Shown: piece after piece, positions 1 to 64,000 of the stretch
How positions within the stretch are numbered: position 1 is the first letter of the stretch
Layout of the letters: every line of letters starts with the position of its first letter
Source: Bryopsis sp. KO-2023
Lineage: Eukaryota; Chlorophyta; Ulvophyceae; Bryopsidales; Bryopsidaceae
DNA: 64,000 bases
Assembly: GCA_030272585.1 (NCBI GenBank)
Contig: BSYQ01000006.1
Span: forward strand, 6,597,001 to 6,661,000
Reading direction: 5' to 3'
Position numbers and translations under genes: made by a program
The notes under the pieces: generated by a model
The model's input: the letters and a program-made list of their open reading frames with translations, nothing else
Database searches by the model: none
Told to the model about the DNA's origin: nothing

Positions 1-789
1 ACTCATCTCCCCTGTAACTATTCCCTCGATACCACCACCTACAGATATTGTCATATCAGTACTCGTCGTCCAGGATGATGTCTCTGATATTTCTGTCCCG
101 ATAGTCTGTGCGTAAGCGAGAGTGGCGTCGTTGGGGTTGTCGCAGTTGTCCAAAGTAGCAATAACAGCATACTCGTCGTACGGTTCCCAAGAGTCCTCGT
201 CTCCTGCTCTCCATCCAATAAGCGTGCCCGCAGGGTCCCAAGAGCCATAATATGTTTGTGCACCATTGCAGTTGAAGTAGGGAGAACTTGCATCATTCGA
301 GTACAGCGTCCCACCGCCTCTGTCGTTTTTCAACCAGATGTGAGTATCATCTTCGTCGGTGTAGACATAAAAGCCCTGACCTGATTTGCAGCAAGTGTGC
401 CAATCCCTCACGATATAGTCAGGACTGCAATCCACGAATGTCCTACCGTCATACATCAACAAGTACATCAGGTCTCCGCGCCATTCAACCTGGTATCTCT
501 CCTCTGCCTGGCAATTTGTCGAGCCAGATACCATGTCCTTGTTGCCGTCTGGCCTGATAAACTTTTGGAAGTGTCCCCCAATGAAACACATGTAGTCATC
601 GCCTATGGTAAGGCCGGATCCGGACTGAGGCGCTGGCCCAGTCTGGAACCTCCAAAGGTAGTTGTTTGGATCGCCGCTGCGAACCTGCCACCAGTCTACT
701 CCATCCTTGTTTATATCTGGTGGCGTGGTTTTCGCTCCTTGGGCGACGGCACACAGAGAAAGCACGATCGCAAACAAGACGCCTGCCAT
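1..789 (-). CDS. Secreted protein with aerolysin-like segment, copy 1 (3' end outside window)
   Basis: This minus-strand frame starts at the ATG at 789-787 and stays open to the window edge, giving 263 codons of a protein whose other copy is 345 residues. The N-terminus is the same hydrophobic signal peptide (MAGVLFAIVL, ending near AQGA) and the cysteine-rich part matches copy 2 with a few substitutions, for example K to Q and E to D in the first 70 residues. The window ends inside the Ser/Thr-rich segment that resembles the membrane-insertion region of aerolysin-fold proteins. The frame is undisturbed in the visible part. The start is chosen because it sits exactly opposite the start of copy 2 and opens the signal peptide. 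The rest of the gene must lie left of the window. Confidence 0.75.
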   Translation of the reverse strand, partial: MAGVLFAIVLSLCAVAQGAKTTPPDINKDGVDWWQVRSGDPNNYLWRFQTGPAPQSGSGLTIGDDYMCFIGGHFQKFIRPDGNKDMVSGSTNCQAEERYQVEWRGDLMYLLMYDGRTFVDCSPDYIVRDWHTCCKSGQGFYVYTDEDDTHIWLKNDRGGGTLYSNDASSPYFNCNGAQTYYGSWDPAGTLIGWRAGDEDSWEPYDEYAVIATLDNCDNPNDATLAYAQTIGTEISETSSWTTSTDMTISVGGGIEGIVTGEMS

Positions 790-1354
790 TGTGTGAAGCA
801 ACTGGTGAGGGCTACATACACAGCAATAAGTATCCCTCACTACGACACATTGAAACACAGCTGTAATGTGGCCTTGCACGTCACTGCATGCAAACTGTAC
901 ACATATCCCCCACAGTCAACGTTCCCTGTCCAGCCAAAAGTGGCGGATATGGAGGCCAGGAGTTGACCAGTGCCAAGAAAACAGTCAAGAAAACGAAGAT
1001 CAGACAGAATCCCCAGTATGCATTGCAGGGCAAGGAAGAAGGGCAAGGCTCGCGCGCGGCTTAGATAGTCATCCACGGTTCGGCTCCTCCGGTCCATACG
1101 ATCCATTCCACGGTTCTAATTCCAGAAGTTCATATGAACCATTCTCCTTCCGAGTTGTGACCCGCGGCCACTAGCTAGTAAACTACTGGCCTGAGCATCC
1201 GCCACTTTTGGCTGGACAGGAAACGTTGACTGTGGGGGATATGTGTACAGTTTGCATGCAGTGACATGCATTACAGCTGTGTTCCAATGTGTAATGTGTC
1301 GTAGTGAGGGATACTTATTGCTGTGTATGTAGCCCTCACCAGTTGCTTCACACA
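790..1354. promoter_or_regulatory. Divergent intergenic region between the paired genes
   Basis: The 565 bp between the two start codons must hold both promoters if the genes are expressed. About 170 bp next to each ATG is shared between the copies and the middle is unique. I see no convincing TATA box. A repeated GCATGC/ATGCAT word lies near 885-893 and 1,254-1,270. Confidence 0.3.
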
Positions 1355-2392
1355 ATGGCAGGCGTCTTGTTTGCGATCGTGCTTTCTCTGTGTGCCGTCG
1401 CCCAAGGAGCGAAAACCACGCCACCAGATATAAACAAGGATGGAGTAGACTGGTGGCAGGTTCGCAGCGGCGATCCAAACAACTACCTTTGGAGGTTCCA
1501 GACTGGGCCAGCGCCTAAGTCCGGATCTGGCCTTACCATAGGCGATGAGTACATGTGTTTCATGGGGGGACACTTCCAAAAGTTTATCAGGCCAAACAGC
1601 AACAAGGACATGGTGTCTGGCTCGTCGGATTGCCAGGCAGAGGAGAGATACCAGGTTGAATGGCGCGGAGACCTGATGTACTTGTTGATGTATGACGGTA
1701 GGACATTCGTGGATTGCAGTCCTGACGCCGTCGTGAGGGATTGGCATACCTGTTGCAAGTCAGGTGAGGGCTTTTATGTCTACACCGACGAAGATGATAC
1801 TCACATCTTTTTGAAAAACGACAGAGGCGGTGGGACGCTGTACTCGAATGATGCAAGTTCTCCCTACTTCAACTGCAATGGTGCAAAAACATATTACAGT
1901 CCCTGGGACCCTGCGGGCACGCTTATTGGATGGAGAGCAGGAGACGAGGACTCTTGGGAACCGTACGACGAGTATGCAGTTATTGCTACTCTGGACAATT
2001 GCGACAACCCCAACGACGCCACTCTCGCTTACGCACAGACTATCGGGACAGAAATATCAGAGACATCATCCTGGACGTCCAGTATTGGTATGACAGTAAC
2101 GGTGGGTGGTGGTATCGAGGGAATAGTTGCAGGGGAGATGAGTACATCCATTGGCTACGACTGGGGATCCGAAGAAACCAAGGTGTTCCAGGAGGCACAG
2201 ACCATCACCGTGACCTCACAAGTCGGGCCTTACCAAATGGTCGTGATGCAGCAGGCGGTATCTAAAGTTGGTCCAGCCACCGTCTACTCCACATATTTTA
2301 AACCTGTTGGAATTGCATGCTCGACTGGGGCGAAATATGCTCTTTCCTCGAAGTCAAACGTTGCATTCGAGAGTCAGTACGTGAAGGTTTGA
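1355..2392 (+). CDS. Secreted protein with aerolysin-like segment, copy 2 (345 aa)
   Basis: The intact, intron-free frame encodes 345 residues. An in-frame ATG lies 51 bases upstream, but 1,355 is chosen because it opens a clean signal peptide (residues 1 to about 19). Residues 20-225 are rich in Cys, Trp, Asp and Gly, and I recognise no family there. Residues 225-315 have alternating Ser/Thr, a run near ETSSWTSSIGMTVTVGGG, a glycine turn, then GEMSTSIGYDWGSEE. This is the pattern of the amphipathic beta-hairpin region of aerolysin-type proteins, which are secreted, oligomerise and insert in membranes. A pore-forming or defence role is inferred from that resemblance alone; a structural prediction would be decisive. 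A diverged head-to-head copy lies at 1-789. Confidence 0.75.
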   Translation: MAGVLFAIVLSLCAVAQGAKTTPPDINKDGVDWWQVRSGDPNNYLWRFQTGPAPKSGSGLTIGDEYMCFMGGHFQKFIRPNSNKDMVSGSSDCQAEERYQVEWRGDLMYLLMYDGRTFVDCSPDAVVRDWHTCCKSGEGFYVYTDEDDTHIFLKNDRGGGTLYSNDASSPYFNCNGAKTYYSPWDPAGTLIGWRAGDEDSWEPYDEYAVIATLDNCDNPNDATLAYAQTIGTEISETSSWTSSIGMTVTVGGGIEGIVAGEMSTSIGYDWGSEETKVFQEAQTITVTSQVGPYQMVVMQQAVSKVGPATVYSTYFKPVGIACSTGAKYALSSKSNVAFESQYVKV

Positions 2393-5357
2393 GATGAAAA
2401 AAGGTCGAGGCTGGCAAGCGGATCGTGGATCGTGGATGGTGCACGCTGGGCTGAAGCATAAGTTGCGCATCAGCATAAATACATAGAGAGAAGTATGGAA
2501 GGATATTGAATATTTCGTCGGAAAAAGTATGGGGAGAAACGTTAAACTGGGAAAGAACAGACAACGTTGAAGTTTTGTTTTGAAGTCTGATTGTTTTTGA
2601 GACGCTTTGTTATTTTGTTGGCTCGGCAGGAGCGAACCCTGGTTTATCATTTTATGATTGTAATTAGTCTGAGGCCGAGTCGATTTCCTCAGTTTTTTCG
2701 GATACCATCTTCATGAGACGTTTTGTGTCAGTCATACTTTCTGTCAACAAACTTGTCCTGCAGTAGTTCTGTTATCTGGAAAGAATACACTATCTTGAAA
2801 AAAAATAACAAGTTTTGCTTCCCCTTCTACCCTGCACTCTCATTCGATGAAGAACCTACAAAAACTCACCCATGCCCTCTCCTTTTTAGAGCTTGTTGTT
2901 TGATACTTCAATCCGACAGAGACTGGTGTAACGACTTTTACAGAGAAAAATGGTCTCCATACAGCTGACCACCCACTTCAAATACTTCTGGGTCAGATCT
3001 CCATCTGCCATACAGAATGACAAATATACCTTTTCCACCCCAGATTCGAGGAAAGTCCCTGTTCTGTTTCAGCTCAATACAACAAGCTGTAAAACAAATG
3101 GAAAACAGACACTCCCCATATGAAAAAGCACAGTTTCAGAGGACTCATTTTTGAATTCCTTTCTTTCTTTCCCCCGACAAAAAAACCCCCGATCAATCAA
3201 GGAAAAATAAAAAAGAAGTGTTTTATTTAAGGAGAAAAAGAAGAAGAAGAGGCTCCAAGTTTGAGCCATTTCTTCAGCCCTGCTCTTCAGGTGGGCTCTG
3301 AGCTCCTTCCAAAAACGAAGGAAGGTCTGCAAGATGGTCTCCAAGTCTTCGAGGACCACCTTTTTGCATGTTCTCACCCCTGGAGCCATTACTTTTTGGG
3401 AAGCTGATACAAGCAGGGTCGTCAGCACTCGATGAACCTGATATTTCAAGTAAAGAAAAAATGAAAGAAAGGAAAGTTGCAAAACTACGCCCTTCACTGA
3501 ACCTGTTTCCTTTCCGCAGCATACGGATGTGATAGCCTCAGCACAAAAAAAGTGTCAGCACCATCATCAATAGAAGTGAGAGGTGCATTAAAAGACCTAG
3601 TTTATGAAATTAATCAAGGAGTGTGGAAAAAACCTGCGACTTCCACTCAGCCCTCAAGGCCATTGAGCAGTTCTATCATTGTGAAGGCTTGATAAAGAGA
3701 GAATTCCAACAAATTCCTCCACCTGGGTCCCTTCCGGAAAAGTAAAAAGCCTGGAAACCAGTCCTTGAATTTTAGGGCCATCCACTGATGCTAGATTCAT
3801 CTGGACAGTGCCATCCACAGCAGGAAAGCCATGACAAACCTCAAGCACTGGTTGCAGGATGTCTTGGTGAAGGGGGAAGAGTGTCTGGAGAGAAGAGGCT
3901 CTCACATAGACCTCGAGCACTGTCCTGCCATGTGTGTGCCTATTGGGTTCGAATATCTGTTTTGCAAGTCGACAGCCAGGGCTTGGATTTCACAGATGCT
4001 GCATGGAACACAGGAGGAACTTGGCATGTTAGACAGTGCCAGGTGTTTTGAATGTATCATTGCTCCCTCTCCGAGCAGAGCTCCCTTCACTGAACCAAAA
4101 GCCATGAATGACAGCGCACGCCTCTCATTATGACAGGCAACCTATCTAGACTGTTCGTGAATTGCTGGAAGTCCCGCTGAATTTGTATGTATTGGGACGA
4201 AGCCCACACCAGCGACAATGAAGAAAAAGATGGATTGAGGCTTACTTCTGTCGGCGTCTGTTCCCCCTTTCCGAGTGAGAGGCGAAATGAACGAAGAAAT
4301 GAATGCCGTTAACCACTGTCCGCCATCACCAGCGACATCAGCCGCACGAACCTCATCACGCGCTCCCTATCCAAGGGTTGATAGGGTCTGTTTTCGCTAT
4401 TCCCTGAATCCCTCTGATCATCATCGATTGGTGTGGATGCTACACTGGCGCTGCATTTCTAGCAGCTTGAATCCCACGCCACTGCCACTCAGCTGGGTGC
4501 GTTGCGACGATCGCTCCCCTGCAAAAAATGCCTCGGTCGGGCTTGACTTGACGCGGTGGGCTGAAAGGTTTTGTCGAGCTCTGGTGGCGCTTCTGTCAAC
4601 CCAGGTGAGGACACATGGCACCCCTTTCTGGCGTTACGAGGAAACACTTCAAACCACCCAGTTCCATCATCACCATCGTGCTGCACAGCCATCCTGCATA
4701 CAATACCCCACTCTTCCTTGGTTTCAAACAAAAATCGATCGTTAGAATTTTGGGTCGCCCAGCATTTGGCTAGGTCCTTGATGGTAATCAACCCACGATC
4801 GACCTCGTGTTGAACAGGCCTTATTTCGCTGGGGTCGGAGTTCAAGGCCAGCGGGCTGCCGCGCAGGTGTGCAACGCCACGGTTTACTTGCCGAAAGCGA
4901 AGGAGCCCACGCGCACGGCCGACGGGTTCGAGCTCAGCGTGGGAACGAATGACTTGGGCCACGTTGCACCAACCCGTCGCAGCTTCAACAAGGATAAAGG
5001 GCCCAAGCTCATCGATGGAACGGGCATATGATGGGTAAAGGCATGAGCTCGGACACTGGCTGGGGTCTTATCGAGATTGTGTGGATATTGGAGGATCGAA
5101 CCAATGTCAAGTAAATAGTAAGAAACATACAGAAACTTGCGTGGTGAAGAAAACAATCGACTATTGGGTTGCTGTTTTCTGCTGAAATTTGTATCTAAAG
5201 TTTGTTTTTTGATTCAGGCTTCTGGGAAGAATGTGCATGAAGCCTGTTGTCACGGACAGTTCTTTTTGCTTCTTGGAAGAATAACAGTGCTTTCCCCTTC
5301 TGGTACAAGGTTTGTTCGAAATATATGGTTTTACGAACTTGAAAAGTTGTTTCGCGT
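2393..5357. other. No supported gene; a few exon-like scraps
   Basis: Several short open frames occur on both strands and none is recognisable. On the minus strand, 3,270-3,450 follows a pyrimidine tract and a CAG acceptor-like site and reads as an amphipathic helix (…LEDLETILQTFLRFWKEL…). The frame 3,831-4,133 (+) and the frame 4,489-4,962 (-) have protein-like composition. None has a clear start, stop and splice set, so they could be exons of an unidentified gene or old transposon remains. Confidence 0.25.
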
Positions 5358-5378
5358 CCCCCCCCCCCCCCCCCCCCC
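5358..5378. repeat. Homopolymer of 21 C
   Basis: This is an uninterrupted C run followed by T-rich sequence. It is a simple repeat and is likely length-variable. Confidence 0.95.
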
Positions 5379-6086
5379 TTTTCCTTTTTTTGGAATCGGA
5401 GTAATTGAAGTAATCGATTTTTGAAATTTTGAAAGCCGTCCGAGCCTTCTTATCCTGTGAGAATGCTAAATATGCCTTCTTTTCGACCAATTACCCCCGG
5501 GGTGCCTCTGTGGGGGGACTATCCTAAATTTTTGTCAGACCCGCACGCTTTAGTTGACATGGAAAGCCTTACTACAGAATGAGTTTCTCCAAAAACGAGC
5601 ATTCCGAACGTACGAGCATTGTACCGCAACACTTTTGTGTCGAACCTACCCACTTTCCTTGCCGCGTTGCAAATTCGAACGAGATATGAAAGTGGTTCTC
5701 TTCCACGTTCAGAACGGCAAGTATAAGTCTCTTCAGCATCCTTTGTCAATACTTCTTTCTGAGGAAGAGACTTGGTTGGAAGTTCTAAAAAAAAGGGAAC
5801 TGTTAAACTCGAGACATCATCGCCTACACGTCACACTCACCCACACATCGTCAACCCGTCAACACCTCGTCCAAGACATCGGGAATGACAAATCAGTTAG
5901 AAAAGGGGGGATTTTTGACTTGTAATCATCTCGTTCTCACACATTCTTTCGAGGTCACTCGCTCACAATAGCGCCTCTCACACGTTCGAAAGCGCAACAC
6001 CTCCGACAAAGAGGTTACACCGACGACGAGATCTTTGGTGTACCAAGTCCCATCAAACGGCCTAATTGGAAGCAGCGAGTTCTTTA
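5379..6086. other. Region expected to hold the 5' LTR of element G
   Basis: There is no supported gene. The stretch lies directly before a primer-binding-site-like word at 6,087, so the G LTR should end about here. I cannot place its left border because no second LTR of G is in the window. Confidence 0.3.
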
Positions 6087-6102
6087 TGGTTTCGGAGCCG
6101 GA

Positions 6103-6884
6103 ATGATCCTCGGAACGACGATTTTGATTTTGATGGTGGCGGCGCGCACAAGCGCTGGACCACCGTTCGCACCCAAAAATTCGACGCTGGCGCAAAGGGT
6201 TGTGGAGTTGGAGCAGGCCTTACATCGGTCAGACGAACACACTAAGGCGTTGGAAGCGGTGAAACGCGAATCAGATGCGGAATCGACGTCCTTACAGGAG
6301 AAATTACAGGAAGTAATTACAGAGCTGGCGACTGTCAGAACCAATCTGGCGGAGGCAGCCAAGCTGCAACGACAACAAACGAGGGGCTGGGGTTGGTTCG
6401 CATGGCTAACGCCAACTGCCTCGACTACATCAATTGGAAATTCTGAGGCCTGCGATTCTATTCGGGGATGCATGCAGGGTTTATCGCAGTCGCTGCAACG
6501 ATTGACTGCGTTACTCATCGAACGCATTTCGAGCTTTTTTTGGAATCCGCTACCGGATTGGTTTTCGCTTTTGGACATGCTGCCGGAACCGTGGCGAAAT
6601 CAATTTCGCTGGATGTCGCATGTGATTGGAGCATCCATGGGACTTCTACTGGTGAAGATTTTCTGTCTGCTGTATCTCAAAGTCGAAAGTGTGGGTTTTC
6701 TTGCAAAAGGCTTTCACACTCATTTGGTGGATTCCGATTTTTCAGTTGATTCGGAATTTAATTGTGGTGATTTGGAAATTCGCGGAAACTGCGGAGGCGA
6801 AAGTGCGCAAAGCCTCGAAACGGGGAAAGTTGGATGAGGACGCAGTGGAAACATCGGAGTTGGGGAATCACGCTGAAACGTCAG
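6103..6884 (+). CDS. Element G Gag, N-terminal part (signal peptide, coiled coil, membrane segment)
   Basis: The start ATG lies ten bases after the primer-binding word. Residues 1-19 form a hydrophobic signal peptide (MILGTTILILMVAARTSAG). Residues 28-92 are a charged heptad-type coiled coil. A Trp-rich patch (GWGWFAWL) lies near 95-102, and residues about 173-193 are a hydrophobic transmembrane segment. The same order and spacing are found in the Gag of element E. A Gag with an export signal is unusual for Ty3/gypsy elements, whose Gag is normally cytosolic. It is part of a broken element and is split here by P1. Confidence 0.55.
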
Positions 6885-7196
6885 CAGAGCTGGGCAGTAC
6901 CGTAACGACCCCCTACGGTACGGTACGACACGTTACGTACCGTACCGTACCGTAAGGGGTCGGTACGGTACGGTACGGTGCGAATGTTTTTTACGGTACG
7001 GTACAACATCGGTACTGGGTCGGTACGGTACGTTATCGCCAACGACCGGCACCCAACATCGGGTCGTTGTTGCAACGTGTCACTGACGTTGTTGTACCGA
7101 CACAGACAGTACGACGTTCGGTACAACAACGTAATGACGTTGCAGTAACGTCATGTGGATGACGTACAAAGTGACCCCCGCAGGGTCCCCAGAACC

Positions 7197-7273
7197 CAAG
7201 GGAACCGAGTGGGATTCGAACACCGTACCGCACGGTGTCGAGTCATCTACACTGAGCGCTAAGCCAAGTGGAC
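7197..7273 (-). other. tRNA-like Pol III box module in P1, left arm
   Basis: This is the mirror of the right-arm module. On the minus strand it holds an A-box-like TGGCTTAGCGC and a B-box-like TTCGAATCC. It is not a full cloverleaf that I can fold. Confidence 0.5.
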
Positions 7274-7370
7274 CACGATGATTTTGTGGTTGTTGCAATA
7301 ATATACCCTAATTTCACAGAATTACAAACACATTAAGGTATATGATCGCAACAGCCACAAAATCATCGTG

Positions 7371-7447
7371 GTCCACTTGGCTTAGCGCTTAGTGTAGATG
7401 ATTCGGCACCGTGCGGTACGGTATTCGAATCCCACTCGGTTCCCTTG
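7371..7447 (+). other. tRNA-like Pol III box module in P1, right arm
   Basis: An A-box-like TGGCTTAGCGC starts at 7,378 and a B-box-like GTATTCGAATCC lies at 7,421-7,432. It is followed by GGTTCCCTTGGGTTCTGGGG and a CCCTGCGGGGGT tail that is nearly the same as in P2. It is a pseudo-tRNA, not a functional tRNA gene. Confidence 0.5.
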
Positions 7448-7866
7448 GGTTCTGGGGACCCTGCGGGGGTCACTTTGTACGTCATCCACATGACGTTACT
7501 GCAACGTCATTACGTTGTTGTACCGACTTGGCCGTTGTTGTAACGTGTTATCGTTACACGTAACGCAACTGATCGTTGTTGTAACGTCTTGTCTCGGTGC
7601 GGACGTTATAGCAGCCGGTGTAGACGTTACTGATAACGTACTGCGTTACAACAACGCTTTGGCGTTACAGTAACGTCGGATCGTTGTTGTACCGGACTTG
7701 GACGTTGTTGTACCGACTGGGTCGTTGTTGTAACGTGTGCAACGTGTTGTAACGTCCGGTCGGTGCGTGCACCGACCGGACACGTTACTGTACCGACCCT
7801 GTGCGTTACGGTACGGTGCGTTACAAACGGGTTACTGCCCAGCTCTGAACGTCAGCGAAAAAGCGT

Positions 7867-8841
7867 TTGGCAACGTTAATGCAGCGACAGCAATCCAATC
7901 TCACAGATCAACTGCATTCGCTGTGGGATGCATTGGGGATTCTGACAAAACAACTGGAAACGACAAAAGGGACAGGACTAACAAGGCCGACCAAGGTCAT
8001 TACGGCGCAGCCAGCGGTCAGCACGCAGCCGGAGGCGAAACGTCAAGCTGTGACGCGAGGGAAGCCGCCAGTCAGACCTTGTCCGAACTGCGAGGAGTTT
8101 GGTCACTGGGCGTGGGAGTGTCCAAAGGCTGTGTGTGCCTACTGCAACGAACGTGGACACACAATTAAAGCGTGCCCCCGTCGACAACAATTCTTACAGC
8201 CAGTGGCGAAAACAAACGAACTGCGGCTGACGAATGACGACTCTCAGAAGTGTGACATGATGATGACTGGGATCACTACAGCGAATGGCGATTCTGAATC
8301 GTGTCAGCCTGTCACGGGTACTGATGTTCTGGGCGTAAGCACGGAGGGAGTCGCAACCAATCAAGACACGACTAATCAAGCCGTTGCATCAACCTCATTA
8401 CAAGGAGAGCATGGATCGGCGGTGGAGGAAGCTTCAGGTGTCATCAAAAGAAATTTATTACACATTCCAATTGAGATTTCTAATCACAAAATTTCAAAGA
8501 GTTTGATTGATACCGGTGCCGAATTAAATTTGTTACCGTTAAAGGAATGCATACGTCGTACAATTCCTTACACAAAGGTTAGCGATCATATGTCGGTAAA
8601 GGGATTCAATGGAGCTTTGAGTATGATTATGGGAAAGGCTATTTTGCCTACAAAATTAGGCCCAAGCCAAACGGTGAAGTCCGTTACTTATTACATTACA
8701 AATGATGTGAATGAGCCGGTAATTGGGATGCTCGCGCTTCGGGATTTTGAATTGCTAGTCGATTGTGGTACGGGGGAAATTAGGGAAAAAAATACGAACC
8801 TTGTTGTCAAGTGTTTCGTGGTAAAAGCACAAAAAAACTGA
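7867..8841 (+). CDS. Element G nucleocapsid zinc knuckles and aspartic protease region
   Basis: Two CX2CX4HX4C knuckles are present, CPNCEEFGHWAWEC and CAYCNERGHTIKAC (roughly residues 74-100), which bind packaged RNA in retroelement Gag proteins. Further on, LIDTGAELNLLP is a retropepsin-type active-site motif (DTGA) followed by a beta-rich stretch. Gag and protease sequences thus lie in one frame here. The part belongs to the degraded element G and follows the P1 insertion directly. Confidence 0.6.
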   Translation: MATLMQRQQSNLTDQLHSLWDALGILTKQLETTKGTGLTRPTKVITAQPAVSTQPEAKRQAVTRGKPPVRPCPNCEEFGHWAWECPKAVCAYCNERGHTIKACPRRQQFLQPVAKTNELRLTNDDSQKCDMMMTGITTANGDSESCQPVTGTDVLGVSTEGVATNQDTTNQAVASTSLQGEHGSAVEEASGVIKRNLLHIPIEISNHKISKSLIDTGAELNLLPLKECIRRTIPYTKVSDHMSVKGFNGALSMIMGKAILPTKLGPSQTVKSVTYYITNDVNEPVIGMLALRDFELLVDCGTGEIREKNTNLVVKCFVVKAQKN

Positions 8842-9179
8842 GTGGGCCACCGGATGGTTCCGGTGGCGTAGTAGATGATAGACCTAGAGTAGTTTTTCGG
8901 GAACTTTGGTCGAGGGATAAAACTTTCAAGTGTGTTCGGCAAACGGATAAGGGGGTAATACAAATTTTTAGTGGCACAACACATTTTCTAGCACCGAAAA
9001 GTTGGAATAGGTTTTATTTGCCCGTCAAGATTGAATTTGATGGGGCGGTAACGGTGACGAATAGCCTCCAACGTCAAGGTTTGATAGGGGGCTATGCAAT
9101 CACAAAAGGTGGAATGATTCGTTTAGATGTTTATAATAGTTTGGATTCCGTTTCGGTACTAGGGGCTACGACCATACTA
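8811..9179 (+). other. Element G, possible dUTPase-like remnant after protease
   Basis: A beta-rich frame downstream of the protease has the ending GLIGGYAITKGG…IRLDVYNS…VLGATTIL. The spacing resembles motifs 3 and 4 of trimeric dUTPases (GVIDADYRG…VLLIN…[10 protein letters not shown]), the domain present at the same place in element E. The resemblance is weak and other beta-fold origins are possible. Confidence 0.3.
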
Positions 9180-9643
9180 TGGACGTGATCGGAAATGATC
9201 GGCCGTCCATTTTCGATGTCAGGACAGGTCGTTTCATTGATCTGACCTGATACGATCTCGTTCCACATGATTCTGAAAATGATCGGTCTTTTTTTTTTTT
9301 TTTTTTACCGATCATGATCGATGATCGTGATCGTGATCGGCCGATCAAAACCTGATCGATGATCGTGGTCGGCCGATCAAAGCTTGATCGTAATCGGGAT
9401 CGGGCTTCCGATTGTCGATCTAATCGGTTGCTCCGATCACGATCCCGATCACGATCAAGCGTTGCGACATGCAAACGCCTAATCGGCCGATCAAGATCGG
9501 TGAAACGCCGATTAATCGGCCGTTGATCCGATCAGCTCCGATCATGGTCGGTTGATCGGGATTTGGTTTCAAATTCCGATTATGATCGGTCCAAGAAATC
9601 AAGAACCGACTTTTGCACCGATCATCACTTCCGATCAAATCCA
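9180..9643. mobile_element. P3: element-like block of TGATCGG/CCGATCA words
   Basis: About 460 bp are saturated with the self-complementary words GATCGG and CCGATC. The ends look inverted: TGGACGTGATCGGAAATGAT at the left resembles the complement of the right end at about 9,620-9,643. A poly-T tract lies near 9,288-9,306. I found no target duplication and no tRNA-like box, so its class is open. Confidence 0.45.
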
Positions 9644-9770
9644 AAGTTAGTCAGTTCTGCCGTACTGTCCCGAATATATCGACTTCGCTCCCTGTTCGAC
9701 TTCACCGCACCGTGCGCCTTTGTATCGTGGTATCTTGTTGTTGTCTCGCCTGCAGTGCTGATCGATTGCG
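9644..9770. other. Sequence between P3 and the unidentified gene
   Basis: This short stretch lies before the ATG at 9,771. It contains a CTGCAG acceptor-like site near 9,750, so part of it could be a 5' UTR intron. Nothing else was recognised. Confidence 0.2.
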
Positions 9771-10629
9771 ATGTACGTGGAACTCAAAGCACGGCAGTAT
9801 GTCGTGAGGCTCCGGAACAGGCTCCAAAACCGAACAGACCTGTTCCAGCCCGGGACGGTGGTAGATCGGGATGCCGCCGAGGTGGTGTTCCGGCATTTGA
9901 CGTCGCTTAACACGTATTTTGGTCTGGAAAATGTAAGTGTATGCTGCCTGCTATCTGCTGCACTGTTTCTGTTTCGAATGTTTTGACTTAGGGTTACTGT
10001 TACTTGTCTTCCTAGGCTCTGCTCTGGAAAGCTGCATCCGCCCTGGACAGCGCTGCGGGAAGCGAAGACGAACTTTTCTTGCGAGCGTACCGAGCGGGCA
10101 ACCCCCCTGAAAGGCGCATCGACCCCATACTCGATTCCATTCAGGTGACACCTCCAGGACTGACCAGGAAGGGGAGCACCAACCTGGGGGACATGGAATA
10201 CCCCTACATGGTGCCTACAGGTGAGCAGTCCAGCATCAGGTTCAAATCAGGTTGTTTTTCTCTCTGCCCTCACATTCACATTTGATCGCCAGCTATTGCC
10301 TCATCTGGACCAGCTCAGAGAGGAGGTTGCAACCATGCACGAGGTTGATCTAGATCTGAGCAGAACGTTCGACTGGAGCATCGAAGCTGCAAGTCTTCCA
10401 GCACCTGATCCTGCACAAGAGATTTTGCCTGAAGCTACACTTCCAACCGCAGATGAACCTGAATCTGAACCTGAACCTGAGGGACCCTCTGAGCAGCTGC
10501 CGGAAAACCCGTGGAGTATGACGGACGAGGAGCCTGTTTATGAACCTGAACCTGTGCTTCACCCTGGTGGAAGAGGCTCCCCCCCAAACATGTTCAGACC
10601 TGCTGGAGCTGGTGGACAGTCATGGGCCG
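9771..10629 (+). CDS. Unidentified spliced gene, 5' exons, interrupted by the hAT transposon
   Basis: Three exons are supported. Exon 1 is 9,771-9,932 (54 codons, donor GTAAGT), exon 2 is 10,016-10,144 (43 codons, acceptor CCTAG, donor GTGAC) and exon 3 starts at 10,293 (acceptor CGCCAG). All junctions are in phase 0. An alternative donor at about 10,221 would lengthen exon 2, but it leads to an early stop. Residues 1-54 are basic and helical (KARQYVVRLRNRLQ), exon 2 is helical, and exon 3 becomes acidic and Pro-rich with EPESEPEPEG and EPVYEPEPV runs. I recognise no family. Exon 3 is cut at 10,629 by the hAT left terminus, so any remainder lies beyond element F, outside the window. It may be a host gene or the 5' part of another transposon. 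Confidence 0.45.
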
Positions 10630-10889
10630 CACAGGACAGGGGTCTGTGCAGGTTCTGTGCACCCTGTGCTGTCCTGTCCTGTTTTCCGAAAATCCACAGG
10701 ACAGACCCACGTCTGTCCTGTACTGTACAAACCCTGTGTGAAACAGAAGTTCGACCCCCTGTACACCCTGTGCGCCCACGTGCGACTGTGCGCAGCACAG
10801 TGCGCCGTCTGTGCAGCACAGTGCAGCACACAGACCACGTGATCTGTGTGCTGCACAGTGCTGCACAGACAACGCACTGTGCTGCACAG
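10630..10889. repeat. hAT left subterminal repeats
   Basis: The stretch is dense in CTGTCCTG, CTGTGCAG and CTGCACAG words on both strands. It ends with a 21-bp unit starting CTGCACAGACAACGC that recurs after P4 at 12,276-12,304. Such short-word arrays are known transposase binding sites in hAT elements, for example AAACGG in maize Ac. Confidence 0.7.
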
Positions 10890-12275
10890 CAGACGTGGGC
10901 GCCGGCAAGTTTTAAAGGACCGGACCGGACCGGAAAACCTGTCTTGGACCGGATTTGACCTTTCTTAGACAGGTCAAACCGGTCTGGAAAGGTCAAATCC
11001 GGTCTAAGAAAGGTCAAATCCGGTCTAGTAAAGAACACCTTTCTTAGACCGGATTTGACCTTTCTAGACCGGTCTGACCTGTCCAGACAGGTTGTCGCCT
11101 GTCTGGACAGGTCATACTCGTGTGACCTGTTTTAGACCGGTGTGACGCCTAGTGTGACCTGTTTTAGACCGCCTCCAGGTCGGTCTGGACAGGTGGGCTG
11201 CCTGTCCAGACCGACCTGGAGCCTGTCTAGAACAGGTCGCACAATTAAGCACATAACTGGGAATCAATCAGTTGGGAAGGATTGAATTAATTAAAGCACC
11301 AAGTAATACTATTATATATATTTTTAGTGGATGAATAACGTGAGCCAAGCTCACCAGCCACCGACTAGAGGGAGTCGGTCGACTCTGGGAGGACTCGAAC
11401 TCGGGTTGGCTAAGTCCGAGTCGAGAGCACTACAAGGTAGCGGACCCCACCATAGGGACGCTCAAATGGGGTCCGCTACCTTTAAGTACCCGTTATTTTC
11501 CATTACAAAAAGTAGGTACTTAAAGGTAGCGGACCCCATATGAGCGTCCCTATGGTGGGGTCCGCTACCTTGTAGTGCTCTCGACTCGGACTTAGCCAAC
11601 CCGAGTTCGAGTCCTCCCAGAGTCGACCGACTCCCTCCAGTCGGTGGCTGGTGAGCTTGGCTCACGTCATTCATGCAATGAAAATACATGTAACAATATT
11701 ATTTGTTGTTTAATTAATTAACTCAGTTCCCAGTCAATTAATACACAATTGGCACGCTAAAAGTGCTTAATTGTGTGACCTGTTCTAGACAGGCGCCAGG
11801 TCGGTCTGGACAGGTAGCCCACCTGTCCAGACCGACCTGGAGCCGGTCTAAAAGAGGAGAACAACCCTGTCAAGACAGGGTCGTTCCGGTTTTAGACAGG
11901 TCACATCGCCGGTCTAATAAAGGCGAAATGTGGGTGTGACCTGTCTAAAAACGGAAAATCTGTCAGAAAACCGGTCCAGATTTCTGCAGATTTCTGAGGT
12001 TGACTGGACCGGAGTGGACAGGACCGGACAGGTCGCAACCTGTCCGGTCTTGCAAGGACCGGCGTTTTTTCGTTGGACCGGACAGGACCGGACAGGTCGG
12101 CCGGTCCTTAGACAGGTTGGACCGGACCGGACCGGTTTTTCGCTGCCGGTCCGGTCGGGCCCAGGTCTGGTTTTTTCGTTGGACCGGACAGGACCGGACA
12201 GGTCGGCCGGTCCTTAGACAGGTTGGACCGGACCGGACCGGTTTTTCGCTGCCGGTCCGGTCGGGCCCAGGTCTG
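10890..12275. mobile_element. P4: foldback non-autonomous hAT-type element with paired tRNA-like half-modules
   Basis: The 1,386-bp insertion lies in the hAT subterminal repeats, flanked by the 8-bp duplication CTGCACAG (10,882-10,889 and 12,276-12,283). The termini are inverted: CAGACGTGGGC at the left and GCCCAGGTCTG at the right. The arms are arrays of GGACCGGACC, GACAGGTC and AGACCGGT words. The right arm contains a direct duplication of about 110 bp (about 12,062-12,166 and 12,169-12,275). The core is an inverted repeat of about 165 bp per arm (about 11,331-11,500 and 11,520-11,690), each with a B-box-like sequence. Confidence 0.75.
11331..11690. repeat. P4 core inverted repeat with B-box-like sequences
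   Basis: Two arms of about 165 bp are separated by some 20 bp. Each holds a tRNA 3'-half-like stretch with GAGTTCGAGTCC (11,603-11,614 on plus; complement at 11,391-11,402). A smaller GGTAGCGGACCCC/GGGGTCCGCTACC palindrome is nested in each arm. Confidence 0.7.
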
Positions 12276-12450
12276 CTGCACAGACAACGCACTGTGCTGC
12301 ACAGTGCGTTCTCTCACTCTTTCACGGCATCGCCACTACAAATAGAAGGGCGCAACCATTCCTGCCCTTTCGACGTTTTCGCTTGCCGAACCCTTGCCGA
12401 CCTGTGTGCGTACCTACAGCAAAAAAAGGAAAAGAAAAGAGAGAAGGAAA

Positions 12451-15400
12451 ATGGCCCCCAAAAAGATCGCTACTTTTGAGGAGAGGGAGGAGCGCGCGTT
12501 GCTGGAATTCGATCAAAGGGAGACGGCTCGCCTTCAAGAGTGTAGTGGGGCAGCTGTCACGCCAGAAAGAGAGGGCCAGAGCATGGGATTGGAGACGCCA
12601 AATCGACAGGCAGGGACAGGAGGAATAGGAGGAACAGGAGGAACAGGACAAACAGGAGGGTCAAGAGCAGTAGGAGGGTCAGGAGCAGTAGGAGGGTCAG
12701 GAGTGTCAGTAGGGACAGGAGGGACAGGAGGGACAGGAGGGAGAGGAGGGAGAGGAGGGAGAGGAGGGAGAGGCTCCAAAGCACAGGGGAGCAGACCAAG
12801 GAGGAGAAACACCCTGCATGGGGTGTTGAAGCCCATAGCAAAGGGGAAGGGAAAGGAGCCGCTGCGCAGGGCCTTCGAGCAGGGGGAAGGGGAAGGGGAG
12901 GAGGTGATGGAGGTGAAGGAGGTGCCCGCCCGCAAGGTAAGAATCTGTTTTTGCTGTTGATGTTGAGCTGTGGGGGGGGGGACTGCATGTGCATGTGCAT
13001 GTGCATGTGAATGTGAATGTTAATTTTGATGTTGAAATGTTTGAATGTCCAGCCTGAACTGGGGGGGGGACTGCATGTGCATGTGCATGTGCATGTTAAT
13101 GCTGTGTTCTGAATTTTGAATTTTGTGTGTGAATGTTTTGTAGGGAAAGTCACCCCTGCGATGGGTGCGGCCCCTGTACATGATCGATGGGGTCATGAAC
13201 AAGGAAGTCACGGAGCAGGGTGGTCGGAAGGTGGTGAAGGTAAGTGATTTTGTGCTGTTTTTTTGTATAAACTCTTTTCCTGCTTCTGCAGTTGCATGTT
13301 TTTTTAATAAGAACCTGTTTGAAAGAAAGGAAAAAAAAAAGGCAGTGCACAGATAGTGCACAGATAGTGCACAGATAGTGCACAGATAGTGCACAGATAG
13401 TGCACAGATAGTGCACAGGTAGTGCACAGATAGTGCACAGGTAGTGCACAGATATGAACAGACATTGAACAGAAAGTGAACAGACCCGCACAGACCCGTA
13501 CAGAATGTGAACAGATAGTGCACAGACACTGCCTGTGCCCATTACTGATGTGTTTGTGTTTTTTTGTTTGTTTGTTTCATAGGTTGTCTGCAACCTGTGT
13601 GGGGAGCGGGTCTCCTTCCACAACAGCAGCCTGACCACCCCCGTGGCGCATGCGAGGACCCACCGGATCTTCAATGCGGAGGACCTCGACAACCGCCTGG
13701 CCCAGCTAGAGTAAGTATAAGTTGTGTTGCTGTTTCTGTTTCAGTTTCAATCCTGTTTGTATGTTTTAATCCTGTTTGTTCGTTTGAATCCTGTTTGTGT
13801 GTTTGTTTGAATCTTGTTTCTGTTGCTAATCCTGTTTCTATGTGTTCCAGCCCCAATGCCAAAACCGACACCACCCGGGCCGATGTGATGGAGAGGTACA
13901 TCACGGCAGCCCCCTACCAGCCTGGTAGTACCAGGCCCGGACACATGCGTGGGAGAGGATCGCCCGAGGTGCTGCCCTTTGGGTGGCGATGGAAGGCCTC
14001 CCACTCTCAGTCTGTGAGAGTGAGGCCTTCCAACACTACAGTGCCCTCCTCAACCCCAAAGCACCAAAACTCTCAAGGAAAACAGTCACAAGCAGGGTAA
14101 GTACATGTGTGTTTTGTTTCCCTGTGTAATCTCTGTGCACTGTCTGTGCACCTGTGCTATGTCTGTGGAACATCTGTGTATGGTCTGTGTGTTACCTGTG
14201 TGCATCTGTGCAATGTCTGTGTTGATCCTGTGCAATGTCTGTGTTATCCCTGTGCTGTGTCTGTGCATGGTCTGTGGGTTACTTGTGTTGCATGTGTGCT
14301 GTTTCTGTGCTCTGTGTGGTGTGTTTTTTCACTGTTGGTGCATCTGGTGCAGGTAGAATCCCTTTACGAGGAGGGGGTGGCAAAGATGCGGGAGAGCATG
14401 AAGCGGCTGCAGGAAAGGCAACAGAAGCCAGCCCTGACCTGCGACATATGGACCAGTCGCAGGCAGGACAAATTCATGACACTGACAGTGCATGGAATGG
14501 ACGACACGGTGCAGCCTTGGAGGATGAAGACGTGGGTGCTGGGAGCGATGCCCATCCAAGAAGACTCCGCAACTTCAAATGGTGAGTATGGTTTTGTTTT
14601 TGTTATTGTGTTTGTTTTTGTTTTTGTTTTTGCTTCTGTTTTTGTTTTTGTTTTTACTTCTGTTTTTGTTTTTGTTATTGTTATTGTTATTGTTATTGTT
14701 ATTGTTTTTGTTTTTCTTTCTGTTTTTGTTTTTGTTTCTGTTTTTGTTTTGTTAATGAATTGGGTTTTCATGTGTGTGGTTTGCAGTGATTCGGCAACAC
14801 GTGGAGGAGGAAATCGAGCGCTTTGGGCTGACCTGGTACCGGCCCACCATAATAACAGACCAGGGGAGCAACGTGGTACACTGTTTTGACAGGTGAGTTA
14901 CTGTTTTTGATTTTGTTTTGTGTTTTGTTTTGTTTTGTGTTTTAATTTAATTTTTGATTTCATGGAATGTTGAGTTGTGTTATGTATCGTAGGAACCTAA
15001 AATGGGACTGGATGCCCTGTATGTGCCACGTGTTGCACAATGCAGTGTGCGACACGTTCAAGGCACACAAAACCGAAAACTCGGAGTTCCACTTGAGCCT
15101 GAGGCGCGCCTCCCAATTTGTGGAGCACATGAACAGGTGTGAAAAACAGAAGGAAGAAAATCCCTTATATTTCCCACTTCTGCTTGCTTGTTAATTTTGT
15201 TGATTAACTGTTAAGTGTTTATATTTGTTATTGTTAATGCTCCTTACAGATCCACAAAATCCAAAGCAGAGCTTGATAACCTGCAGCGGGAGAACATCCG
15301 TGCAGCTGGGGAGATGGAAGACACGGGGGAAGAAAGTGCCGATGACCTCCTGCCTCAGGGATCCCCGAAGATCGTGTTGGCGTTAAAAATGCCACAGGCC

Positions 15401-16500
15401 ACAAGGTGGAATTCCACCTACTTCATGATGGAAAGGTGATGATCATGTGTGTGTTATCTTGTTTCGTTGTTGTGATCGTACAAATTGTTTGCTGAAATTG
15501 TTTGGTTTTGTGTCCCAACAGATTGCTCAGGATCAAGGGCCCGTGCCAGGCGTGGCTAGACAAGAACTACGCTGCCTTTGTGGACGGGCTGGAGCGAAAG
15601 CACTGGGTGCATCTCCAGGGGTGGATGACAGCCCTCGAACCCGTGATGAGGACATCAAAAGTCCTCGAATCTGAGACAAAGCCCACAGCAGGCTCGGTTT
15701 TGAAAGTCCTTTTCCGGGTACGTATTTCTAAACGTTCATGTCTTTCCTTGTGTTTCTGTGGTCAACCTTTTCTTGTGATCTTTTGTTTCTAAATGCCGAC
15801 ATGTTTTCCTGCAGTTGATAGAGCACCTTAACGCTGGTTGCCCTATGAATCAAGAAGGGGAAGGGGCTGCAGATGGGGACCTCCTGAAGCTTATGAAGAT
15901 GATTGCTGAGCATGTTCGGGCCAGAATGGACTCACCAAATTGGGTGTTTGCGTGTCTGGTCATAGCCACCCTCGACACAACCGTCAGGCAAGCATAAAAA
16001 CAATAACTTCTGAGAGTGTGAAGCAGAGGTGTTTGTGTGTCTTTGTTTGTAACTGTGGGTTACATGCTTGTTATAGGGATTTTGGTTTTCTCGATGCGCA
16101 CGTGTACAAGCGTAAAGACACCAGCGGGAGGCAATACTTCCAAAGAACACGACAGGATTTTCCATCCAAGGACAGCCTGCTGCAGGAGGTTCGTTAATTG
16201 TCTTTGCTTCTGTGTTTCTGTGCTTCCTTTCGTTGCTTGTGTCACATCATGTGACTCACATGTGCCCATCTGTGTTGACGTTTTCCGGCACAGGTAAGGG
16301 AAGAAATCAAGGCACTCATGCTGCAGAAGATGGAGGAGGTCGGCATGAAGCTTGATAACGATCCTGCCGATGTCGACATGGAGGATTGTTTCCTCAACTG
16401 GGACACTCCAACCAGCCAATCAGCAGCACCACCAGCAGGTGCCCAAACCCAAGCCGATGAAGTTGCCGAGGCAGAGCTGACTCGCTTCATGGAGACAAAG
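12451..16500 (+). CDS. hAT transposase, exons 1-12
   Basis: The exons I place are 12,451-12,936, 13,144-13,239, 13,583-13,710, 13,851-14,096, 14,353-14,581, 14,787-14,892, 14,993-15,136, 15,250-15,435, 15,522-15,717, 15,815-15,987, 16,077-16,188 and 16,294-16,500. Exon 1 (MAPKKIATFEERE) is Gly-rich with GGTGG/GGRGG repeats. Exon 3 is a BED-type zinc finger (CNLC…HARTH), a DNA-binding domain. Exon 5 has LTCDIWTS with the first catalytic Asp, exon 6 has ITDQGSN with the second, exon 7 has PCMCHVLHNAV and exon 8 has RWNSTYF, all hAT RNase-H-fold landmarks. Intron 10 uses a GC donor (GCAAG at 15,988). Within exon 4, near 13,925-13,945, the frame that fits exon 3 and the frame that matches hAT proteins differ by one base, so this copy is probably defective. 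Exon 13 lies beyond element A. Confidence 0.8.
12601..12780 (+). repeat. GGAGGRACAGGA minisatellite in hAT exon 1
   Basis: Degenerate GGAGGGACA/GGAGGGAGA units encode Gly-Gly-Thr and Gly-Gly-Arg repeats. The array is in frame and length-variable by nature. Confidence 0.8.
13344..13454 (+). repeat. AGTGCACAGAT tandem array in hAT intron 2
   Basis: Roughly ten near-perfect 11-bp units lie in the intron between exons 2 and 3, then decay into GAACAGAC-type units to about 13,530. The core GTGCACAG is close to the CTGTGCAC/CTGCACAG words at the transposon ends. Confidence 0.9.
14110..14330 (+). repeat. Degenerate CTGTGTNNTGTCTGTG repeats in hAT intron 4
   Basis: The T/G-rich intron is full of CTGTGCA and TCTGTGT words with spacings near 11 and 22 bp. 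It is related in word content to the intron 2 array and to the hAT termini. Confidence 0.65.
14597..14757 (+). repeat. GTTTTT/GTTATT microsatellite in hAT intron 5
   Basis: A hexamer array of GTTTTT with GTTATT and TTCTGT variants fills most of the intron before exon 6. Confidence 0.9.
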
Positions 16501-16580
16501 GTATTCTTGAATTTTTGTTTTTTTAATAATTTTAATCACAATTGTTTATTTCCAAATCCACATTTGATCGCATTCAGGGA

Positions 16581-16799
16581 TGATAGTGGGGTGTGTGGTG
16601 GAAATAAATTTTCTACATACTCCCCCCTGGGAGCGTTCCCCTACAACAGCGAATCCAACCAAACAACAACCCAACCAGTGTCTAACTACGTGTCCCTTAA
16701 ATAGTACTCTAGGGCTATCACGAGTCACACTAATGATACAAGTCACCTCAACGCTCCCAGACCAGTCATTTCTAGTCATCTCGTCTAAAATCACTATCA
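16581..16799 (-). repeat. Element A 3' LTR
   Basis: It is a 219-bp repeat with TG…CA ends that pairs with 51,016-51,234. The target duplication AGGGA lies just to its left. Confidence 0.9.
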
Positions 16800-17257
16800 A
16801 CTTGCCCCGCCCCATAATAAGTGGCGTCCGCGACACTAACATTCTTTCTCTCTGCCACGATCAAACAAATACTTCATAACCCATAAGCTAACACACTTAA
16901 TCCTCTAAGTACAATGCACGTCCCATACCATGCAAAGATTCTCAAACGCATTACTCAACTCAACTTAACCTTTTTAACTCAACCTTTTTCTTCTGACCCA
17001 CGAACCACCACTGTCTTGGACATCTTGGACATCTCTTGCTCGTGTCTTGGTCAGCTCTCCTGCGGCAAAGTCTTGAACACTCGAGGTTGGCGCACTTCCT
17101 TTACAACCTTCAGCTGTGAGCGTCATTTGGCAACAACTCTGAGCTCCTTAGAACAAATAGCTTGGGAAACGTAGCCTTGCTTAACGTTCCATCCACTGCC
17201 AAGGCTATGCTCTTACCAGTTGTCCCATGGCCTTAGCATAACGCACTTTCACCCTTG
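16800..17257 (-). other. Element A interior, 3' part, no readable gene
   Basis: This is the region between the A 3' LTR and the solo LTR. It is C/T-rich on plus and has no frame that I can assign. A mononucleotide-free, coding-like bias is not evident. Confidence 0.4.
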
Positions 17258-17262
17258 TGCGT

Positions 17263-17903
17263 TGTAACGATTCTGCCCCTGCAGATCGCTTTTTCCACTC
17301 AAGTCCATTGAAGACTGCGACCCTGCCGGTCTGCCAGTCTGAACTGCCGTTCTATTGAACGACCATGGGAGAGACACTTGAACCTAGCAAGGTTCAAGGG
17401 CGAGATCAGGTTCCAAACTAAGGTTACAAGAATGTCCAAGCCCCAACAACTTATACCGTTTCTTCCAACCCTGATCCAAACTGATCCTAAGCCATAACAT
17501 CAGTCTGCATCAGTGTTGCAGACCATCAAACTACCAAGTCCCTTTCAGTCCTCTTTCATGACATGCAGCCTCAGACACCTTGCACGGTACTGCGGTCCTG
17601 AGTCTGCCACCTAAGACCTTCTAGAACTTTGTGCCTACCAGCTCTGCAGCCCACGTTCTGCAGCGCTGTCAGCACCTGTCTGTCGTCAGCAAACCTGCCA
17701 GCCCGACTACTCTGCCACTTCGTCAGTCTGTCAATCTGCTGACTGCCAGCCTATTAGTCTGCAGGTCTAAAGGACCTGAACCATTCCTGCTTCTGCTGAA
17801 TCATAGCAGTCAACCTGCAGCTCTAACCTGTCAGCCCAATCACTGCCAGTCTGCAAGCCTGCAGGTCTGCCTGAATCTCCTTTGATTCTGCCGAATCCTT
17901 ACA
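17263..17903 (-). mobile_element. Solo LTR of family F
   Basis: The 641-bp reverse complement of the F LTR at 58,071-58,711 is flanked by the 5-bp duplication TGCGT (17,258-17,262 and 17,904-17,908). No internal sequence accompanies it, as expected after recombination between the two LTRs of an inserted copy. It shows that family F transposed into A independently of the copy at 58,071. Confidence 0.9.
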
Positions 17904-17908
17904 TGCGT

Positions 17909-18213
17909 GGCCAATACACATGCACACCAACTCATGTGGGCCGCACATTGACAGGTGGAGCTCCAGCTTTTCAGCGAACTCACTCGGTGCTCTCCCTTTT
18001 AGCACCTCCAGCCATTTCTCCGTCCTGTAGTCGCTCTTTGCCGCACTTCTCTCTACCTTAGACCTCTCTGTCTCAGGTTTCGCTCTCTCGCTCTCCTTAG
18101 TAGTCCTTGACTCTTGCTCTTCCTCTTCCGCTTTGGGTTCTCTTTCTCTTGTTTGATATAAACGCACCATCCTCTCATAGTCTATTGACCTTGACCTGAG
18201 GGTAGGCTACCAC
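17909..18213 (-). other. Element A interior, coding trace
   Basis: On the minus strand a highly charged stretch (REREPKAEEEEQESRTTKESE) is followed by WLEVLKGRAPSEFAEKLELHL. It reads like part of a degraded protein of element A. I recognise no domain, and the element is broken in many places. Confidence 0.35.
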
Positions 18214-18221
18214 GTCGGGAG

Positions 18222-18687
18222 CAGAGATAGGACTTGGGCCAAAATTCTGGTCCGGCTACGGTCCGGTCCGGTTACGGTCGAGTTACGGTTCCGTATTACG
18301 GCCGTAACTCCGTACCGTAACCGGAGTAATATGTTGTTTTTACGGTACGGAACAGGTACGGTATAGCTACGGTAGCCCCTAAATCATCGTGAAGTAGTGT
18401 GGTTCAGTGCTAAAGCGTTAGGCTGTAGTCTGTAAGGTCGTGGGTTCGAATCCCCCTGGGTTCCTTTGGGTTCTCGGGACCCTGCGGGGGTTACTATTTA
18501 CGGTTTACGGTTGGTACGGTGGTTACGGTCGGTACGGTCCGGTACCGGAGCAGTACGGAGTGGTACGGTGGTCCGGTTCCGAGCACGAAAACCACTCCGG
18601 TCCGGACCGTAACTACCGTAACCGTAAGTGACCGGAGTGGGGTTACGGTACGGTTTACGGTACCGTAACCGGAAAGTCCTATCTCTG
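18222..18687. mobile_element. P2: short non-autonomous hAT-type element with one tRNA-like module
   Basis: The 466-bp insertion is flanked by the 8-bp duplication GTCGGGAG (18,214-18,221 and 18,688-18,695). The inverted termini are CAGAGATAGGACTT at the left and its complement at the right. Both sides are arrays of TTACGGT/ACCGTAA and GTCCGG words. The centre holds a tRNA-like module and the same CCCTGCGGGGGT tail as P1. Confidence 0.9.
18393..18463 (+). other. tRNA-like module in P2
   Basis: An A-box-like TGGTTCAGTGC starts at 18,400 and a perfect B-box GGTTCGAATCC lies at 18,443-18,453. The loop between them reads CTGTAGT, like a Tyr (GTA) anticodon loop, but the stems are imperfect. It is a pseudo-tRNA that may still recruit Pol III. 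Confidence 0.5.
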
Positions 18688-18695
18688 GTCGGGAG

Positions 18696-21600
18696 GCAAG
18701 TCAGAATACATCCGCTTGTATTCTTCGTTACTGTTGTGATCAACCAAGTGCTCCACCTCCAACATTATCGAATCCTCAATCAAATCAGCTAAGTCAGAGT
18801 AGCATATGAAGACGAGTTACATAGGCTGGCTTTGGGTCAATGGTACCAACACGTGATCCCACACTAGGATCTTCCACCATTGCCATCCCCAAAAGACCTA
18901 TTGAGTTTGTATTCCACTTTAGGGAACCTATGCCTCTGACCGCCATTCATCTCTTGCTTGTTCTTCCTCCTGCTTCTCTTCTTATTTCCTCGATAAATTC
19001 TTCCACTTGTTGATCCTTGCGTTACCGGTTGCCTATCCAGCTAACGCTTCTCCTCCTTCCAGTTCACTGACGTTTGAAGATGCAACTCCTTTCTGCACTA
19101 CCCATTGTAGGCAGTCACCATATGCAAGCTCCACGTTGAAGACTTAGAACGTATCCCACACTCACATGTGTTTGCACCCATACATCATGCAAGTCCCGAA
19201 GGTAGTGTGGATAATCTCCTCATTCTTCAAGTATTTTCTCACAAAGATAAACAAGGATGCGTTAGGCCTTCTCGTGTTCTTCGCCAACAGAAGTAATATC
19301 TGCGACTCCTCTTGCCTTTGATGGATCGGCTATAAACCATGCACGGCATTCCGACTTATTACCTTGATGGGAATAGTCTTTACTGCGCTCTTTGGCGACT
19401 TACAACCGCTGTACAAGGATTTATCGCGTATTCTGCTCGTCTTCTCTTCCTCCTACTACAAATCTTCCGAGATGCTCACCACGGTTCCTTTATAGTCGAC
19501 GTCCACTGTTGCTGTTGCTTCTTCTTTCTCCACTTGTGTTTCTTCAACTCTCAAGTGTAATCCAATGCAGTTCCTTTTACCATCAACCTTAAACAGAGTG
19601 GTGTTTCTCAATCTGGTTGTGGCACTCGATAGTCTCTCTCTTTCTCCAACCAACACGTTGGTTAAACGCACTTGTTGTCGTTGAAGATATCACACCTCTT
19701 GTCGTTCAAGAGTTTTCTCCACTGCTCGTTCATCTTTCGCCGATTGCTGCTCTGGTTCAGTCACTACTCGTAGCACTTGGCGGATTGTCAAATACTTGCG
19801 CCAGAGTCCATTAAACTCTTGTGAACTTCATCTCCTCCAGAGCTAAGCTCTTCATGTGATAGCACACACCGATCCTCGACGTCAATTGATCAAGCTACTG
19901 CTCAATCCCTTCCACGAAGTTACTCTCGCTTTATCCTTCATGGAACCTCTGTCGCGAGGCTAATATTTGCCTTCTCCTTTTCAGAACGACAGACTTGTAT
20001 TTTGGTCGGTCCATATGCTTCACCCTCAGAAATAGACATATTCCACGCCATGCATCACCTTAACACCTTAGTCGCGTTGACATGTGTCGCTGGAATTGTC
20101 TTCACACTCGTCGATAACAAACGAACTCCAAGTGTTGCGCTCTCTTCTTAATAAAATGATACACAGAGCACCATCCACTTCGAGTATTGGATTAAGTAAA
20201 CTGTTTCGCCATCATATTAACGTAGCCACATTTCCCTTAGGAAGTCTTCACACGCGCGTACGCGGTAGCTGGCGCACAGGGTTCCAGCTGCTACGTCTCT
20301 TTTCGCTCCTGTGTTCCTCTCTTTGAACACTTAGGGTAGAATCACGTCTCCTCCCCCTTAGTACTACCGAAACTAAGGTGGACTTCACACTAGGCGACCA
20401 TCACCAAGGCCGTCTTGAAGCTGACGAATCCTTTAACTCATACTCTAATGAGGTATTGAGTTTCAGCTCCTCGAGTTCCCTGCAAGGATTCTTATCCCGA
20501 CTAATGTGTGATTCTATGGAGTCTCCTATATTTTCGCCACGGTTTCTCAGGACTTCGAGATCACCAACTATCACACGCCCTGTAATAGTGGTTTTACCGT
20601 CATGGGAGACAGCAAGGTGTCTCAACCATCCCACAACACTCCAATTCCTTTTCTCCACATTCATCGATCACGTCTCAGCCACTTGTGGCTGTCCCTCTCG
20701 TGGGTATTCTCTTTTATCACGTTCGAAAACAACTTCTTTGAAACAACTCCATCACATACTTCAGCAACTTGTGCTAGAGAGTACCACCCTCAACTCGTCC
20801 TCCATGTCGCATTTACAGTGCATCCAATGTATACACCGGGTTTGATTCAAAATTTTGAGTGTGGCCTGGCGGCCAGTAAATCTCACTGCGCACTCCGTTG
20901 CTGCAGAGACTCACTTCGTTCGTTTGTTCGATTTACCTCACTCACGACTACTTCGTGACCTCCTTCGTCGGTAACCTCATTCGTCGCTCGTGAGCACTCC
21001 TGTCCCCCCTGGGGCCAGTGGAACGCCCTCGTCCACGTCCCAAAAGGGTAGAAAAACATAGAGTGGGTAGCCTCCACACAAACACAGCAAGTCGCTATGC
21101 GCAAATATTGCAAGGTTGCACATAGCTCCAGCCGTATCGCATAAAAATGCGTCAACCTCCATAAAACCTTGAGAAAAAGATGCACCACACATCACAACAT
21201 ATCCACATGGATGATGTGGCGAAGATCTCGCAAATGCGGACACTCTGAAGCGAAATATGGTCGAGTTCATCCACGGAGTTAGTCCTGACACTACAGGCCA
21301 ATGATGAAGGTGTGGCCTCTGTTTTCCCATCAGCCTCACCACACACTTGTCAGACACTGGGAGCAACCACGGCTCGACCAGCCTGGAATCAACCATTAAC
21401 ACATGGATGACGCATCATTGGGGGTCCCTAAACAGGGCATCGCGTTTACAAACGCCTCTCACCAAGTCCCTTGGTGGATATCCCAAATCTCAAACCATGA
21501 TGCTCAAGGGTGTTATGAATTTTAGGAGATAAACTCCTTCCACTTCGCTTCACCACCATCAGCAAACCTTTTTGCAACCTTTTGCGGTTTTTCACTTGCA

Positions 21601-22234
21601 TCTCATTCTCATGGGGTTGTCAACCATTGTCATCCTCTAAACCCCGTTATGCACAAGGCTATCATCCACATAGTGCGTCACTAGCAGAATGGCGCAGTTT
21701 GTCTTTACAGACCAAAGGTCTGTCGCGTCCAACATGCTTGACTTCTTTTCATACTTTTAGGTCCACCTTTGGACTTGGTCCACAAAAGAAGAAACGAAAA
21801 CCTTAGAATTGCCTTCAAAACCAAAACCATCACCCTTAAAAGCTTCACCACCTTACTCCATTACTCCATTCGCCTTGACCCCTCTGCGATTACCGGGTTA
21901 CCGTTCTCTCGCGGGTCTATTTGGGGGTTCTCCAGGATCTTTCTTGTGATATTCTGAAGAAAGAATCCTTTGTTCTTATCCTTTTGATCCGTCTAGTCTC
22001 TTGAGCTTATGGTCTTTGCCTTGTTCTGCGGCGGTGCGGTTTTTTCCTGGCGATCCAGTGAACTTCTGCCCTCACCCTCCTCTGGTCGCCTCCATGATCT
22101 AGTGACCTTCTGACCTCGCCCACCTCTAGTCATGGTTCGCACCCTTTCACCTCTCGTTACAACCACTTGGGTCAGAGGCGCCATCTCACTCTCAACTTCC
22201 ATGGCCTCATCAGACTCGAACTTAGGTTAAAAGT
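18696..22234 (-). other. Element A interior, degraded coding region
   Basis: The minus strand is purine-rich with short open stretches. A basic Gly/Arg piece near 21,993-22,202 (TRGGRGQKVTRSWRRPEEGEG) suits the end of a Gag. Other fragments are acidic and helical (about 18,690-18,790). I could not place reverse transcriptase or integrase motifs with confidence. It is an old, many-times-broken copy. Confidence 0.4.
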
Positions 22235-22239
22235 TCAAC

Positions 22240-22658
22240 TGTTAGTCTTTTAGCGCTATACGAGGTAGTTTGGGATAGAGCCGAGGGTGGCTGACGCATG
22301 CGGGTTCGCGAGTAAGACAGATTAGACCCAGAGTTTGAGGCATGCGTCAGCGTACTACACTTAGGGGTACTTAAGAGGCCCACTCGTTGTTTTGACATTC
22401 ACTTTATTTTGTAAGAACTCGGGATTCGTGGGATTGGTGTGTTCCCGCTTGTGTGTGTGTTTGTGTGTGTGTGTCTAAGTGTTTGCCTGACGCAATCACT
22501 TATCCAACCAAGTGCTCTAGTAGCGTTCACAACCGCGCTAGCTAGAGAGTTGTCTAAACCAACAAACCCCACAAGTATACTTGCGTTAGCCAGCAAGTTA
22601 TCACGAATCCAACCAACACAGCCGACCACTATTGCGTCACCCACAAGCTTCACTATCA
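22240..22658 (+). repeat. Element B 5' LTR
   Basis: This 419-bp repeat has an inverted pair GCTGACGCATG (from 22,290) and CATGCGTCAGC (from 22,341) in the presumed U3, then a TACTTAAGAGG TATA-like word. A TG microsatellite near 22,453-22,475 explains most of its length difference from the LTRs of C. Confidence 0.95.
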
Positions 22659-22660
22659 AT

Positions 22661-22672
22661 TGGTTTCGGAGC
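22661..22672 (+). promoter_or_regulatory. Primer-binding site of element B
   Basis: TGGTTTCGGAGC lies two bases after the 5' LTR and would pair with a tRNA ending GCTCCGAAACCA. The same word follows the LTRs of A, C, D, E and F. Confidence 0.8.
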
Positions 22673-22803
22673 GAGGCAAGAACTTTAAGTTCTTGAGATC
22701 GAAACTTGTGAACGTGGCGCAACAAACGTTTTTGTTTGTTTGTTTGGTAGAGAGAAACTCCAACCGTGGTTGTTGAGTACTCCCAAATAGTGGCTGAGAG
22801 ATC

Positions 22804-24955
22804 ATGGCTGACCGTGAACACGCATTGGCAGTGCGCGAGCCTCAAGTTGAAGAGCCAGGGATTGAACCTGAGTTCGATGAGGAATTGCCTGACGCACCCA
22901 ATGTTGTGTATCAACAAATAAACGTCCAGAACATCCACAATGTCCAGCAAGCAGCTGTCGACATAGACATGGGAGCTGATGCGGAAGCCTTAAGAGAGGA
23001 TGTGGATGCGGTCCATGACCGTGTGGACGATTTAGCCCACGGGCTAAGGGGTCACCTGCAGCAAGTTGACCAGACACTGGGGCAGAGGCTAGCCCATGCT
23101 GAGGCCTCTGTGTCGAACCAACTGGCTGGCGCATCAGAGGTGATCGGGCAGGCGCTGGAAACACAGCACCAGCATGCGCAACAGGTTGAGGCCACACAGC
23201 ATGCGGTGGTGTCGCAACAGCAGAAGCTGGATTCAGTAGCGGCTCAACATAGTCGATATGAGCAGAGGCTATTACGCCAAGATATCGACCATAGAAAAGA
23301 AAGAGCCGAGATCAAAGCTTCTGTGGACGCAATAACGAGGAGAATGGATGCCGCAGACATTCTAGCGGACTCTCGTTTTGCTGACCTAAAAGAAGCAACT
23401 GAAGCATCAGCACTTCAGTTAAAACAACTCTCCGAGTTATCCCTTGTTCAAGGGCGGAGAATTGAAGGCTTATTAGGAACTGTTGCGGATTCCAACGAAA
23501 AAGTCGAACGGACTCTAGAATTGTTTCGGGAGTCCTTGCATAAGCAAGGTGCTGAGGTGAAGCGTTTGCAGAGCTCCAGAGTAGCAATTCAAAAAGATTT
23601 GATTGCCTTGGAGAAAAAGGCATCCAAGACCTGGGATCAGCAGCAAGATGCAGCTGATGTGGTTGCCTTAAGATTATCTGGCCTGGAACGAAGTATGGAG
23701 GATGTGAGTGGCGGAAGTCAGAGTGCCCAAAGTGGAAGTGATGCTCGTGCAGTATCACCAGAGCGAGAAGAATCAACTTCTCCTGAGCCTGAGGACTCAG
23801 CCTTTGGGATGCCGCTGCCGAAGAAATCAGTAAAGCAGTTGGCTGCATCGTGGCCGCCACTAGACCAGAGCTTCGCGGTAGGAATGGTTGGGGCAGGAAC
23901 CTCAACAATACCGGCTCCTCCAGCAGTACAGGTCGAGGAGGGTGAAATTGTTGCTGCAGAAGCACCACCATGCACTGCAGTGGATAGCGCACCAGACGCT
24001 GATTTCACATTCCCTCAATTGATACCTCCAAGTACAAGAGCTCAGCCTGGAGTACGCATCTCAGAACCCGACTCTGCCGATGGATCACGTAGACCCACAC
24101 GAACTAACCCAAGAGTTCTCTCCTCAGCAGAAGTGTTATATCAAATTGACCTTGAGCGTGCTAAGGCACAGGTCAGAGAAGAGAAAGGAAAAGAACCCAT
24201 GCAGATCCCCACACGTACTGGAAGATTGGGACTTGGGTTAAGTGCTTTGGGAGCAAGGGTAGAAAATAATCCCTTTGCTGCACTTGGTTCATATGAGTCT
24301 ACTGGTGGACCCAGTCGAGTTCCTCGCATGCGAGGTAACTTTGGAGACCCTGGTGATGACGACCCAGATGATGATGGCGGTGATGATTACCGCGACAGAC
24401 GAAACCGCCCACCTTCCCGCATTCCAGGTGCGCCTGATGGCGGAGGAGGTGGTGGCGGCGGTGGAGATGGTGGAGGCGGTGGACCTCCCGGTGGACCTCC
24501 TGATGGAGGTGGAGGTGGAGGTGGCGCTGGACCAGCAGGCCCAGGACCTCCTAGGCAAGGACAGTGGTTGCCTAGCACCGTCAAGTTGCAAATGCCTCGC
24601 GCATTTAATGGAAGTGGAGAACCAAAAGCCCGTAAATGGCAAGTGCTCATGACGCGGTACTTGAGAACCTGCGGAGTGCATGAAGCACAGTGGCAATCGA
24701 TTATGGCCACTAACCTTTATGGAGCTGCCTCGGATTGGTTAACGATGCAAGAGTTGAAAATTCACCGAGGTGAAAGACCACCCTTCCGTGACTGGATGGA
24801 CTTCATGGATGGCTTAGCTACAGCTTTCGAATTCTCTAGTGATCGAGATGAAGCGTGGCGTGACCTCCACAAACTCAAGCAGACTGGAACCGTGAAACAG
24901 TTCGTTAAAGAATTTCAGCGGTTAGTCTTGAGGATTCCAGACCTCGAAGAGGATC
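22804..24955 (+). CDS. Element B gag, 5' part (interrupted by element C)
   Basis: The frame starts MADREHALAVREPQ about 130 bases after the primer-binding site. The order is an N-terminal NVQNIHNVQQ stretch, a coiled coil of some 250 residues, a Pro/Ser-rich acidic linker, a long Gly run, then the capsid-like Gag domain (from about LQMPRAFNGSG). That domain is cut by the insertion of C, and the rest lies at 41,934-42,433. Its coiled-coil region is longer than that of the Gag of C. Confidence 0.9.
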
Positions 24956-25381
24956 TGTTAGTCTTTTAGCGCTATACGAGGTAGTTTGGGATAGAGCCGA
25001 GGGTGGCTGACGCATGTGGGTTCGCGAGTAAGACAGATTAGACCCAGAGTTTGGGGCATGCGTCAGCGTACTACACTTAGGGGTACTTAAGAGGCCCACT
25101 CGTTGTTTTGACATTCTTATTCACTTTATTTTGTAAGAACTCGGGATTCGTGGGATTGGTGTGTTCCCGCTTGTGTGTGTGTTTGTGTGTGTGTGTGTTA
25201 AGTGTTTGCCTGACGCAATCACTTCCCAACCCAAGTGCTCTAGTAGCGTTCACAACCGCGCTAGCTAGAGAGTTGTCTAAACCAACAAACCCCACAAGTA
25301 TACTTGCGTTAGCCAGCAAGTTATCACGAATCCAATCAACACAGCCGACCACTATTGCGTCACCCACAAGCTTCACTATCA
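24956..25381 (+). repeat. Element C 5' LTR
   Basis: The 426-bp LTR starts TGTTAGTC and ends CACTATCA. The primer-binding word TGGTTTCGGAGC follows at about 25,384. Confidence 0.95.
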
Positions 25382-25526
25382 ATTGGTTTCGGAGCTAGGC
25401 AAGAACTTTAAGTTCTTGAGATCGAAACTTGTGAACGTGGCGCAACAAACGTTTTTGTTTGTTTGTTTGGTAGAGAGAAACTCCAACCGTGGTTGTTGAG
25501 TACTCCCAAATAGTGGCTGAGAGATC

Positions 25527-27989
25527 ATGGCTGACCGTGAACACGCATTGGCAGTGCGCGAGCCTCAAGTTGAAGAGCCAGGGATTGAACCTGAGTTCGA
25601 TGAGGAATTGCCTGACGCACCCAATGTTGTGTATCAACAAATAAACGTCCAGAACATCCACAATGTCCAGCAAGCAGCTGTCGACATAGACATGGGAGCT
25701 GATGCGGAAGCCTTAAGAGAGGATGTGGATGCGGTCCATGACCGTGTGGACGATTTAGCCCACGGGCTAAGGGGTCACCTGCAGCAAGTTGACCAGACAC
25801 TGGGGCAGAGGCTAGCCCATGCTGAGGCCTCTGTGTCGAACCAACTGGCTGGTGCATCAGAGGTGATCGGGCAGGCGCTGGAAACACAGCACCAGCATGC
25901 GCAACAGGTTGAGGCCACACAGCATGCGGTGGTGTCGCAACAGCAGAAGCTGGATTCAGTAGCGGCTCAACATAGTCGATACGAGCAGAGGCTATTACGC
26001 CAAGATATCGACCATAGAAAAGAAAGAGCCGAGATCAAAGCTTCTGCTCTAGAATTGTTTCGGGAGTCCTTGCACAAACAAGGTGCTGAGGTGAAGCGTT
26101 TGCAGAGCTCAAGAGTAGCAATTCAAAAAGATTTGATTGCCTTGGAGAAAAAGGCATCCAAGACCTGGGATCAGCAGCAAGATGCAGCTGATGTGGTTGC
26201 CTTAAGATTATCTGGCCTGGAACGAAGCATGGAGGATGTGAGTGGCGGAAGTCAGAGTGCCCAAAGTGGAAGTGATGCTCGTGCAGTATCACCAGAGCGA
26301 GAAGAATCAACTTCCCCTGAGCCTGAGGACTCAGCCTTTGGGATGCCACTGCCGAAGAAATCAGTAAAGCAGTTGGCTGCATCGTGGCCGCCACTAGACC
26401 AGAGTTTCGCGGTAGGAATGATTGGGGCAGGAACCTCAACAATACCGGCTCCTCCAGCAGTACAGGTCGAGGAGGGTGAAATTGTTGCTGCAGAAGCACC
26501 ACCATGCACTGCAGTGGATAGCGCACCAGACGCTGATTTCACATTCCCTCAATTGATACCTCCAAGTACAAGAGCTCAGCCTGGAGTACGCATCTCAGAA
26601 CCCGACTCTGCCGATGGATCACGTAGACCCACACGAACTAACCCAAGAGTTCTCTCCTCAGCAGAAGTGTTATATCAAATTGACCTTGAGCGTGCTAAGG
26701 CACAGGTCAGAGAAGAGAAAGGAAAAGAACCCATGCAGATCCCCACACGTACTGGAAGATTGGGACTTGGGTTAAGTGCTTTGGGAGCAAGGGTAGAAAA
26801 TAATCCCTTTGCTGCACTTGGTTCATATGAGTCTACTGGTGGACCCAGTCGAGTTCCTCGCATGCGAGGTAACTTTGGAGACCCTGGTGATGACGACCCA
26901 GATGATGATGGCGGTGATGATTACCGCGACAGACGAAACCGCCCACCTTCCCGCATTCCAGGTGCGCCTGATGGCGGAGGAGGTGGTGGCGGCGGTGGAG
27001 ATGGTGGAGGCGGTGGACCTCCCGGTGGACCTCCTGATGGAGGTGGAGGTGGAGGTGGCGCTGGACCAGCAGGCCCAGGACCTCCTAGGCAAGGACAGTG
27101 GTTGCCTAGCACCGTCAAGTTGCAAATGCCTCGCGCATTTAACGGAAGTGGAGAACCAAAAGCCCGTAAATGGCAAGTGCTCATGACGCGGTACTTGAGA
27201 ACCTGCGGAGTGCATGAAGCACAGTGGCAATCGATTATGGCCACTAACCTTTATGGGGCTGCCTCGGATTGGTTAACGATGCAAGAGTTGAAAATTCACC
27301 GAGGTGAAAGACCACCCTTCCGTGACTGGATGGACTTCATGGATGGCTTAGCTACAGCTTTCGAATTCTCTAGTGATCGAGATGAAGCGTGGCGTGACCT
27401 CCATAAACTCAAGCAGACTGGAACCGTGAAACAGTTCGTCAAAGAGTTTCAGCGGTTAGTCTTGAGGATTCCAGACCTCGAAGAGGATCACCAGTATTTG
27501 CTCTTCGTGGATGGACTTAAAAGTGAAGTTCAGAAGTTAGTCGCAGCAACGGTACCTCGAGATGTCGAGGCCGCCATCATATCAGCCGAACGATTGGAAG
27601 CCCTTGGAGTTGGAACACAAGGCCAAGGAGGGCAAACCAATCAGAAAAAGAAAGGAGTCTGGCGTGGTGGAAGAAAGAAGAAAGGCCAGAATCAGGGTCA
27701 GCAGCAGCAGAACCCTACACCACCAGCCCAAGCACCACCACAAGCTGCCGCAGGAGTGCAACAGCAGCAGCAACAGCAACAAGGACGAGGAGGAGGACGT
27801 GGTGGTGGTGGACGTGGACGCGGTGGTGGTAACCGTGGAAGAGGACAAGCCAATCAGGGAAGACAGAACCCCCAGGGGGGAGGGGGATATCATTGTTATC
27901 TTTGTGGAAAGAAGGGTCATCCTGTGAGGCAATGTCCTAGATTGGAGGAGGTGAAAAACCTCCCCGATGTAAAAAAAATGTTAAACTGA
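25527..27989 (+). CDS. Element C Gag (820 aa)
   Basis: Gag packages the element RNA in a cytoplasmic particle. Residues 1-60 hold an NVQNIHNVQQ stretch, and a coiled coil follows to about residue 230. Then come an acidic Ser/Pro linker, a DDDPDDDGGDD patch, a Gly-rich run, and a helical capsid-type domain of about 150 residues beginning KLQMPRAFNGSG. The end is Gln- and Arg/Gly-rich with one zinc knuckle, CYLCGKKGHPVRQC. An A-rich run (GTAAAAAAAATG) lies just before the stop and pol follows in the -1 frame, the arrangement used by retroelements that make Gag-Pol by -1 frameshifting. Confidence 0.9.
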   Translation: MADREHALAVREPQVEEPGIEPEFDEELPDAPNVVYQQINVQNIHNVQQAAVDIDMGADAEALREDVDAVHDRVDDLAHGLRGHLQQVDQTLGQRLAHAEASVSNQLAGASEVIGQALETQHQHAQQVEATQHAVVSQQQKLDSVAAQHSRYEQRLLRQDIDHRKERAEIKASALELFRESLHKQGAEVKRLQSSRVAIQKDLIALEKKASKTWDQQQDAADVVALRLSGLERSMEDVSGGSQSAQSGSDARAVSPEREESTSPEPEDSAFGMPLPKKSVKQLAASWPPLDQSFAVGMIGAGTSTIPAPPAVQVEEGEIVAAEAPPCTAVDSAPDADFTFPQLIPPSTRAQPGVRISEPDSADGSRRPTRTNPRVLSSAEVLYQIDLERAKAQVREEKGKEPMQIPTRTGRLGLGLSALGARVENNPFAALGSYESTGGPSRVPRMRGNFGDPGDDDPDDDGGDDYRDRRNRPPSRIPGAPDGGGGGGGGGDGGGGGPPGGPPDGGGGGGGAGPAGPGPPRQGQWLPSTVKLQMPRAFNGSGEPKARKWQVLMTRYLRTCGVHEAQWQSIMATNLYGAASDWLTMQELKIHRGERPPFRDWMDFMDGLATAFEFSSDRDEAWRDLHKLKQTGTVKQFVKEFQRLVLRIPDLEEDHQYLLFVDGLKSEVQKLVAATVPRDVEAAIISAERLEALGVGTQGQGGQTNQKKKGVWRGGRKKKGQNQGQQQQNPTPPAQAPPQAAAGVQQQQQQQQGRGGGRGGGGRGRGGGNRGRGQANQGRQNPQGGGGYHCYLCGKKGHPVRQCPRLEEVKNLPDVKKMLN

Positions 27990-28246
27990 CCGCCAGGCAG
28001 GAAACTGCTTCGTCTGAGCCTGGCCGACGCAAACGTCGTAAGCGAAACAGAGTTCGTAGGCGGCGTAGGAAGCATAGATCAAAAGTAGGTGCCTCGAAAA
28101 AGGTTAAAAGTACTCACAGCGGAAAACCTGAGGAGCGGACTAGTACACCGCGTGAAGAGAGAACAGAGACACTCTCCACATCTACCCAATCGGCACATGA
28201 CAACTGCGATTGGAAAAATGAACAGAAGGAAAGCACACCGGATGAG

Positions 28247-31200
28247 ATGGACGCGCCTCATGCGTCATCTGCATCTCTTCCCTCTGTTAGTGAATCTGTG
28301 GGCTCATTGGAGTCGCAGAGTAGTCTACAGGAGTCCCTGCCTGCAGACGTAGACGATAGTGGGTCAGAAACAACCCAGCGGTCTACCACAGAGCGAGTTA
28401 ATGTGTCAGAAGTTCGATCAACTTCATCAACCAAGGGTGACACATGCCCTCTGTTAAAAATTCAAGAAGTGCCTGTGAGAGGGTACGAAGTAAAAGCACG
28501 GATTAAGACCACGGACCTTTATGCATTCATTGATTGTGGAAGTACCGCAAACTATATCAATGATAAGGTAGCGCGTGATCTCGGGTTGTCGATTACACCA
28601 AGCTCCAAGAGAGCAATGTTGGCAAACGGAGATATTAAAGAACTGGCTGGCAGCTGTAACAACCTCCGAGTAAAGATAGGAGGGCTGAAGTGCAAAATGA
28701 AAGCGGATCTGTTCCCAGACCTTGGTTATGACCTAATATTGGGCATGCCTTGGTTGCAGAAAGAAAACCCCCGCATAGACTTTCAGCAGAATGAGATTTC
28801 AGTTTGCAAAAACAGCCAAGTGTTTCATCTCCCGTTGCGTCATCCAACCCAAGAGAGTATTGAACCTGAACGAAAAGTACAGTCGATACTGCAAGAAGTG
28901 CCAGTGACTGAGTGTTCAGCTAAACGAATGATGCGTCATCTCAAAACAGAGACAGCATTCATGGTTGTAGTGCAAGAGTCTGAAGAGAAAGCTTTAGGCC
29001 AACATGAATTGCCTGACGCAATAGAGCGAACACAGCCATTCAACACTGAGGATGAGATTGGCAAACTTATTCGTTCAGACACCCCTGCCGAAATTAAAAA
29101 GGTGGTAGAAACACACCGTGGTGTGTTCCCTCGTGATTTACCCCCAGGGATCCCTCCGAAGAGAAAAGGTCATGAGTTTAAGATAGACCTGGAGGATCCA
29201 ACACCTATCCATCGTCCAATATACAAGCTTTCACCAGCAGAGCTGGATGAAGTGAAAGCACAAGTGGACTACCTTCTGGAACAGAAGAAAATCAAACCAT
29301 CCGAGTCCCCTTGGGGCGCGCCAATCCTATTTGTACCGAAAAAGGATGGAGGCTTAAGGATGTGTGTGGATTACAGGTGGATCAATAAGGTGACGGTGAA
29401 AAACCGATATCCTTTACCCCTGCCAGAAGAATTGATGGATAGAGTGTTCAAAGCCAAAGTGTTCTCGAAGTTAGATCTGCGATCAGGCTATTGGCAATTT
29501 CCAGTAAGGCCATCTGATACAGATAAAACAGCGTTCCGCACGAGATACGGTCACTTTGAGTTTTTGGTAGCGCCTTTTGGGCTAACCAATTGCCCAGCGC
29601 AATTTCAAACTCTAGTGCAAGACCTACTCGCAGAGTTTTTAGATGATTTTGTTGTTGTCTTTATCGATGACATACTCATCTTCTCTGAAAACATGGAACA
29701 GCATGCCGAACACTTAGAGAAAGTCCTGTCGCGACTAGCAGAATATCAGCTTTTTGCTAAGGCAAGTAAGAGTGAGCTGGCTGTCGCAACAGTAGACTAT
29801 CTTGGCTACCGCATTAGCGGAAGTGGGTTAAAACCACAGGAACAAAAAGTGAAGGCAGTGAAGGAGTGGAAGGAACTACAGAGTGTTAGTGATGTACGTA
29901 GTTTCCTTGGAATGGTTTCATACTACAGAAAATTCATTCCCCAGTTTGCACATGTTGCTGGACCACTCCATGACTTAGTGAAAAAAGACCATCCCTGGAG
30001 ATGGGGACAGGTTGAGCGTGGCGCATTCAATGAACTGAAAAAGCGTCTAAGTCAAGCTCCCGTCCTTATTTTTCCAGATGCGTCACTGCCTTACACTGTG
30101 ATCACTGATGCGTCGAATGAGGCCATCGGTGCCGTGTTAACACAGGATCACGGAGAGGGGCTGCAGCCAATAGCTTACCTCTCACGTAGATTCAAGCCTG
30201 CCGAGCTTAACTATGCACCATACGACAAAGAGTTGTGTGCAATATGTTATGCGATGGTGCAGTGGAGACATTATCTAGAAGGTTGTGCGGGTGGAGTAAC
30301 AGTGTTCACTGACCACCAACCTCTGACGCATATTCTGTCGCAGAGGAACCTTTCTAGAACCCAAGCAAGATGGCTTGAGGCGGGGTACCTGACTTCGATC
30401 AACCCCAAGATCTCCTATATCAAAGGCAAGGCTAATGTGTTAGCAGATGCTCTCTCCCGCAGTGTTCCTAAGCCCGTGGAAACTGCGATGAACATTTCCA
30501 CTTGGCAAGTGCATCAAGCAAGCCAAGACGAGTGGAAACAAGCCCTCCAAGCTGATAACTCCTTGGTGAAGATATTGCGGAAGCTTGAGAGTGGCGAGGA
30601 AGTTGAGGGATATTTCCTCAGAGAGGGAATACTCTGGACGGTCCCAAAGAGAGGGTTAATCGAGAAAGTGGTGGTTCCTAAAGGCCAGCGCAATAAGATC
30701 ATGAAGGAGTGCCATGAGACACCTTCAGCAGGCCATACAGGACCAGCGCGAACAGGAGAAATCCTAGCGCGGCGATATTGGTGGAAGGGGTGGATGAATG
30801 AGTTGAAGGCATTTGTGCGCGAATGCCCTGTGTGCCAACAAATAAAGGCTGACACACAGAAGCCTATGGGCTTACTTCAACCCCTGCCAATACCTGAGCG
30901 GAAGTGGGAGCAGATTACCACTGACTTGGTGACAGATCTACCAGCATCCAATGGGTTTAGTGCTGTAGCTGTCTTTGTCGATAGACTTACCAAGTTTGTG
31001 CATTTCGCCCCATGTACTAAAGAGATTACCGCTGCAGGATACGCCCAACTTTTTATCGAACATGTTTACCGCAACCATGGCCTACCTAAAGTGATTGTGT
31101 CTGATAGAGACCCTCGCTTTACCAGCAAGTTCTGGCAGACGCTTTTTAAAGCTCTGGGTACAGAGATTCGTATGAGTAGAGCTTACCACCCTCAGACGGA

Positions 31201-31938
31201 TGGGCAGAGTGAGGTTACCATACGTACTCTGGAAAATTTTCTAAGGCCATATGCTGAGAGGTATCCCCATAAGTGGGTTGAGTATTTACCTACAGCAGAG
31301 TTTGCAGCAAACAATGCAGTGAATGCGAGTACAGGGTTCGCACCTGCATACTTGATGTATGGGTACCATCCAGAAACACCAAACATTGGTGGGACGGCAA
31401 CGCAATTTCAGGTGGAAGCAGTTAAGACTATGGTAGCACGGATGGCACAGGACTTAGATACCGCAAAAGCATATTACTCTAGAGCCCAACACAGAATGTG
31501 TGTGAGTGCAAACAAGAAGAGGAAAGATATTGCTTTTGAGAAAGGGGATAAAGTCCTGATAAAAAGCCGTTTTATTCCGTTGGCTGCTTTGAACAAAGTG
31601 AGTCCCAAACTGCGCCGTCGATTTGTGGGTCCCTTTGAAATTGTGGAGAAAATATCAAAGGTGGCTTACAGAGTTCAACTTCCGGAAACATGGCTCATTC
31701 ACCCAGTGTTTCATGTTTCTAAGTTCAAGCGTTATCACGCCTCGAGTGATAACAGCAGGCAGATACAACCTCCAGAAGGAGAGTTGATTGGTAGCGAAGT
31801 AGAGTATGAGGTCGAAAATATCCTAAGGGCTAGAGGTAAACGCAATCGTGAATACCTAGTGCTGTGGAAAGGATACGATCTACTTGACGCTACTTGGGAA
31901 CCTGAAGCTAATCTGGTTAACGCACCAGACATACTTCG
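28247..31938 (+). CDS. Element C Pol (protease, RT, RNase H, integrase, chromodomain)
   Basis: A variable Ser-rich leader precedes the protease motif FIDCGST (Asp near residue 96). The RT follows, with CVDYRWINKVTV, LDLRSGYWQF and the catalytic FIDDILIF near 470. Next is RNase H (VITDASNEAIGAVL … FTDHQPL), then integrase with the HHCC zinc region (GHTGPARTGEILARRYWW … CPVCQQ) and the catalytic SDRDPRF … HPQTDGQSE. The C-terminal chromodomain (EYLVLWKGYDLLDATWEPE) probably steers integration to marked chromatin and places the element among chromoviruses. Element D is inserted in the last codons, so the visible frame runs into the D LTR. Confidence 0.9.
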
Positions 31939-32058
31939 TGAAATGATAATTCGAGAGAAAATATACAATGTTTTACAACTCAAAAGATCCGTCTCTTATA
32001 GTCCCCACTCTAACCGTTTCCACCACATTAACGACTCAGTTCCAAACCAATCATAACA
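31939..32058 (-). repeat. Element D 3' LTR (120 bp)
   Basis: It is identical by eye to 38,869-38,988. This is very short for a Ty3/gypsy LTR. Confidence 0.95.
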
Positions 32059-32237
32059 ACTTCTCCCCCCATGACTACCTTGAGCACCTGCGAAATCTTT
32101 CGAAAAATCAAGACCTGATGATACCAATCCAAAAGAAACGATCGACTGCACTTCACGACTGCCCATACAATCATGCAACTCGGATTCGAACCCTGGACGT
32201 CTCTGACTCCATCATCAATCCATCACTCTCGATCTCC

Positions 32238-35200
32238 TCACTTCCGCTGTCTGTTTGATTTACGGCGCTTCTGCGTAGTCTGACGGCCGAGATACGCTGT
32301 CAGAATTTCATTGCAGTTCGTCAAATGTTGCAGTGGCTCCCACGTGGCTTCGTGGAGAGGGTAGCCTTTCCAGGCTATGAGGAAGCGTTTTTGCTTTCCT
32401 TGCTTTCCGTTGTCTCTGATAATCGCCTCGACTTCGAATTCCTCAGCTCCTGTTTCGTCGTTTAACACCGGTGGCGGCGGGATCACTTCTCGATCGAAAT
32501 CTGCATGTCGATGAAATTTTTTTAACTTCGATACATGAAAGACGTCATGTATTCGCCACGACCCCGGAAGCTCCACGCGATACGCGACGTCGGAGATTTT
32601 CGCCTTGACGCGCAGAGGCCCCACGTACTTTCTTCGAATCTTCGCCGGGATGTTCGAGTATACCGTGTTAGGTAAATGCGAAATCCGAAGGCATACTTCG
32701 TCGCCCTCCGAAAAAATCAGCTCCCTGCGGTGTTTGTCTGCTTGATCTTTGGTTCGTGCTTGACTGAGCTTGTAGTGGTGTTGTGCGCGCTCCATAATTT
32801 CCTGCATCCGAGTGAGATCCTCTTCGACGCTGTGTAAAGACGTCATCGGCTTGACGTCCGGCAGCGAAATCGGATGCTGCCCGTGAAGAAGGTAGAATGG
32901 ACTGTATCCCGTGCTTGCGTTCCTCAGGTTGTTGAAAGCGAACTCCAACACCTCAATATGATCAGCCCAGCTCTCGGGATGTTCTTCGACATATGGACGC
33001 ATCAGATTTTCGACGGTTTTGATTGTGATTTCGCTCTGGCCGTCACTCTGCGGATGATAGGCGCTGGTGAGCTTGATGTCCGAACCAACCAACTTGAACA
33101 GCTCTCGCCAGAACTGGCTGACGAATCGTGGGTCCCTGTCCGAAATCAGGATGGATGGAAGTCCGAAATGTCGAAATACATTTCGGAAGAATAGATCTGC
33201 GTGCTGCCGAGCATCCATCGTTTTGGTGCATGGACAGAGTTTGGCGTATTTCGTCATTCGATCGACGAAGACTTGAATGGCTGTGAATCCATTCGACTCT
33301 GGGAGGTCTGTCATCAAATCGGTCGTCACTTGATCCCATTTTCGAGAGGGTATCGGTAAGGGCATCAATAATCCAGCTTGTTTTTCATTTGATCCTTTCA
33401 TCATTTGGCATTTTGGACATGATTTGATGTATGCTTTGATGACTTGATTGCATCCTTTCCAGGTATACTTCCTTTTGATGAGTTCTGTAGTCCTTGCAAT
33501 CCCTGGATGTCCAGCCACTTTTGCATCATGATGTGTCTGTAGAATATGTTGTCTCTTGCTGGCTGGAACTACCAATCTTTCCTGCTCATCAGCATCCTTG
33601 TTGATTAGCAATCCTTGATCATCCAAATGATGGTGAGTCACTCTTTGTCCTTTCTCCAACTGGATCATGATTTTATTTGTTCCCTCATCAGCTTTCAATG
33701 CATCTTTCCATTCTTGTATTTCTGTATCACTCCATTGAACCTTAGTAATTGCCATCACTTGTTTTTCATGAACATCTTCTTCTTCTGCTGAACTCCTTGA
33801 TAATGCATCAGCAACCACGTTGGATTTTCCAGGCAGGTATGTCAAAACTGGATTGATGGACTGGAAAAATCCCATCCTCATCCATCTGGCCTGAGTTCTT
33901 GATAATGTTTTCTGCTTCATGAAGTGAATTGCTGGTTTGTGGTCTGTATATACTGTAACAGGTGGTTCTGATCCCTCCAAATAGTGCCTCCAGTACCTTA
34001 GGGCATATGAAATGCCATACATCTCCTTGTCATATGCTCCATAGTTCTGCTCTGATGAGGTGAGTTTCTTACTCAGAAAGGCAATAGGTTTTAAGCCAGC
34101 TCCACTCTCTTGCATTAGGACAGCTCCCACAGCCACATTTGATGCATCAGACACCATCACATAGGGTTTGGATGTGTCAGGTAGGATCAACACTGGTGCC
34201 TTTGTCAATGCTCCTTTCAGTGCTTCAAATGATTGTTGTTGCTTATCTCCCCAGATCCATGGAACCTCCTTTTTGACCAGGTCATTCATTGGGCTGGCCA
34301 GATGAGCAAAATTCTGGATGAATCTCCTGTAGTAGCTGATCATCCCCAAGAAGGATCTGACCTGCTTGACTGAGGTAGGTGCTGGGTATTCTTCAATGGC
34401 TTTGACTTTGTAATTCAGTGGAGAAATCCCTTGTGTAGACACCTTGAATCCCACAAATTCCAGCTCCTGTACTCCAAATTCACATTTGCTTGGTTTTGAA
34501 TATAGTTTGTCCCTCCTGAGCCTGTCCAGCACTTGTTTCACATGCCTGATGTGGTCTTGCATGTTTTTGGAGTAAATGATGATGTCATCAAGGTAGCAGA
34601 TTGCACATTTATCACTCAGCCCTGACAGAGATGCATTCATGGTTCTCATGAAAAAGGCTGGGGCATTAGTTAACCCCATGGGTATGACTGACCATGAGTA
34701 TGCACCATATCGAGTGTTGAATGTTGTGAGATGTCTGTGCTCTTCCTTGATAGGTACTTGCCAATACCCATGCCTGAGATCAACTTTGCTGAAGACCTTT
34801 GCTCCTGCCAATCTGTCCATGAGTTCATCAGGTAGGGGCAGTGGATATTTGTCTTTGACTGTGACTGAGTTTAGCCATCGGTAGTCCACACAAAATCTGA
34901 GCCCCCCATCTTTCTTAGGAGCAAATAGCACTGGAGCCCCCCATGGTGAGACTGCTGGTTCAATGAATTTGTGCTCCAGCAAATATCCAACCTGCCTTTG
35001 GATTTCCTCCAGCTCTGCAGGACTCAATCTGTAGATTGGTTTATTGATTGGTTTTGCATTTTCCTCCAGTTTGATCTCAAATTCAACCCCATGTCTGGTA
35101 GGTGGAATTCCAGCAGGTAAATCCTCTGGAAAAACATCACTGTAATCCAAGATGACCTCCTTTAGCTCTGCTGGCATGTCTGATGTGATTAACTTCTCCA

Positions 35201-38200
35201 GTGGATTTGTCTGATCAGGTTCTTTATCTCCATACATTTCCTTGGCTGGATCCTGATTTTCCTTGTCTTTGACCAACACCATGACTGCATCAGCTCCTTT
35301 TCTGATGGCCTTATTCATTGTGGTGAGTGAGCACAACTGCATGTTGGCTGATTGGAGTAGATGTCTGTCCCCATGTCTGATTGCATTGTGCTTTAGCTTC
35401 AGGGGTAGATTGTACCACTTCCCTTTCCTTTGTATCTTCACTGATGCAGATGCAAAATCAATGGTGGGATTTTCCTTGGCCAGAAATGGTGTTCCCAATA
35501 GGATATCATATCCCAGTTGAGGTAAGATGTGTAGATCCTCTTGAAATTGGATTTTCCCACATCTGAATTTTACTCCTTCCACCATCCCAGTTGTATCCCT
35601 TTTTGTTCCATCAGCCATTTGCAACTGCTGTGTTTTGGATGTGATTGAAAACTTCAATCTGGTTGCACATTCCTGGGATATGTAATTTCCTGTACTTCCT
35701 GAATCCAGACATGCATAAGCTCCTGTGCCTTGCACTCTGATCTCCAACAGATATCCCCTTGATGTGTCTGTGTCTGTGATTGGACACAATGAAATTGGTG
35801 CTTCAGCTTCCCTTGATGTAGGGATTGTAGTGCTGCCAGCACTCTCTGTTCTGTGCAGAGATGTGGGTGTTGATTGATTAGCATTCCCAACATCCTGACT
35901 TGCAACTTCCTCTGTTTCCTTTTGATTCATTGATTGATCCTCCAAACTTTCTGGACTGTGATCAACTGATTCCTCAGAATCCTCTTGTGCATGTAAATCA
36001 TGCATGTCTGACGACTGTGTCCCATGACCAGTCTCCGGTGCACTTTGTTTTCTTGACGTTTCCCCTTTTGGGCTGACGTCTTTCACTTTTTCATTTGTAT
36101 GTGTGACGTCTTTCCATCGCACACGCTTGATGTTCTGATTCTGAACATCCTGATTCTCATTCGATACTGGCACAGTGTGATCGGTCTGCAGCCCTGCACC
36201 TACGCCATCTGTATCGTTTGTTCGATCCCTTGATCGTTTCCACTTCACGCCATACTTCGAATCGGTTACAGCCGCCTTAGCCGCCGGCAATTTGAAACAC
36301 TCCCGAAATAAATGTCCTTTCTTTCCACAGAGAATGCATATTGCATCTTGTTTGTTGAAACCACGTCCACGTCCCCTTCCGCCGCCAAATCCTCGTCCTC
36401 TTCCATAACCACCACGGCCGCCACCCCGGCCATGATCTCTTCTCCCATTCGAGGAGTTCTGAACGGAATTGACGACATCAGGTGCATCTGACGTCTCCGT
36501 AGTAACTGAGTTCAATTGTGATGATGTGTGTTGTCGTCCTCGCCCACGATTACCACCTGATCCACTGTTGTTTTGTCGATTGGCCATGAAAAAGATCCCA
36601 TCCAGACGTTCCGCCATGATACATGCTGTTTGAAAATCTCCATTTGCTTGTGCCATGACCATCTTCCGGATATCCTCCTTAAGTCCGAACACGAACGCCG
36701 AATACATTTCCGACGGTGCCATGTCTGGAATCCTGAAGATCGCTTGGTGAAACCGTCGCAAATATTCTGTCACAGACGTCACTTGTCTGAGATTTCGCAA
36801 TTCAATCCTGGCTTTCTCCCCTGGCGCAAGGGCCTCAAATTGTGCTTGTAATTCCGTCGCGAAAGCTCGCCAGTGGGTCCACGGAACGCGCATCCCCTGC
36901 TGGATTCGCAGTTCCACGACATTCATCCATTTGGCGGCTGATCCCCCAAGATGCGCCGGTAAGATCAAAACCCAATCCTCTTCAGGAATGCGTTGGGCTC
37001 TGAGCCATCTGGTTATTGCAACGATCCACTCGCTAGCCATTTCCTTTGAATCTCCAGTGAACGCTTTTGGTGCATCGATTTTGAGCGAACGAAACGCGCC
37101 ATTAATGCGTCGCGCCTGACGATTATTTCCATCCTCTGCATCCCCTGGTCCATCCGGATCCCCTGGGCCACCTGGTCCTCCAGGCGGTCCACCACTGCCA
37201 CGGTGACCCGAACCACCTCGTCCGGTGCCATCATCAGGTCCATCATCCTCTGGCCCACCGCCACCTCCACCTGGATGTCTTCGCGATCCCGGATTTCGTT
37301 GGCCAACACTGGCGTATGATCCGAGAGCCGCAAACGGATTAAACGGTCTCGACACCCCAGCTGCTTGCGGTATTCCGACCCCAGCACCCAACACTGCCTG
37401 TGGTGCTGGTTGCGATACATGCAATGGAATTGTCATGGGAATCGGCATCTGAATTGGTGATGATGACGTTGCCAGGCTTGATGTTGTAGTGGCAATTTGT
37501 GATGTTCGACTTCCTTCCCGAGTTGATGGTGGGTGAATACTGCTTGGAGACCCACTGGACATTGGTGGAATGAGAGGTGGTGGCATTGGGATTGATGGAC
37601 TGGCCACAGTAGTTGTTCGAACTGTCTGCATTGGGAATGCTGTGATCGTTGTCGGAGGAGGAACATATGATGCCTTGATTTGGTTCTTGATAAGAGCCAA
37701 GATACGATCCTCGGTCCATAATTCCTCCGGATGATTGTCTTGATTTTTCGGATCCGGTATGGCCTTATTGTCCCATGCATCCTCCCAGACCTTATCGATT
37801 CGGGTTTGCAATCGATCTTGATTCTTCAGCACTTCCTTTCGCAGTCTCTCATGTGATTTTTCCTGTGATTCGAGAATCGACGACTTCAAAATCATCTGAC
37901 GATCAGTCATTCGCTGCTCCAATGTTGCAATTGACGATTGCAGCTCGTCCTTGGCAGTTTGTCGATCCCGACCCATCTGATGTACCAACTGCTTGTTTGC
38001 TGTTCGAAATTCAAACTGTAGACTGTCCTTGTTAGCTTGGGCTGTCTCCTGAATGTCTTGGACATTTCCACTCAACACATGCATCCTTTCTTGGACATCT
38101 TGGACATCCCCACTCAGTACATTCATCCGATCTTGTATGCCTTGGACATCACCGCTCAATCCATTCATTCTTTCGCAGACATCCTGGTGGCGATCATCGG

Positions 38201-38720
38201 AGTTCGACACATGTTCCGTCATGAGATTCACCAACTTATCAATTTCGCCTCGTATCCCATGCATCTCGTCTCCGACTCTTTCCTCCAACTCATGAACTTT
38301 TTCCCGAGCTACCCCTTCGGCATAATCCCGATCGTCGAGCCGGTTCTGATTAACGACTTCGAGTCGGTTGTCAAAAGCCTCTGCGACTCTGCCGAAATGA
38401 CGACCAACATCCTCACGAAGCCCAGCCACATTCGCAAATGCTTGATGGACTCCAGCTTCCACCTCTCCCTGTCGATTCTGCACGGCCTGGACGTGATGTT
38501 CCACGTGGACTCTCCGTTGCTCAACGTGTTCCACCAACGCCGCCACTTGTACACGATCATCAACATGCACCACATTCTGTATATGCTGCACGTTCTGGAC
38601 GTTGTTGACGACAAACTGTTGTGCAGGAGGAACTTCGTCCTCTTCGATGCTGGAGTATTCTGTGTCTGGTGTCGACGCTCGGTCGTATGGGACGATAGCT
38701 TGTCCATGTTCGGGGTCCAT
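32238..38720 (-). CDS. Element D Gag-Pol fused in one frame (2,160 aa)
   Basis: Gag and Pol are one continuous frame, so no frameshift is needed. Residues 36-52 hold a VVNNVQNVQHIQN stretch, and a coiled coil follows to about 320. It includes three 14-residue units of the type RMNxLSGDVQDVQE near 183-226. After a Pro/Ser linker and a Gly/Asp-rich stretch come the capsid-like domain, an Arg/Gly-rich tail and the knuckle CILCGKKGHLFREC. The protease has LDSGST (Asp near 1,006), the RT CYLDDIIIYS (near 1,375) and RNase H SDASNVAVGAVL. Integrase has GHPGIARTTELI … CPKCQ and SDRDPRF … HPQSDGQSE. A chromodomain (RFLIAWKGYPLHEATWEP) ends it. It is related to the B/C family in Gag design but lacks the third gene. 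Confidence 0.95.
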   Translation of the reverse strand: MDPEHGQAIVPYDRASTPDTEYSSIEEDEVPPAQQFVVNNVQNVQHIQNVVHVDDRVQVAALVEHVEQRRVHVEHHVQAVQNRQGEVEAGVHQAFANVAGLREDVGRHFGRVAEAFDNRLEVVNQNRLDDRDYAEGVAREKVHELEERVGDEMHGIRGEIDKLVNLMTEHVSNSDDRHQDVCERMNGLSGDVQGIQDRMNVLSGDVQDVQERMHVLSGNVQDIQETAQANKDSLQFEFRTANKQLVHQMGRDRQTAKDELQSSIATLEQRMTDRQMILKSSILESQEKSHERLRKEVLKNQDRLQTRIDKVWEDAWDNKAIPDPKNQDNHPEELWTEDRILALIKNQIKASYVPPPTTITAFPMQTVRTTTVASPSIPMPPPLIPPMSSGSPSSIHPPSTREGSRTSQIATTTSSLATSSSPIQMPIPMTIPLHVSQPAPQAVLGAGVGIPQAAGVSRPFNPFAALGSYASVGQRNPGSRRHPGGGGGGPEDDGPDDGTGRGGSGHRGSGGPPGGPGGPGDPDGPGDAEDGNNRQARRINGAFRSLKIDAPKAFTGDSKEMASEWIVAITRWLRAQRIPEEDWVLILPAHLGGSAAKWMNVVELRIQQGMRVPWTHWRAFATELQAQFEALAPGEKARIELRNLRQVTSVTEYLRRFHQAIFRIPDMAPSEMYSAFVFGLKEDIRKMVMAQANGDFQTACIMAERLDGIFFMANRQNNSGSGGNRGRGRQHTSSQLNSVTTETSDAPDVVNSVQNSSNGRRDHGRGGGRGGYGRGRGFGGGRGRGRGFNKQDAICILCGKKGHLFRECFKLPAAKAAVTDSKYGVKWKRSRDRTNDTDGVGAGLQTDHTVPVSNENQDVQNQNIKRVRWKDVTHTNEKVKDVSPKGETSRKQSAPETGHGTQSSDMHDLHAQEDSEESVDHSPESLEDQSMNQKETEEVASQDVGNANQSTPTSLHRTESAGSTTIPTSREAEAPISLCPITDTDTSRGYLLEIRVQGTGAYACLDSGSTGNYISQECATRLKFSITSKTQQLQMADGTKRDTTGMVEGVKFRCGKIQFQEDLHILPQLGYDILLGTPFLAKENPTIDFASASVKIQRKGKWYNLPLKLKHNAIRHGDRHLLQSANMQLCSLTTMNKAIRKGADAVMVLVKDKENQDPAKEMYGDKEPDQTNPLEKLITSDMPAELKEVILDYSDVFPEDLPAGIPPTRHGVEFEIKLEENAKPINKPIYRLSPAELEEIQRQVGYLLEHKFIEPAVSPWGAPVLFAPKKDGGLRFCVDYRWLNSVTVKDKYPLPLPDELMDRLAGAKVFSKVDLRHGYWQVPIKEEHRHLTTFNTRYGAYSWSVIPMGLTNAPAFFMRTMNASLSGLSDKCAICYLDDIIIYSKNMQDHIRHVKQVLDRLRRDKLYSKPSKCEFGVQELEFVGFKVSTQGISPLNYKVKAIEEYPAPTSVKQVRSFLGMISYYRRFIQNFAHLASPMNDLVKKEVPWIWGDKQQQSFEALKGALTKAPVLILPDTSKPYVMVSDASNVAVGAVLMQESGAGLKPIAFLSKKLTSSEQNYGAYDKEMYGISYALRYWRHYLEGSEPPVTVYTDHKPAIHFMKQKTLSRTQARWMRMGFFQSINPVLTYLPGKSNVVADALSRSSAEEEDVHEKQVMAITKVQWSDTEIQEWKDALKADEGTNKIMIQLEKGQRVTHHHLDDQGLLINKDADEQERLVVPASKRQHILQTHHDAKVAGHPGIARTTELIKRKYTWKGCNQVIKAYIKSCPKCQMMKGSNEKQAGLLMPLPIPSRKWDQVTTDLMTDLPESNGFTAIQVFVDRMTKYAKLCPCTKTMDARQHADLFFRNVFRHFGLPSILISDRDPRFVSQFWRELFKLVGSDIKLTSAYHPQSDGQSEITIKTVENLMRPYVEEHPESWADHIEVLEFAFNNLRNASTGYSPFYLLHGQHPISLPDVKPMTSLHSVEEDLTRMQEIMERAQHHYKLSQARTKDQADKHRRELIFSEGDEVCLRISHLPNTVYSNIPAKIRRKYVGPLRVKAKISDVAYRVELPGSWRIHDVFHVSKLKKFHRHADFDREVIPPPPVLNDETGAEEFEVEAIIRDNGKQGKQKRFLIAWKGYPLHEATWEPLQHLTNCNEILTAYLGRQTTQKRRKSNRQRK

Positions 38721-38854
38721 TCTGTCTGTCGCGACGACTTTTTCTGTGGGTCGTCTTCAGTCGCACTTTGTCTTTGGCGACTGCGATGGATTGTGAGCGT
38801 GGGTGTTTCTGCTGAGCTGGCTGGTCAGCTGCTTTCGTTTCGTCGTGCGTGAAA

Positions 38855-38866
38855 GCTCCGAAACCA
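38855..38866 (-). promoter_or_regulatory. Primer-binding site of element D
   Basis: The complement GCTCCGAAACCA lies two bases inside the 5' LTR (38,869-38,988). It is the same primer word as in B, C, E and F. Confidence 0.8.
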
Positions 38867-38868
38867 AT

Positions 38869-38988
38869 TGAAATGATAATTCGAGAGAAAATATACAATG
38901 TTTTACAACTCAAAAGATCCGTCTCTTATAGTCCCCACTCTAACCGTTTCCACCACATTAACGACTCAGTTCCAAACCAATCATAACA
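38869..38988 (-). repeat. Element D 5' LTR (120 bp)
   Basis: It pairs with 31,939-32,058. The target duplication CTTCG follows at 38,989-38,993. Confidence 0.95.
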
Positions 38989-39370
38989 CTTCGCGCATTT
39001 AAAGAGAAAGAAAGAAAAGAGTTGCAGAAAGGAAGAGAATAGGGAAACAGAGTGTTTGATGGCTAAGGTGGAACTCCTTATAGCAAGGGGGCGCGAAAAA
39101 GGATACCTTAGAAAAACTCTGTCGACTTCCAAACCAACTCTTTAACTTTAATGCGTTAGGTGCCTAAGTTATTTGGCTGGCGCAGTAAGTGTAGCTTCAG
39201 TAGTACTTTAGAAACCGGGCAAACGATGTCACATTCGAGATAGTGTGGTTGTTCCGAGAAAACCCCTATCAAGTGACGTGTTGAGGTGGTCTTGACGAGA
39301 CTCCAACCGAGCAAAACGTTGGTGTCTCACCCCAATAACCCAACGAGGAAAGTGTACGAGTCACCCAGCC

Positions 39371-39377
39371 TTATAAG
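39371..39377 (+). promoter_or_regulatory. TATA-like word upstream of the third gene in C
   Basis: TTATAAG lies 122 bases before the ATG of the third gene, in the roughly 0.5-kb gap after pol. It is conserved in B at 46,757. It could be an internal promoter, or chance. Confidence 0.3.
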
Positions 39378-39492
39378 CGCAGCCCTTGAACCATTTTGCC
39401 CTAGTGTTTGTGTAAACGGAGCGAGCTCCTGAGTAGAAAAGAGTCTAAAGACACACAAACCGTTGTTTATATCTTTCTTTCCGACAAACATA

Positions 39493-41307
39493 ATGGCTGC
39501 CGACACACCCGCCGCAATTATTGCGAGGTTGGAAGCGGAGGTAGCTCAAAAAGAAGAGGAGCTGCAGCACTTTACGTCGACCGCAGAGGAAGTGCTGCAG
39601 AACAATGAGGCCTTAACCCGGCAGCTCTCAGAGTTGAGTGACCGGACGAAAGCAGCTGAGGCTGCGAAGGAGGCAGCGGAGAAAGCCAAGGAAAAGGCAG
39701 AGGCGGAAAGGAAAGAAGCGGAGGACAAGACTAAGGTCTTGGAAGAAAAATTGGAAGCCATGAAGCTGAAAAAGCAAAGGTTCCAATCTCACATGATGGC
39801 TAACCATCGTGAGAATGACCTCCGTAAGCAAGCTCTCGGGGGAATGGTGGATCGATTTACCGCGGTAGAGGAAACGCTGCAGCGAGCTGTAGCAACCGCG
39901 TGGAGTGCAGCAGCCAACAACCTTAAGAAGGAATTGGCAGAACAAGAGCTGCAGATCGATTTGCTGGGAGAGTCCCTCAGAGACGGCTCTGAAAAGCTTC
40001 AAGTGCAGAGCGAAACAACGGACAAGATGCTGCGTTTGAACCCGGCGGTACCAGCACCACGGGTACGCGAAGAACTGGATCGCCAAGTCCAAGTTCTGTT
40101 GTCAAACGCAACACTTGATCTGGAACCGTCCAAGGACGATGATGCGGGAGGCTCAAGCAAGGGCAAGGGGAAAGGGAAAAACAAACGCCCAAGCTCGCCG
40201 TGTAGGGATGAAGATCCACACGGAAAGAGAAGGCGAGAGGACGGTGACGATGAAGGTGGTGAGCCACCGAGGGATCGTATGCCTGGAGATGCAGCAAGAG
40301 CCAACTTGTTACTCAAGTTAAAGGCTGCCGCATTAAAGACTCCAGCACCCTCACAACCAGCGCCAACAGTTCAGACTCCCGGAGATGAGGCTACCGCAAT
40401 AGCACCGGGGGAGGACTTATTCGACATGAGAGAGGAGGAGCTTTTGGACTTGGATTTTAACGAAGAAATTGACTTCGGCAGTCCACCTCCTAGGCTCGAA
40501 GGTCCTAGTTCTGAACTGGAGGACGGGGAAATAAGGAATGATGAAGGGCCAAGCCAGGTGACAGAGGTTCAGCGTGCGGTCCATCCACCGTTGGAGTTAG
40601 CTCCAACAGAAGCAGCACTTCGGGCTTTCCGAGAAAAGGTTAAGCTCAGAAGACTAAGGGCGGCTGCTCAGGACAAAGTGGATGCTGCACCCAGCGAAGT
40701 GAACCTGTCACGGGAGGATATCGAGGAGGCTTGCAACCCCATCACTGCGTCAGAGAAATGGCCGAAGGTCCAATATACGAACCCCAGGGACCGAGCCTTG
40801 CAAAATTACCGCGGCAACCGGCACTTTCACGAGTTGCCCATGTGCATTTGGTGCGGGAGAAGCCCAATGCAAGCAAGTGCTCAGCGGCTGACGCAGAAGA
40901 AGTATTCCGTCCTTCCTTGTGGGTATCACCTCGTGTGTGATGCTCATTGGTTGGCATACTCGATGCTGGGGCGCATCGTCACGGCGGTCCAAAAAGTCGC
41001 GGAAGTGGACAACAAGTCCATCGCCACCGTCTCCCCATTCTCTCTACCTGCCCATATGTTGAAGCTGACACGCTCGACGTTCGAAGAAATCCCTCCGTTC
41101 CCGGCTGAGCACGAGAAGTTGCCACACTGCAACATGTGTGTCAAGCGGCAGCTCAAGGTGTCCGGCATCACAAGGGATCTGCCATTCCTTAAGTCCAAGA
41201 GGGTGGCTGCCGCATTTGATCCCTGTGTCCGGTATCGTGCAGTGCAGCAAGCGCATGCGCAGGAGCAGCGTGCTATCCAGCAAGCGCAAGCGCAGGAACA
41301 GCGTTAA
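39493..41307 (+). CDS. Element C third protein (604 aa): coiled coil, basic signal, RING-like Cys/His set
   Basis: This gene occupies the env position after pol but has no signal peptide or membrane segment. Residues 10-180 are an Ala/Glu/Lys-rich coiled coil. Residues 225-250 hold two basic clusters (GKGKNKRP and GKRRRED), like a bipartite nuclear signal. Residues 305-350 are acidic. Residues 451-549 carry Cys451-X2-Cys454, Cys476-X2-His479, Cys482-X2-His485 and Cys546-X2-Cys549, the ligand order of a RING-H2 cross-brace with a long last loop. The tail has AHAQEQR/AQAQEQR repeats. The start is the ATG heading MAADTPAA, since upstream in-frame codons differ between copies. The function is unknown; ubiquitin ligase or scaffold activity is only a guess. 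Confidence 0.85.
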   Translation: MAADTPAAIIARLEAEVAQKEEELQHFTSTAEEVLQNNEALTRQLSELSDRTKAAEAAKEAAEKAKEKAEAERKEAEDKTKVLEEKLEAMKLKKQRFQSHMMANHRENDLRKQALGGMVDRFTAVEETLQRAVATAWSAAANNLKKELAEQELQIDLLGESLRDGSEKLQVQSETTDKMLRLNPAVPAPRVREELDRQVQVLLSNATLDLEPSKDDDAGGSSKGKGKGKNKRPSSPCRDEDPHGKRRREDGDDEGGEPPRDRMPGDAARANLLLKLKAAALKTPAPSQPAPTVQTPGDEATAIAPGEDLFDMREEELLDLDFNEEIDFGSPPPRLEGPSSELEDGEIRNDEGPSQVTEVQRAVHPPLELAPTEAALRAFREKVKLRRLRAAAQDKVDAAPSEVNLSREDIEEACNPITASEKWPKVQYTNPRDRALQNYRGNRHFHELPMCIWCGRSPMQASAQRLTQKKYSVLPCGYHLVCDAHWLAYSMLGRIVTAVQKVAEVDNKSIATVSPFSLPAHMLKLTRSTFEEIPPFPAEHEKLPHCNMCVKRQLKVSGITRDLPFLKSKRVAAAFDPCVRYRAVQQAHAQEQRAIQQAQAQEQR

Positions 41308-41502
41308 GGAGGAGGGAAAAGGAGTTATCGTCGACCAAGTGTGTGCGTGCAGCAGCTGTCAGAGACGTCCAAGCAAGAGACAGGTCCAAGACAGTTGGGT
41401 GTGGGTATGGGAGTGGGTGAGTTTTGTGTTTGTGTTTTTGTGTTTTTGTTTTTCTTTGTGTTTTGGTGTGCGTGGGCGCCCACTTTTTGCGGGGGGGGCG
41501 TA

Positions 41503-41928
41503 TGTTAGTCTTTTAGCGCTATACGAGGTAGTTTGGGATAGAGCCGAGGGTGGCTGACGCATGTGGGTTCGCGAGTAAGACAGATTAGACCCAGAGTTTG
41601 GGGCATGCGTCAGCGTACTACACTTAGGGGTACTTAAGAGGCCCACTCGTTGTTTTGACATTCTTATTCACTTTATTTTGTAAGAACTCGGGATTCGTGG
41701 GATTGGTGTGTTCCCGCTTGTGTGTGTGTTTGTGTGTGTGTGTGTTAAGTGTTTGCCTGACGCAATCACTTCCCAACCCAAGTGCTCTAGTAGCGTTCAC
41801 AACCGCGCTAGCTAGAGAGTTGTCTAAACCAACAAACCCCACAAGTATACTTGCGTTAGCCAGCAAGTTATCACGAATCCAATCAACACAGCCGACCACT
41901 ATTGCGTCACCCACAAGCTTCACTATCA
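41503..41928 (+). repeat. Element C 3' LTR
   Basis: It is identical by eye to 24,956-25,381. It is preceded by a G-rich polypurine tract (TTTTTGCGGGGGGGGCG) and followed by the target duplication GGATC. Confidence 0.95.
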
Positions 41929-41933
41929 GGATC

Positions 41934-42433
41934 ACCAGTATTTGCTCTTCGTGGATGGACTTAAAAGTGAAGTTCAGAAGTTAGTCGCAGCAACGGTACC
42001 TCGAGATGTCGAGGCCGCCATCATATCCGCCGAACGATTGGAAGCCCTTGGAGTTGGAACACAAGGCCAAGGAGGGCAAACCAATCAGAAAAAGAAAGGA
42101 GTCTGGCGTGGTGGAAGAAAGAAGAAAGGCCAGAATCAGGGTCAGCAGCAGCAGAACCCTACACCACCAGCCCAAGCACCACCACAAGCTGCCGCAGGAG
42201 TGCAACAGCAGCAGCAACAGCAACAAGGACGAGGAGGAGGACGTGGTGGTGGTGGACGTGGACGCGGTGGTGGTAACCGTGGAAGAGGACAAGCCAATCA
42301 GGGAAGACAGAACCCCCAGGGGGGAGGGGGATATCATTGTTATCTTTGTGGAAAGAAGGGTCATCCTGTGAGGCAATGTCCTAGATTGGAGGAGGTGAAA
42401 AACCTCCCCGATGTAAAAAAAATGTTAAACTGA
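41934..42433 (+). CDS. Element B gag, 3' part
   Basis: This is the continuation of the B Gag after the insertion of C. It holds the end of the capsid-like domain, a Gln-rich run, an Arg/Gly-rich basic stretch and the knuckle CYLCGKKGHPVRQC. The A-rich run before the stop is the same as in C. Confidence 0.85.
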
Positions 42434-42687
42434 CCGCCAGGCAGGAAACTGCTTCGTCTGAGCCTGGCCGACGCAAACGTCGTAAGCGAAACAGAGTTCG
42501 TAGGCGGCGTAGGAAGCATAGATCAAAAGTAGGTGCCTCGAAAAAGGTTAGTACTCACAGCGGAAAACCTGGGGCGCGGACTAGTACACCGCGTGAAGAG
42601 AGAACAGAGACACTCTCCACATCTACCCAATCGGCACATGACAACTGCGATTGGAAAAATGAACAGAAGGAAAGCACACCGGATGAG

Positions 42688-45600
42688 ATGGACGCGCCTC
42701 ATGCGTCATCTGCATCTCTTCCCTCTGTTAGTGAATCTGTGGGCTCATTGGAGTCGCAGAGTAGTCTACAGGAGTCCCTGCCTGCAGACGTAGACGATAG
42801 TGGGTCAGAAACAACCCAGCGGTCTACCACAGAGCGAGTTAATGTGTCAGAAGTTCGATCAACTTCATCAACCAAGGGTGACACATGCCCTCTGTTAAAA
42901 ATTCAAGAAGTGCCTGTGAGAGGGTACGAAGTAAAAGCACGGATTAAGACCACGGACCTTTATGCATTCATTGATTGTGGAAGTACCGCAAACTATATCA
43001 ATGATAAGGTAGCGCGTGATCTCGGGTTGTCGATTACACCAAGCTCAAAGAGAGCAATGTTGGCAAACGGAGATATTAAAGAATTGGCTGGCAGCTGTAA
43101 CAACCTCCGAGTAAAGATAGGAGGGCTGAAGTGCAAAATGAAAGCGGATCTGTTCCCAGACCTTGGTTATGACCTAATATTGGGCATGCCTTGGTTGCAG
43201 AAAGAAAACCCCCGCATAGACTTTCAGCAGAATGAGATTTCAGTTTGCAAAAACAGCCAAGTGTTTCATCTCCCGTTGCGTCATCCAACCCAAGAGAGTA
43301 TTGAACCTGAACGAAAAGTACAGTCGATACTGCAAGAAGTGCCAGTGACTGAGTGTTCAGCTAAACGAATGATGCGTCATCTCAAAACAGAGACAGCATT
43401 CATGGTTGTAGTGCAAGAGTCTGAAGAGAAAGCTTTAGGCCAACATGAATTGCCTGACGCAATAGAGCGAACACAGCCATTCAACACTGAGGATGAGATT
43501 GGTAAACTTATTCGTTCAGACACCCCTGCCGAAATTAAAAAGGTGGTAGAAACACACCGTGGTGTGTTCCCTCGTGATTTACCCCCAGGGATCCCTCCGA
43601 AGAGAAAAGGTCATGAGTTTAAGATAGACCTGGAGGATCCAACACCTATCCATCGTCCAATATACAAGCTTTCACCAGCAGAGCTGGATGAAGTGAAAGC
43701 ACAAGTGGACTACCTTCTGGAACAGAAGAAAATCAAACCATCCGAGTCCCCTTGGGGCGCGCCAATCCTATTTGTACCGAAAAAGGATGGAGGCTTAAGG
43801 ATGTGTGTGGATTACAGGTGGATCAATAAGGTGACGGTGAAAAACCGATATCCTTTACCCCTGCCAGAAGAATTGATGGATAGAGTGTTCAAAGCCAAAG
43901 TGTTCTCGAAGTTAGATCTGCGATCAGGCTATTGGCAATTTCCAGTAAGGCCATCTGATACAGATAAAACAGCGTTCCGCACGAGATACGGTCACTTTGA
44001 GTTTTTGGTAGCGCCTTTTGGGCTAACCAATTGCCCAGCGCAATTCCAAACTCTAGTGCAAGACCTACTCGCAGAGTTTTTAGATGATTTTGTTGTTGTC
44101 TTTATCGATGACATACTCATCTTCTCTGAAAACATGGAACAGCATGCCGAACACTTAGAGAAAGTCCTGTCGCGACTAGCAGAATATCAGCTTTTTGCTA
44201 AGGCAAGTAAAAGTGAGCTGGCTGTCGCAACAGTAGACTATCTTGGCTACCGCATTAGCGGAAGTGGGTTAAAACCACAGGAACAAAAAGTGAAGGCAGT
44301 GAAGGAGTGGAAGGAACTACAGAGTGTTAGTGATGTACGTAGTTTCCTTGGAATGGTTTCATACTACAGGAAATTCATTCCCCAGTTTGCACATGTTGCT
44401 GGACCACTCCATGACTTAGTGAAAAAAGACCATCCCTGGAGATGGGGACAGGTTGAGCGTGGCGCATTCAATGAACTGAAAAAGCGTTTAAGTCAAGCTC
44501 CCGTCCTTATTTTTCCAGATGCGTCACTGCCTTACACTGTGATCACTGATGCGTCGAATGAGGCCATCGGTGCCGTGTTAACACAGGATCACGGAGAGGG
44601 GCTGCAGCCAATAGCTTACCTCTCACGTAGATTCAAGCCTGCCGAGCTTAACTATGCACCATACGACAAAGAGTTGTGTGCAATATGTTATGCGATGGTG
44701 CAGTGGAGACATTATCTAGAAGGTTGTGCGGGTGGAGTAACAGTGTTCACTGACCACCAACCTCTGACGCATATTCTGTCGCAGAGGAACCTTTCTAGAA
44801 CCCAAGCAAGATGGCTTGAGGCGGGGTACCTGACTTCGATCAACCCCAAGATCTCCTATATCAAAGGCAAGGCTAATGTGTTAGCAGATGCTCTCTCCCG
44901 CAGTGTTCCTAAGCCCGTGGAAACTGCGATGAACATTTCCACTTGGCAAGTGCATCAAGCAAGCCAAGACGAGTGGAAACAAGCCCTCCAAGCTGATAAC
45001 TCCTTGGTGAAGATATTGCGGAAGCTTGAGAGTGGCGAGGAAGTTGAGGGATATTTCCTCAGAGAGGAAATACTCTGGACGGTCCCAAAGAGAGGATTAG
45101 TCGAGAAAGTGGTGGTTCCTAAAGGCCAGCGCAATAAGATTATGAAGGAGTGCCATGAGACACCTTCAGCAGGCCATACAGGACCAGCGCGAACAGGAGA
45201 AATCCTAGCGCGGCGATATTGGTGGAAGGGGTGGATGAATGAGTTGAAGGCATTTGTGCGCGAATGCCCTGTGTGCCAACAAATAAAGGCTGACACACAG
45301 AAGCCTATGGGCTTACTTCAACCCCTGCCAATACCTGAGCGGAAGTGGGAGCAGATTACCACTGACTTGGTGACAGATCTACCAGCATCCAATGGGTTTA
45401 GTGCTGTAGCTGTCTTTGTCGATAGACTTACCAAGTTTGTGCATTTCGCCCCATGTACTAAAGAGATTACCGCTGCAGGATACGCCCAACTTTTTATCGA
45501 ACATGTTTACCGCAACCATGGCCTACCTAAAGTGATTGTGTCTGATAGAGACCCTCGCTTTACCAGCAAGTTCTGGCAGACGCTTTTTAAAGCTCTGGGT

Positions 45601-46428
45601 ACAGAGATTCGTATGAGTACAGCTTACCACCCTCAGACGGATGGGCAGAGTGAGGTTACCATACGTACTCTGGAAAATTTTCTAAGGCCATATGCTGAGA
45701 GGTATCCCCATAAGTGGGTTGAGTATTTACCTACAGCAGAGTTTGCAGCAAACAATGCAGTGAATGCGAGTACAGGGTTCGCACCTGCATATTTGATGTA
45801 TGGGTACCATCCAGAAACACCAAACATTGGTGGGACGGCAACGCAATTTCAGGTGGAAGCAGTTAAGACTATGGTAGCACGGATGGCACAGGACTTAGAT
45901 ACCGCAAAAGCATATTACTCTAGAGCACAACACAGAATGTGTGTGAGTGCAAACAAGAAGAGGAAAGATATTGCTTTTGAGAAAGGGGATAAAGTCCTGA
46001 TAAAAAGCCGTTTTATTCCGTTGGCTGCTTTGAACAAAGTGAGTCCCAAACTGCGCCGTCGATTTGTGGGTCCCTTTGAAATTGTGGAGAAAATATCAAA
46101 GGTGGCTTACAGAGTTCAACTTCCGGAAACATGGCTCATTCACCCAGTGTTTCATGTTTCTAAGTTCAAGCGTTATCACGCCTCGAGTGATAACAGCAGG
46201 CAAATACAACCTCCAGAAGGAGAGTTGATTGGTAGCGAAGTAGAGTATGAGGTCGAAAATATCCTAAGGGCTAGAGGTAAACGCAATCGTGAATACCTAG
46301 TGCTGTGGAAAGGATACGATCTACTTGACGCTACTTGGGAACCTGAAGCTAATCTGGTTAACGCACCAGATATACTTCGCGCATTTAAAGAGAAAGAAAG
46401 AAAAGAGTTGCAGAAAGGAAGAGAATAG
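42688..46428 (+). CDS. Element B Pol (1,246 aa)
   Basis: It has the same domain order as the Pol of C: protease (FIDCGST), RT (FIDDILIF), RNase H, integrase (HHCC, then SDRDPRF … HPQTDGQSE) and chromodomain. Here the natural C-terminus is seen (…APDILRAFKEKERKELQKGRE), just beyond the point where D interrupts C. It lies in the -1 frame relative to gag. The two Pol sequences differ at only a few residues, in line with recent common descent. Confidence 0.92.
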   Translation: MDAPHASSASLPSVSESVGSLESQSSLQESLPADVDDSGSETTQRSTTERVNVSEVRSTSSTKGDTCPLLKIQEVPVRGYEVKARIKTTDLYAFIDCGSTANYINDKVARDLGLSITPSSKRAMLANGDIKELAGSCNNLRVKIGGLKCKMKADLFPDLGYDLILGMPWLQKENPRIDFQQNEISVCKNSQVFHLPLRHPTQESIEPERKVQSILQEVPVTECSAKRMMRHLKTETAFMVVVQESEEKALGQHELPDAIERTQPFNTEDEIGKLIRSDTPAEIKKVVETHRGVFPRDLPPGIPPKRKGHEFKIDLEDPTPIHRPIYKLSPAELDEVKAQVDYLLEQKKIKPSESPWGAPILFVPKKDGGLRMCVDYRWINKVTVKNRYPLPLPEELMDRVFKAKVFSKLDLRSGYWQFPVRPSDTDKTAFRTRYGHFEFLVAPFGLTNCPAQFQTLVQDLLAEFLDDFVVVFIDDILIFSENMEQHAEHLEKVLSRLAEYQLFAKASKSELAVATVDYLGYRISGSGLKPQEQKVKAVKEWKELQSVSDVRSFLGMVSYYRKFIPQFAHVAGPLHDLVKKDHPWRWGQVERGAFNELKKRLSQAPVLIFPDASLPYTVITDASNEAIGAVLTQDHGEGLQPIAYLSRRFKPAELNYAPYDKELCAICYAMVQWRHYLEGCAGGVTVFTDHQPLTHILSQRNLSRTQARWLEAGYLTSINPKISYIKGKANVLADALSRSVPKPVETAMNISTWQVHQASQDEWKQALQADNSLVKILRKLESGEEVEGYFLREEILWTVPKRGLVEKVVVPKGQRNKIMKECHETPSAGHTGPARTGEILARRYWWKGWMNELKAFVRECPVCQQIKADTQKPMGLLQPLPIPERKWEQITTDLVTDLPASNGFSAVAVFVDRLTKFVHFAPCTKEITAAGYAQLFIEHVYRNHGLPKVIVSDRDPRFTSKFWQTLFKALGTEIRMSTAYHPQTDGQSEVTIRTLENFLRPYAERYPHKWVEYLPTAEFAANNAVNASTGFAPAYLMYGYHPETPNIGGTATQFQVEAVKTMVARMAQDLDTAKAYYSRAQHRMCVSANKKRKDIAFEKGDKVLIKSRFIPLAALNKVSPKLRRRFVGPFEIVEKISKVAYRVQLPETWLIHPVFHVSKFKRYHASSDNSRQIQPPEGELIGSEVEYEVENILRARGKRNREYLVLWKGYDLLDATWEPEANLVNAPDILRAFKEKERKELQKGRE

Positions 46429-46877
46429 GGAAGCAGAGTGTTTGATGGCTAAGGTGGAACTCCTTATAGCAAGGGGGCGTGAAAAAGGATACCTTAGAAA
46501 AACTCTGTCGACTTCCAAACCAACTCTTTAACTTTAATGCGTTAGGTGCCTAAGTTATTTGGCTGGCGCAGTAAGTGTAGCTTCAGTAGTACTTTAGAAA
46601 CCGGGCAAACGATGTCACATTCGAGATAGTGTGGTTGTTCCGAGAAAACCTCTATCAAGTGACGTGTTGAGGTGGTCTTGACGAGACTCCAACCGAGCAA
46701 AACGTTGGTGTCTCACCCCAATAACCCAACGAGGAAAGTGTACGAGTCACCCAGCCTTATAAGCGCAGCCCTCGAACCATTTTGCCCTAGTGTTTGTGTA
46801 AACGGAGCGAGCTCCTGAGTGAAAAAGAGTCTAAAGACGCACAAACCGTTGTTATATCTTTCTTTCCGACAAACATA
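46429..46877 (+). promoter_or_regulatory. Pol-to-third-gene gap in B with TATA-like word
   Basis: The 449 bp separates pol from the third gene and is nearly the same in C. TTATAAG at 46,757-46,763 lies 121 bases before the ATG. The gap may hold a promoter, or a splice acceptor for a subgenomic RNA of the kind other retroelements use for downstream genes. I cannot tell which. Confidence 0.3.
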
Positions 46878-48692
46878 ATGGCTGCCGACACACCCGCCGC
46901 AATTATTGCGAGATTGGAAGCGGAGGTAGCTCAAAAAGAAGAGGAGCTGCAGCACTTTACGTCGACCGCAGAGGAAGTGCTGCAGAACAATGAGGCCTTA
47001 ACCCGGCAGCTCTCAGAGTTGAGTGACCGGACGAAAGCAGCTGAGGCTGCGAAGGAGGCAGCGGAGAAAGCCAAGGAAAAGGCAGAGGCGGAAAGGAAAG
47101 AAGCGGAGGACAAGACCAAGGTCTTGGAAGAAAAATTGGAAGCCATGAAGCTGAAAAAGCAAAGGTTCCAATCTCACATGATGGCTAACCATCGTGAGAA
47201 TGACCTCCGTAAGCAAGCTCTCGGGGGAATGGTGGATCGATTTACCGCGGTAGAGGAAACGCTGCAGCGAGCTGTAGCAACCGCGTGGAGTGCAGCAGCC
47301 AACAACCTTAAGAAGGAATTGGCAGAACAAGAGCTGCAGATCGATTTGCTGGGAGAGTCCCTCAGAGACGGCTCTGAAAAACTTCAAGTGCAGAGCGAAA
47401 CAACGGACAAGATGCTGCGTTTGAACCCGGCGGTACCAGCACCACGGGTACGCGAAGAACTGGATCGCCAAGTCCAAGTTCTGTTGTCAAACGCAACACT
47501 TGATCTGGAACCGTCCAAGGACGATGATGCGGGAGGCTCAAGCAAGGGCGAGGGGAAAGGGAAAAACAAACGCCCAAGCTCGCCGTGTAGGGATGAAGAT
47601 CCACACGGAAAGAGAAGGCGAGAGGACGGTGACGATGAAGGTGGTGAGCCACCGAGGGATCGTATGCCTGGAGATGCAGCAAGAGCCAACTTGTTACTCA
47701 AGTTAAAGGCTGCCGCATTAAAGACTCCAGCACCCTCACAACCAGCGCCAACAGTTCAGACTCCCGGAGATGAGGCTACCGCAATAGCACCGGGGGAGGA
47801 CTTATTCGACATGAGAGAGGAGGAGCTTTTGGACTTGGATTTTAACGAAGAAATTGACTTCGGCAGTCCACCTCCTAGGCTCGAAGGTCCTAGTTCTGAA
47901 CTGGAGGACGGGGAAATACGGAATGATGAAGGGCCAAGCCAGGTGACAGAGGTTCAGCGTGCGGTCCATCCACCGTTGGAGTTAGCTCCAACAGAAGCAG
48001 CACTTCGGGCTTTCCGAGAAAAGGTTAAGCTCAGAAGACTAAGGGCGGCTGCTCAGGACAAGGTGGATGCTGCATCCAGCGAAGTGAACCTGTCACGGGA
48101 GGATATCGAGGAGGCTTGCAACCCCATCACTGCGTCAGAGAAATGGCCGAAGGTCCAATATACTAACCCCAGGGACCGAGCCTTGCAAAATTACCGCGGC
48201 AACCGGCACTTTCACGAGTTGCCCATGTGCATTTGGTGCGGGAGAAGCCCAATGCAAGCAAGTGCTCAGCGGCTGACGCAGAAGAAGTATTCCGTCCTTC
48301 CTTGTGGGTATCACCTCGTGTGTGATGCTCATTGGTTGGCATACTCGATGCTGGGGCGCATCGTCACGGCGGTCCAAAAAGTCGCGGAAGTGGACAACAA
48401 GTCCATCGCCACCGTCTCCCCATTCTCTCTACCTGCCCATATGTTGAAGCTGACACGCTCGACGTTCGAAGAAATCCCTCCGTTCCCGGCTGAGCACGAG
48501 AAGTTGCCACACTGCAACATGTGTGTGAAGCGGCAGCTCAAGGTGTCCGGCATCACAAGGGATCTGCCATTCCTTAAGTCCAAGAGGGTGGCTGCCGCAT
48601 TTGATCCCTGTGTCCGGTATCGTGCAGTGCAGCAAGCGCATGCGCAGGAGCAGCGTGCTATTCAGCAAGCGCAAGCGCCGGAACAGCGTTAA
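46878..48692 (+). CDS. Element B third protein (604 aa)
   Basis: It has the same length and design as the product at 39,493-41,307: coiled coil, two basic clusters, acidic stretch, and the eight Cys/His residues at the same positions. The substitutions that I see (for example K to E in the basic cluster region and P to S) leave these residues alone. Both copies have complete frames, which suggests the gene was maintained until recently. Its start is set by the conserved MAADTPAA. Confidence 0.85.
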   Translation: MAADTPAAIIARLEAEVAQKEEELQHFTSTAEEVLQNNEALTRQLSELSDRTKAAEAAKEAAEKAKEKAEAERKEAEDKTKVLEEKLEAMKLKKQRFQSHMMANHRENDLRKQALGGMVDRFTAVEETLQRAVATAWSAAANNLKKELAEQELQIDLLGESLRDGSEKLQVQSETTDKMLRLNPAVPAPRVREELDRQVQVLLSNATLDLEPSKDDDAGGSSKGEGKGKNKRPSSPCRDEDPHGKRRREDGDDEGGEPPRDRMPGDAARANLLLKLKAAALKTPAPSQPAPTVQTPGDEATAIAPGEDLFDMREEELLDLDFNEEIDFGSPPPRLEGPSSELEDGEIRNDEGPSQVTEVQRAVHPPLELAPTEAALRAFREKVKLRRLRAAAQDKVDAASSEVNLSREDIEEACNPITASEKWPKVQYTNPRDRALQNYRGNRHFHELPMCIWCGRSPMQASAQRLTQKKYSVLPCGYHLVCDAHWLAYSMLGRIVTAVQKVAEVDNKSIATVSPFSLPAHMLKLTRSTFEEIPPFPAEHEKLPHCNMCVKRQLKVSGITRDLPFLKSKRVAAAFDPCVRYRAVQQAHAQEQRAIQQAQAPEQR

Positions 48693-48887
48693 GGAGGAGG
48701 GAAAAGGAGTTATCGTCGACCAAGTGTGTGCGTGCAGCAGCTGTCAGAGACGTCAGAGCAAGAGACAGGTCCAAGACAGTTGGGTGTGGGTATGGGAGTG
48801 GGTGAGTTTTGTGTTTGTGTTTTTGTGTTTTTGTTTTTCTTTGTGTTTTGGTGTGCGTGGGCGCCCACTTTTTGCGGGGGGGGCGTA

Positions 48888-49306
48888 TGTTAGTCTTTTA
48901 GCGCTATACGAGGTAGTTTGGGATAGAGCCGAGGGTGGCTGACGCATGCGGGTTCGCGAGTAAGACAGATTAGACCCAGAGTTTGAGGCATGCGTCAGCG
49001 TACTACACTTAGGGGTACTTAAGAGGCCCACTCGTTGTTTTGACATTCACTTTATTTTGTAAGAACTCGGGATTCGTGGGATTGGTGTGTTCCCGCTTGT
49101 GTGTGTGTTTGTGTGTGTGTGTCTAAGTGTTTGCCTGACGCAATCACTTATCCAACCAAGTGCTCTAGTAGCGTTCACAACCGCGCTAGCTAGAGAGTTG
49201 TCTAAACCAACAAACCCCACAAGTATACTTGCGTTAGCCAGCAAGTTATCACGAATCCAACCAACACAGCCGACCACTATTGCGTCACCCACAAGCTTCA
49301 CTATCA
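48888..49306 (+). repeat. Element B 3' LTR
   Basis: It is identical by eye to 22,240-22,658 and is followed by the target duplication TCAAC. Confidence 0.95.
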
Positions 49307-49311
49307 TCAAC

Positions 49312-51001
49312 CTTTATGTCGCAACTTTACCCCCTTTTACGAACTCTCCTTTTCCCTTTAGGCCTAATATCCAAAATCTAAGTTTTTCCAGTCGATAACA
49401 GCGTCAGCTTCGCTATTCTCATATCCTGCTGATGCACTACAGCTTTTTGCAAGCACGATACTGTCGTCAGCTGTTGCGTTCATTTGTCTTTTAACCTTGG
49501 TGGCTAGCTTGGCGCATTTTCCTTGTTTCGCCAGCGTTCATCCTTTTTCGCGTCAACCACATACGTTCTCTTGGTTTTCGCGTCAGCCACACATGTTCTC
49601 TACTATCCTACTTGAGAACACTTAAACACAACGCTATCCCAGCCTCTTGGGATGATATTCGCCCACCGCCACCATCACCTCCGCCATCAGGCGCACCTGG
49701 AATGCGGGGGTGTGACTAAGGACGGGTTCGCCTATCGCGGTGGTCATCACCTCCATCACCATCTGGCTTATCGTCACCAGGAACACCTCCTATACCTTCT
49801 TGCTTCCTGGCGCTTGCGTTATCCCAAGCAAGTTTATCGACTTGAACGCTTTTTCCACGTTTCCTTGAATGTCCTGGCGCGTTTCGTCTTCGTTGCGCGA
49901 GACATAAATGAGAGTAGCGCATTTATATATACCTCTCTGCCTTAGGAGTTGCGAGTTTCACCTATCACAAATTTCTGTGAAGACGACCTTTGCTGCTGCA
50001 ACCATAGGGTGGCGCAATTCTCTTCAACCACATTTCTGTGGAACCCTTTGAAATTTGGTTGGCGCAGTTCTTTTTCCACATCTCTGTGGGAACAACGTTT
50101 TCTTCAACCATAGGTTGGCGCAGTTGTCCTTCCACACTTCTGTGGAGACAACCTTTAAAACAACAGGTTGGCGCAGTTCGGCTTTTACCACATTTCTGTG
50201 GACGAACTTTTCACAATTGCGCCAGCCGTTCCCTTAGTCGTTTCCACGCCGACCTTTTCACAATTGCGGCAGCCAATTCCCTTGGTCGTTTTCACGCTGA
50301 AGTGAACGTGCCGCGCGCTCTGGCAGTTAGATTTTTCGACTTGCAGCGCGTTTTTCTGTGGGTCACACTTTCTGGAGTGACCAAATGAGTCATGTCGACA
50401 GTTCCTGGCGCAGTTTTCTATAGTCTTCTATAGTTGGCGCAGAACTTGGCGACTTAGGCGAATGTGGTCGACAAAGCTAAGGCTTCTTCGCCTAGCAAGT
50501 CCTCAGACTTAAGTGGAGGTAAGGCTTAGTTTTGGGCTTTTAAGAACCCTTAAAAAGCCTTTCTGGAGGTTCCTGTGAAATCTAGCTCCAGGGGCTTAAA
50601 TTTCCAGGTCTACTCTCCTCAAGAAAACAGACAGAGGTCCTCTTTTCTCTTTCTGTCTCTTTTCCTCCCCTGTCGACTCTTTTCGTTTCGAGATCGAGGG
50701 TTTTTCGACCTGTCGATCTTTTCATCGACCTGGGATCTCTATCGCCCAACTTTTCACGTCGAAAATTTTTCGGCCCTCTTCTTTCCGCGACGTTGGGAAC
50801 CCGTTGGGAACCCTCTCGCCTTGGTTTCACCTCGCCTACTTCAGGAATACCCATGGAAAAACAACCTCCTCCCTGTCGACAGATCTTTTCGTCCAGATCT
50901 TTTCAAAATCGATCTTTCTATCCAATTTTTTTTCCTTTTTTTCACTCCCGTTTCGTTTTCGACCACCACGACCTCTTGAGGAGCGACGTCGATCGACCCC
51001 A
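49312..51001 (-). other. Element A interior, 5' part (leader and degraded gag)
   Basis: On the minus strand this follows the A primer-binding site. A charged basic stretch lies at 50,582-50,854, then a hairpin repeat array, then a Gly-rich piece (about 49,650-49,690) similar to the Gly run in the Gag of B. It has many breaks and no frame is complete. Confidence 0.5.
49963..50201. repeat. Array of short hairpins CCACA-N4-TGTGG in element A
   Basis: Four perfect 5-bp stems occur at 50,028-50,041, 50,076-50,089, 50,132-50,145 and 50,188-50,201, with a related TCACA…TGTGA unit at about 49,963. Units of roughly 48-65 bp also share GGTTGGCGCAGTT. Confidence 0.7.
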
Positions 51002-51015
51002 GCTCCGAAACCAAT

Positions 51016-51234
51016 TGATAGTGGGGTGTGTGGTGGAAATAAATTTTCTACATACTCCCCCCTGGGAGCGTTCCCCTACAACAGCGAATCCAACCAAACA
51101 ACCACCCAACCAGTGTCTAACTGCGTGTCCCTTAAATACTACTCTAGGGCTATCACGAGTCACACTAATGATACAAGTCACCTCAACGCTCCCAGACCAG
51201 TCATTTCTAGTCATCTCGTCTAAAATCACTATCA
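51016..51234 (-). repeat. Element A 5' LTR
   Basis: It pairs with 16,581-16,799 with three differences seen. It is followed on plus by the target duplication AGGGA. Confidence 0.9.
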
Positions 51235-51343
51235 AGGGACATCCACTGTAAGGGACATGTCATTTTTGTTTTAGCCTTTAAAAGAGAAACAGAAACAGAA
51301 ATTACATGTTGTGACCTTTGTTTTTGTTTGTTTATTTTTGCAG

Positions 51344-51512
51344 GGCGGTAGGGGTATCAAGTGCCCGCTACAGTTTTGGTCGACAGAGGGCTCAGGTTTC
51401 CCGGTGCTGAAGCTCCTCGCTGCGGACTTCTTGTGTGTCCCTGCATCCTCTTCATCTTCGGAGAGGTCCTTCTCCAAAACAGGAGCTATCGTGAGGGCTC
51501 GAAGGGCAAAGC
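51344..51512 (+). CDS. hAT transposase exon 13, first part (dimerisation region)
   Basis: After a TTTTTGCAG acceptor the frame continues in phase from exon 12. FPVLKLLAADFLCVPASSSSSERSFSKTGAIV is the conserved hAT C-terminal dimerisation region. The exon is split at 51,512 by element E and resumes at 57,437. Confidence 0.85.
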
Positions 51513-51822
51513 TGTTACAAGCGTTTTTCTATCGTTCTTTGATTGGATTAGGTAAGTTGTGGTAAGGGTTTTGAAGTGGTAGGTGCTGTGTAGTTGTGAA
51601 ACGGGTAGTCGGGGTTAGACGAGATTAGGTACGGTTATGTAAGGGGTAGTCAGGTTCCTGGGAGCTTCACCTCACTGTGAAGTTCCCAGGGAAAGAAGGT
51701 TCCAGAGAGTTCTTGGAAGGGGTTCGCCCAAGTATATAAGGGCATTGGTTTTGACACTCATTGTAACTTTTTCCGACTTCATTTATCCTTGTTCCAACGT
51801 CCTTTACGCCCCAGGCGTAACA
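51513..51822 (+). repeat. Element E 5' LTR
   Basis: The TATA box TATATAAG lies at 51,733-51,740. In U3 a 14-bp inverted repeat with one mismatch and a 6-base loop (CCTGGGAGCTTCAC … GTGAAGTTCCCAGG) lies at 51,657-51,690. Confidence 0.95.
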
Positions 51823-51824
51823 AT

Positions 51825-51837
51825 TGGTTTCGGAGCC
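51825..51837 (+). promoter_or_regulatory. Primer-binding site of element E
   Basis: TGGTTTCGGAGCC lies two bases after the 5' LTR. It is the same word as in the other LTR families of the window. Confidence 0.8.
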
Positions 51838-51923
51838 GACGATCCTTTGGACCAACAGTGATTTGGTTTCCAAAAAGGAGTCACGGGGAAGCTATACCGT
51901 TACGGACCGTGCCGTGAGGGAAA

Positions 51924-53087
51924 ATGATGAGAATGGGCCCACTGATGCTTGTGGTGGTTTGGAGTTTGCTGTGTGTCGGAGGACGGGCACACTACGGAGC
52001 GGCCGCGCAAACACCGCTCTCCAAACCCAACGATGTGGAGTTATTGCACGATTTGAAGCGATTGAGAGATGAGAACGCGGAGATGAAAAAAGAGCGTTTG
52101 CAGTTGATGGAGTCGTTGAACCTATTGAAACGGCAAGTTCGGGAAATGAAGCAAGAGAATGGAGAGAACAAGGGTGCTTCAGCAGGAGATTGGTTCGCGA
52201 GTTTCTTTTCCGCATCGCAACCGGAAGTTACGATTGAAGGATGTTCCTCGGTGTGGTGTTGTTTCACTCTGATGAAGGATGTGAGCATGGAGCTGGGGAA
52301 AAAATTGTTTGCTTTTGGATGGAGATTCGTGAAGGACCCTATCAGTGGAGTGTATAAGTTGTGGAAAATTGCTGAGAGAGCTGAAATATCAGAGTTTTTG
52401 GGTGGAGTCCTTATTTTACTCATTCTGAATGGATTGGCTTTTTGCGTAATGGAAGTAAAAAAGGTGATGAATGCACTGGGCCGTGGATTCAAATTGTTGG
52501 GGAAATTGCCTTTGGTGGAGATGATAAAATATATGTGGAGCATCACAAAGAAGGTTTTGAGTCCTGCTTTGGCGGCAATTAAGGAGAAGGAAACCAAAGA
52601 GGAGAAAAATAAAAAGGACGAAGAGAACATGAAGCTGGTTATGGAGATGTTGACTCAAATGGGCCAGGAACTGCAAGAGCTCAAGAATGTGAAACAAGAG
52701 CCCAAGCCAGTGTACCAAAGGGCGCAAGTGGAGTGTCACCATTGTGGAAAAAAGGGTCATTACGCTTTCGCATGCCCCAGGAAGACATGTATGTTTTGTG
52801 GCAGAACCGGACATCGATCACATGAGTGTAAACAAGCCAAACCATGTGGACACTGTGGAATTAAAGGCCATTTGACGAGAGACTGTCAACGTCGAGGAAA
52901 CCAAGGTGGCCAAAGAAGGGAAAGGTCAGCCTCACCGGATAGTGGATTCGCTTTTCGTCAACGTGAGGAAAGCCCAAGGGGAAGGTCAAGGAGCCCTGTG
53001 AGAATGGACAAGGCACCTACTCTCAATGCTTTGACAGCACCTGAGCCTTCCGCCCCCCCACAGTCGGAAAACTGCCAAGCTCTCTAG
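51924..53087 (+). CDS. Element E Gag with signal peptide and membrane segment (387 aa)
   Basis: Residues 1-21 are a strong signal peptide ([20 protein letters not shown]). Residues 36-80 are a Lys/Glu-rich coiled coil, WFASFF lies near 90, residues 158-177 are a hydrophobic membrane segment, and residues 215-260 are again highly charged. Three CX2CX4HX4C zinc knuckles follow at 271-284, 289-302 and 308-321, then an Arg/Ser-rich tail ([14 protein letters not shown]). The same plan is seen in the degraded element G. Known Ty3/gypsy Gag proteins lack export signals, so particle assembly at a membrane is inferred. Pol follows in the -1 frame. An env-derived signal is unlikely, since the knuckles identify the protein as Gag. 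Confidence 0.85.
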
Positions 53088-53104
53088 ACTGTGAAGGTTC
53101 CAGT

Positions 53105-56100
53105 TTGGAGGAGGAGCGGAAGCAGAACCTTTGGGATGTGCAAAAGGAGAAGTATGGAGGAGAAGTAGCCTCAGAGTATTGCTCCCCAGTGCATTCTGTG
53201 AAAGGAAAAAACAAGCTGCTGACGGTGAATGGGAAGCTGAATGATAAGACTGTTTTTGTACTTGTGGATTCTGGTTCGACTGGGAACTTTCTCGCAAAAA
53301 AGTATGTCGAAAAAAGAGGGTTTGAGTTGAAGGACACTGGGAAGTGTGGTCCTTCAAGAGTGGAATTGGCAAATGGAAAGACCCAAGAGGTTTCTTGTTT
53401 GCAAAATGCATTGGTGTTGCAGTTGGGCAAGTTTGAATGTAGGATCAAGCCACAAGTTACTGATTTGAGTACATATGATTTGATATTGGGACAGCCATGG
53501 TTGGAAAAGTTTCAACCAGATATTGGGTGGAAAGAAAAAAGAATATGGGTGGACAATGTTTGTGTCCAAGCTGGGCAGATGCCAGGAAAAGATCGAGATG
53601 TGGATGTTTTGACAGTGCTGAGTGAGACGTTGAAGGTGAAAAAGTTGTCGGAGAAGGCAAGAATGCCTACGAAAGGGAGTACAGATGCTGCAGGATATGA
53701 TCTCTACAGTTCGGAATCGTGCCAAGTGCCAGCTAAAGGGAGAATGTTGGTCAGTACAGATATATCAATGGAAATCCCAAGGAGTGCATATGGAAGAATC
53801 GCACCACGATCGGGATTGGCTGCTAAGCATTGTATTGATGTGGGAGCTGGTGTGGTGGATGCGGACTACAGAGGACCAGTAAAGGTGTTGTTAATCAATA
53901 TGGGAGAACAGGATTTCGAAGTGAAGAAAGGAGATCGAGTAGCACAACTGATTATGGAGCAGGTGTGCCCAGTAACAATTAAGGAGGTACCTGAGTTGAG
54001 GGATACCAAGCGGAGTGGTGGTGGTTTTGGGTCGACGGGGTTTCGGACACAGAGCCCAAAGCGAACGTCACCACCAGTTGTGGTTCAAAAGCGTGAGTCC
54101 CCAATCACACCGGAGTTGGAAGACGTATGTCGAGGACATGAGGATCCCGCAGTCAAAGACCAACTTTGGACAATCTTGGCGGACTACAGCGATGTGTTCG
54201 AGGAGCCGAACGAGTTGCCCCCTCATCGTGGGAAGTACGACCATGCAATTCTGGAAGAACCTGGCGCGACGCCGGCAAGCAAGGCATCGTATCGTTACTC
54301 CCCGGAAGACTACGAGGAGATGCGAAAGCAAATCAAGGAGCTCTTATCTAAACAGTTCATTGAGAGATCCACCAGTGCATATGCGGCTCCGCTGGTATTC
54401 GTGAGTAAGAAGAATGGCAAACGGCGAATGGCGGTGGATTATCGCCAATTGAATGCTCAGACGGTTCCCAACAAATACCCTCTGCCCCATCAGGATGACC
54501 TCTTTGACCAAGTAAAATCAGCGAAATGGATGTCAAAAATCGATCTTCGATCAGGTTATCACCAGCTGAGAATGAAAGAAGGTGACGAACACAAAACCGC
54601 ATTTCGATGTCGGTATGGCCATTATCAATATCAGGTCATGCCTTTTGGCCTCATTAACGCTCCTGCGAGTTTTATGGAGTTAATGAATGATATTTTGAAA
54701 GAAGAAATCGACAAATGCGTCCAGGTGTTTATTGATGATATTTTGATATACAGTGATAGCTTTGAACAACATATTGCAGATGTTCGCCGAGTTTTGGAAA
54801 ATTTGAGGGAAAATCAATTGAAAGCACGACCAGAAAAGTGCGAGTTTTTCCAAAAGAGAATCGAGTTTTTAGGCCATTTTGTGGGTCAAGGAAATTTGGA
54901 AGTGATGGATGATAAGGTGAAAACGGTCAGCGAATGGGAACGTCCTGGCTGTGTTAAAGACATCCAGTCGTTTTTGGGTCTAACGGGATATTACAGACGA
55001 TTTATCCAAAATTACAGCAAGGTCGCGTTACCGTTGACGGAGTTGACGAAAAAAGGAAACCCTTGGAAGTGGTCCAGTGATGCCGAGAAAGCTTTCCAAC
55101 AGTTGAAACGCCTACTGTGTGAAGCACCGATCCTGAAGATCCCGGATACGACGAGAGCATTTCGAGTTGAAACTGATGCCAGTGGAGTAGCATGTGGCAT
55201 GATTTTATCCCAGGAGCATGAGGGTCGATGGCACCCTGTGGCCTACGGCTCCTACAAATTCAATCGACACGAACGCAATTATCCGGTGTGGGAGCAGGAA
55301 TTATTGGCCATCATTAAAGCGATCAAGATGTGGCGGCCATACCTGTTGAATGGTCATGAACATGAGGTCATCACCGACCACAAGGGCCTCGAGCACTTCC
55401 TCAAGAAGAAAGATCTGACGGGCAGACAAGCAAGGTGGATGGAAACCTTGACTGATTATCGATTGAAGATTACTTACCGGCCCGGAAAAGCAAACAATGC
55501 AGCTGATGCGATCTCTCGAAAATCAGTTTCACCGACGGGCACTCCACCAGAGGAAAGAAGTGGTGCCTCTTTTGATGACCAAATGAGTGCACAGCTGTTC
55601 CTATTGGAGACGCAAGAGTGGGAACAATGGAAAGAGATCATTATCAGTGCATTGGAAACCGATGAGAGAGCCAAGTCAGTGAGACACAACCTGGCACAAG
55701 GTCATATGTTCGAGGAATGGAAGGACGAGCAGGGACTGCTCTTTCAGAAAAAGGGGAAACAGGAAGCAGGGCCAAAGGTGTGGAGAGTGTATGTGCCAGA
55801 AGGTGTTGGTAATGAGGTGAAGATGCAAATGATTGAAAAGCTTCACAGTGATGGACATTGGGGTGTGTGGAAAACATTGAACCAGGTGGAAAGACGTTTT
55901 TATTGGCCAAGAATGATTTCAGATGTGAGAAAGTTTGTTCATGACTGCCCTGATTGTGCAGCTCAGAAAGTGGAAAGGAAAAGATCAGGGGGAAAATTGC
56001 AACCATTGGAAATCCCAGGAAGGCTGTGGGATGTGATTACCATGGATTTTGTTTTTGGTTTACCTTTGGTGGAAGAGTTGAATGGGCTGTTAGTGGTGGT

Positions 56101-57082
56101 TGAAAAAGTCAGTAAGATGGTGAAACTAATCCCTGTGAGTGAGGTGATTACAAGTGAACAAACAGCAAGGAAAGTGTGGGAGAGAGTGGTGAGCCAGCAT
56201 GGACTTCCGTTGAGCATTGTGAGCGATCGGGATCCAAGGTTCACATCAAGATACTGGAAACAGTACTGGGGAAAGCTAGGTGTGACTCTGGCGATGTCAA
56301 GCTCCCAGCATCCCCAGACGGACGGTCAGTCAGAAAGAATGATCCAGGTGGTAGAGCAACTACTTCGTTTTGAGTGTGGAAATGAGCCAGAGAGCTGGAT
56401 CGAGAAGATACCAATGATCGAGTTTATGATCAATGACACAGTCCAGGAGTCAACCAGGAAAACTCCTTTCGAGGTCAATTTTGGGTATCATCCAAGGAGC
56501 ATGGTGGACAGTCTTATCGAAGCTCCTACAGGACCAGTTCAGAGTGTAGAAGAATGGCATGCAAAGCTGAAGAAGACCTTACAAGATACAAGAGCAAGAT
56601 TGGTGAAATCCAGGGAGAGTATGAAAAACAGAGCAGACAAAGGAAGAAGAATGGTGGAGTTTTTCCCTGGGGACAAAGTGATGGTGAAAAGTGAGAATTT
56701 GAGAATAGGTGGAAACAGTAAATTGAGACAGAAGTTTGTAGGTCCTTTTCCTGTGGAAGTAAAATATTCGACAGTCAGTTACAGGTTGAAATTACCAAGA
56801 GATTACAGAAGAATTCATCCTGTGTTCCATGTATCAGTTTTGAAACCTTGGTTTGGTGGGAACAAACAAGTTTCTTTTAGGCCAGCCCCAGTGGATTTGG
56901 AAGAAGAAATTTTTGAAGTTGAAACAATTTTACAGGAAAGATGGAATTCAAGGAAAAGGAGAAAGGAATACCTTATTAAATGGTTAGGTTATCCTGACAG
57001 TGAAAACTCTTGGGTAGGAGAAAAGGACATGGAAGGGAGTCCTGATTTGCTGCGAAAATGGAATAGAAAGAAATTGAAGTAA
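53105..57082 (+). CDS. Element E Pol: protease, dUTPase, RT, RNase H, integrase, chromodomain (1,325 aa)
   Basis: The protease motif [11 protein letters not shown] has its Asp near residue 55. Residues about 178-315 form a dUTPase with all five motifs in order: [37 protein letters not shown] and [10 protein letters not shown]. This enzyme hydrolyses dUTP and limits uracil in the new cDNA. RT follows with [13 protein letters not shown] and the catalytic FIDDILIYS near 542. Then come RNase H ([14 protein letters not shown] … ITDHKGL), integrase (HSDGHWG … CPDCAAQK, then SDRDPRF … HPQTDGQSE) and a chromodomain ([16 protein letters not shown]). A dUTPase between protease and RT is a rare position: betaretroviruses carry it beside protease and lentiviruses inside pol before integrase. 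Confidence 0.93.
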
Positions 57083-57121
57083 AGGAAAAATTGGGGACAA
57101 TTTTTATTAAGAGAGGGGAAT

Positions 57122-57431
57122 TGTTACAAGCGTTTTTCTATCGTTCTTTGATTGGATTAGGTAAGCTGTGGTAAGGGTTTTGAAGTGGTAGGTGCTGTGT
57201 AGTTGTGAAACGGGTAGTCGGGGTTAGACGAGATTAGGTACGGTTATGTAAGGGGTAGTCAGGTTCCTGGGAGCTTCACCTCACTGTGAAGTTCCCAGGG
57301 AAAGAAGGTTCCAGAGAGTTCTTGGAAGGGGTTCGCCCAAGTATATAAGGGCATTGGTTTTGACACTCATTGTAACTTTTTCCGACTTCATTTATCCTTG
57401 TTCCAACGTCCTTTACGCCCCAGGCGTAACA
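57122..57431 (+). repeat. Element E 3' LTR
   Basis: It matches the 5' LTR with one difference seen. The target duplication AAAGC follows. Confidence 0.95.
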
Positions 57432-57436
57432 AAAGC

Positions 57437-57669
57437 TGTCCACGAAGAACATCCGGTACCTCAGCTTCCTGTCGTGGAACGGGCATAGCATGCTTCCGAA
57501 GGCAGGAAGATTGCCCGAGATCAAGAAAGAGGACCCACACCCAGGCAGCCAGTCAGGGAGAACACCAGAGACAGCGGGTAGCCGGCAGGTGGAGGGTGGG
57601 GAGGTGGAGGGTGGGGAGGTAGAGGGTGGGGAGGTGGAGGCTGGGGAGGTGGAGGCTGCAATGATATGA
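57437..57669 (+). CDS. hAT transposase exon 13, last part
   Basis: It continues the dimerisation region (STKNIRYLSFLSWNG) in the frame left at 51,512. It ends in a tail of VEGGE/VEAGE repeats before TGA at 57,667. The tail is encoded by a GGTGGGGAGGTGGAG minisatellite. Confidence 0.8.
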
Positions 57670-57689
57670 AACGAAATAACGAAATGGGA

Positions 57690-57905
57690 AGAAGGGGAAA
57701 ACAAAGGGGAAAACAATGGGGGAAAATGGGATATGGAATTTGCAGGAGTGACTGCAGTTTATAGTGGGAAAACAATGGGGAAAACAATGGGGGAAAATGG
57801 GATATGGAATTTGCAGGAGTGACTGCAGTTTATAGTGGGAAAACAAAGGGGAAAACAATGGGGGAAAAGGGGATATGGAATTTGCTGGGGGTGACTGCAG
57901 TTTTT
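57690..57905 (+). repeat. Three tandem ~70-bp units in the hAT 3' region
   Basis: The units share GGGGGAAAATGGGATATGGA and AGTGACTGCAGTTTATAGT. They lie between the transposase stop and the subterminal words. Confidence 0.85.
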
Positions 57906-57924
57906 AATGAAATATTGAAAAAAA

Positions 57925-58070
57925 CCAAGTCTGTGTGAACCCTGTCCATCTCTGTGTGAACCCTGTCCATCTCTGTGTGAACCCTGTCCAGACAGAACCT
58001 GCACAGACTTGGGGTCTGTGCAGTCTGTGTGTTTGTCCCCAGGCACCTGTGCACATCTGTTCTGTCCTGT
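57925..58070. repeat. hAT right subterminal repeats and terminus
   Basis: Three 21-bp units (CTGTGTGAACCCTGTCCATCT) are followed by CTGTGCAG/CTGTGTG words and the terminus …TCTGTCCTGT. This is the complement of the left terminus ACAGGACAG. Element F starts immediately after. Confidence 0.75.
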
Positions 58071-58711
58071 TGTAAGGATTCGGCAGAATCAAAGGAGATT
58101 CAGGCAGACCTGCAGGCTTGCAGACTGGCAGTGATTGGGCTGACAGATTAGAGCTGCAGGTTGACTGCTATGATTCAGCAGAAGCAGGAATGGTTCAGGT
58201 CCTTTAGACCTGCAGACTAATAGGCTGGCAGTCAGCAGATTAACAGACTGACGAAGTGGCAGAGTAGTCGGGCTGGCAGGTTTGCTGACGACAGACAGGT
58301 GCTGACAGCGCTGCAGAACGTGGGCTGCAGAGCTGGCAGGCACAAAGTTCTAAAAGGTCTTAGGTGGCAGACTCAGGACCGCAGTACCGTGCAAGGTGTC
58401 TGAGGCTGCATGTCATGAAAGGGGACTGAAAGGGACTTGGTAGTTTGATGGTCTGCAACACTGATGCAGACTGATGTTATGGCTTAGGATCAGTTTGGAT
58501 CAGGGTTGGAAGAAACGGTATAAGTTGTTGGGGCTTGGACATTCTTGTAACCTTAGTTTGGAACCTGATCTCGCCCTTGAACCTTGCTAGGTTCAAGTGT
58601 CTCTCCCATGGTCGTTCAATAGAACGGCAGTTCAGACTGGCAGACCGGCAGGGTCGCAGTCTTCAGTGTATTGAAGCAGAAAAAGCGATCTGCAGGGGCA
58701 GATTCGTTACA
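58071..58711 (+). repeat. Element F 5' LTR
   Basis: It starts TGTAAGGATTCGG and ends GATTCGTTACA. It is rich in CTGCAG, GGCAG and CAGACTG words. A TATA-like GTATAAG lies at 58,518-58,524. Confidence 0.9.
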
Positions 58712-58712
58712 T

Positions 58713-58724
58713 TGGTTTCGGAGC
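58713..58724 (+). promoter_or_regulatory. Primer-binding site of element F
   Basis: TGGTTTCGGAGC lies one base after the LTR. It gives the plus orientation in the absence of coding sequence. Confidence 0.8.
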
Positions 58725-58779
58725 AGGCTTGTGACAAGATCACAAACGAGTCTGGCAGGCTGCAGAGGCAGCAGTATGC

Positions 58780-59880
58780 GCGGCAGGCGCGCAGTGAGAA
58801 GGCGCAGAGGCGCAGGACACTAGCAGGCACACAGCACAGTGCAAAGCAGAGGTTTGCAAGGCAGACAAACGCCAGTGCTTTGCAGATTTGCAGTTATCCA
58901 TTGGAGTGTTTGAGTGTGCTGTGAGGAGGAAAGTCGCTGAATCAGCGCAAGGAGTAGAATGGGCGCAGTGTGTGTAAGAACACTGCGGCAGACAGATTTC
59001 GCAGAAGTGATGTGTAGAGCGCAGGCAATACATTAGAGTATGTAGAAGCGCAGCACACACACAGACGCGCAGCATTGTCAAGCGCAGCACGACTATGTGC
59101 AGCGTCGCAGGAAACGTTGGGTGGCGCAGCAGTTGGAGGATTGTGTCGCAGGTGTAGGATTGCGCGGCAGATGCAGAGCTGTACCGCGGATGTAGAATTA
59201 CGCTGTTGATACCAGGTTGCGCAGCGAATATGGAATTGTACCGCGTGCAGGATTGCGTCGCAGACAGAACGTGCGCAGGTTTTGCTGGAAGTGCGCAGCG
59301 AATGTTGGCACTGCGTAAGTGGATGATGTGACGCGCAGCAGCCACAGGAAAGCGCTGCACATGCGAAAATCGCGCAGTAAATGTGGCACTGCGTAAGTGG
59401 ATGATGTGACGCACAGCAGCCACAGGAAAGCGCTGCACATGCGAAATTGCACTGCAGACGACAGAGTTACGCTGCGTGCAGTGGATTGCAATGTCGATGG
59501 GACATTTCACGCAGGTGCAAGCTGGACAACCTATGCAGGATGCAGGGACTGCGCAGTGTTTATGGAACTGTGCAGCTCTTGATGGAAGTTCGCAGACGAT
59601 GTTGGGACTGCGTGTCGATTGAAGGAACAGCTGATGCAGGGATCGCGCAGCTGACGCAGGAACGTGCAGCTCTGTGCAAGGTCAGCACAAGGTGCAGGAT
59701 CTGATGGACTTGCACAGAACGTGGCAGGTTGTATGCGAGAGTGAGAATTGCGCAGCACACATTAAGTTGCTGCGACCAGGAAGAGTTGCAGTGTACGGAG
59801 TGAGTGCGACTGATGCAGGCATCGCTTAACTGACTCAGGTTGAGCGCAGGTTGAGCGTAAGTTGAGCGCAGACGTGAGAT
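58780..59880 (+). repeat. Degenerate GCGCAG/TCGCAG word array in F
   Basis: About 1.1 kb of loose units of 20-40 bases each end in GCGCAG, TCGCAG or GGCAG, often with GGATTGCG or GTAGGATTG before it. Within it, a unit of about 65-80 bp is directly repeated at about 59,305-59,373 and 59,384-59,447. Confidence 0.7.
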
Positions 59881-62100
59881 GCAAGAGTGTTACGTGCTTG
59901 CAGGGTTACATTTGAGTGATCTGATCATTTCGTTGGTTGATAGAAGTGACTTTAGAAGTGGTGAGCTGCAGAATGATTTCAGGATAAGGTGATCTATGAT
60001 CTTCTGATTGCAGTACACATTCTGGAAAGAGTCTTTGAGACAAGGCAGATTTTTCAGGAAGTTTTGATATATTCTTTCAAAAGTCTGGTGTTGATATTTG
60101 ACAGCTTTATTGGTCAGAAGTTAGGATTTCTCTGATCAGGAGTTCCTCCTTGTTTGCTTGGATTTGTGCATTTGTTAGTGGAGATTTATCCTTGGCTCAG
60201 TGGATTTGGGCAGTAGTGGTGACTTATCATTTCAGAGTGTTGAAGGTTGCAGTGGAAAAATTCTTGGCTTTAGTGGCAGGTCAGAACATGTGTCACATCA
60301 GCTTTGATGTGATTGTGCATACATATTTTGGATGTTTGTACATCAGGAACACTTGCTACATTTGTGTTGATTGTGGGAACATTTTCAGGTGTTTCAGTGA
60401 ACGCACAATAGCTTGAGGGAATTTTTCAGAGTCGTTTCTGAACTTGAAATGAGGAGAACTGAAGGTCAGAACTTATTTTAGAGTTGCTTGCAGAAAGCTA
60501 AGGCACTTTTCAGTTCTACTCTATTGGTCAGTTGAGGTATAGTGTTTGTGTTTCTGTGGAAGGGTTGTCTTGTCTTTTTCTTGATGGACCCTATGGTATA
60601 TTGCTCTGATTTCTGAATAGACCAGTGGCAGGTTATTCTCAGAAGAATGTCAATGACATGAAGTTTTCGTTCTATAATAGACTAGTGGCAGATTATTTTC
60701 TGTTGTTTGGTGGGACAAATGACAGAATATCAGTCTTTTTATAGATCAGTGGCAGATCATTTTCTGTTGTTGGCAGGGCAAATATTAGATGTATTGGCAA
60801 AGTATTTTTCTGTGGCAGCCTTGCTTTTCAGGTCAGGAAAAGATGTAGATTTTTGAAGGGACCAATAGGTCCATGGAACTCTTCTTTAGTAGGCTGAGTG
60901 ATAGTGGTGAAGTGAAGAAATGTTTGGTACAGCAGTAGCTGATCTTTTCTTCTATTATGGGTGTTCTGAAATAGGACATCTTCTATTTTCGCTAGCAGAA
61001 AATTTTCAGTCAGATACATTGATATGAGGGCAGGTTATTTTGTTCAAGGATGCCCCTTATTGAGCAGTAAACGGTTGCTAGTGATTAGAGAATTTTCTGG
61101 AAGGGAACAATACTCAATTGTGGTAGTATTGTTAGAGACTGAATTTTCAAAGATAGTGTAGGGAATTCTGGAAATTAAGCTGTTTGAAAATACTGATTGT
61201 CTTTCAAAGAGAAAAGAAATCAGATGGGGAGGTTGAAGTGATAAAGCAGCCACATCCTACCCATTGATTAAGAGGGTATTTTCTTTGGTTGATGGCAGCA
61301 TTTTCTCGGTACTAGGTTTTTATTTCAACAAGACTTTGGTGGTAGCAGAGTTGGTTGAAGAAGCTTGGTCTTAGAGAAAAGAAATTTCTGGTTACACTCT
61401 TGGTTATTTGTCTTTGAGGTGTTGGAAAATAGGTTTTCAGGATATATCTCATTCTGGAAGTTTATTCAGGTTTCCAGAAAATTTCAGGTCAGTTATTGAA
61501 CTAGCAGTGGTACTCTTGAGGCACAGAAAAAGGGCAGCAGTCTAAAGGGCAGATGGCTGAACAAAAGAGAAGTTTTCTTTGCTTGTTTGGTATAGTTCTG
61601 TTCTTCCTTTTTCATTTGGATGCAGAGTGGTTGCTGATTTTCAAAGGGAGTATATTTCTGATAGTTATTTTGGTAGAGTTTCTATCCTGTTGGCGATAGA
61701 AAGTATATTAGTGATATGCTGGAGTCACCTGAAGTTTTCATGCATTCTTTACACAAAGAAACTGTGGCAGATTTTTGTGTTTGGACTGCCATAATATACT
61801 TAGTGGTTTGTTGTGACAAAAGAAAGAGGTGCACTCAGTATTTTGCTGATTTATTAGGGTAAAATAGGAGGAAAAGAAAGGAAGTTAAATGTGGCAGGTT
61901 TTATATTCTTTTTGCAGCCACATTGTAGTCAGGTGCTTTTTACGAGAAGAGTACAAGTAAAAAAAAAAAAAAGAGAGTTTAAGGTGATAGCACCAGGTGG
62001 TGCTTATGGGTTGTGAAGTGAGAAAAAGAGAGCAAGACTTGCAGATATCTCTTGCAGATGAAAAGCCATGTGTAGCTACATCTGAGGAGATGGTGCATGA
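59881..62100 (+). other. Element F interior, T/G-rich, C-poor, no gene seen
   Basis: Short open frames occur, but none is recognisable. Words such as TTTTCAG, GGCAGATTATTTTCTG and GACTAGTGGCAG recur (for example near 60,620, 60,675 and 60,745), giving loose 70-90-bp periodicity. Confidence 0.5.
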
Positions 62101-62820
62101 GTGGAGTGCCATGGGAAGCATACACTCATGTAGGACAACTGAGCGGGGAAGCTAAGATCAGCATCCCTCAAGAAAGTTGCTCAGCCCCAAGTTTTCGCGG
62201 GGATGGAAGTCCAGGGAGGACTTGCAGGAGTGAGAAAAGAGGCGAAGGTGGACAGAAGTGGAGTGTGAGAAGGCCGGCGTAGCCACTCACACAGGGTGTT
62301 ACCTCAGGGGAGGGTAGCCTATGGGCGCGGAGTCCATTCCGAAGTTGGAGTGCCGGTGCAGCCGCAACTACGGAGAAGAAGTAAGTCTGGTGGATGGAAT
62401 TTCTGCAGGTGGTGGTCCAGGCAGGGACACTGGTGCAGGAAATTCTGGAGGCCTTGAGGAGAAGGTGAGCAGTGCTGCAGGTGGCCCGCTAGGCGACGAG
62501 GGGGACGGTCCCCCAGGGGACTTGTAGACTGTTCAGTTAATGTGTTAGTAGATGCTGGGCGGGGAGTCGCAGCATCTGCAGATTTTCAAGGAAAAGTTCT
62601 GAGGTGCAGTGCGGGGAGTACTGACCTGCAGAATTTTTGGAGGAGGATTTCTGAGGCTGAGGGGGTTCGTAGGCCGAGAGTAGCCGCAACTGCTCAGCTC
62701 TCTGAGGCAGGGGGTGTAGGGTCATGTGGGGCCACACCTGACCTGCATGATGTGTTCTGCAGGCACATCAGATTTGTTTTTGTGAGCGAGGAGTTATGGG
62801 CTGGGTAGACCTAATGAAGT
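62101..62820 (+). other. Element F interior, GC-richer island
   Basis: Composition changes to G-rich, with a short Gly/Glu-rich frame (62,321-62,527) and a possible CTGCAG acceptor near 62,405. It could be a coding remnant such as a gag start, but I see no motif. Confidence 0.25.
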
Positions 62821-62854
62821 CTACTTTAAAGGACATAGTCCAAACTTCGAAGTG

Positions 62855-62940
62855 AAGTGTACATGCCAGGCAGGCCGTGTGCGGCGTGCGGCTGAAATGA
62901 GAATACATGCCAGGCAGATTGTGTACGGCGTGCGATTGAT
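62855..62940 (+). repeat. Two-unit imperfect tandem repeat in F
   Basis: TACATGCCAGGCAG plus a GTGTNCGGCGTGCG tail occurs twice with a period near 43 bp. Confidence 0.75.
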
Positions 62941-64000
62941 GTTTTGAGAAGGAACTGAATTTTTATTGTCGGTGATTTCGTGACGTGGAGAAAATCGTAT
63001 ATCGATAGGTAGGGATGTAGAATTGGAATAGCTACATCTCGTCTATAAACTAGAAGCTAGCTGGGATTCTGAATTTGGCTGGAGAAATTTTCAGTGGATG
63101 CAGTACCATGTGAGCTGCATCTAAGAAAAATGAGAAGGTTAGGAAGGAATGTAGTTGAGTCGAAGGAAAATACAATGATCTTTTCTAGGAGTTGCAGAGT
63201 ATGCAAGACCTCAGCCCTCGAGGAAAGAAGATCAGAATATTGGTTCAGAAAAATATTTGATGCATTATGAGATTTGTCTTCGTGGTGTTAGTATTTGCTG
63301 CCTTGAGTATGGTTGATTGAAAAGGGCAGATACAGAAACCTACAGAAGAGTTTTCATTTCAGTTTTGTTGATGGAAATTAGTTTGGCAAATCAGTGGCAG
63401 AATTACAACATTTGAAAGGCTTGAAAATAAGAGATTTGGGCTCTATTTCAGACTGCAGATGGAGTTGCAGTTTTTGCTTGAAAGGAGGACTCTGATATCT
63501 ATTTTACAGGTCCATAGACTGGTTGTTGAGCTGAAAATTTTCTGAGGGAAATTCAGGGTTCCCTGTGAAAGATATGGTTGTGTCAAACTGCATCAGAGAT
63601 AGCAATTTTCAGTGACAGAAGTTGGTATTGTTGCAGTCACTTTTGGACTTAATTGGCAGTGACTGAAATCTGGAAAAATGCTTTATTTTGATTCGATACA
63701 TTAGATCTGGTTTGAGTTGCAGATTTTCAGGAGATCAAGAAAGAAAATCAGGAGTGAAGTGTATATTTCTGATTTCTTTGAGAAGTATATATATACGTGG
63801 ACCAGCGGTAGTTCAAATATTATTGTGAGAAATATAAAGCTCAGAAGGAAAAGCAAAGGATTTTCAGTTTCTGAAGATCTATCTCTGATTTGGTGTTTGA
63901 ATCAGTGGAAATCAGCAGAGTTAAAGAAAAGAAGAGAATAGTTCTTTCAGATTTTCAGGCAGGATTCAGATTTTCAGGTGGATTTCTTCTTGAGTTTATT
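62941..64000 (+). other. Element F interior continuing to window end
   Basis: The sequence is A/T/G-rich and C-poor with recurring CAGATTTTCAG and ATTTTCAG words (63,088, 63,605, 63,722, 63,858, 63,948, 63,970). No gene is seen. Confidence 0.45.

Follow-up and report, generated by a model that had tools for sequence, protein, structure and literature searches.

Nested chromoviruses and a gene downstream of pol

The stretch of DNA analysed here (the window, 64,000 nucleotides in all) comes from the siphonous green alga Bryopsis sp. KO-2023 and contains LTR retrotransposons inserted one into another. Element B (24956-41928) sits within the gag of element C (22240-49306), and a third element, D, interrupts the pol of B just short of its end (Table 1). 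B and C are chromoviruses of the same family. Each has LTRs and a 5-base target duplication (GGATC flanking B, TCAAC flanking C), and the single pol of C encodes reverse transcriptase (RT), RNase H, integrase and a C-terminal chromodomain, with profile matches to RVT_1 (3.5e-33), RNase H, rve and Chromo (1.9e-12).

An earlier, sequence-only reading of this DNA had pointed to an intact 604-codon gene after pol in both elements, and two ATG-to-stop frames, here called ORF3, bear this out. Because the two copies are nearly identical (11 base differences in 1815), the pair within the window does not amount to independent evidence. The TATAA in the gap between pol and ORF3, which might hint at a promoter belonging to ORF3, falls within the longest invariant run there, the length of which is within chance (permutation p 0.30).

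Table 1. Features of elements B, C and D in window coordinates
Feature	Position	Strand	Basis or remark
5' LTR of C	22240..22658	+	100% identical to partner 48888-49306
5' LTR of B	24956..25381	+	100% identical to partner 41503-41928
gag of B, 820 codons	25527..27989	+	B pol frame opens at 27941, -1 frame
Chromovirus D, different family	31939..38992	-	inserted near end of B's pol; without third gene
ORF3 (third gene) of B, 604 codons + stop	39493..41307	+	ATG-to-stop frame
Coiled-coil-like N-terminal part, B ORF3 residues 1-190	39493..40062	+	heptad count; weak coiled-coil-type Pfam matches
Bipartite basic cluster, B ORF3 residues 231-248	40183..40236	+	pattern; possibly nuclear-signal-like
Eight-ligand zinc-type domain of B, residues 451-549	40843..41139	+	
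3' LTR of B	41503..41928	+	LTR pair comparison
pol open frame of C (protease, RT, RNase H, integrase, chromodomain)	42385..46428	+	
Gap from pol stop to ORF3 start in C, 449 bases	46429..46877	+	TATAA at 46758
ORF3 of C, 604 codons + stop	46878..48692	+	open frame from 46791
Eight-ligand zinc-type domain of C	48228..48524	+	
3' LTR of C	48888..49306	+	LTR pair comparison

The protein looks much as it had been described. Its first third is heptad-rich; basic residues cluster at about 224-248, with a bipartite pattern inside that range; the acidic stretch is evident at residues 301-430 (15 K+R vs 30 D+E); and the eight Cys/His residues do stand at C451, C454, C476, H479, C482, H485, C546 and C549. 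Hydropathy over 19 residues peaks at 1.0, so that no membrane segment is seen and the earlier view that this is not an envelope stands. Env-like genes of LTR elements do lie between pol and the 3' LTR (PMC7264820), and from this position ORF3 might be taken for a particle component, either env-like or with some accessory structural part in the virus-like particle. The lack of a membrane segment and of BLASTP similarity to the element's gag makes this quite improbable. The idea of a second gag was itself rejected for want of BLASTP similarity to the element's own gag.

Purifying selection within a young family

The family to which the window ORF3 belongs is young, with 150 of 150 scored matches (from 274 candidates) at least 98% identical over residues 427-586. 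Given this youth, intactness of ORF3 alone proves little, and the gene could in principle be a passenger, a captured gene fragment spread by one young burst and free of selection. We rely on 20 copies chosen by pol rather than by ORF3 (one of these, L039, coincides in place with L005, whose row stands for it). All 20 hold ORF3, whole or partial, and it is open (at least 593 codons) in 13. It is frameshifted or stop-bearing in three (L031, L034, L038) and cut, split or rearranged in four (L036, L043, L045, L046); both kinds of damage count against the reading developed below, in which the element depends on ORF3.

The comparison of nonsynonymous with synonymous changes that the sequence-only reading had proposed points clearly to purifying selection: the 20 copies carry 53 nonsynonymous and 85 synonymous variants, 0.26 of expectation (p 3.5e-15). 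For the zinc-type part (residues 431-565) the counts are 6 and 19, or 0.13 of expectation, and residues 191-430, which span the basic and acidic stretches, are held to a like degree (0.14). In aligning the copies L001 was left out, being window B itself, and L034, L036, L043 and L045 entered by their aligned stretch only. An earlier count over 28 rows (58 nonsynonymous, 99 synonymous; variants by codon position 42/15/100) includes copies ranked by ORF3 score, the 20 copies being the fair set. The corresponding figures for the 3' part of pol, 10 nonsynonymous and 51 synonymous, are biased, as 100% identity over the final 100 residues of pol had been the ground for picking most of these copies.

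With nonsynonymous variants so strongly depleted, and with the same domain present in diverged families (below), the passenger account is already contradicted and very improbable; it could hold only if assembly errors or gene conversion had produced the variant counts.

The same gene in diverged Bryopsis families

Frames with the same signature lie downstream of pol in four families whose pol has diverged (L050, L051, L055 and L049/L056). The third gene, earlier proposed as a conserved part of one family, is thus broader than that, standing after pol in five Bryopsis families (window, L050, L051, L055, L056). In the L055 family it is found downstream in at least 25 of the 34 listed pol copies, and this one 91 Mb genome holds hundreds of matches to several ORF3 lineages. 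These include at least 71 at 33-38% identity, some of them in frames of about 630 and 660 codons.

Upon aligning six rows at 20-24% identity, the only invariant columns are the eight Cys/His residues and L492. It is this invariance that upholds the claim that the eight residues are constrained; their lack of change in 28 young rows (0 of 8) adds little weight, since only about 0.8 change would be expected there. A profile built without the window row recovers the window ORF3 at E 8e-7, the best unrelated frame reaching 0.44. When L055 is also dropped the values become 0.014 and 0.066, and this loss counts against our preferred reading, as does L057, one of the six rows, which has no pol within 1.5 kb upstream. 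The signature has no match in 19 other loci (152 kb in total) and none in 30 shuffles of the window.

Among other chromovirus families, ORF3 was looked for at 19 loci, several belonging to a single family, and no trace of it was seen. Element D falls in the same supported group of 19 rows in the RT tree, yet it is without ORF3, a further point against the preferred reading. Another element of the window, E, also lacks ORF3. Taken together, the relatives after pol, the invariant Cys/His residues and the held-out profile match make ORF3 a conserved third gene of several families, one that is, to judge from its sequence, of a coiled-coil, zinc-type kind.

In L050, L051 and L055 acidic tails can be seen by eye. 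These tails, and the constraint on residues 191-430 that equals that on the zinc-type part, would suit a chromatin or transcription factor, the domain of which binds DNA or a histone mark while its acidic stretch switches on the LTR or works against silencing. We regard this as unlikely: no DNA-binding family matches above cut-off, and the acidic-activator interpretation is one of composition only.

The eight-residue domain and its possible role

A feature not borne out is the “RING-H2 order” of the eight residues. The order is in fact C3HCHC2 in all six aligned rows, whereas RING fingers are C3HC4 or C3H2C3, and the window protein, spaced C-x2-C-x21-C-x2-H-x2-C-x2-H-x60-C-x2-C, fits neither the RING-HC nor the RING-H2 pattern. 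The sixth ligand, Cys in the common types of RING, is His in ORF3, and the loops fall outside textbook RING limits in four rows, the window among them, and keep within these limits in the other two. On the side of likeness, RING fingers also have eight paired Cys/His ligands, the LPCG-x-H-like core of the window protein resembles theirs, and the C-P-x-C found at the last pair in many RING fingers occurs in three of the six rows (L050, L056, L057). A LIM pattern of ligand order and spacing fails on the window protein.

Profile searches give the domain no home. Similarity to RING profiles is not significant, the best being Pfam zf-RING_5 at E 0.021 in one of six trimmed rows, and longer ORF3 frames match no RING family in Pfam. 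The zinc-type domain has no significant match in Pfam, NCBIfam or PDB, which counts against our preferred reading (the PDB profile search returned nothing at E 10), and ORF3 as a whole has only weak matches there, mostly to coiled coils. A protein search with ORF3 returned, among the matches listed, only two Bryopsis gene models, chimeric-looking pieces of the same family; residues 385-604 gave nothing at E 1. Viral contigs held no match to ORF3 or pol, and prokaryote genome contigs none to pol. Two AlphaFold runs, made without an alignment of relatives, reached pLDDT 39 and 41, too low to speak for or against a cross-brace fold with two zinc ions.

The explanation we prefer as a whole, at a probability of roughly 0.5, is that of a selected third gene whose product pairs through its coiled coil and uses a metal-site domain as a RING-like adaptor against a host factor. 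What the data show is ORF3 itself, the selection on it, its occurrence across families and the eight invariant residues: it is a genuine third gene in one group of Bryopsis chromoviruses, in sense orientation between pol and the 3' LTR. It would be kept because the element's own spread depends on it. Its protein would pair or oligomerise via the coil, and the small domain would fold around two metal sites, presumably of zinc, made by the eight Cys/His residues. The basic cluster suggests action in the nucleus. The domain, as a RING-like adaptor, may recruit a protein of the host, possibly a ubiquitin enzyme, so as to alter or eliminate a factor by which the host restrains the element, this being the step of which we are least sure. 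A ubiquitin, chromatin or RNA-export role is in each case something that we infer. Stated at its fullest, that the group encodes its own class of ubiquitin-type coiled-coil adaptor (RING-like, C3HCHC2), unrecognised by Pfam and NCBIfam, which disarms a host factor, the proposal is a doubtful one, offered tentatively.

In a Ty3/gypsy element, a separate gene whose product combines a coil with a basic cluster could also be that of a nuclear RNA factor, one that oligomerises via its coil on unspliced element RNA and exports it from the nucleus, the zinc-type domain binding RNA or an export partner. A precedent is CERV, an extra nuclear protein of the C. elegans LTR retrotransposon Cer1 that forms large assemblies and acts in this way in RNA export (PMC10309623). 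The likeness is one of role, both being extra LTR-retrotransposon proteins; the abstract of that study names no zinc-type domain, and ORF3 matches no RNA-binding family in Pfam searches. We hold this alternative to be rather unlikely.

Returning to ORF3 as a selected third gene, extra genes of LTR retrotransposons are already known, and the role of many is guesswork. Lying between pol and the 3' LTR and kept across copies, ORF3 fits the sense additional ORFs of such elements, which likewise follow pol, occur in many copies and are of uncertain role (PMC7264820). Those ORFs are described in the available part of that account as env-like, some with membrane segments; ORF3 differs in having none, and in its eight-Cys/His domain, long coil and siphonous green alga host. 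Bdelloid rotifer elements also have family-specific third genes, some of coiled-coil type, although the types named in the portion of that paper at hand are GDSL, DEDDy, TM, CC and env, with RING and zinc unmentioned there (PMC5408684). Orchid Gypsy elements with an AlkB-type ORF show a Ty3/gypsy lineage that similarly gained and kept an extra gene; theirs, by the excerpted account, is a known enzyme domain, whereas ORF3 matches no known domain (PMC9289625). Among the papers listed from one open-access library, titles and abstracts disclosed no RING-like third gene in any LTR element, which is not proof of absence.

Here one type of gene can be traced across several families that have diverged; eight of its residues are held and most else is free to change. 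If the domain is RING-like, green-alga retrotransposons would bring with them a means of acting on the protein-tagging machinery of the host. The invariant residues offer a testable active part, in a genome with enough recent copies for selection to be counted.

Layout and likely design of the third gene

The nested chromoviruses B and C each carry, downstream of pol, the intact third gene (ORF3) that the sequence-only reading had described, the two frames differing at 11 bases (see table). Combined from both elements, the family's layout is a gag with a capsid-type domain, then a chromodomain pol, and ORF3, which starts 449 bases beyond pol and is followed by the LTR. The pol frame opens in the -1 frame before gag ends, close to a stretch of A that is a possible ribosomal frameshift site. 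The first third of the ORF3 protein is rich in heptads, in keeping with the long coiled coil claimed for it; a membrane segment is absent from the protein, again as described, and a bipartite basic cluster lies at residues 231-248. All eight Cys/His residues lie where they had been placed. This reading stands with one correction, the ligand order, which had been called RING-H2: the spacing, C-x2-C-x21-C-x2-H-x2-C-x2-H-x60-C-x2-C, is neither RING-HC nor RING-H2, and the generally known RING-HC, RING-H2 and LIM patterns find no match on the window ORF3 protein.

Among known designs a RING-like one comes closest, mainly on account of the four ligand pairs, the LPCG-x-H-x-x-C-x-x-H core of the window gene and a C-P-x-C motif (seen in three of the six rows aligned below), although ligand order and loop lengths differ from those of a RING, and the profile searches proposed as a check returned no significant match to the domain. 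The invariance of its cysteines and histidines suggests that it binds zinc. The coil, basic cluster, metal-type domain and lack of a membrane segment are consistent with an accessory protein of the nucleus or cytosol, which would bind a partner from the host or the element; a RING fold and the suggested action on host ubiquitin pathways are putative. Fitting nearly as well would be a putative chromatin role, or an RNA-export role by analogy with that given for CERV of Cer1 in the available text of PMC10309623.

Features in the window and, by contig, elsewhere in its assembly (G000)
Feature	Coordinates	Strand	Remarks
Element C	22240-49306		LTR pair 100% identical over 419 bases; target duplication TCAAC
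Element B	24956-41928		inside gag of C; LTR pair 100% identical over 426 bases; duplication GGATC
ORF3 of B	39493-41307	+	604 codons, ATG to stop
ORF3 of C	46878-48692	+	604 codons, ATG to stop
gag/pol overlap, ORF3 family	27941-27989		-1 frame; A-AAA-AAA run just before gag stop
Element D (chromovirus)	31939-38992	-	near end of B's pol; duplication CTTCG
gag-pol of D	32238-38720		one frame, 2160 codons
Element E (another chromovirus)	51513-57432		311-base LTRs, 99.7% identical; duplication AAAGC
First ORF of E	51924-53087
Two gag-like frames	6103-6837; 7867-8841
Inverted repeat	1-2143		851-base arms, 95% complementary; 441-base gap
L057 frame and second copy	C12:1363631-1364416; C8:2549019-2549801		coiled coil, eight ligands
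Match to P0018	G000:C7:5661505-5664876		100% identical
Run of ORF3 elements	G000:C9:270927-312282		five copies, same orientation, spacing exactly 10,264 bases

The domain across families

Diverged ORF3-like frames at five other loci of the genome (L050, L051, L055, L056 and L057) align with the window gene at 20-24% identity to it, and the invariant columns of these six rows are the eight Cys/His residues and L492. The shared signature is C-x2-C-x8..21-C-x2-H-x2-C-x2-H-x39..60-C-x2-C, the third spacer being x3 in L057; it has no match in 152 kb from 19 loci of other chromovirus families, nor in 30 shuffles of the window. The constraint claimed for the eight residues holds across families, and more strongly than had been called for, as invariance in all six rows.

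To avoid circularity, profiles were built with the tested row left out. With that from the five non-window rows, the window gene scores E 8e-7 among 875 frames (best unrelated frame, 0.44). With L055 also withheld, L055 scores 6e-4, and the window gene only 0.014 (best unrelated frame, 0.066); with the window and L057 withheld, L057 scores 1.6e-6 and the window gene 5e-5 and 1e-4. By these sequence profiles, the link of the window gene to the other families is good with L055 included and weak without it. Of the 150 matches listed for the L055 domain (from 339 candidates), 71 lie outside its own family, with 33-38% identity and E values between 1.8e-8 and 5.0e-6; many of these sit in frames roughly 630 and 660 codons long. 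Matches to L057 are weaker (E 0.002-0.03), their frames having some 516-556 codons. The L057 domain lies downstream of a coiled-coil-like stretch, and no pol is seen within 1.5 kb upstream; the frame may belong to a decayed element, stand as a solitary gene or represent the host source of the domain.

By pol, relatives reach 79% identity in RT-RNase H; those closest to the window family are on short contigs, some of them metagenomic. A 47-row tree places the window family and its nearest pol relatives in a supported group, and D falls within a broader one of 19 rows, also supported. P0018, a 67% pol relative filed under a bacterial genome as a Parasphingorhabdus protein, is 100% identical to an algal retrotransposon in the window's own assembly; because of this identity, its label probably reflects contamination of a genome bin from the algal culture, and the same may hold for P0036 (Marinobacter). 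Bacterial genomes of that culture are described in PMC12509668, in the available text of which the bin named in P0018 does not appear. Among the matches listed (41 of 2194 candidates), further Bryopsis families lie at 65, 61 and 56-57% identity to P0018.

Third frames after pol, measured stop to stop, have 247 codons in L050, 287 in L051, 337 in L056 and 626 in L055. Ordinary similarity joins three of them, L050 matching L051 at 33% identity (E 4.5e-13) and the P0018 family at 38% (E 1.8e-7). In the L055 family the zinc-type part follows at least 25 of the 34 pol copies listed, 1.76-1.79 kb away in 22 of the 25 and 1.68, 2.20 and 2.26 kb away in the others.

Selection among genomic copies

The window's assembly (91.1 Mb, 28 contigs) holds many near-identical copies. 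The best 73 of 301 candidates for full ORF3 are all 99-100% identical and stop-free, which is no measure of intactness since they are the best, and all matches listed for residues 427-586 (150 of 274 candidates) are at least 98% identical. One run of five copies may be a true tandem array or an artefact of assembly.

So that ORF3 itself did not decide which copies were taken, they were chosen by the C-terminal 100 residues of pol, among the matches listed (150 of 1089 candidates), less five (four tandem copies and window C); 60 were drawn at random and 20 analysed. All 20 have ORF3, whole or partial, the frame reaching at least 593 codons in 13 and being broken in seven. The comparison of changes among natural copies that had been proposed gives 53 nonsynonymous variants and 85 synonymous ones, where nonsynonymous changes should make up a share of 0.71 (ratio 0.26, p 3.5e-15), each variant counted once per site and with ratios and p ignoring shared ancestry and gene conversion. 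The ratio is 0.48 over residues 1-190 (31 and 27), 0.14 over 191-430 (12 and 35) and 0.13 over 431-565 (6 and 19). Single-copy variants are also short of nonsynonymous changes (37 and 51, ratio 0.30), and the shortage is stronger among variants in more than one copy (16 and 34, 0.19), the pattern to be expected from selection at work during the spread of copies. The 22 Cys/His codons carry no nonsynonymous variant in 28 rows; by our own arithmetic only about 0.8 would be expected at the eight ligand codons, and the copies by themselves are therefore no proof that these residues are special.

Neighbouring elements

Between pol and LTR, neither D nor E has room for an ORF3-like gene. D has LTRs of only about 125 bases, and its gag-pol begins with a long coiled-looking part. 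The first ORF of E has, by eye, a signal-like hydrophobic segment at its start and a second hydrophobic stretch, along with three CCHC knuckles; membrane-type segments seem uncommon in a gag. In the pol of E, protease and RT are separated by a dUTPase (Pfam 1.4e-40). Two frames elsewhere in the window resemble a diverged relative of this gag, one with a signal-like start, a coil and a hydrophobic segment, the other with a CCHC knuckle and a protease-like part. A large inverted repeat occupies the start of the window.
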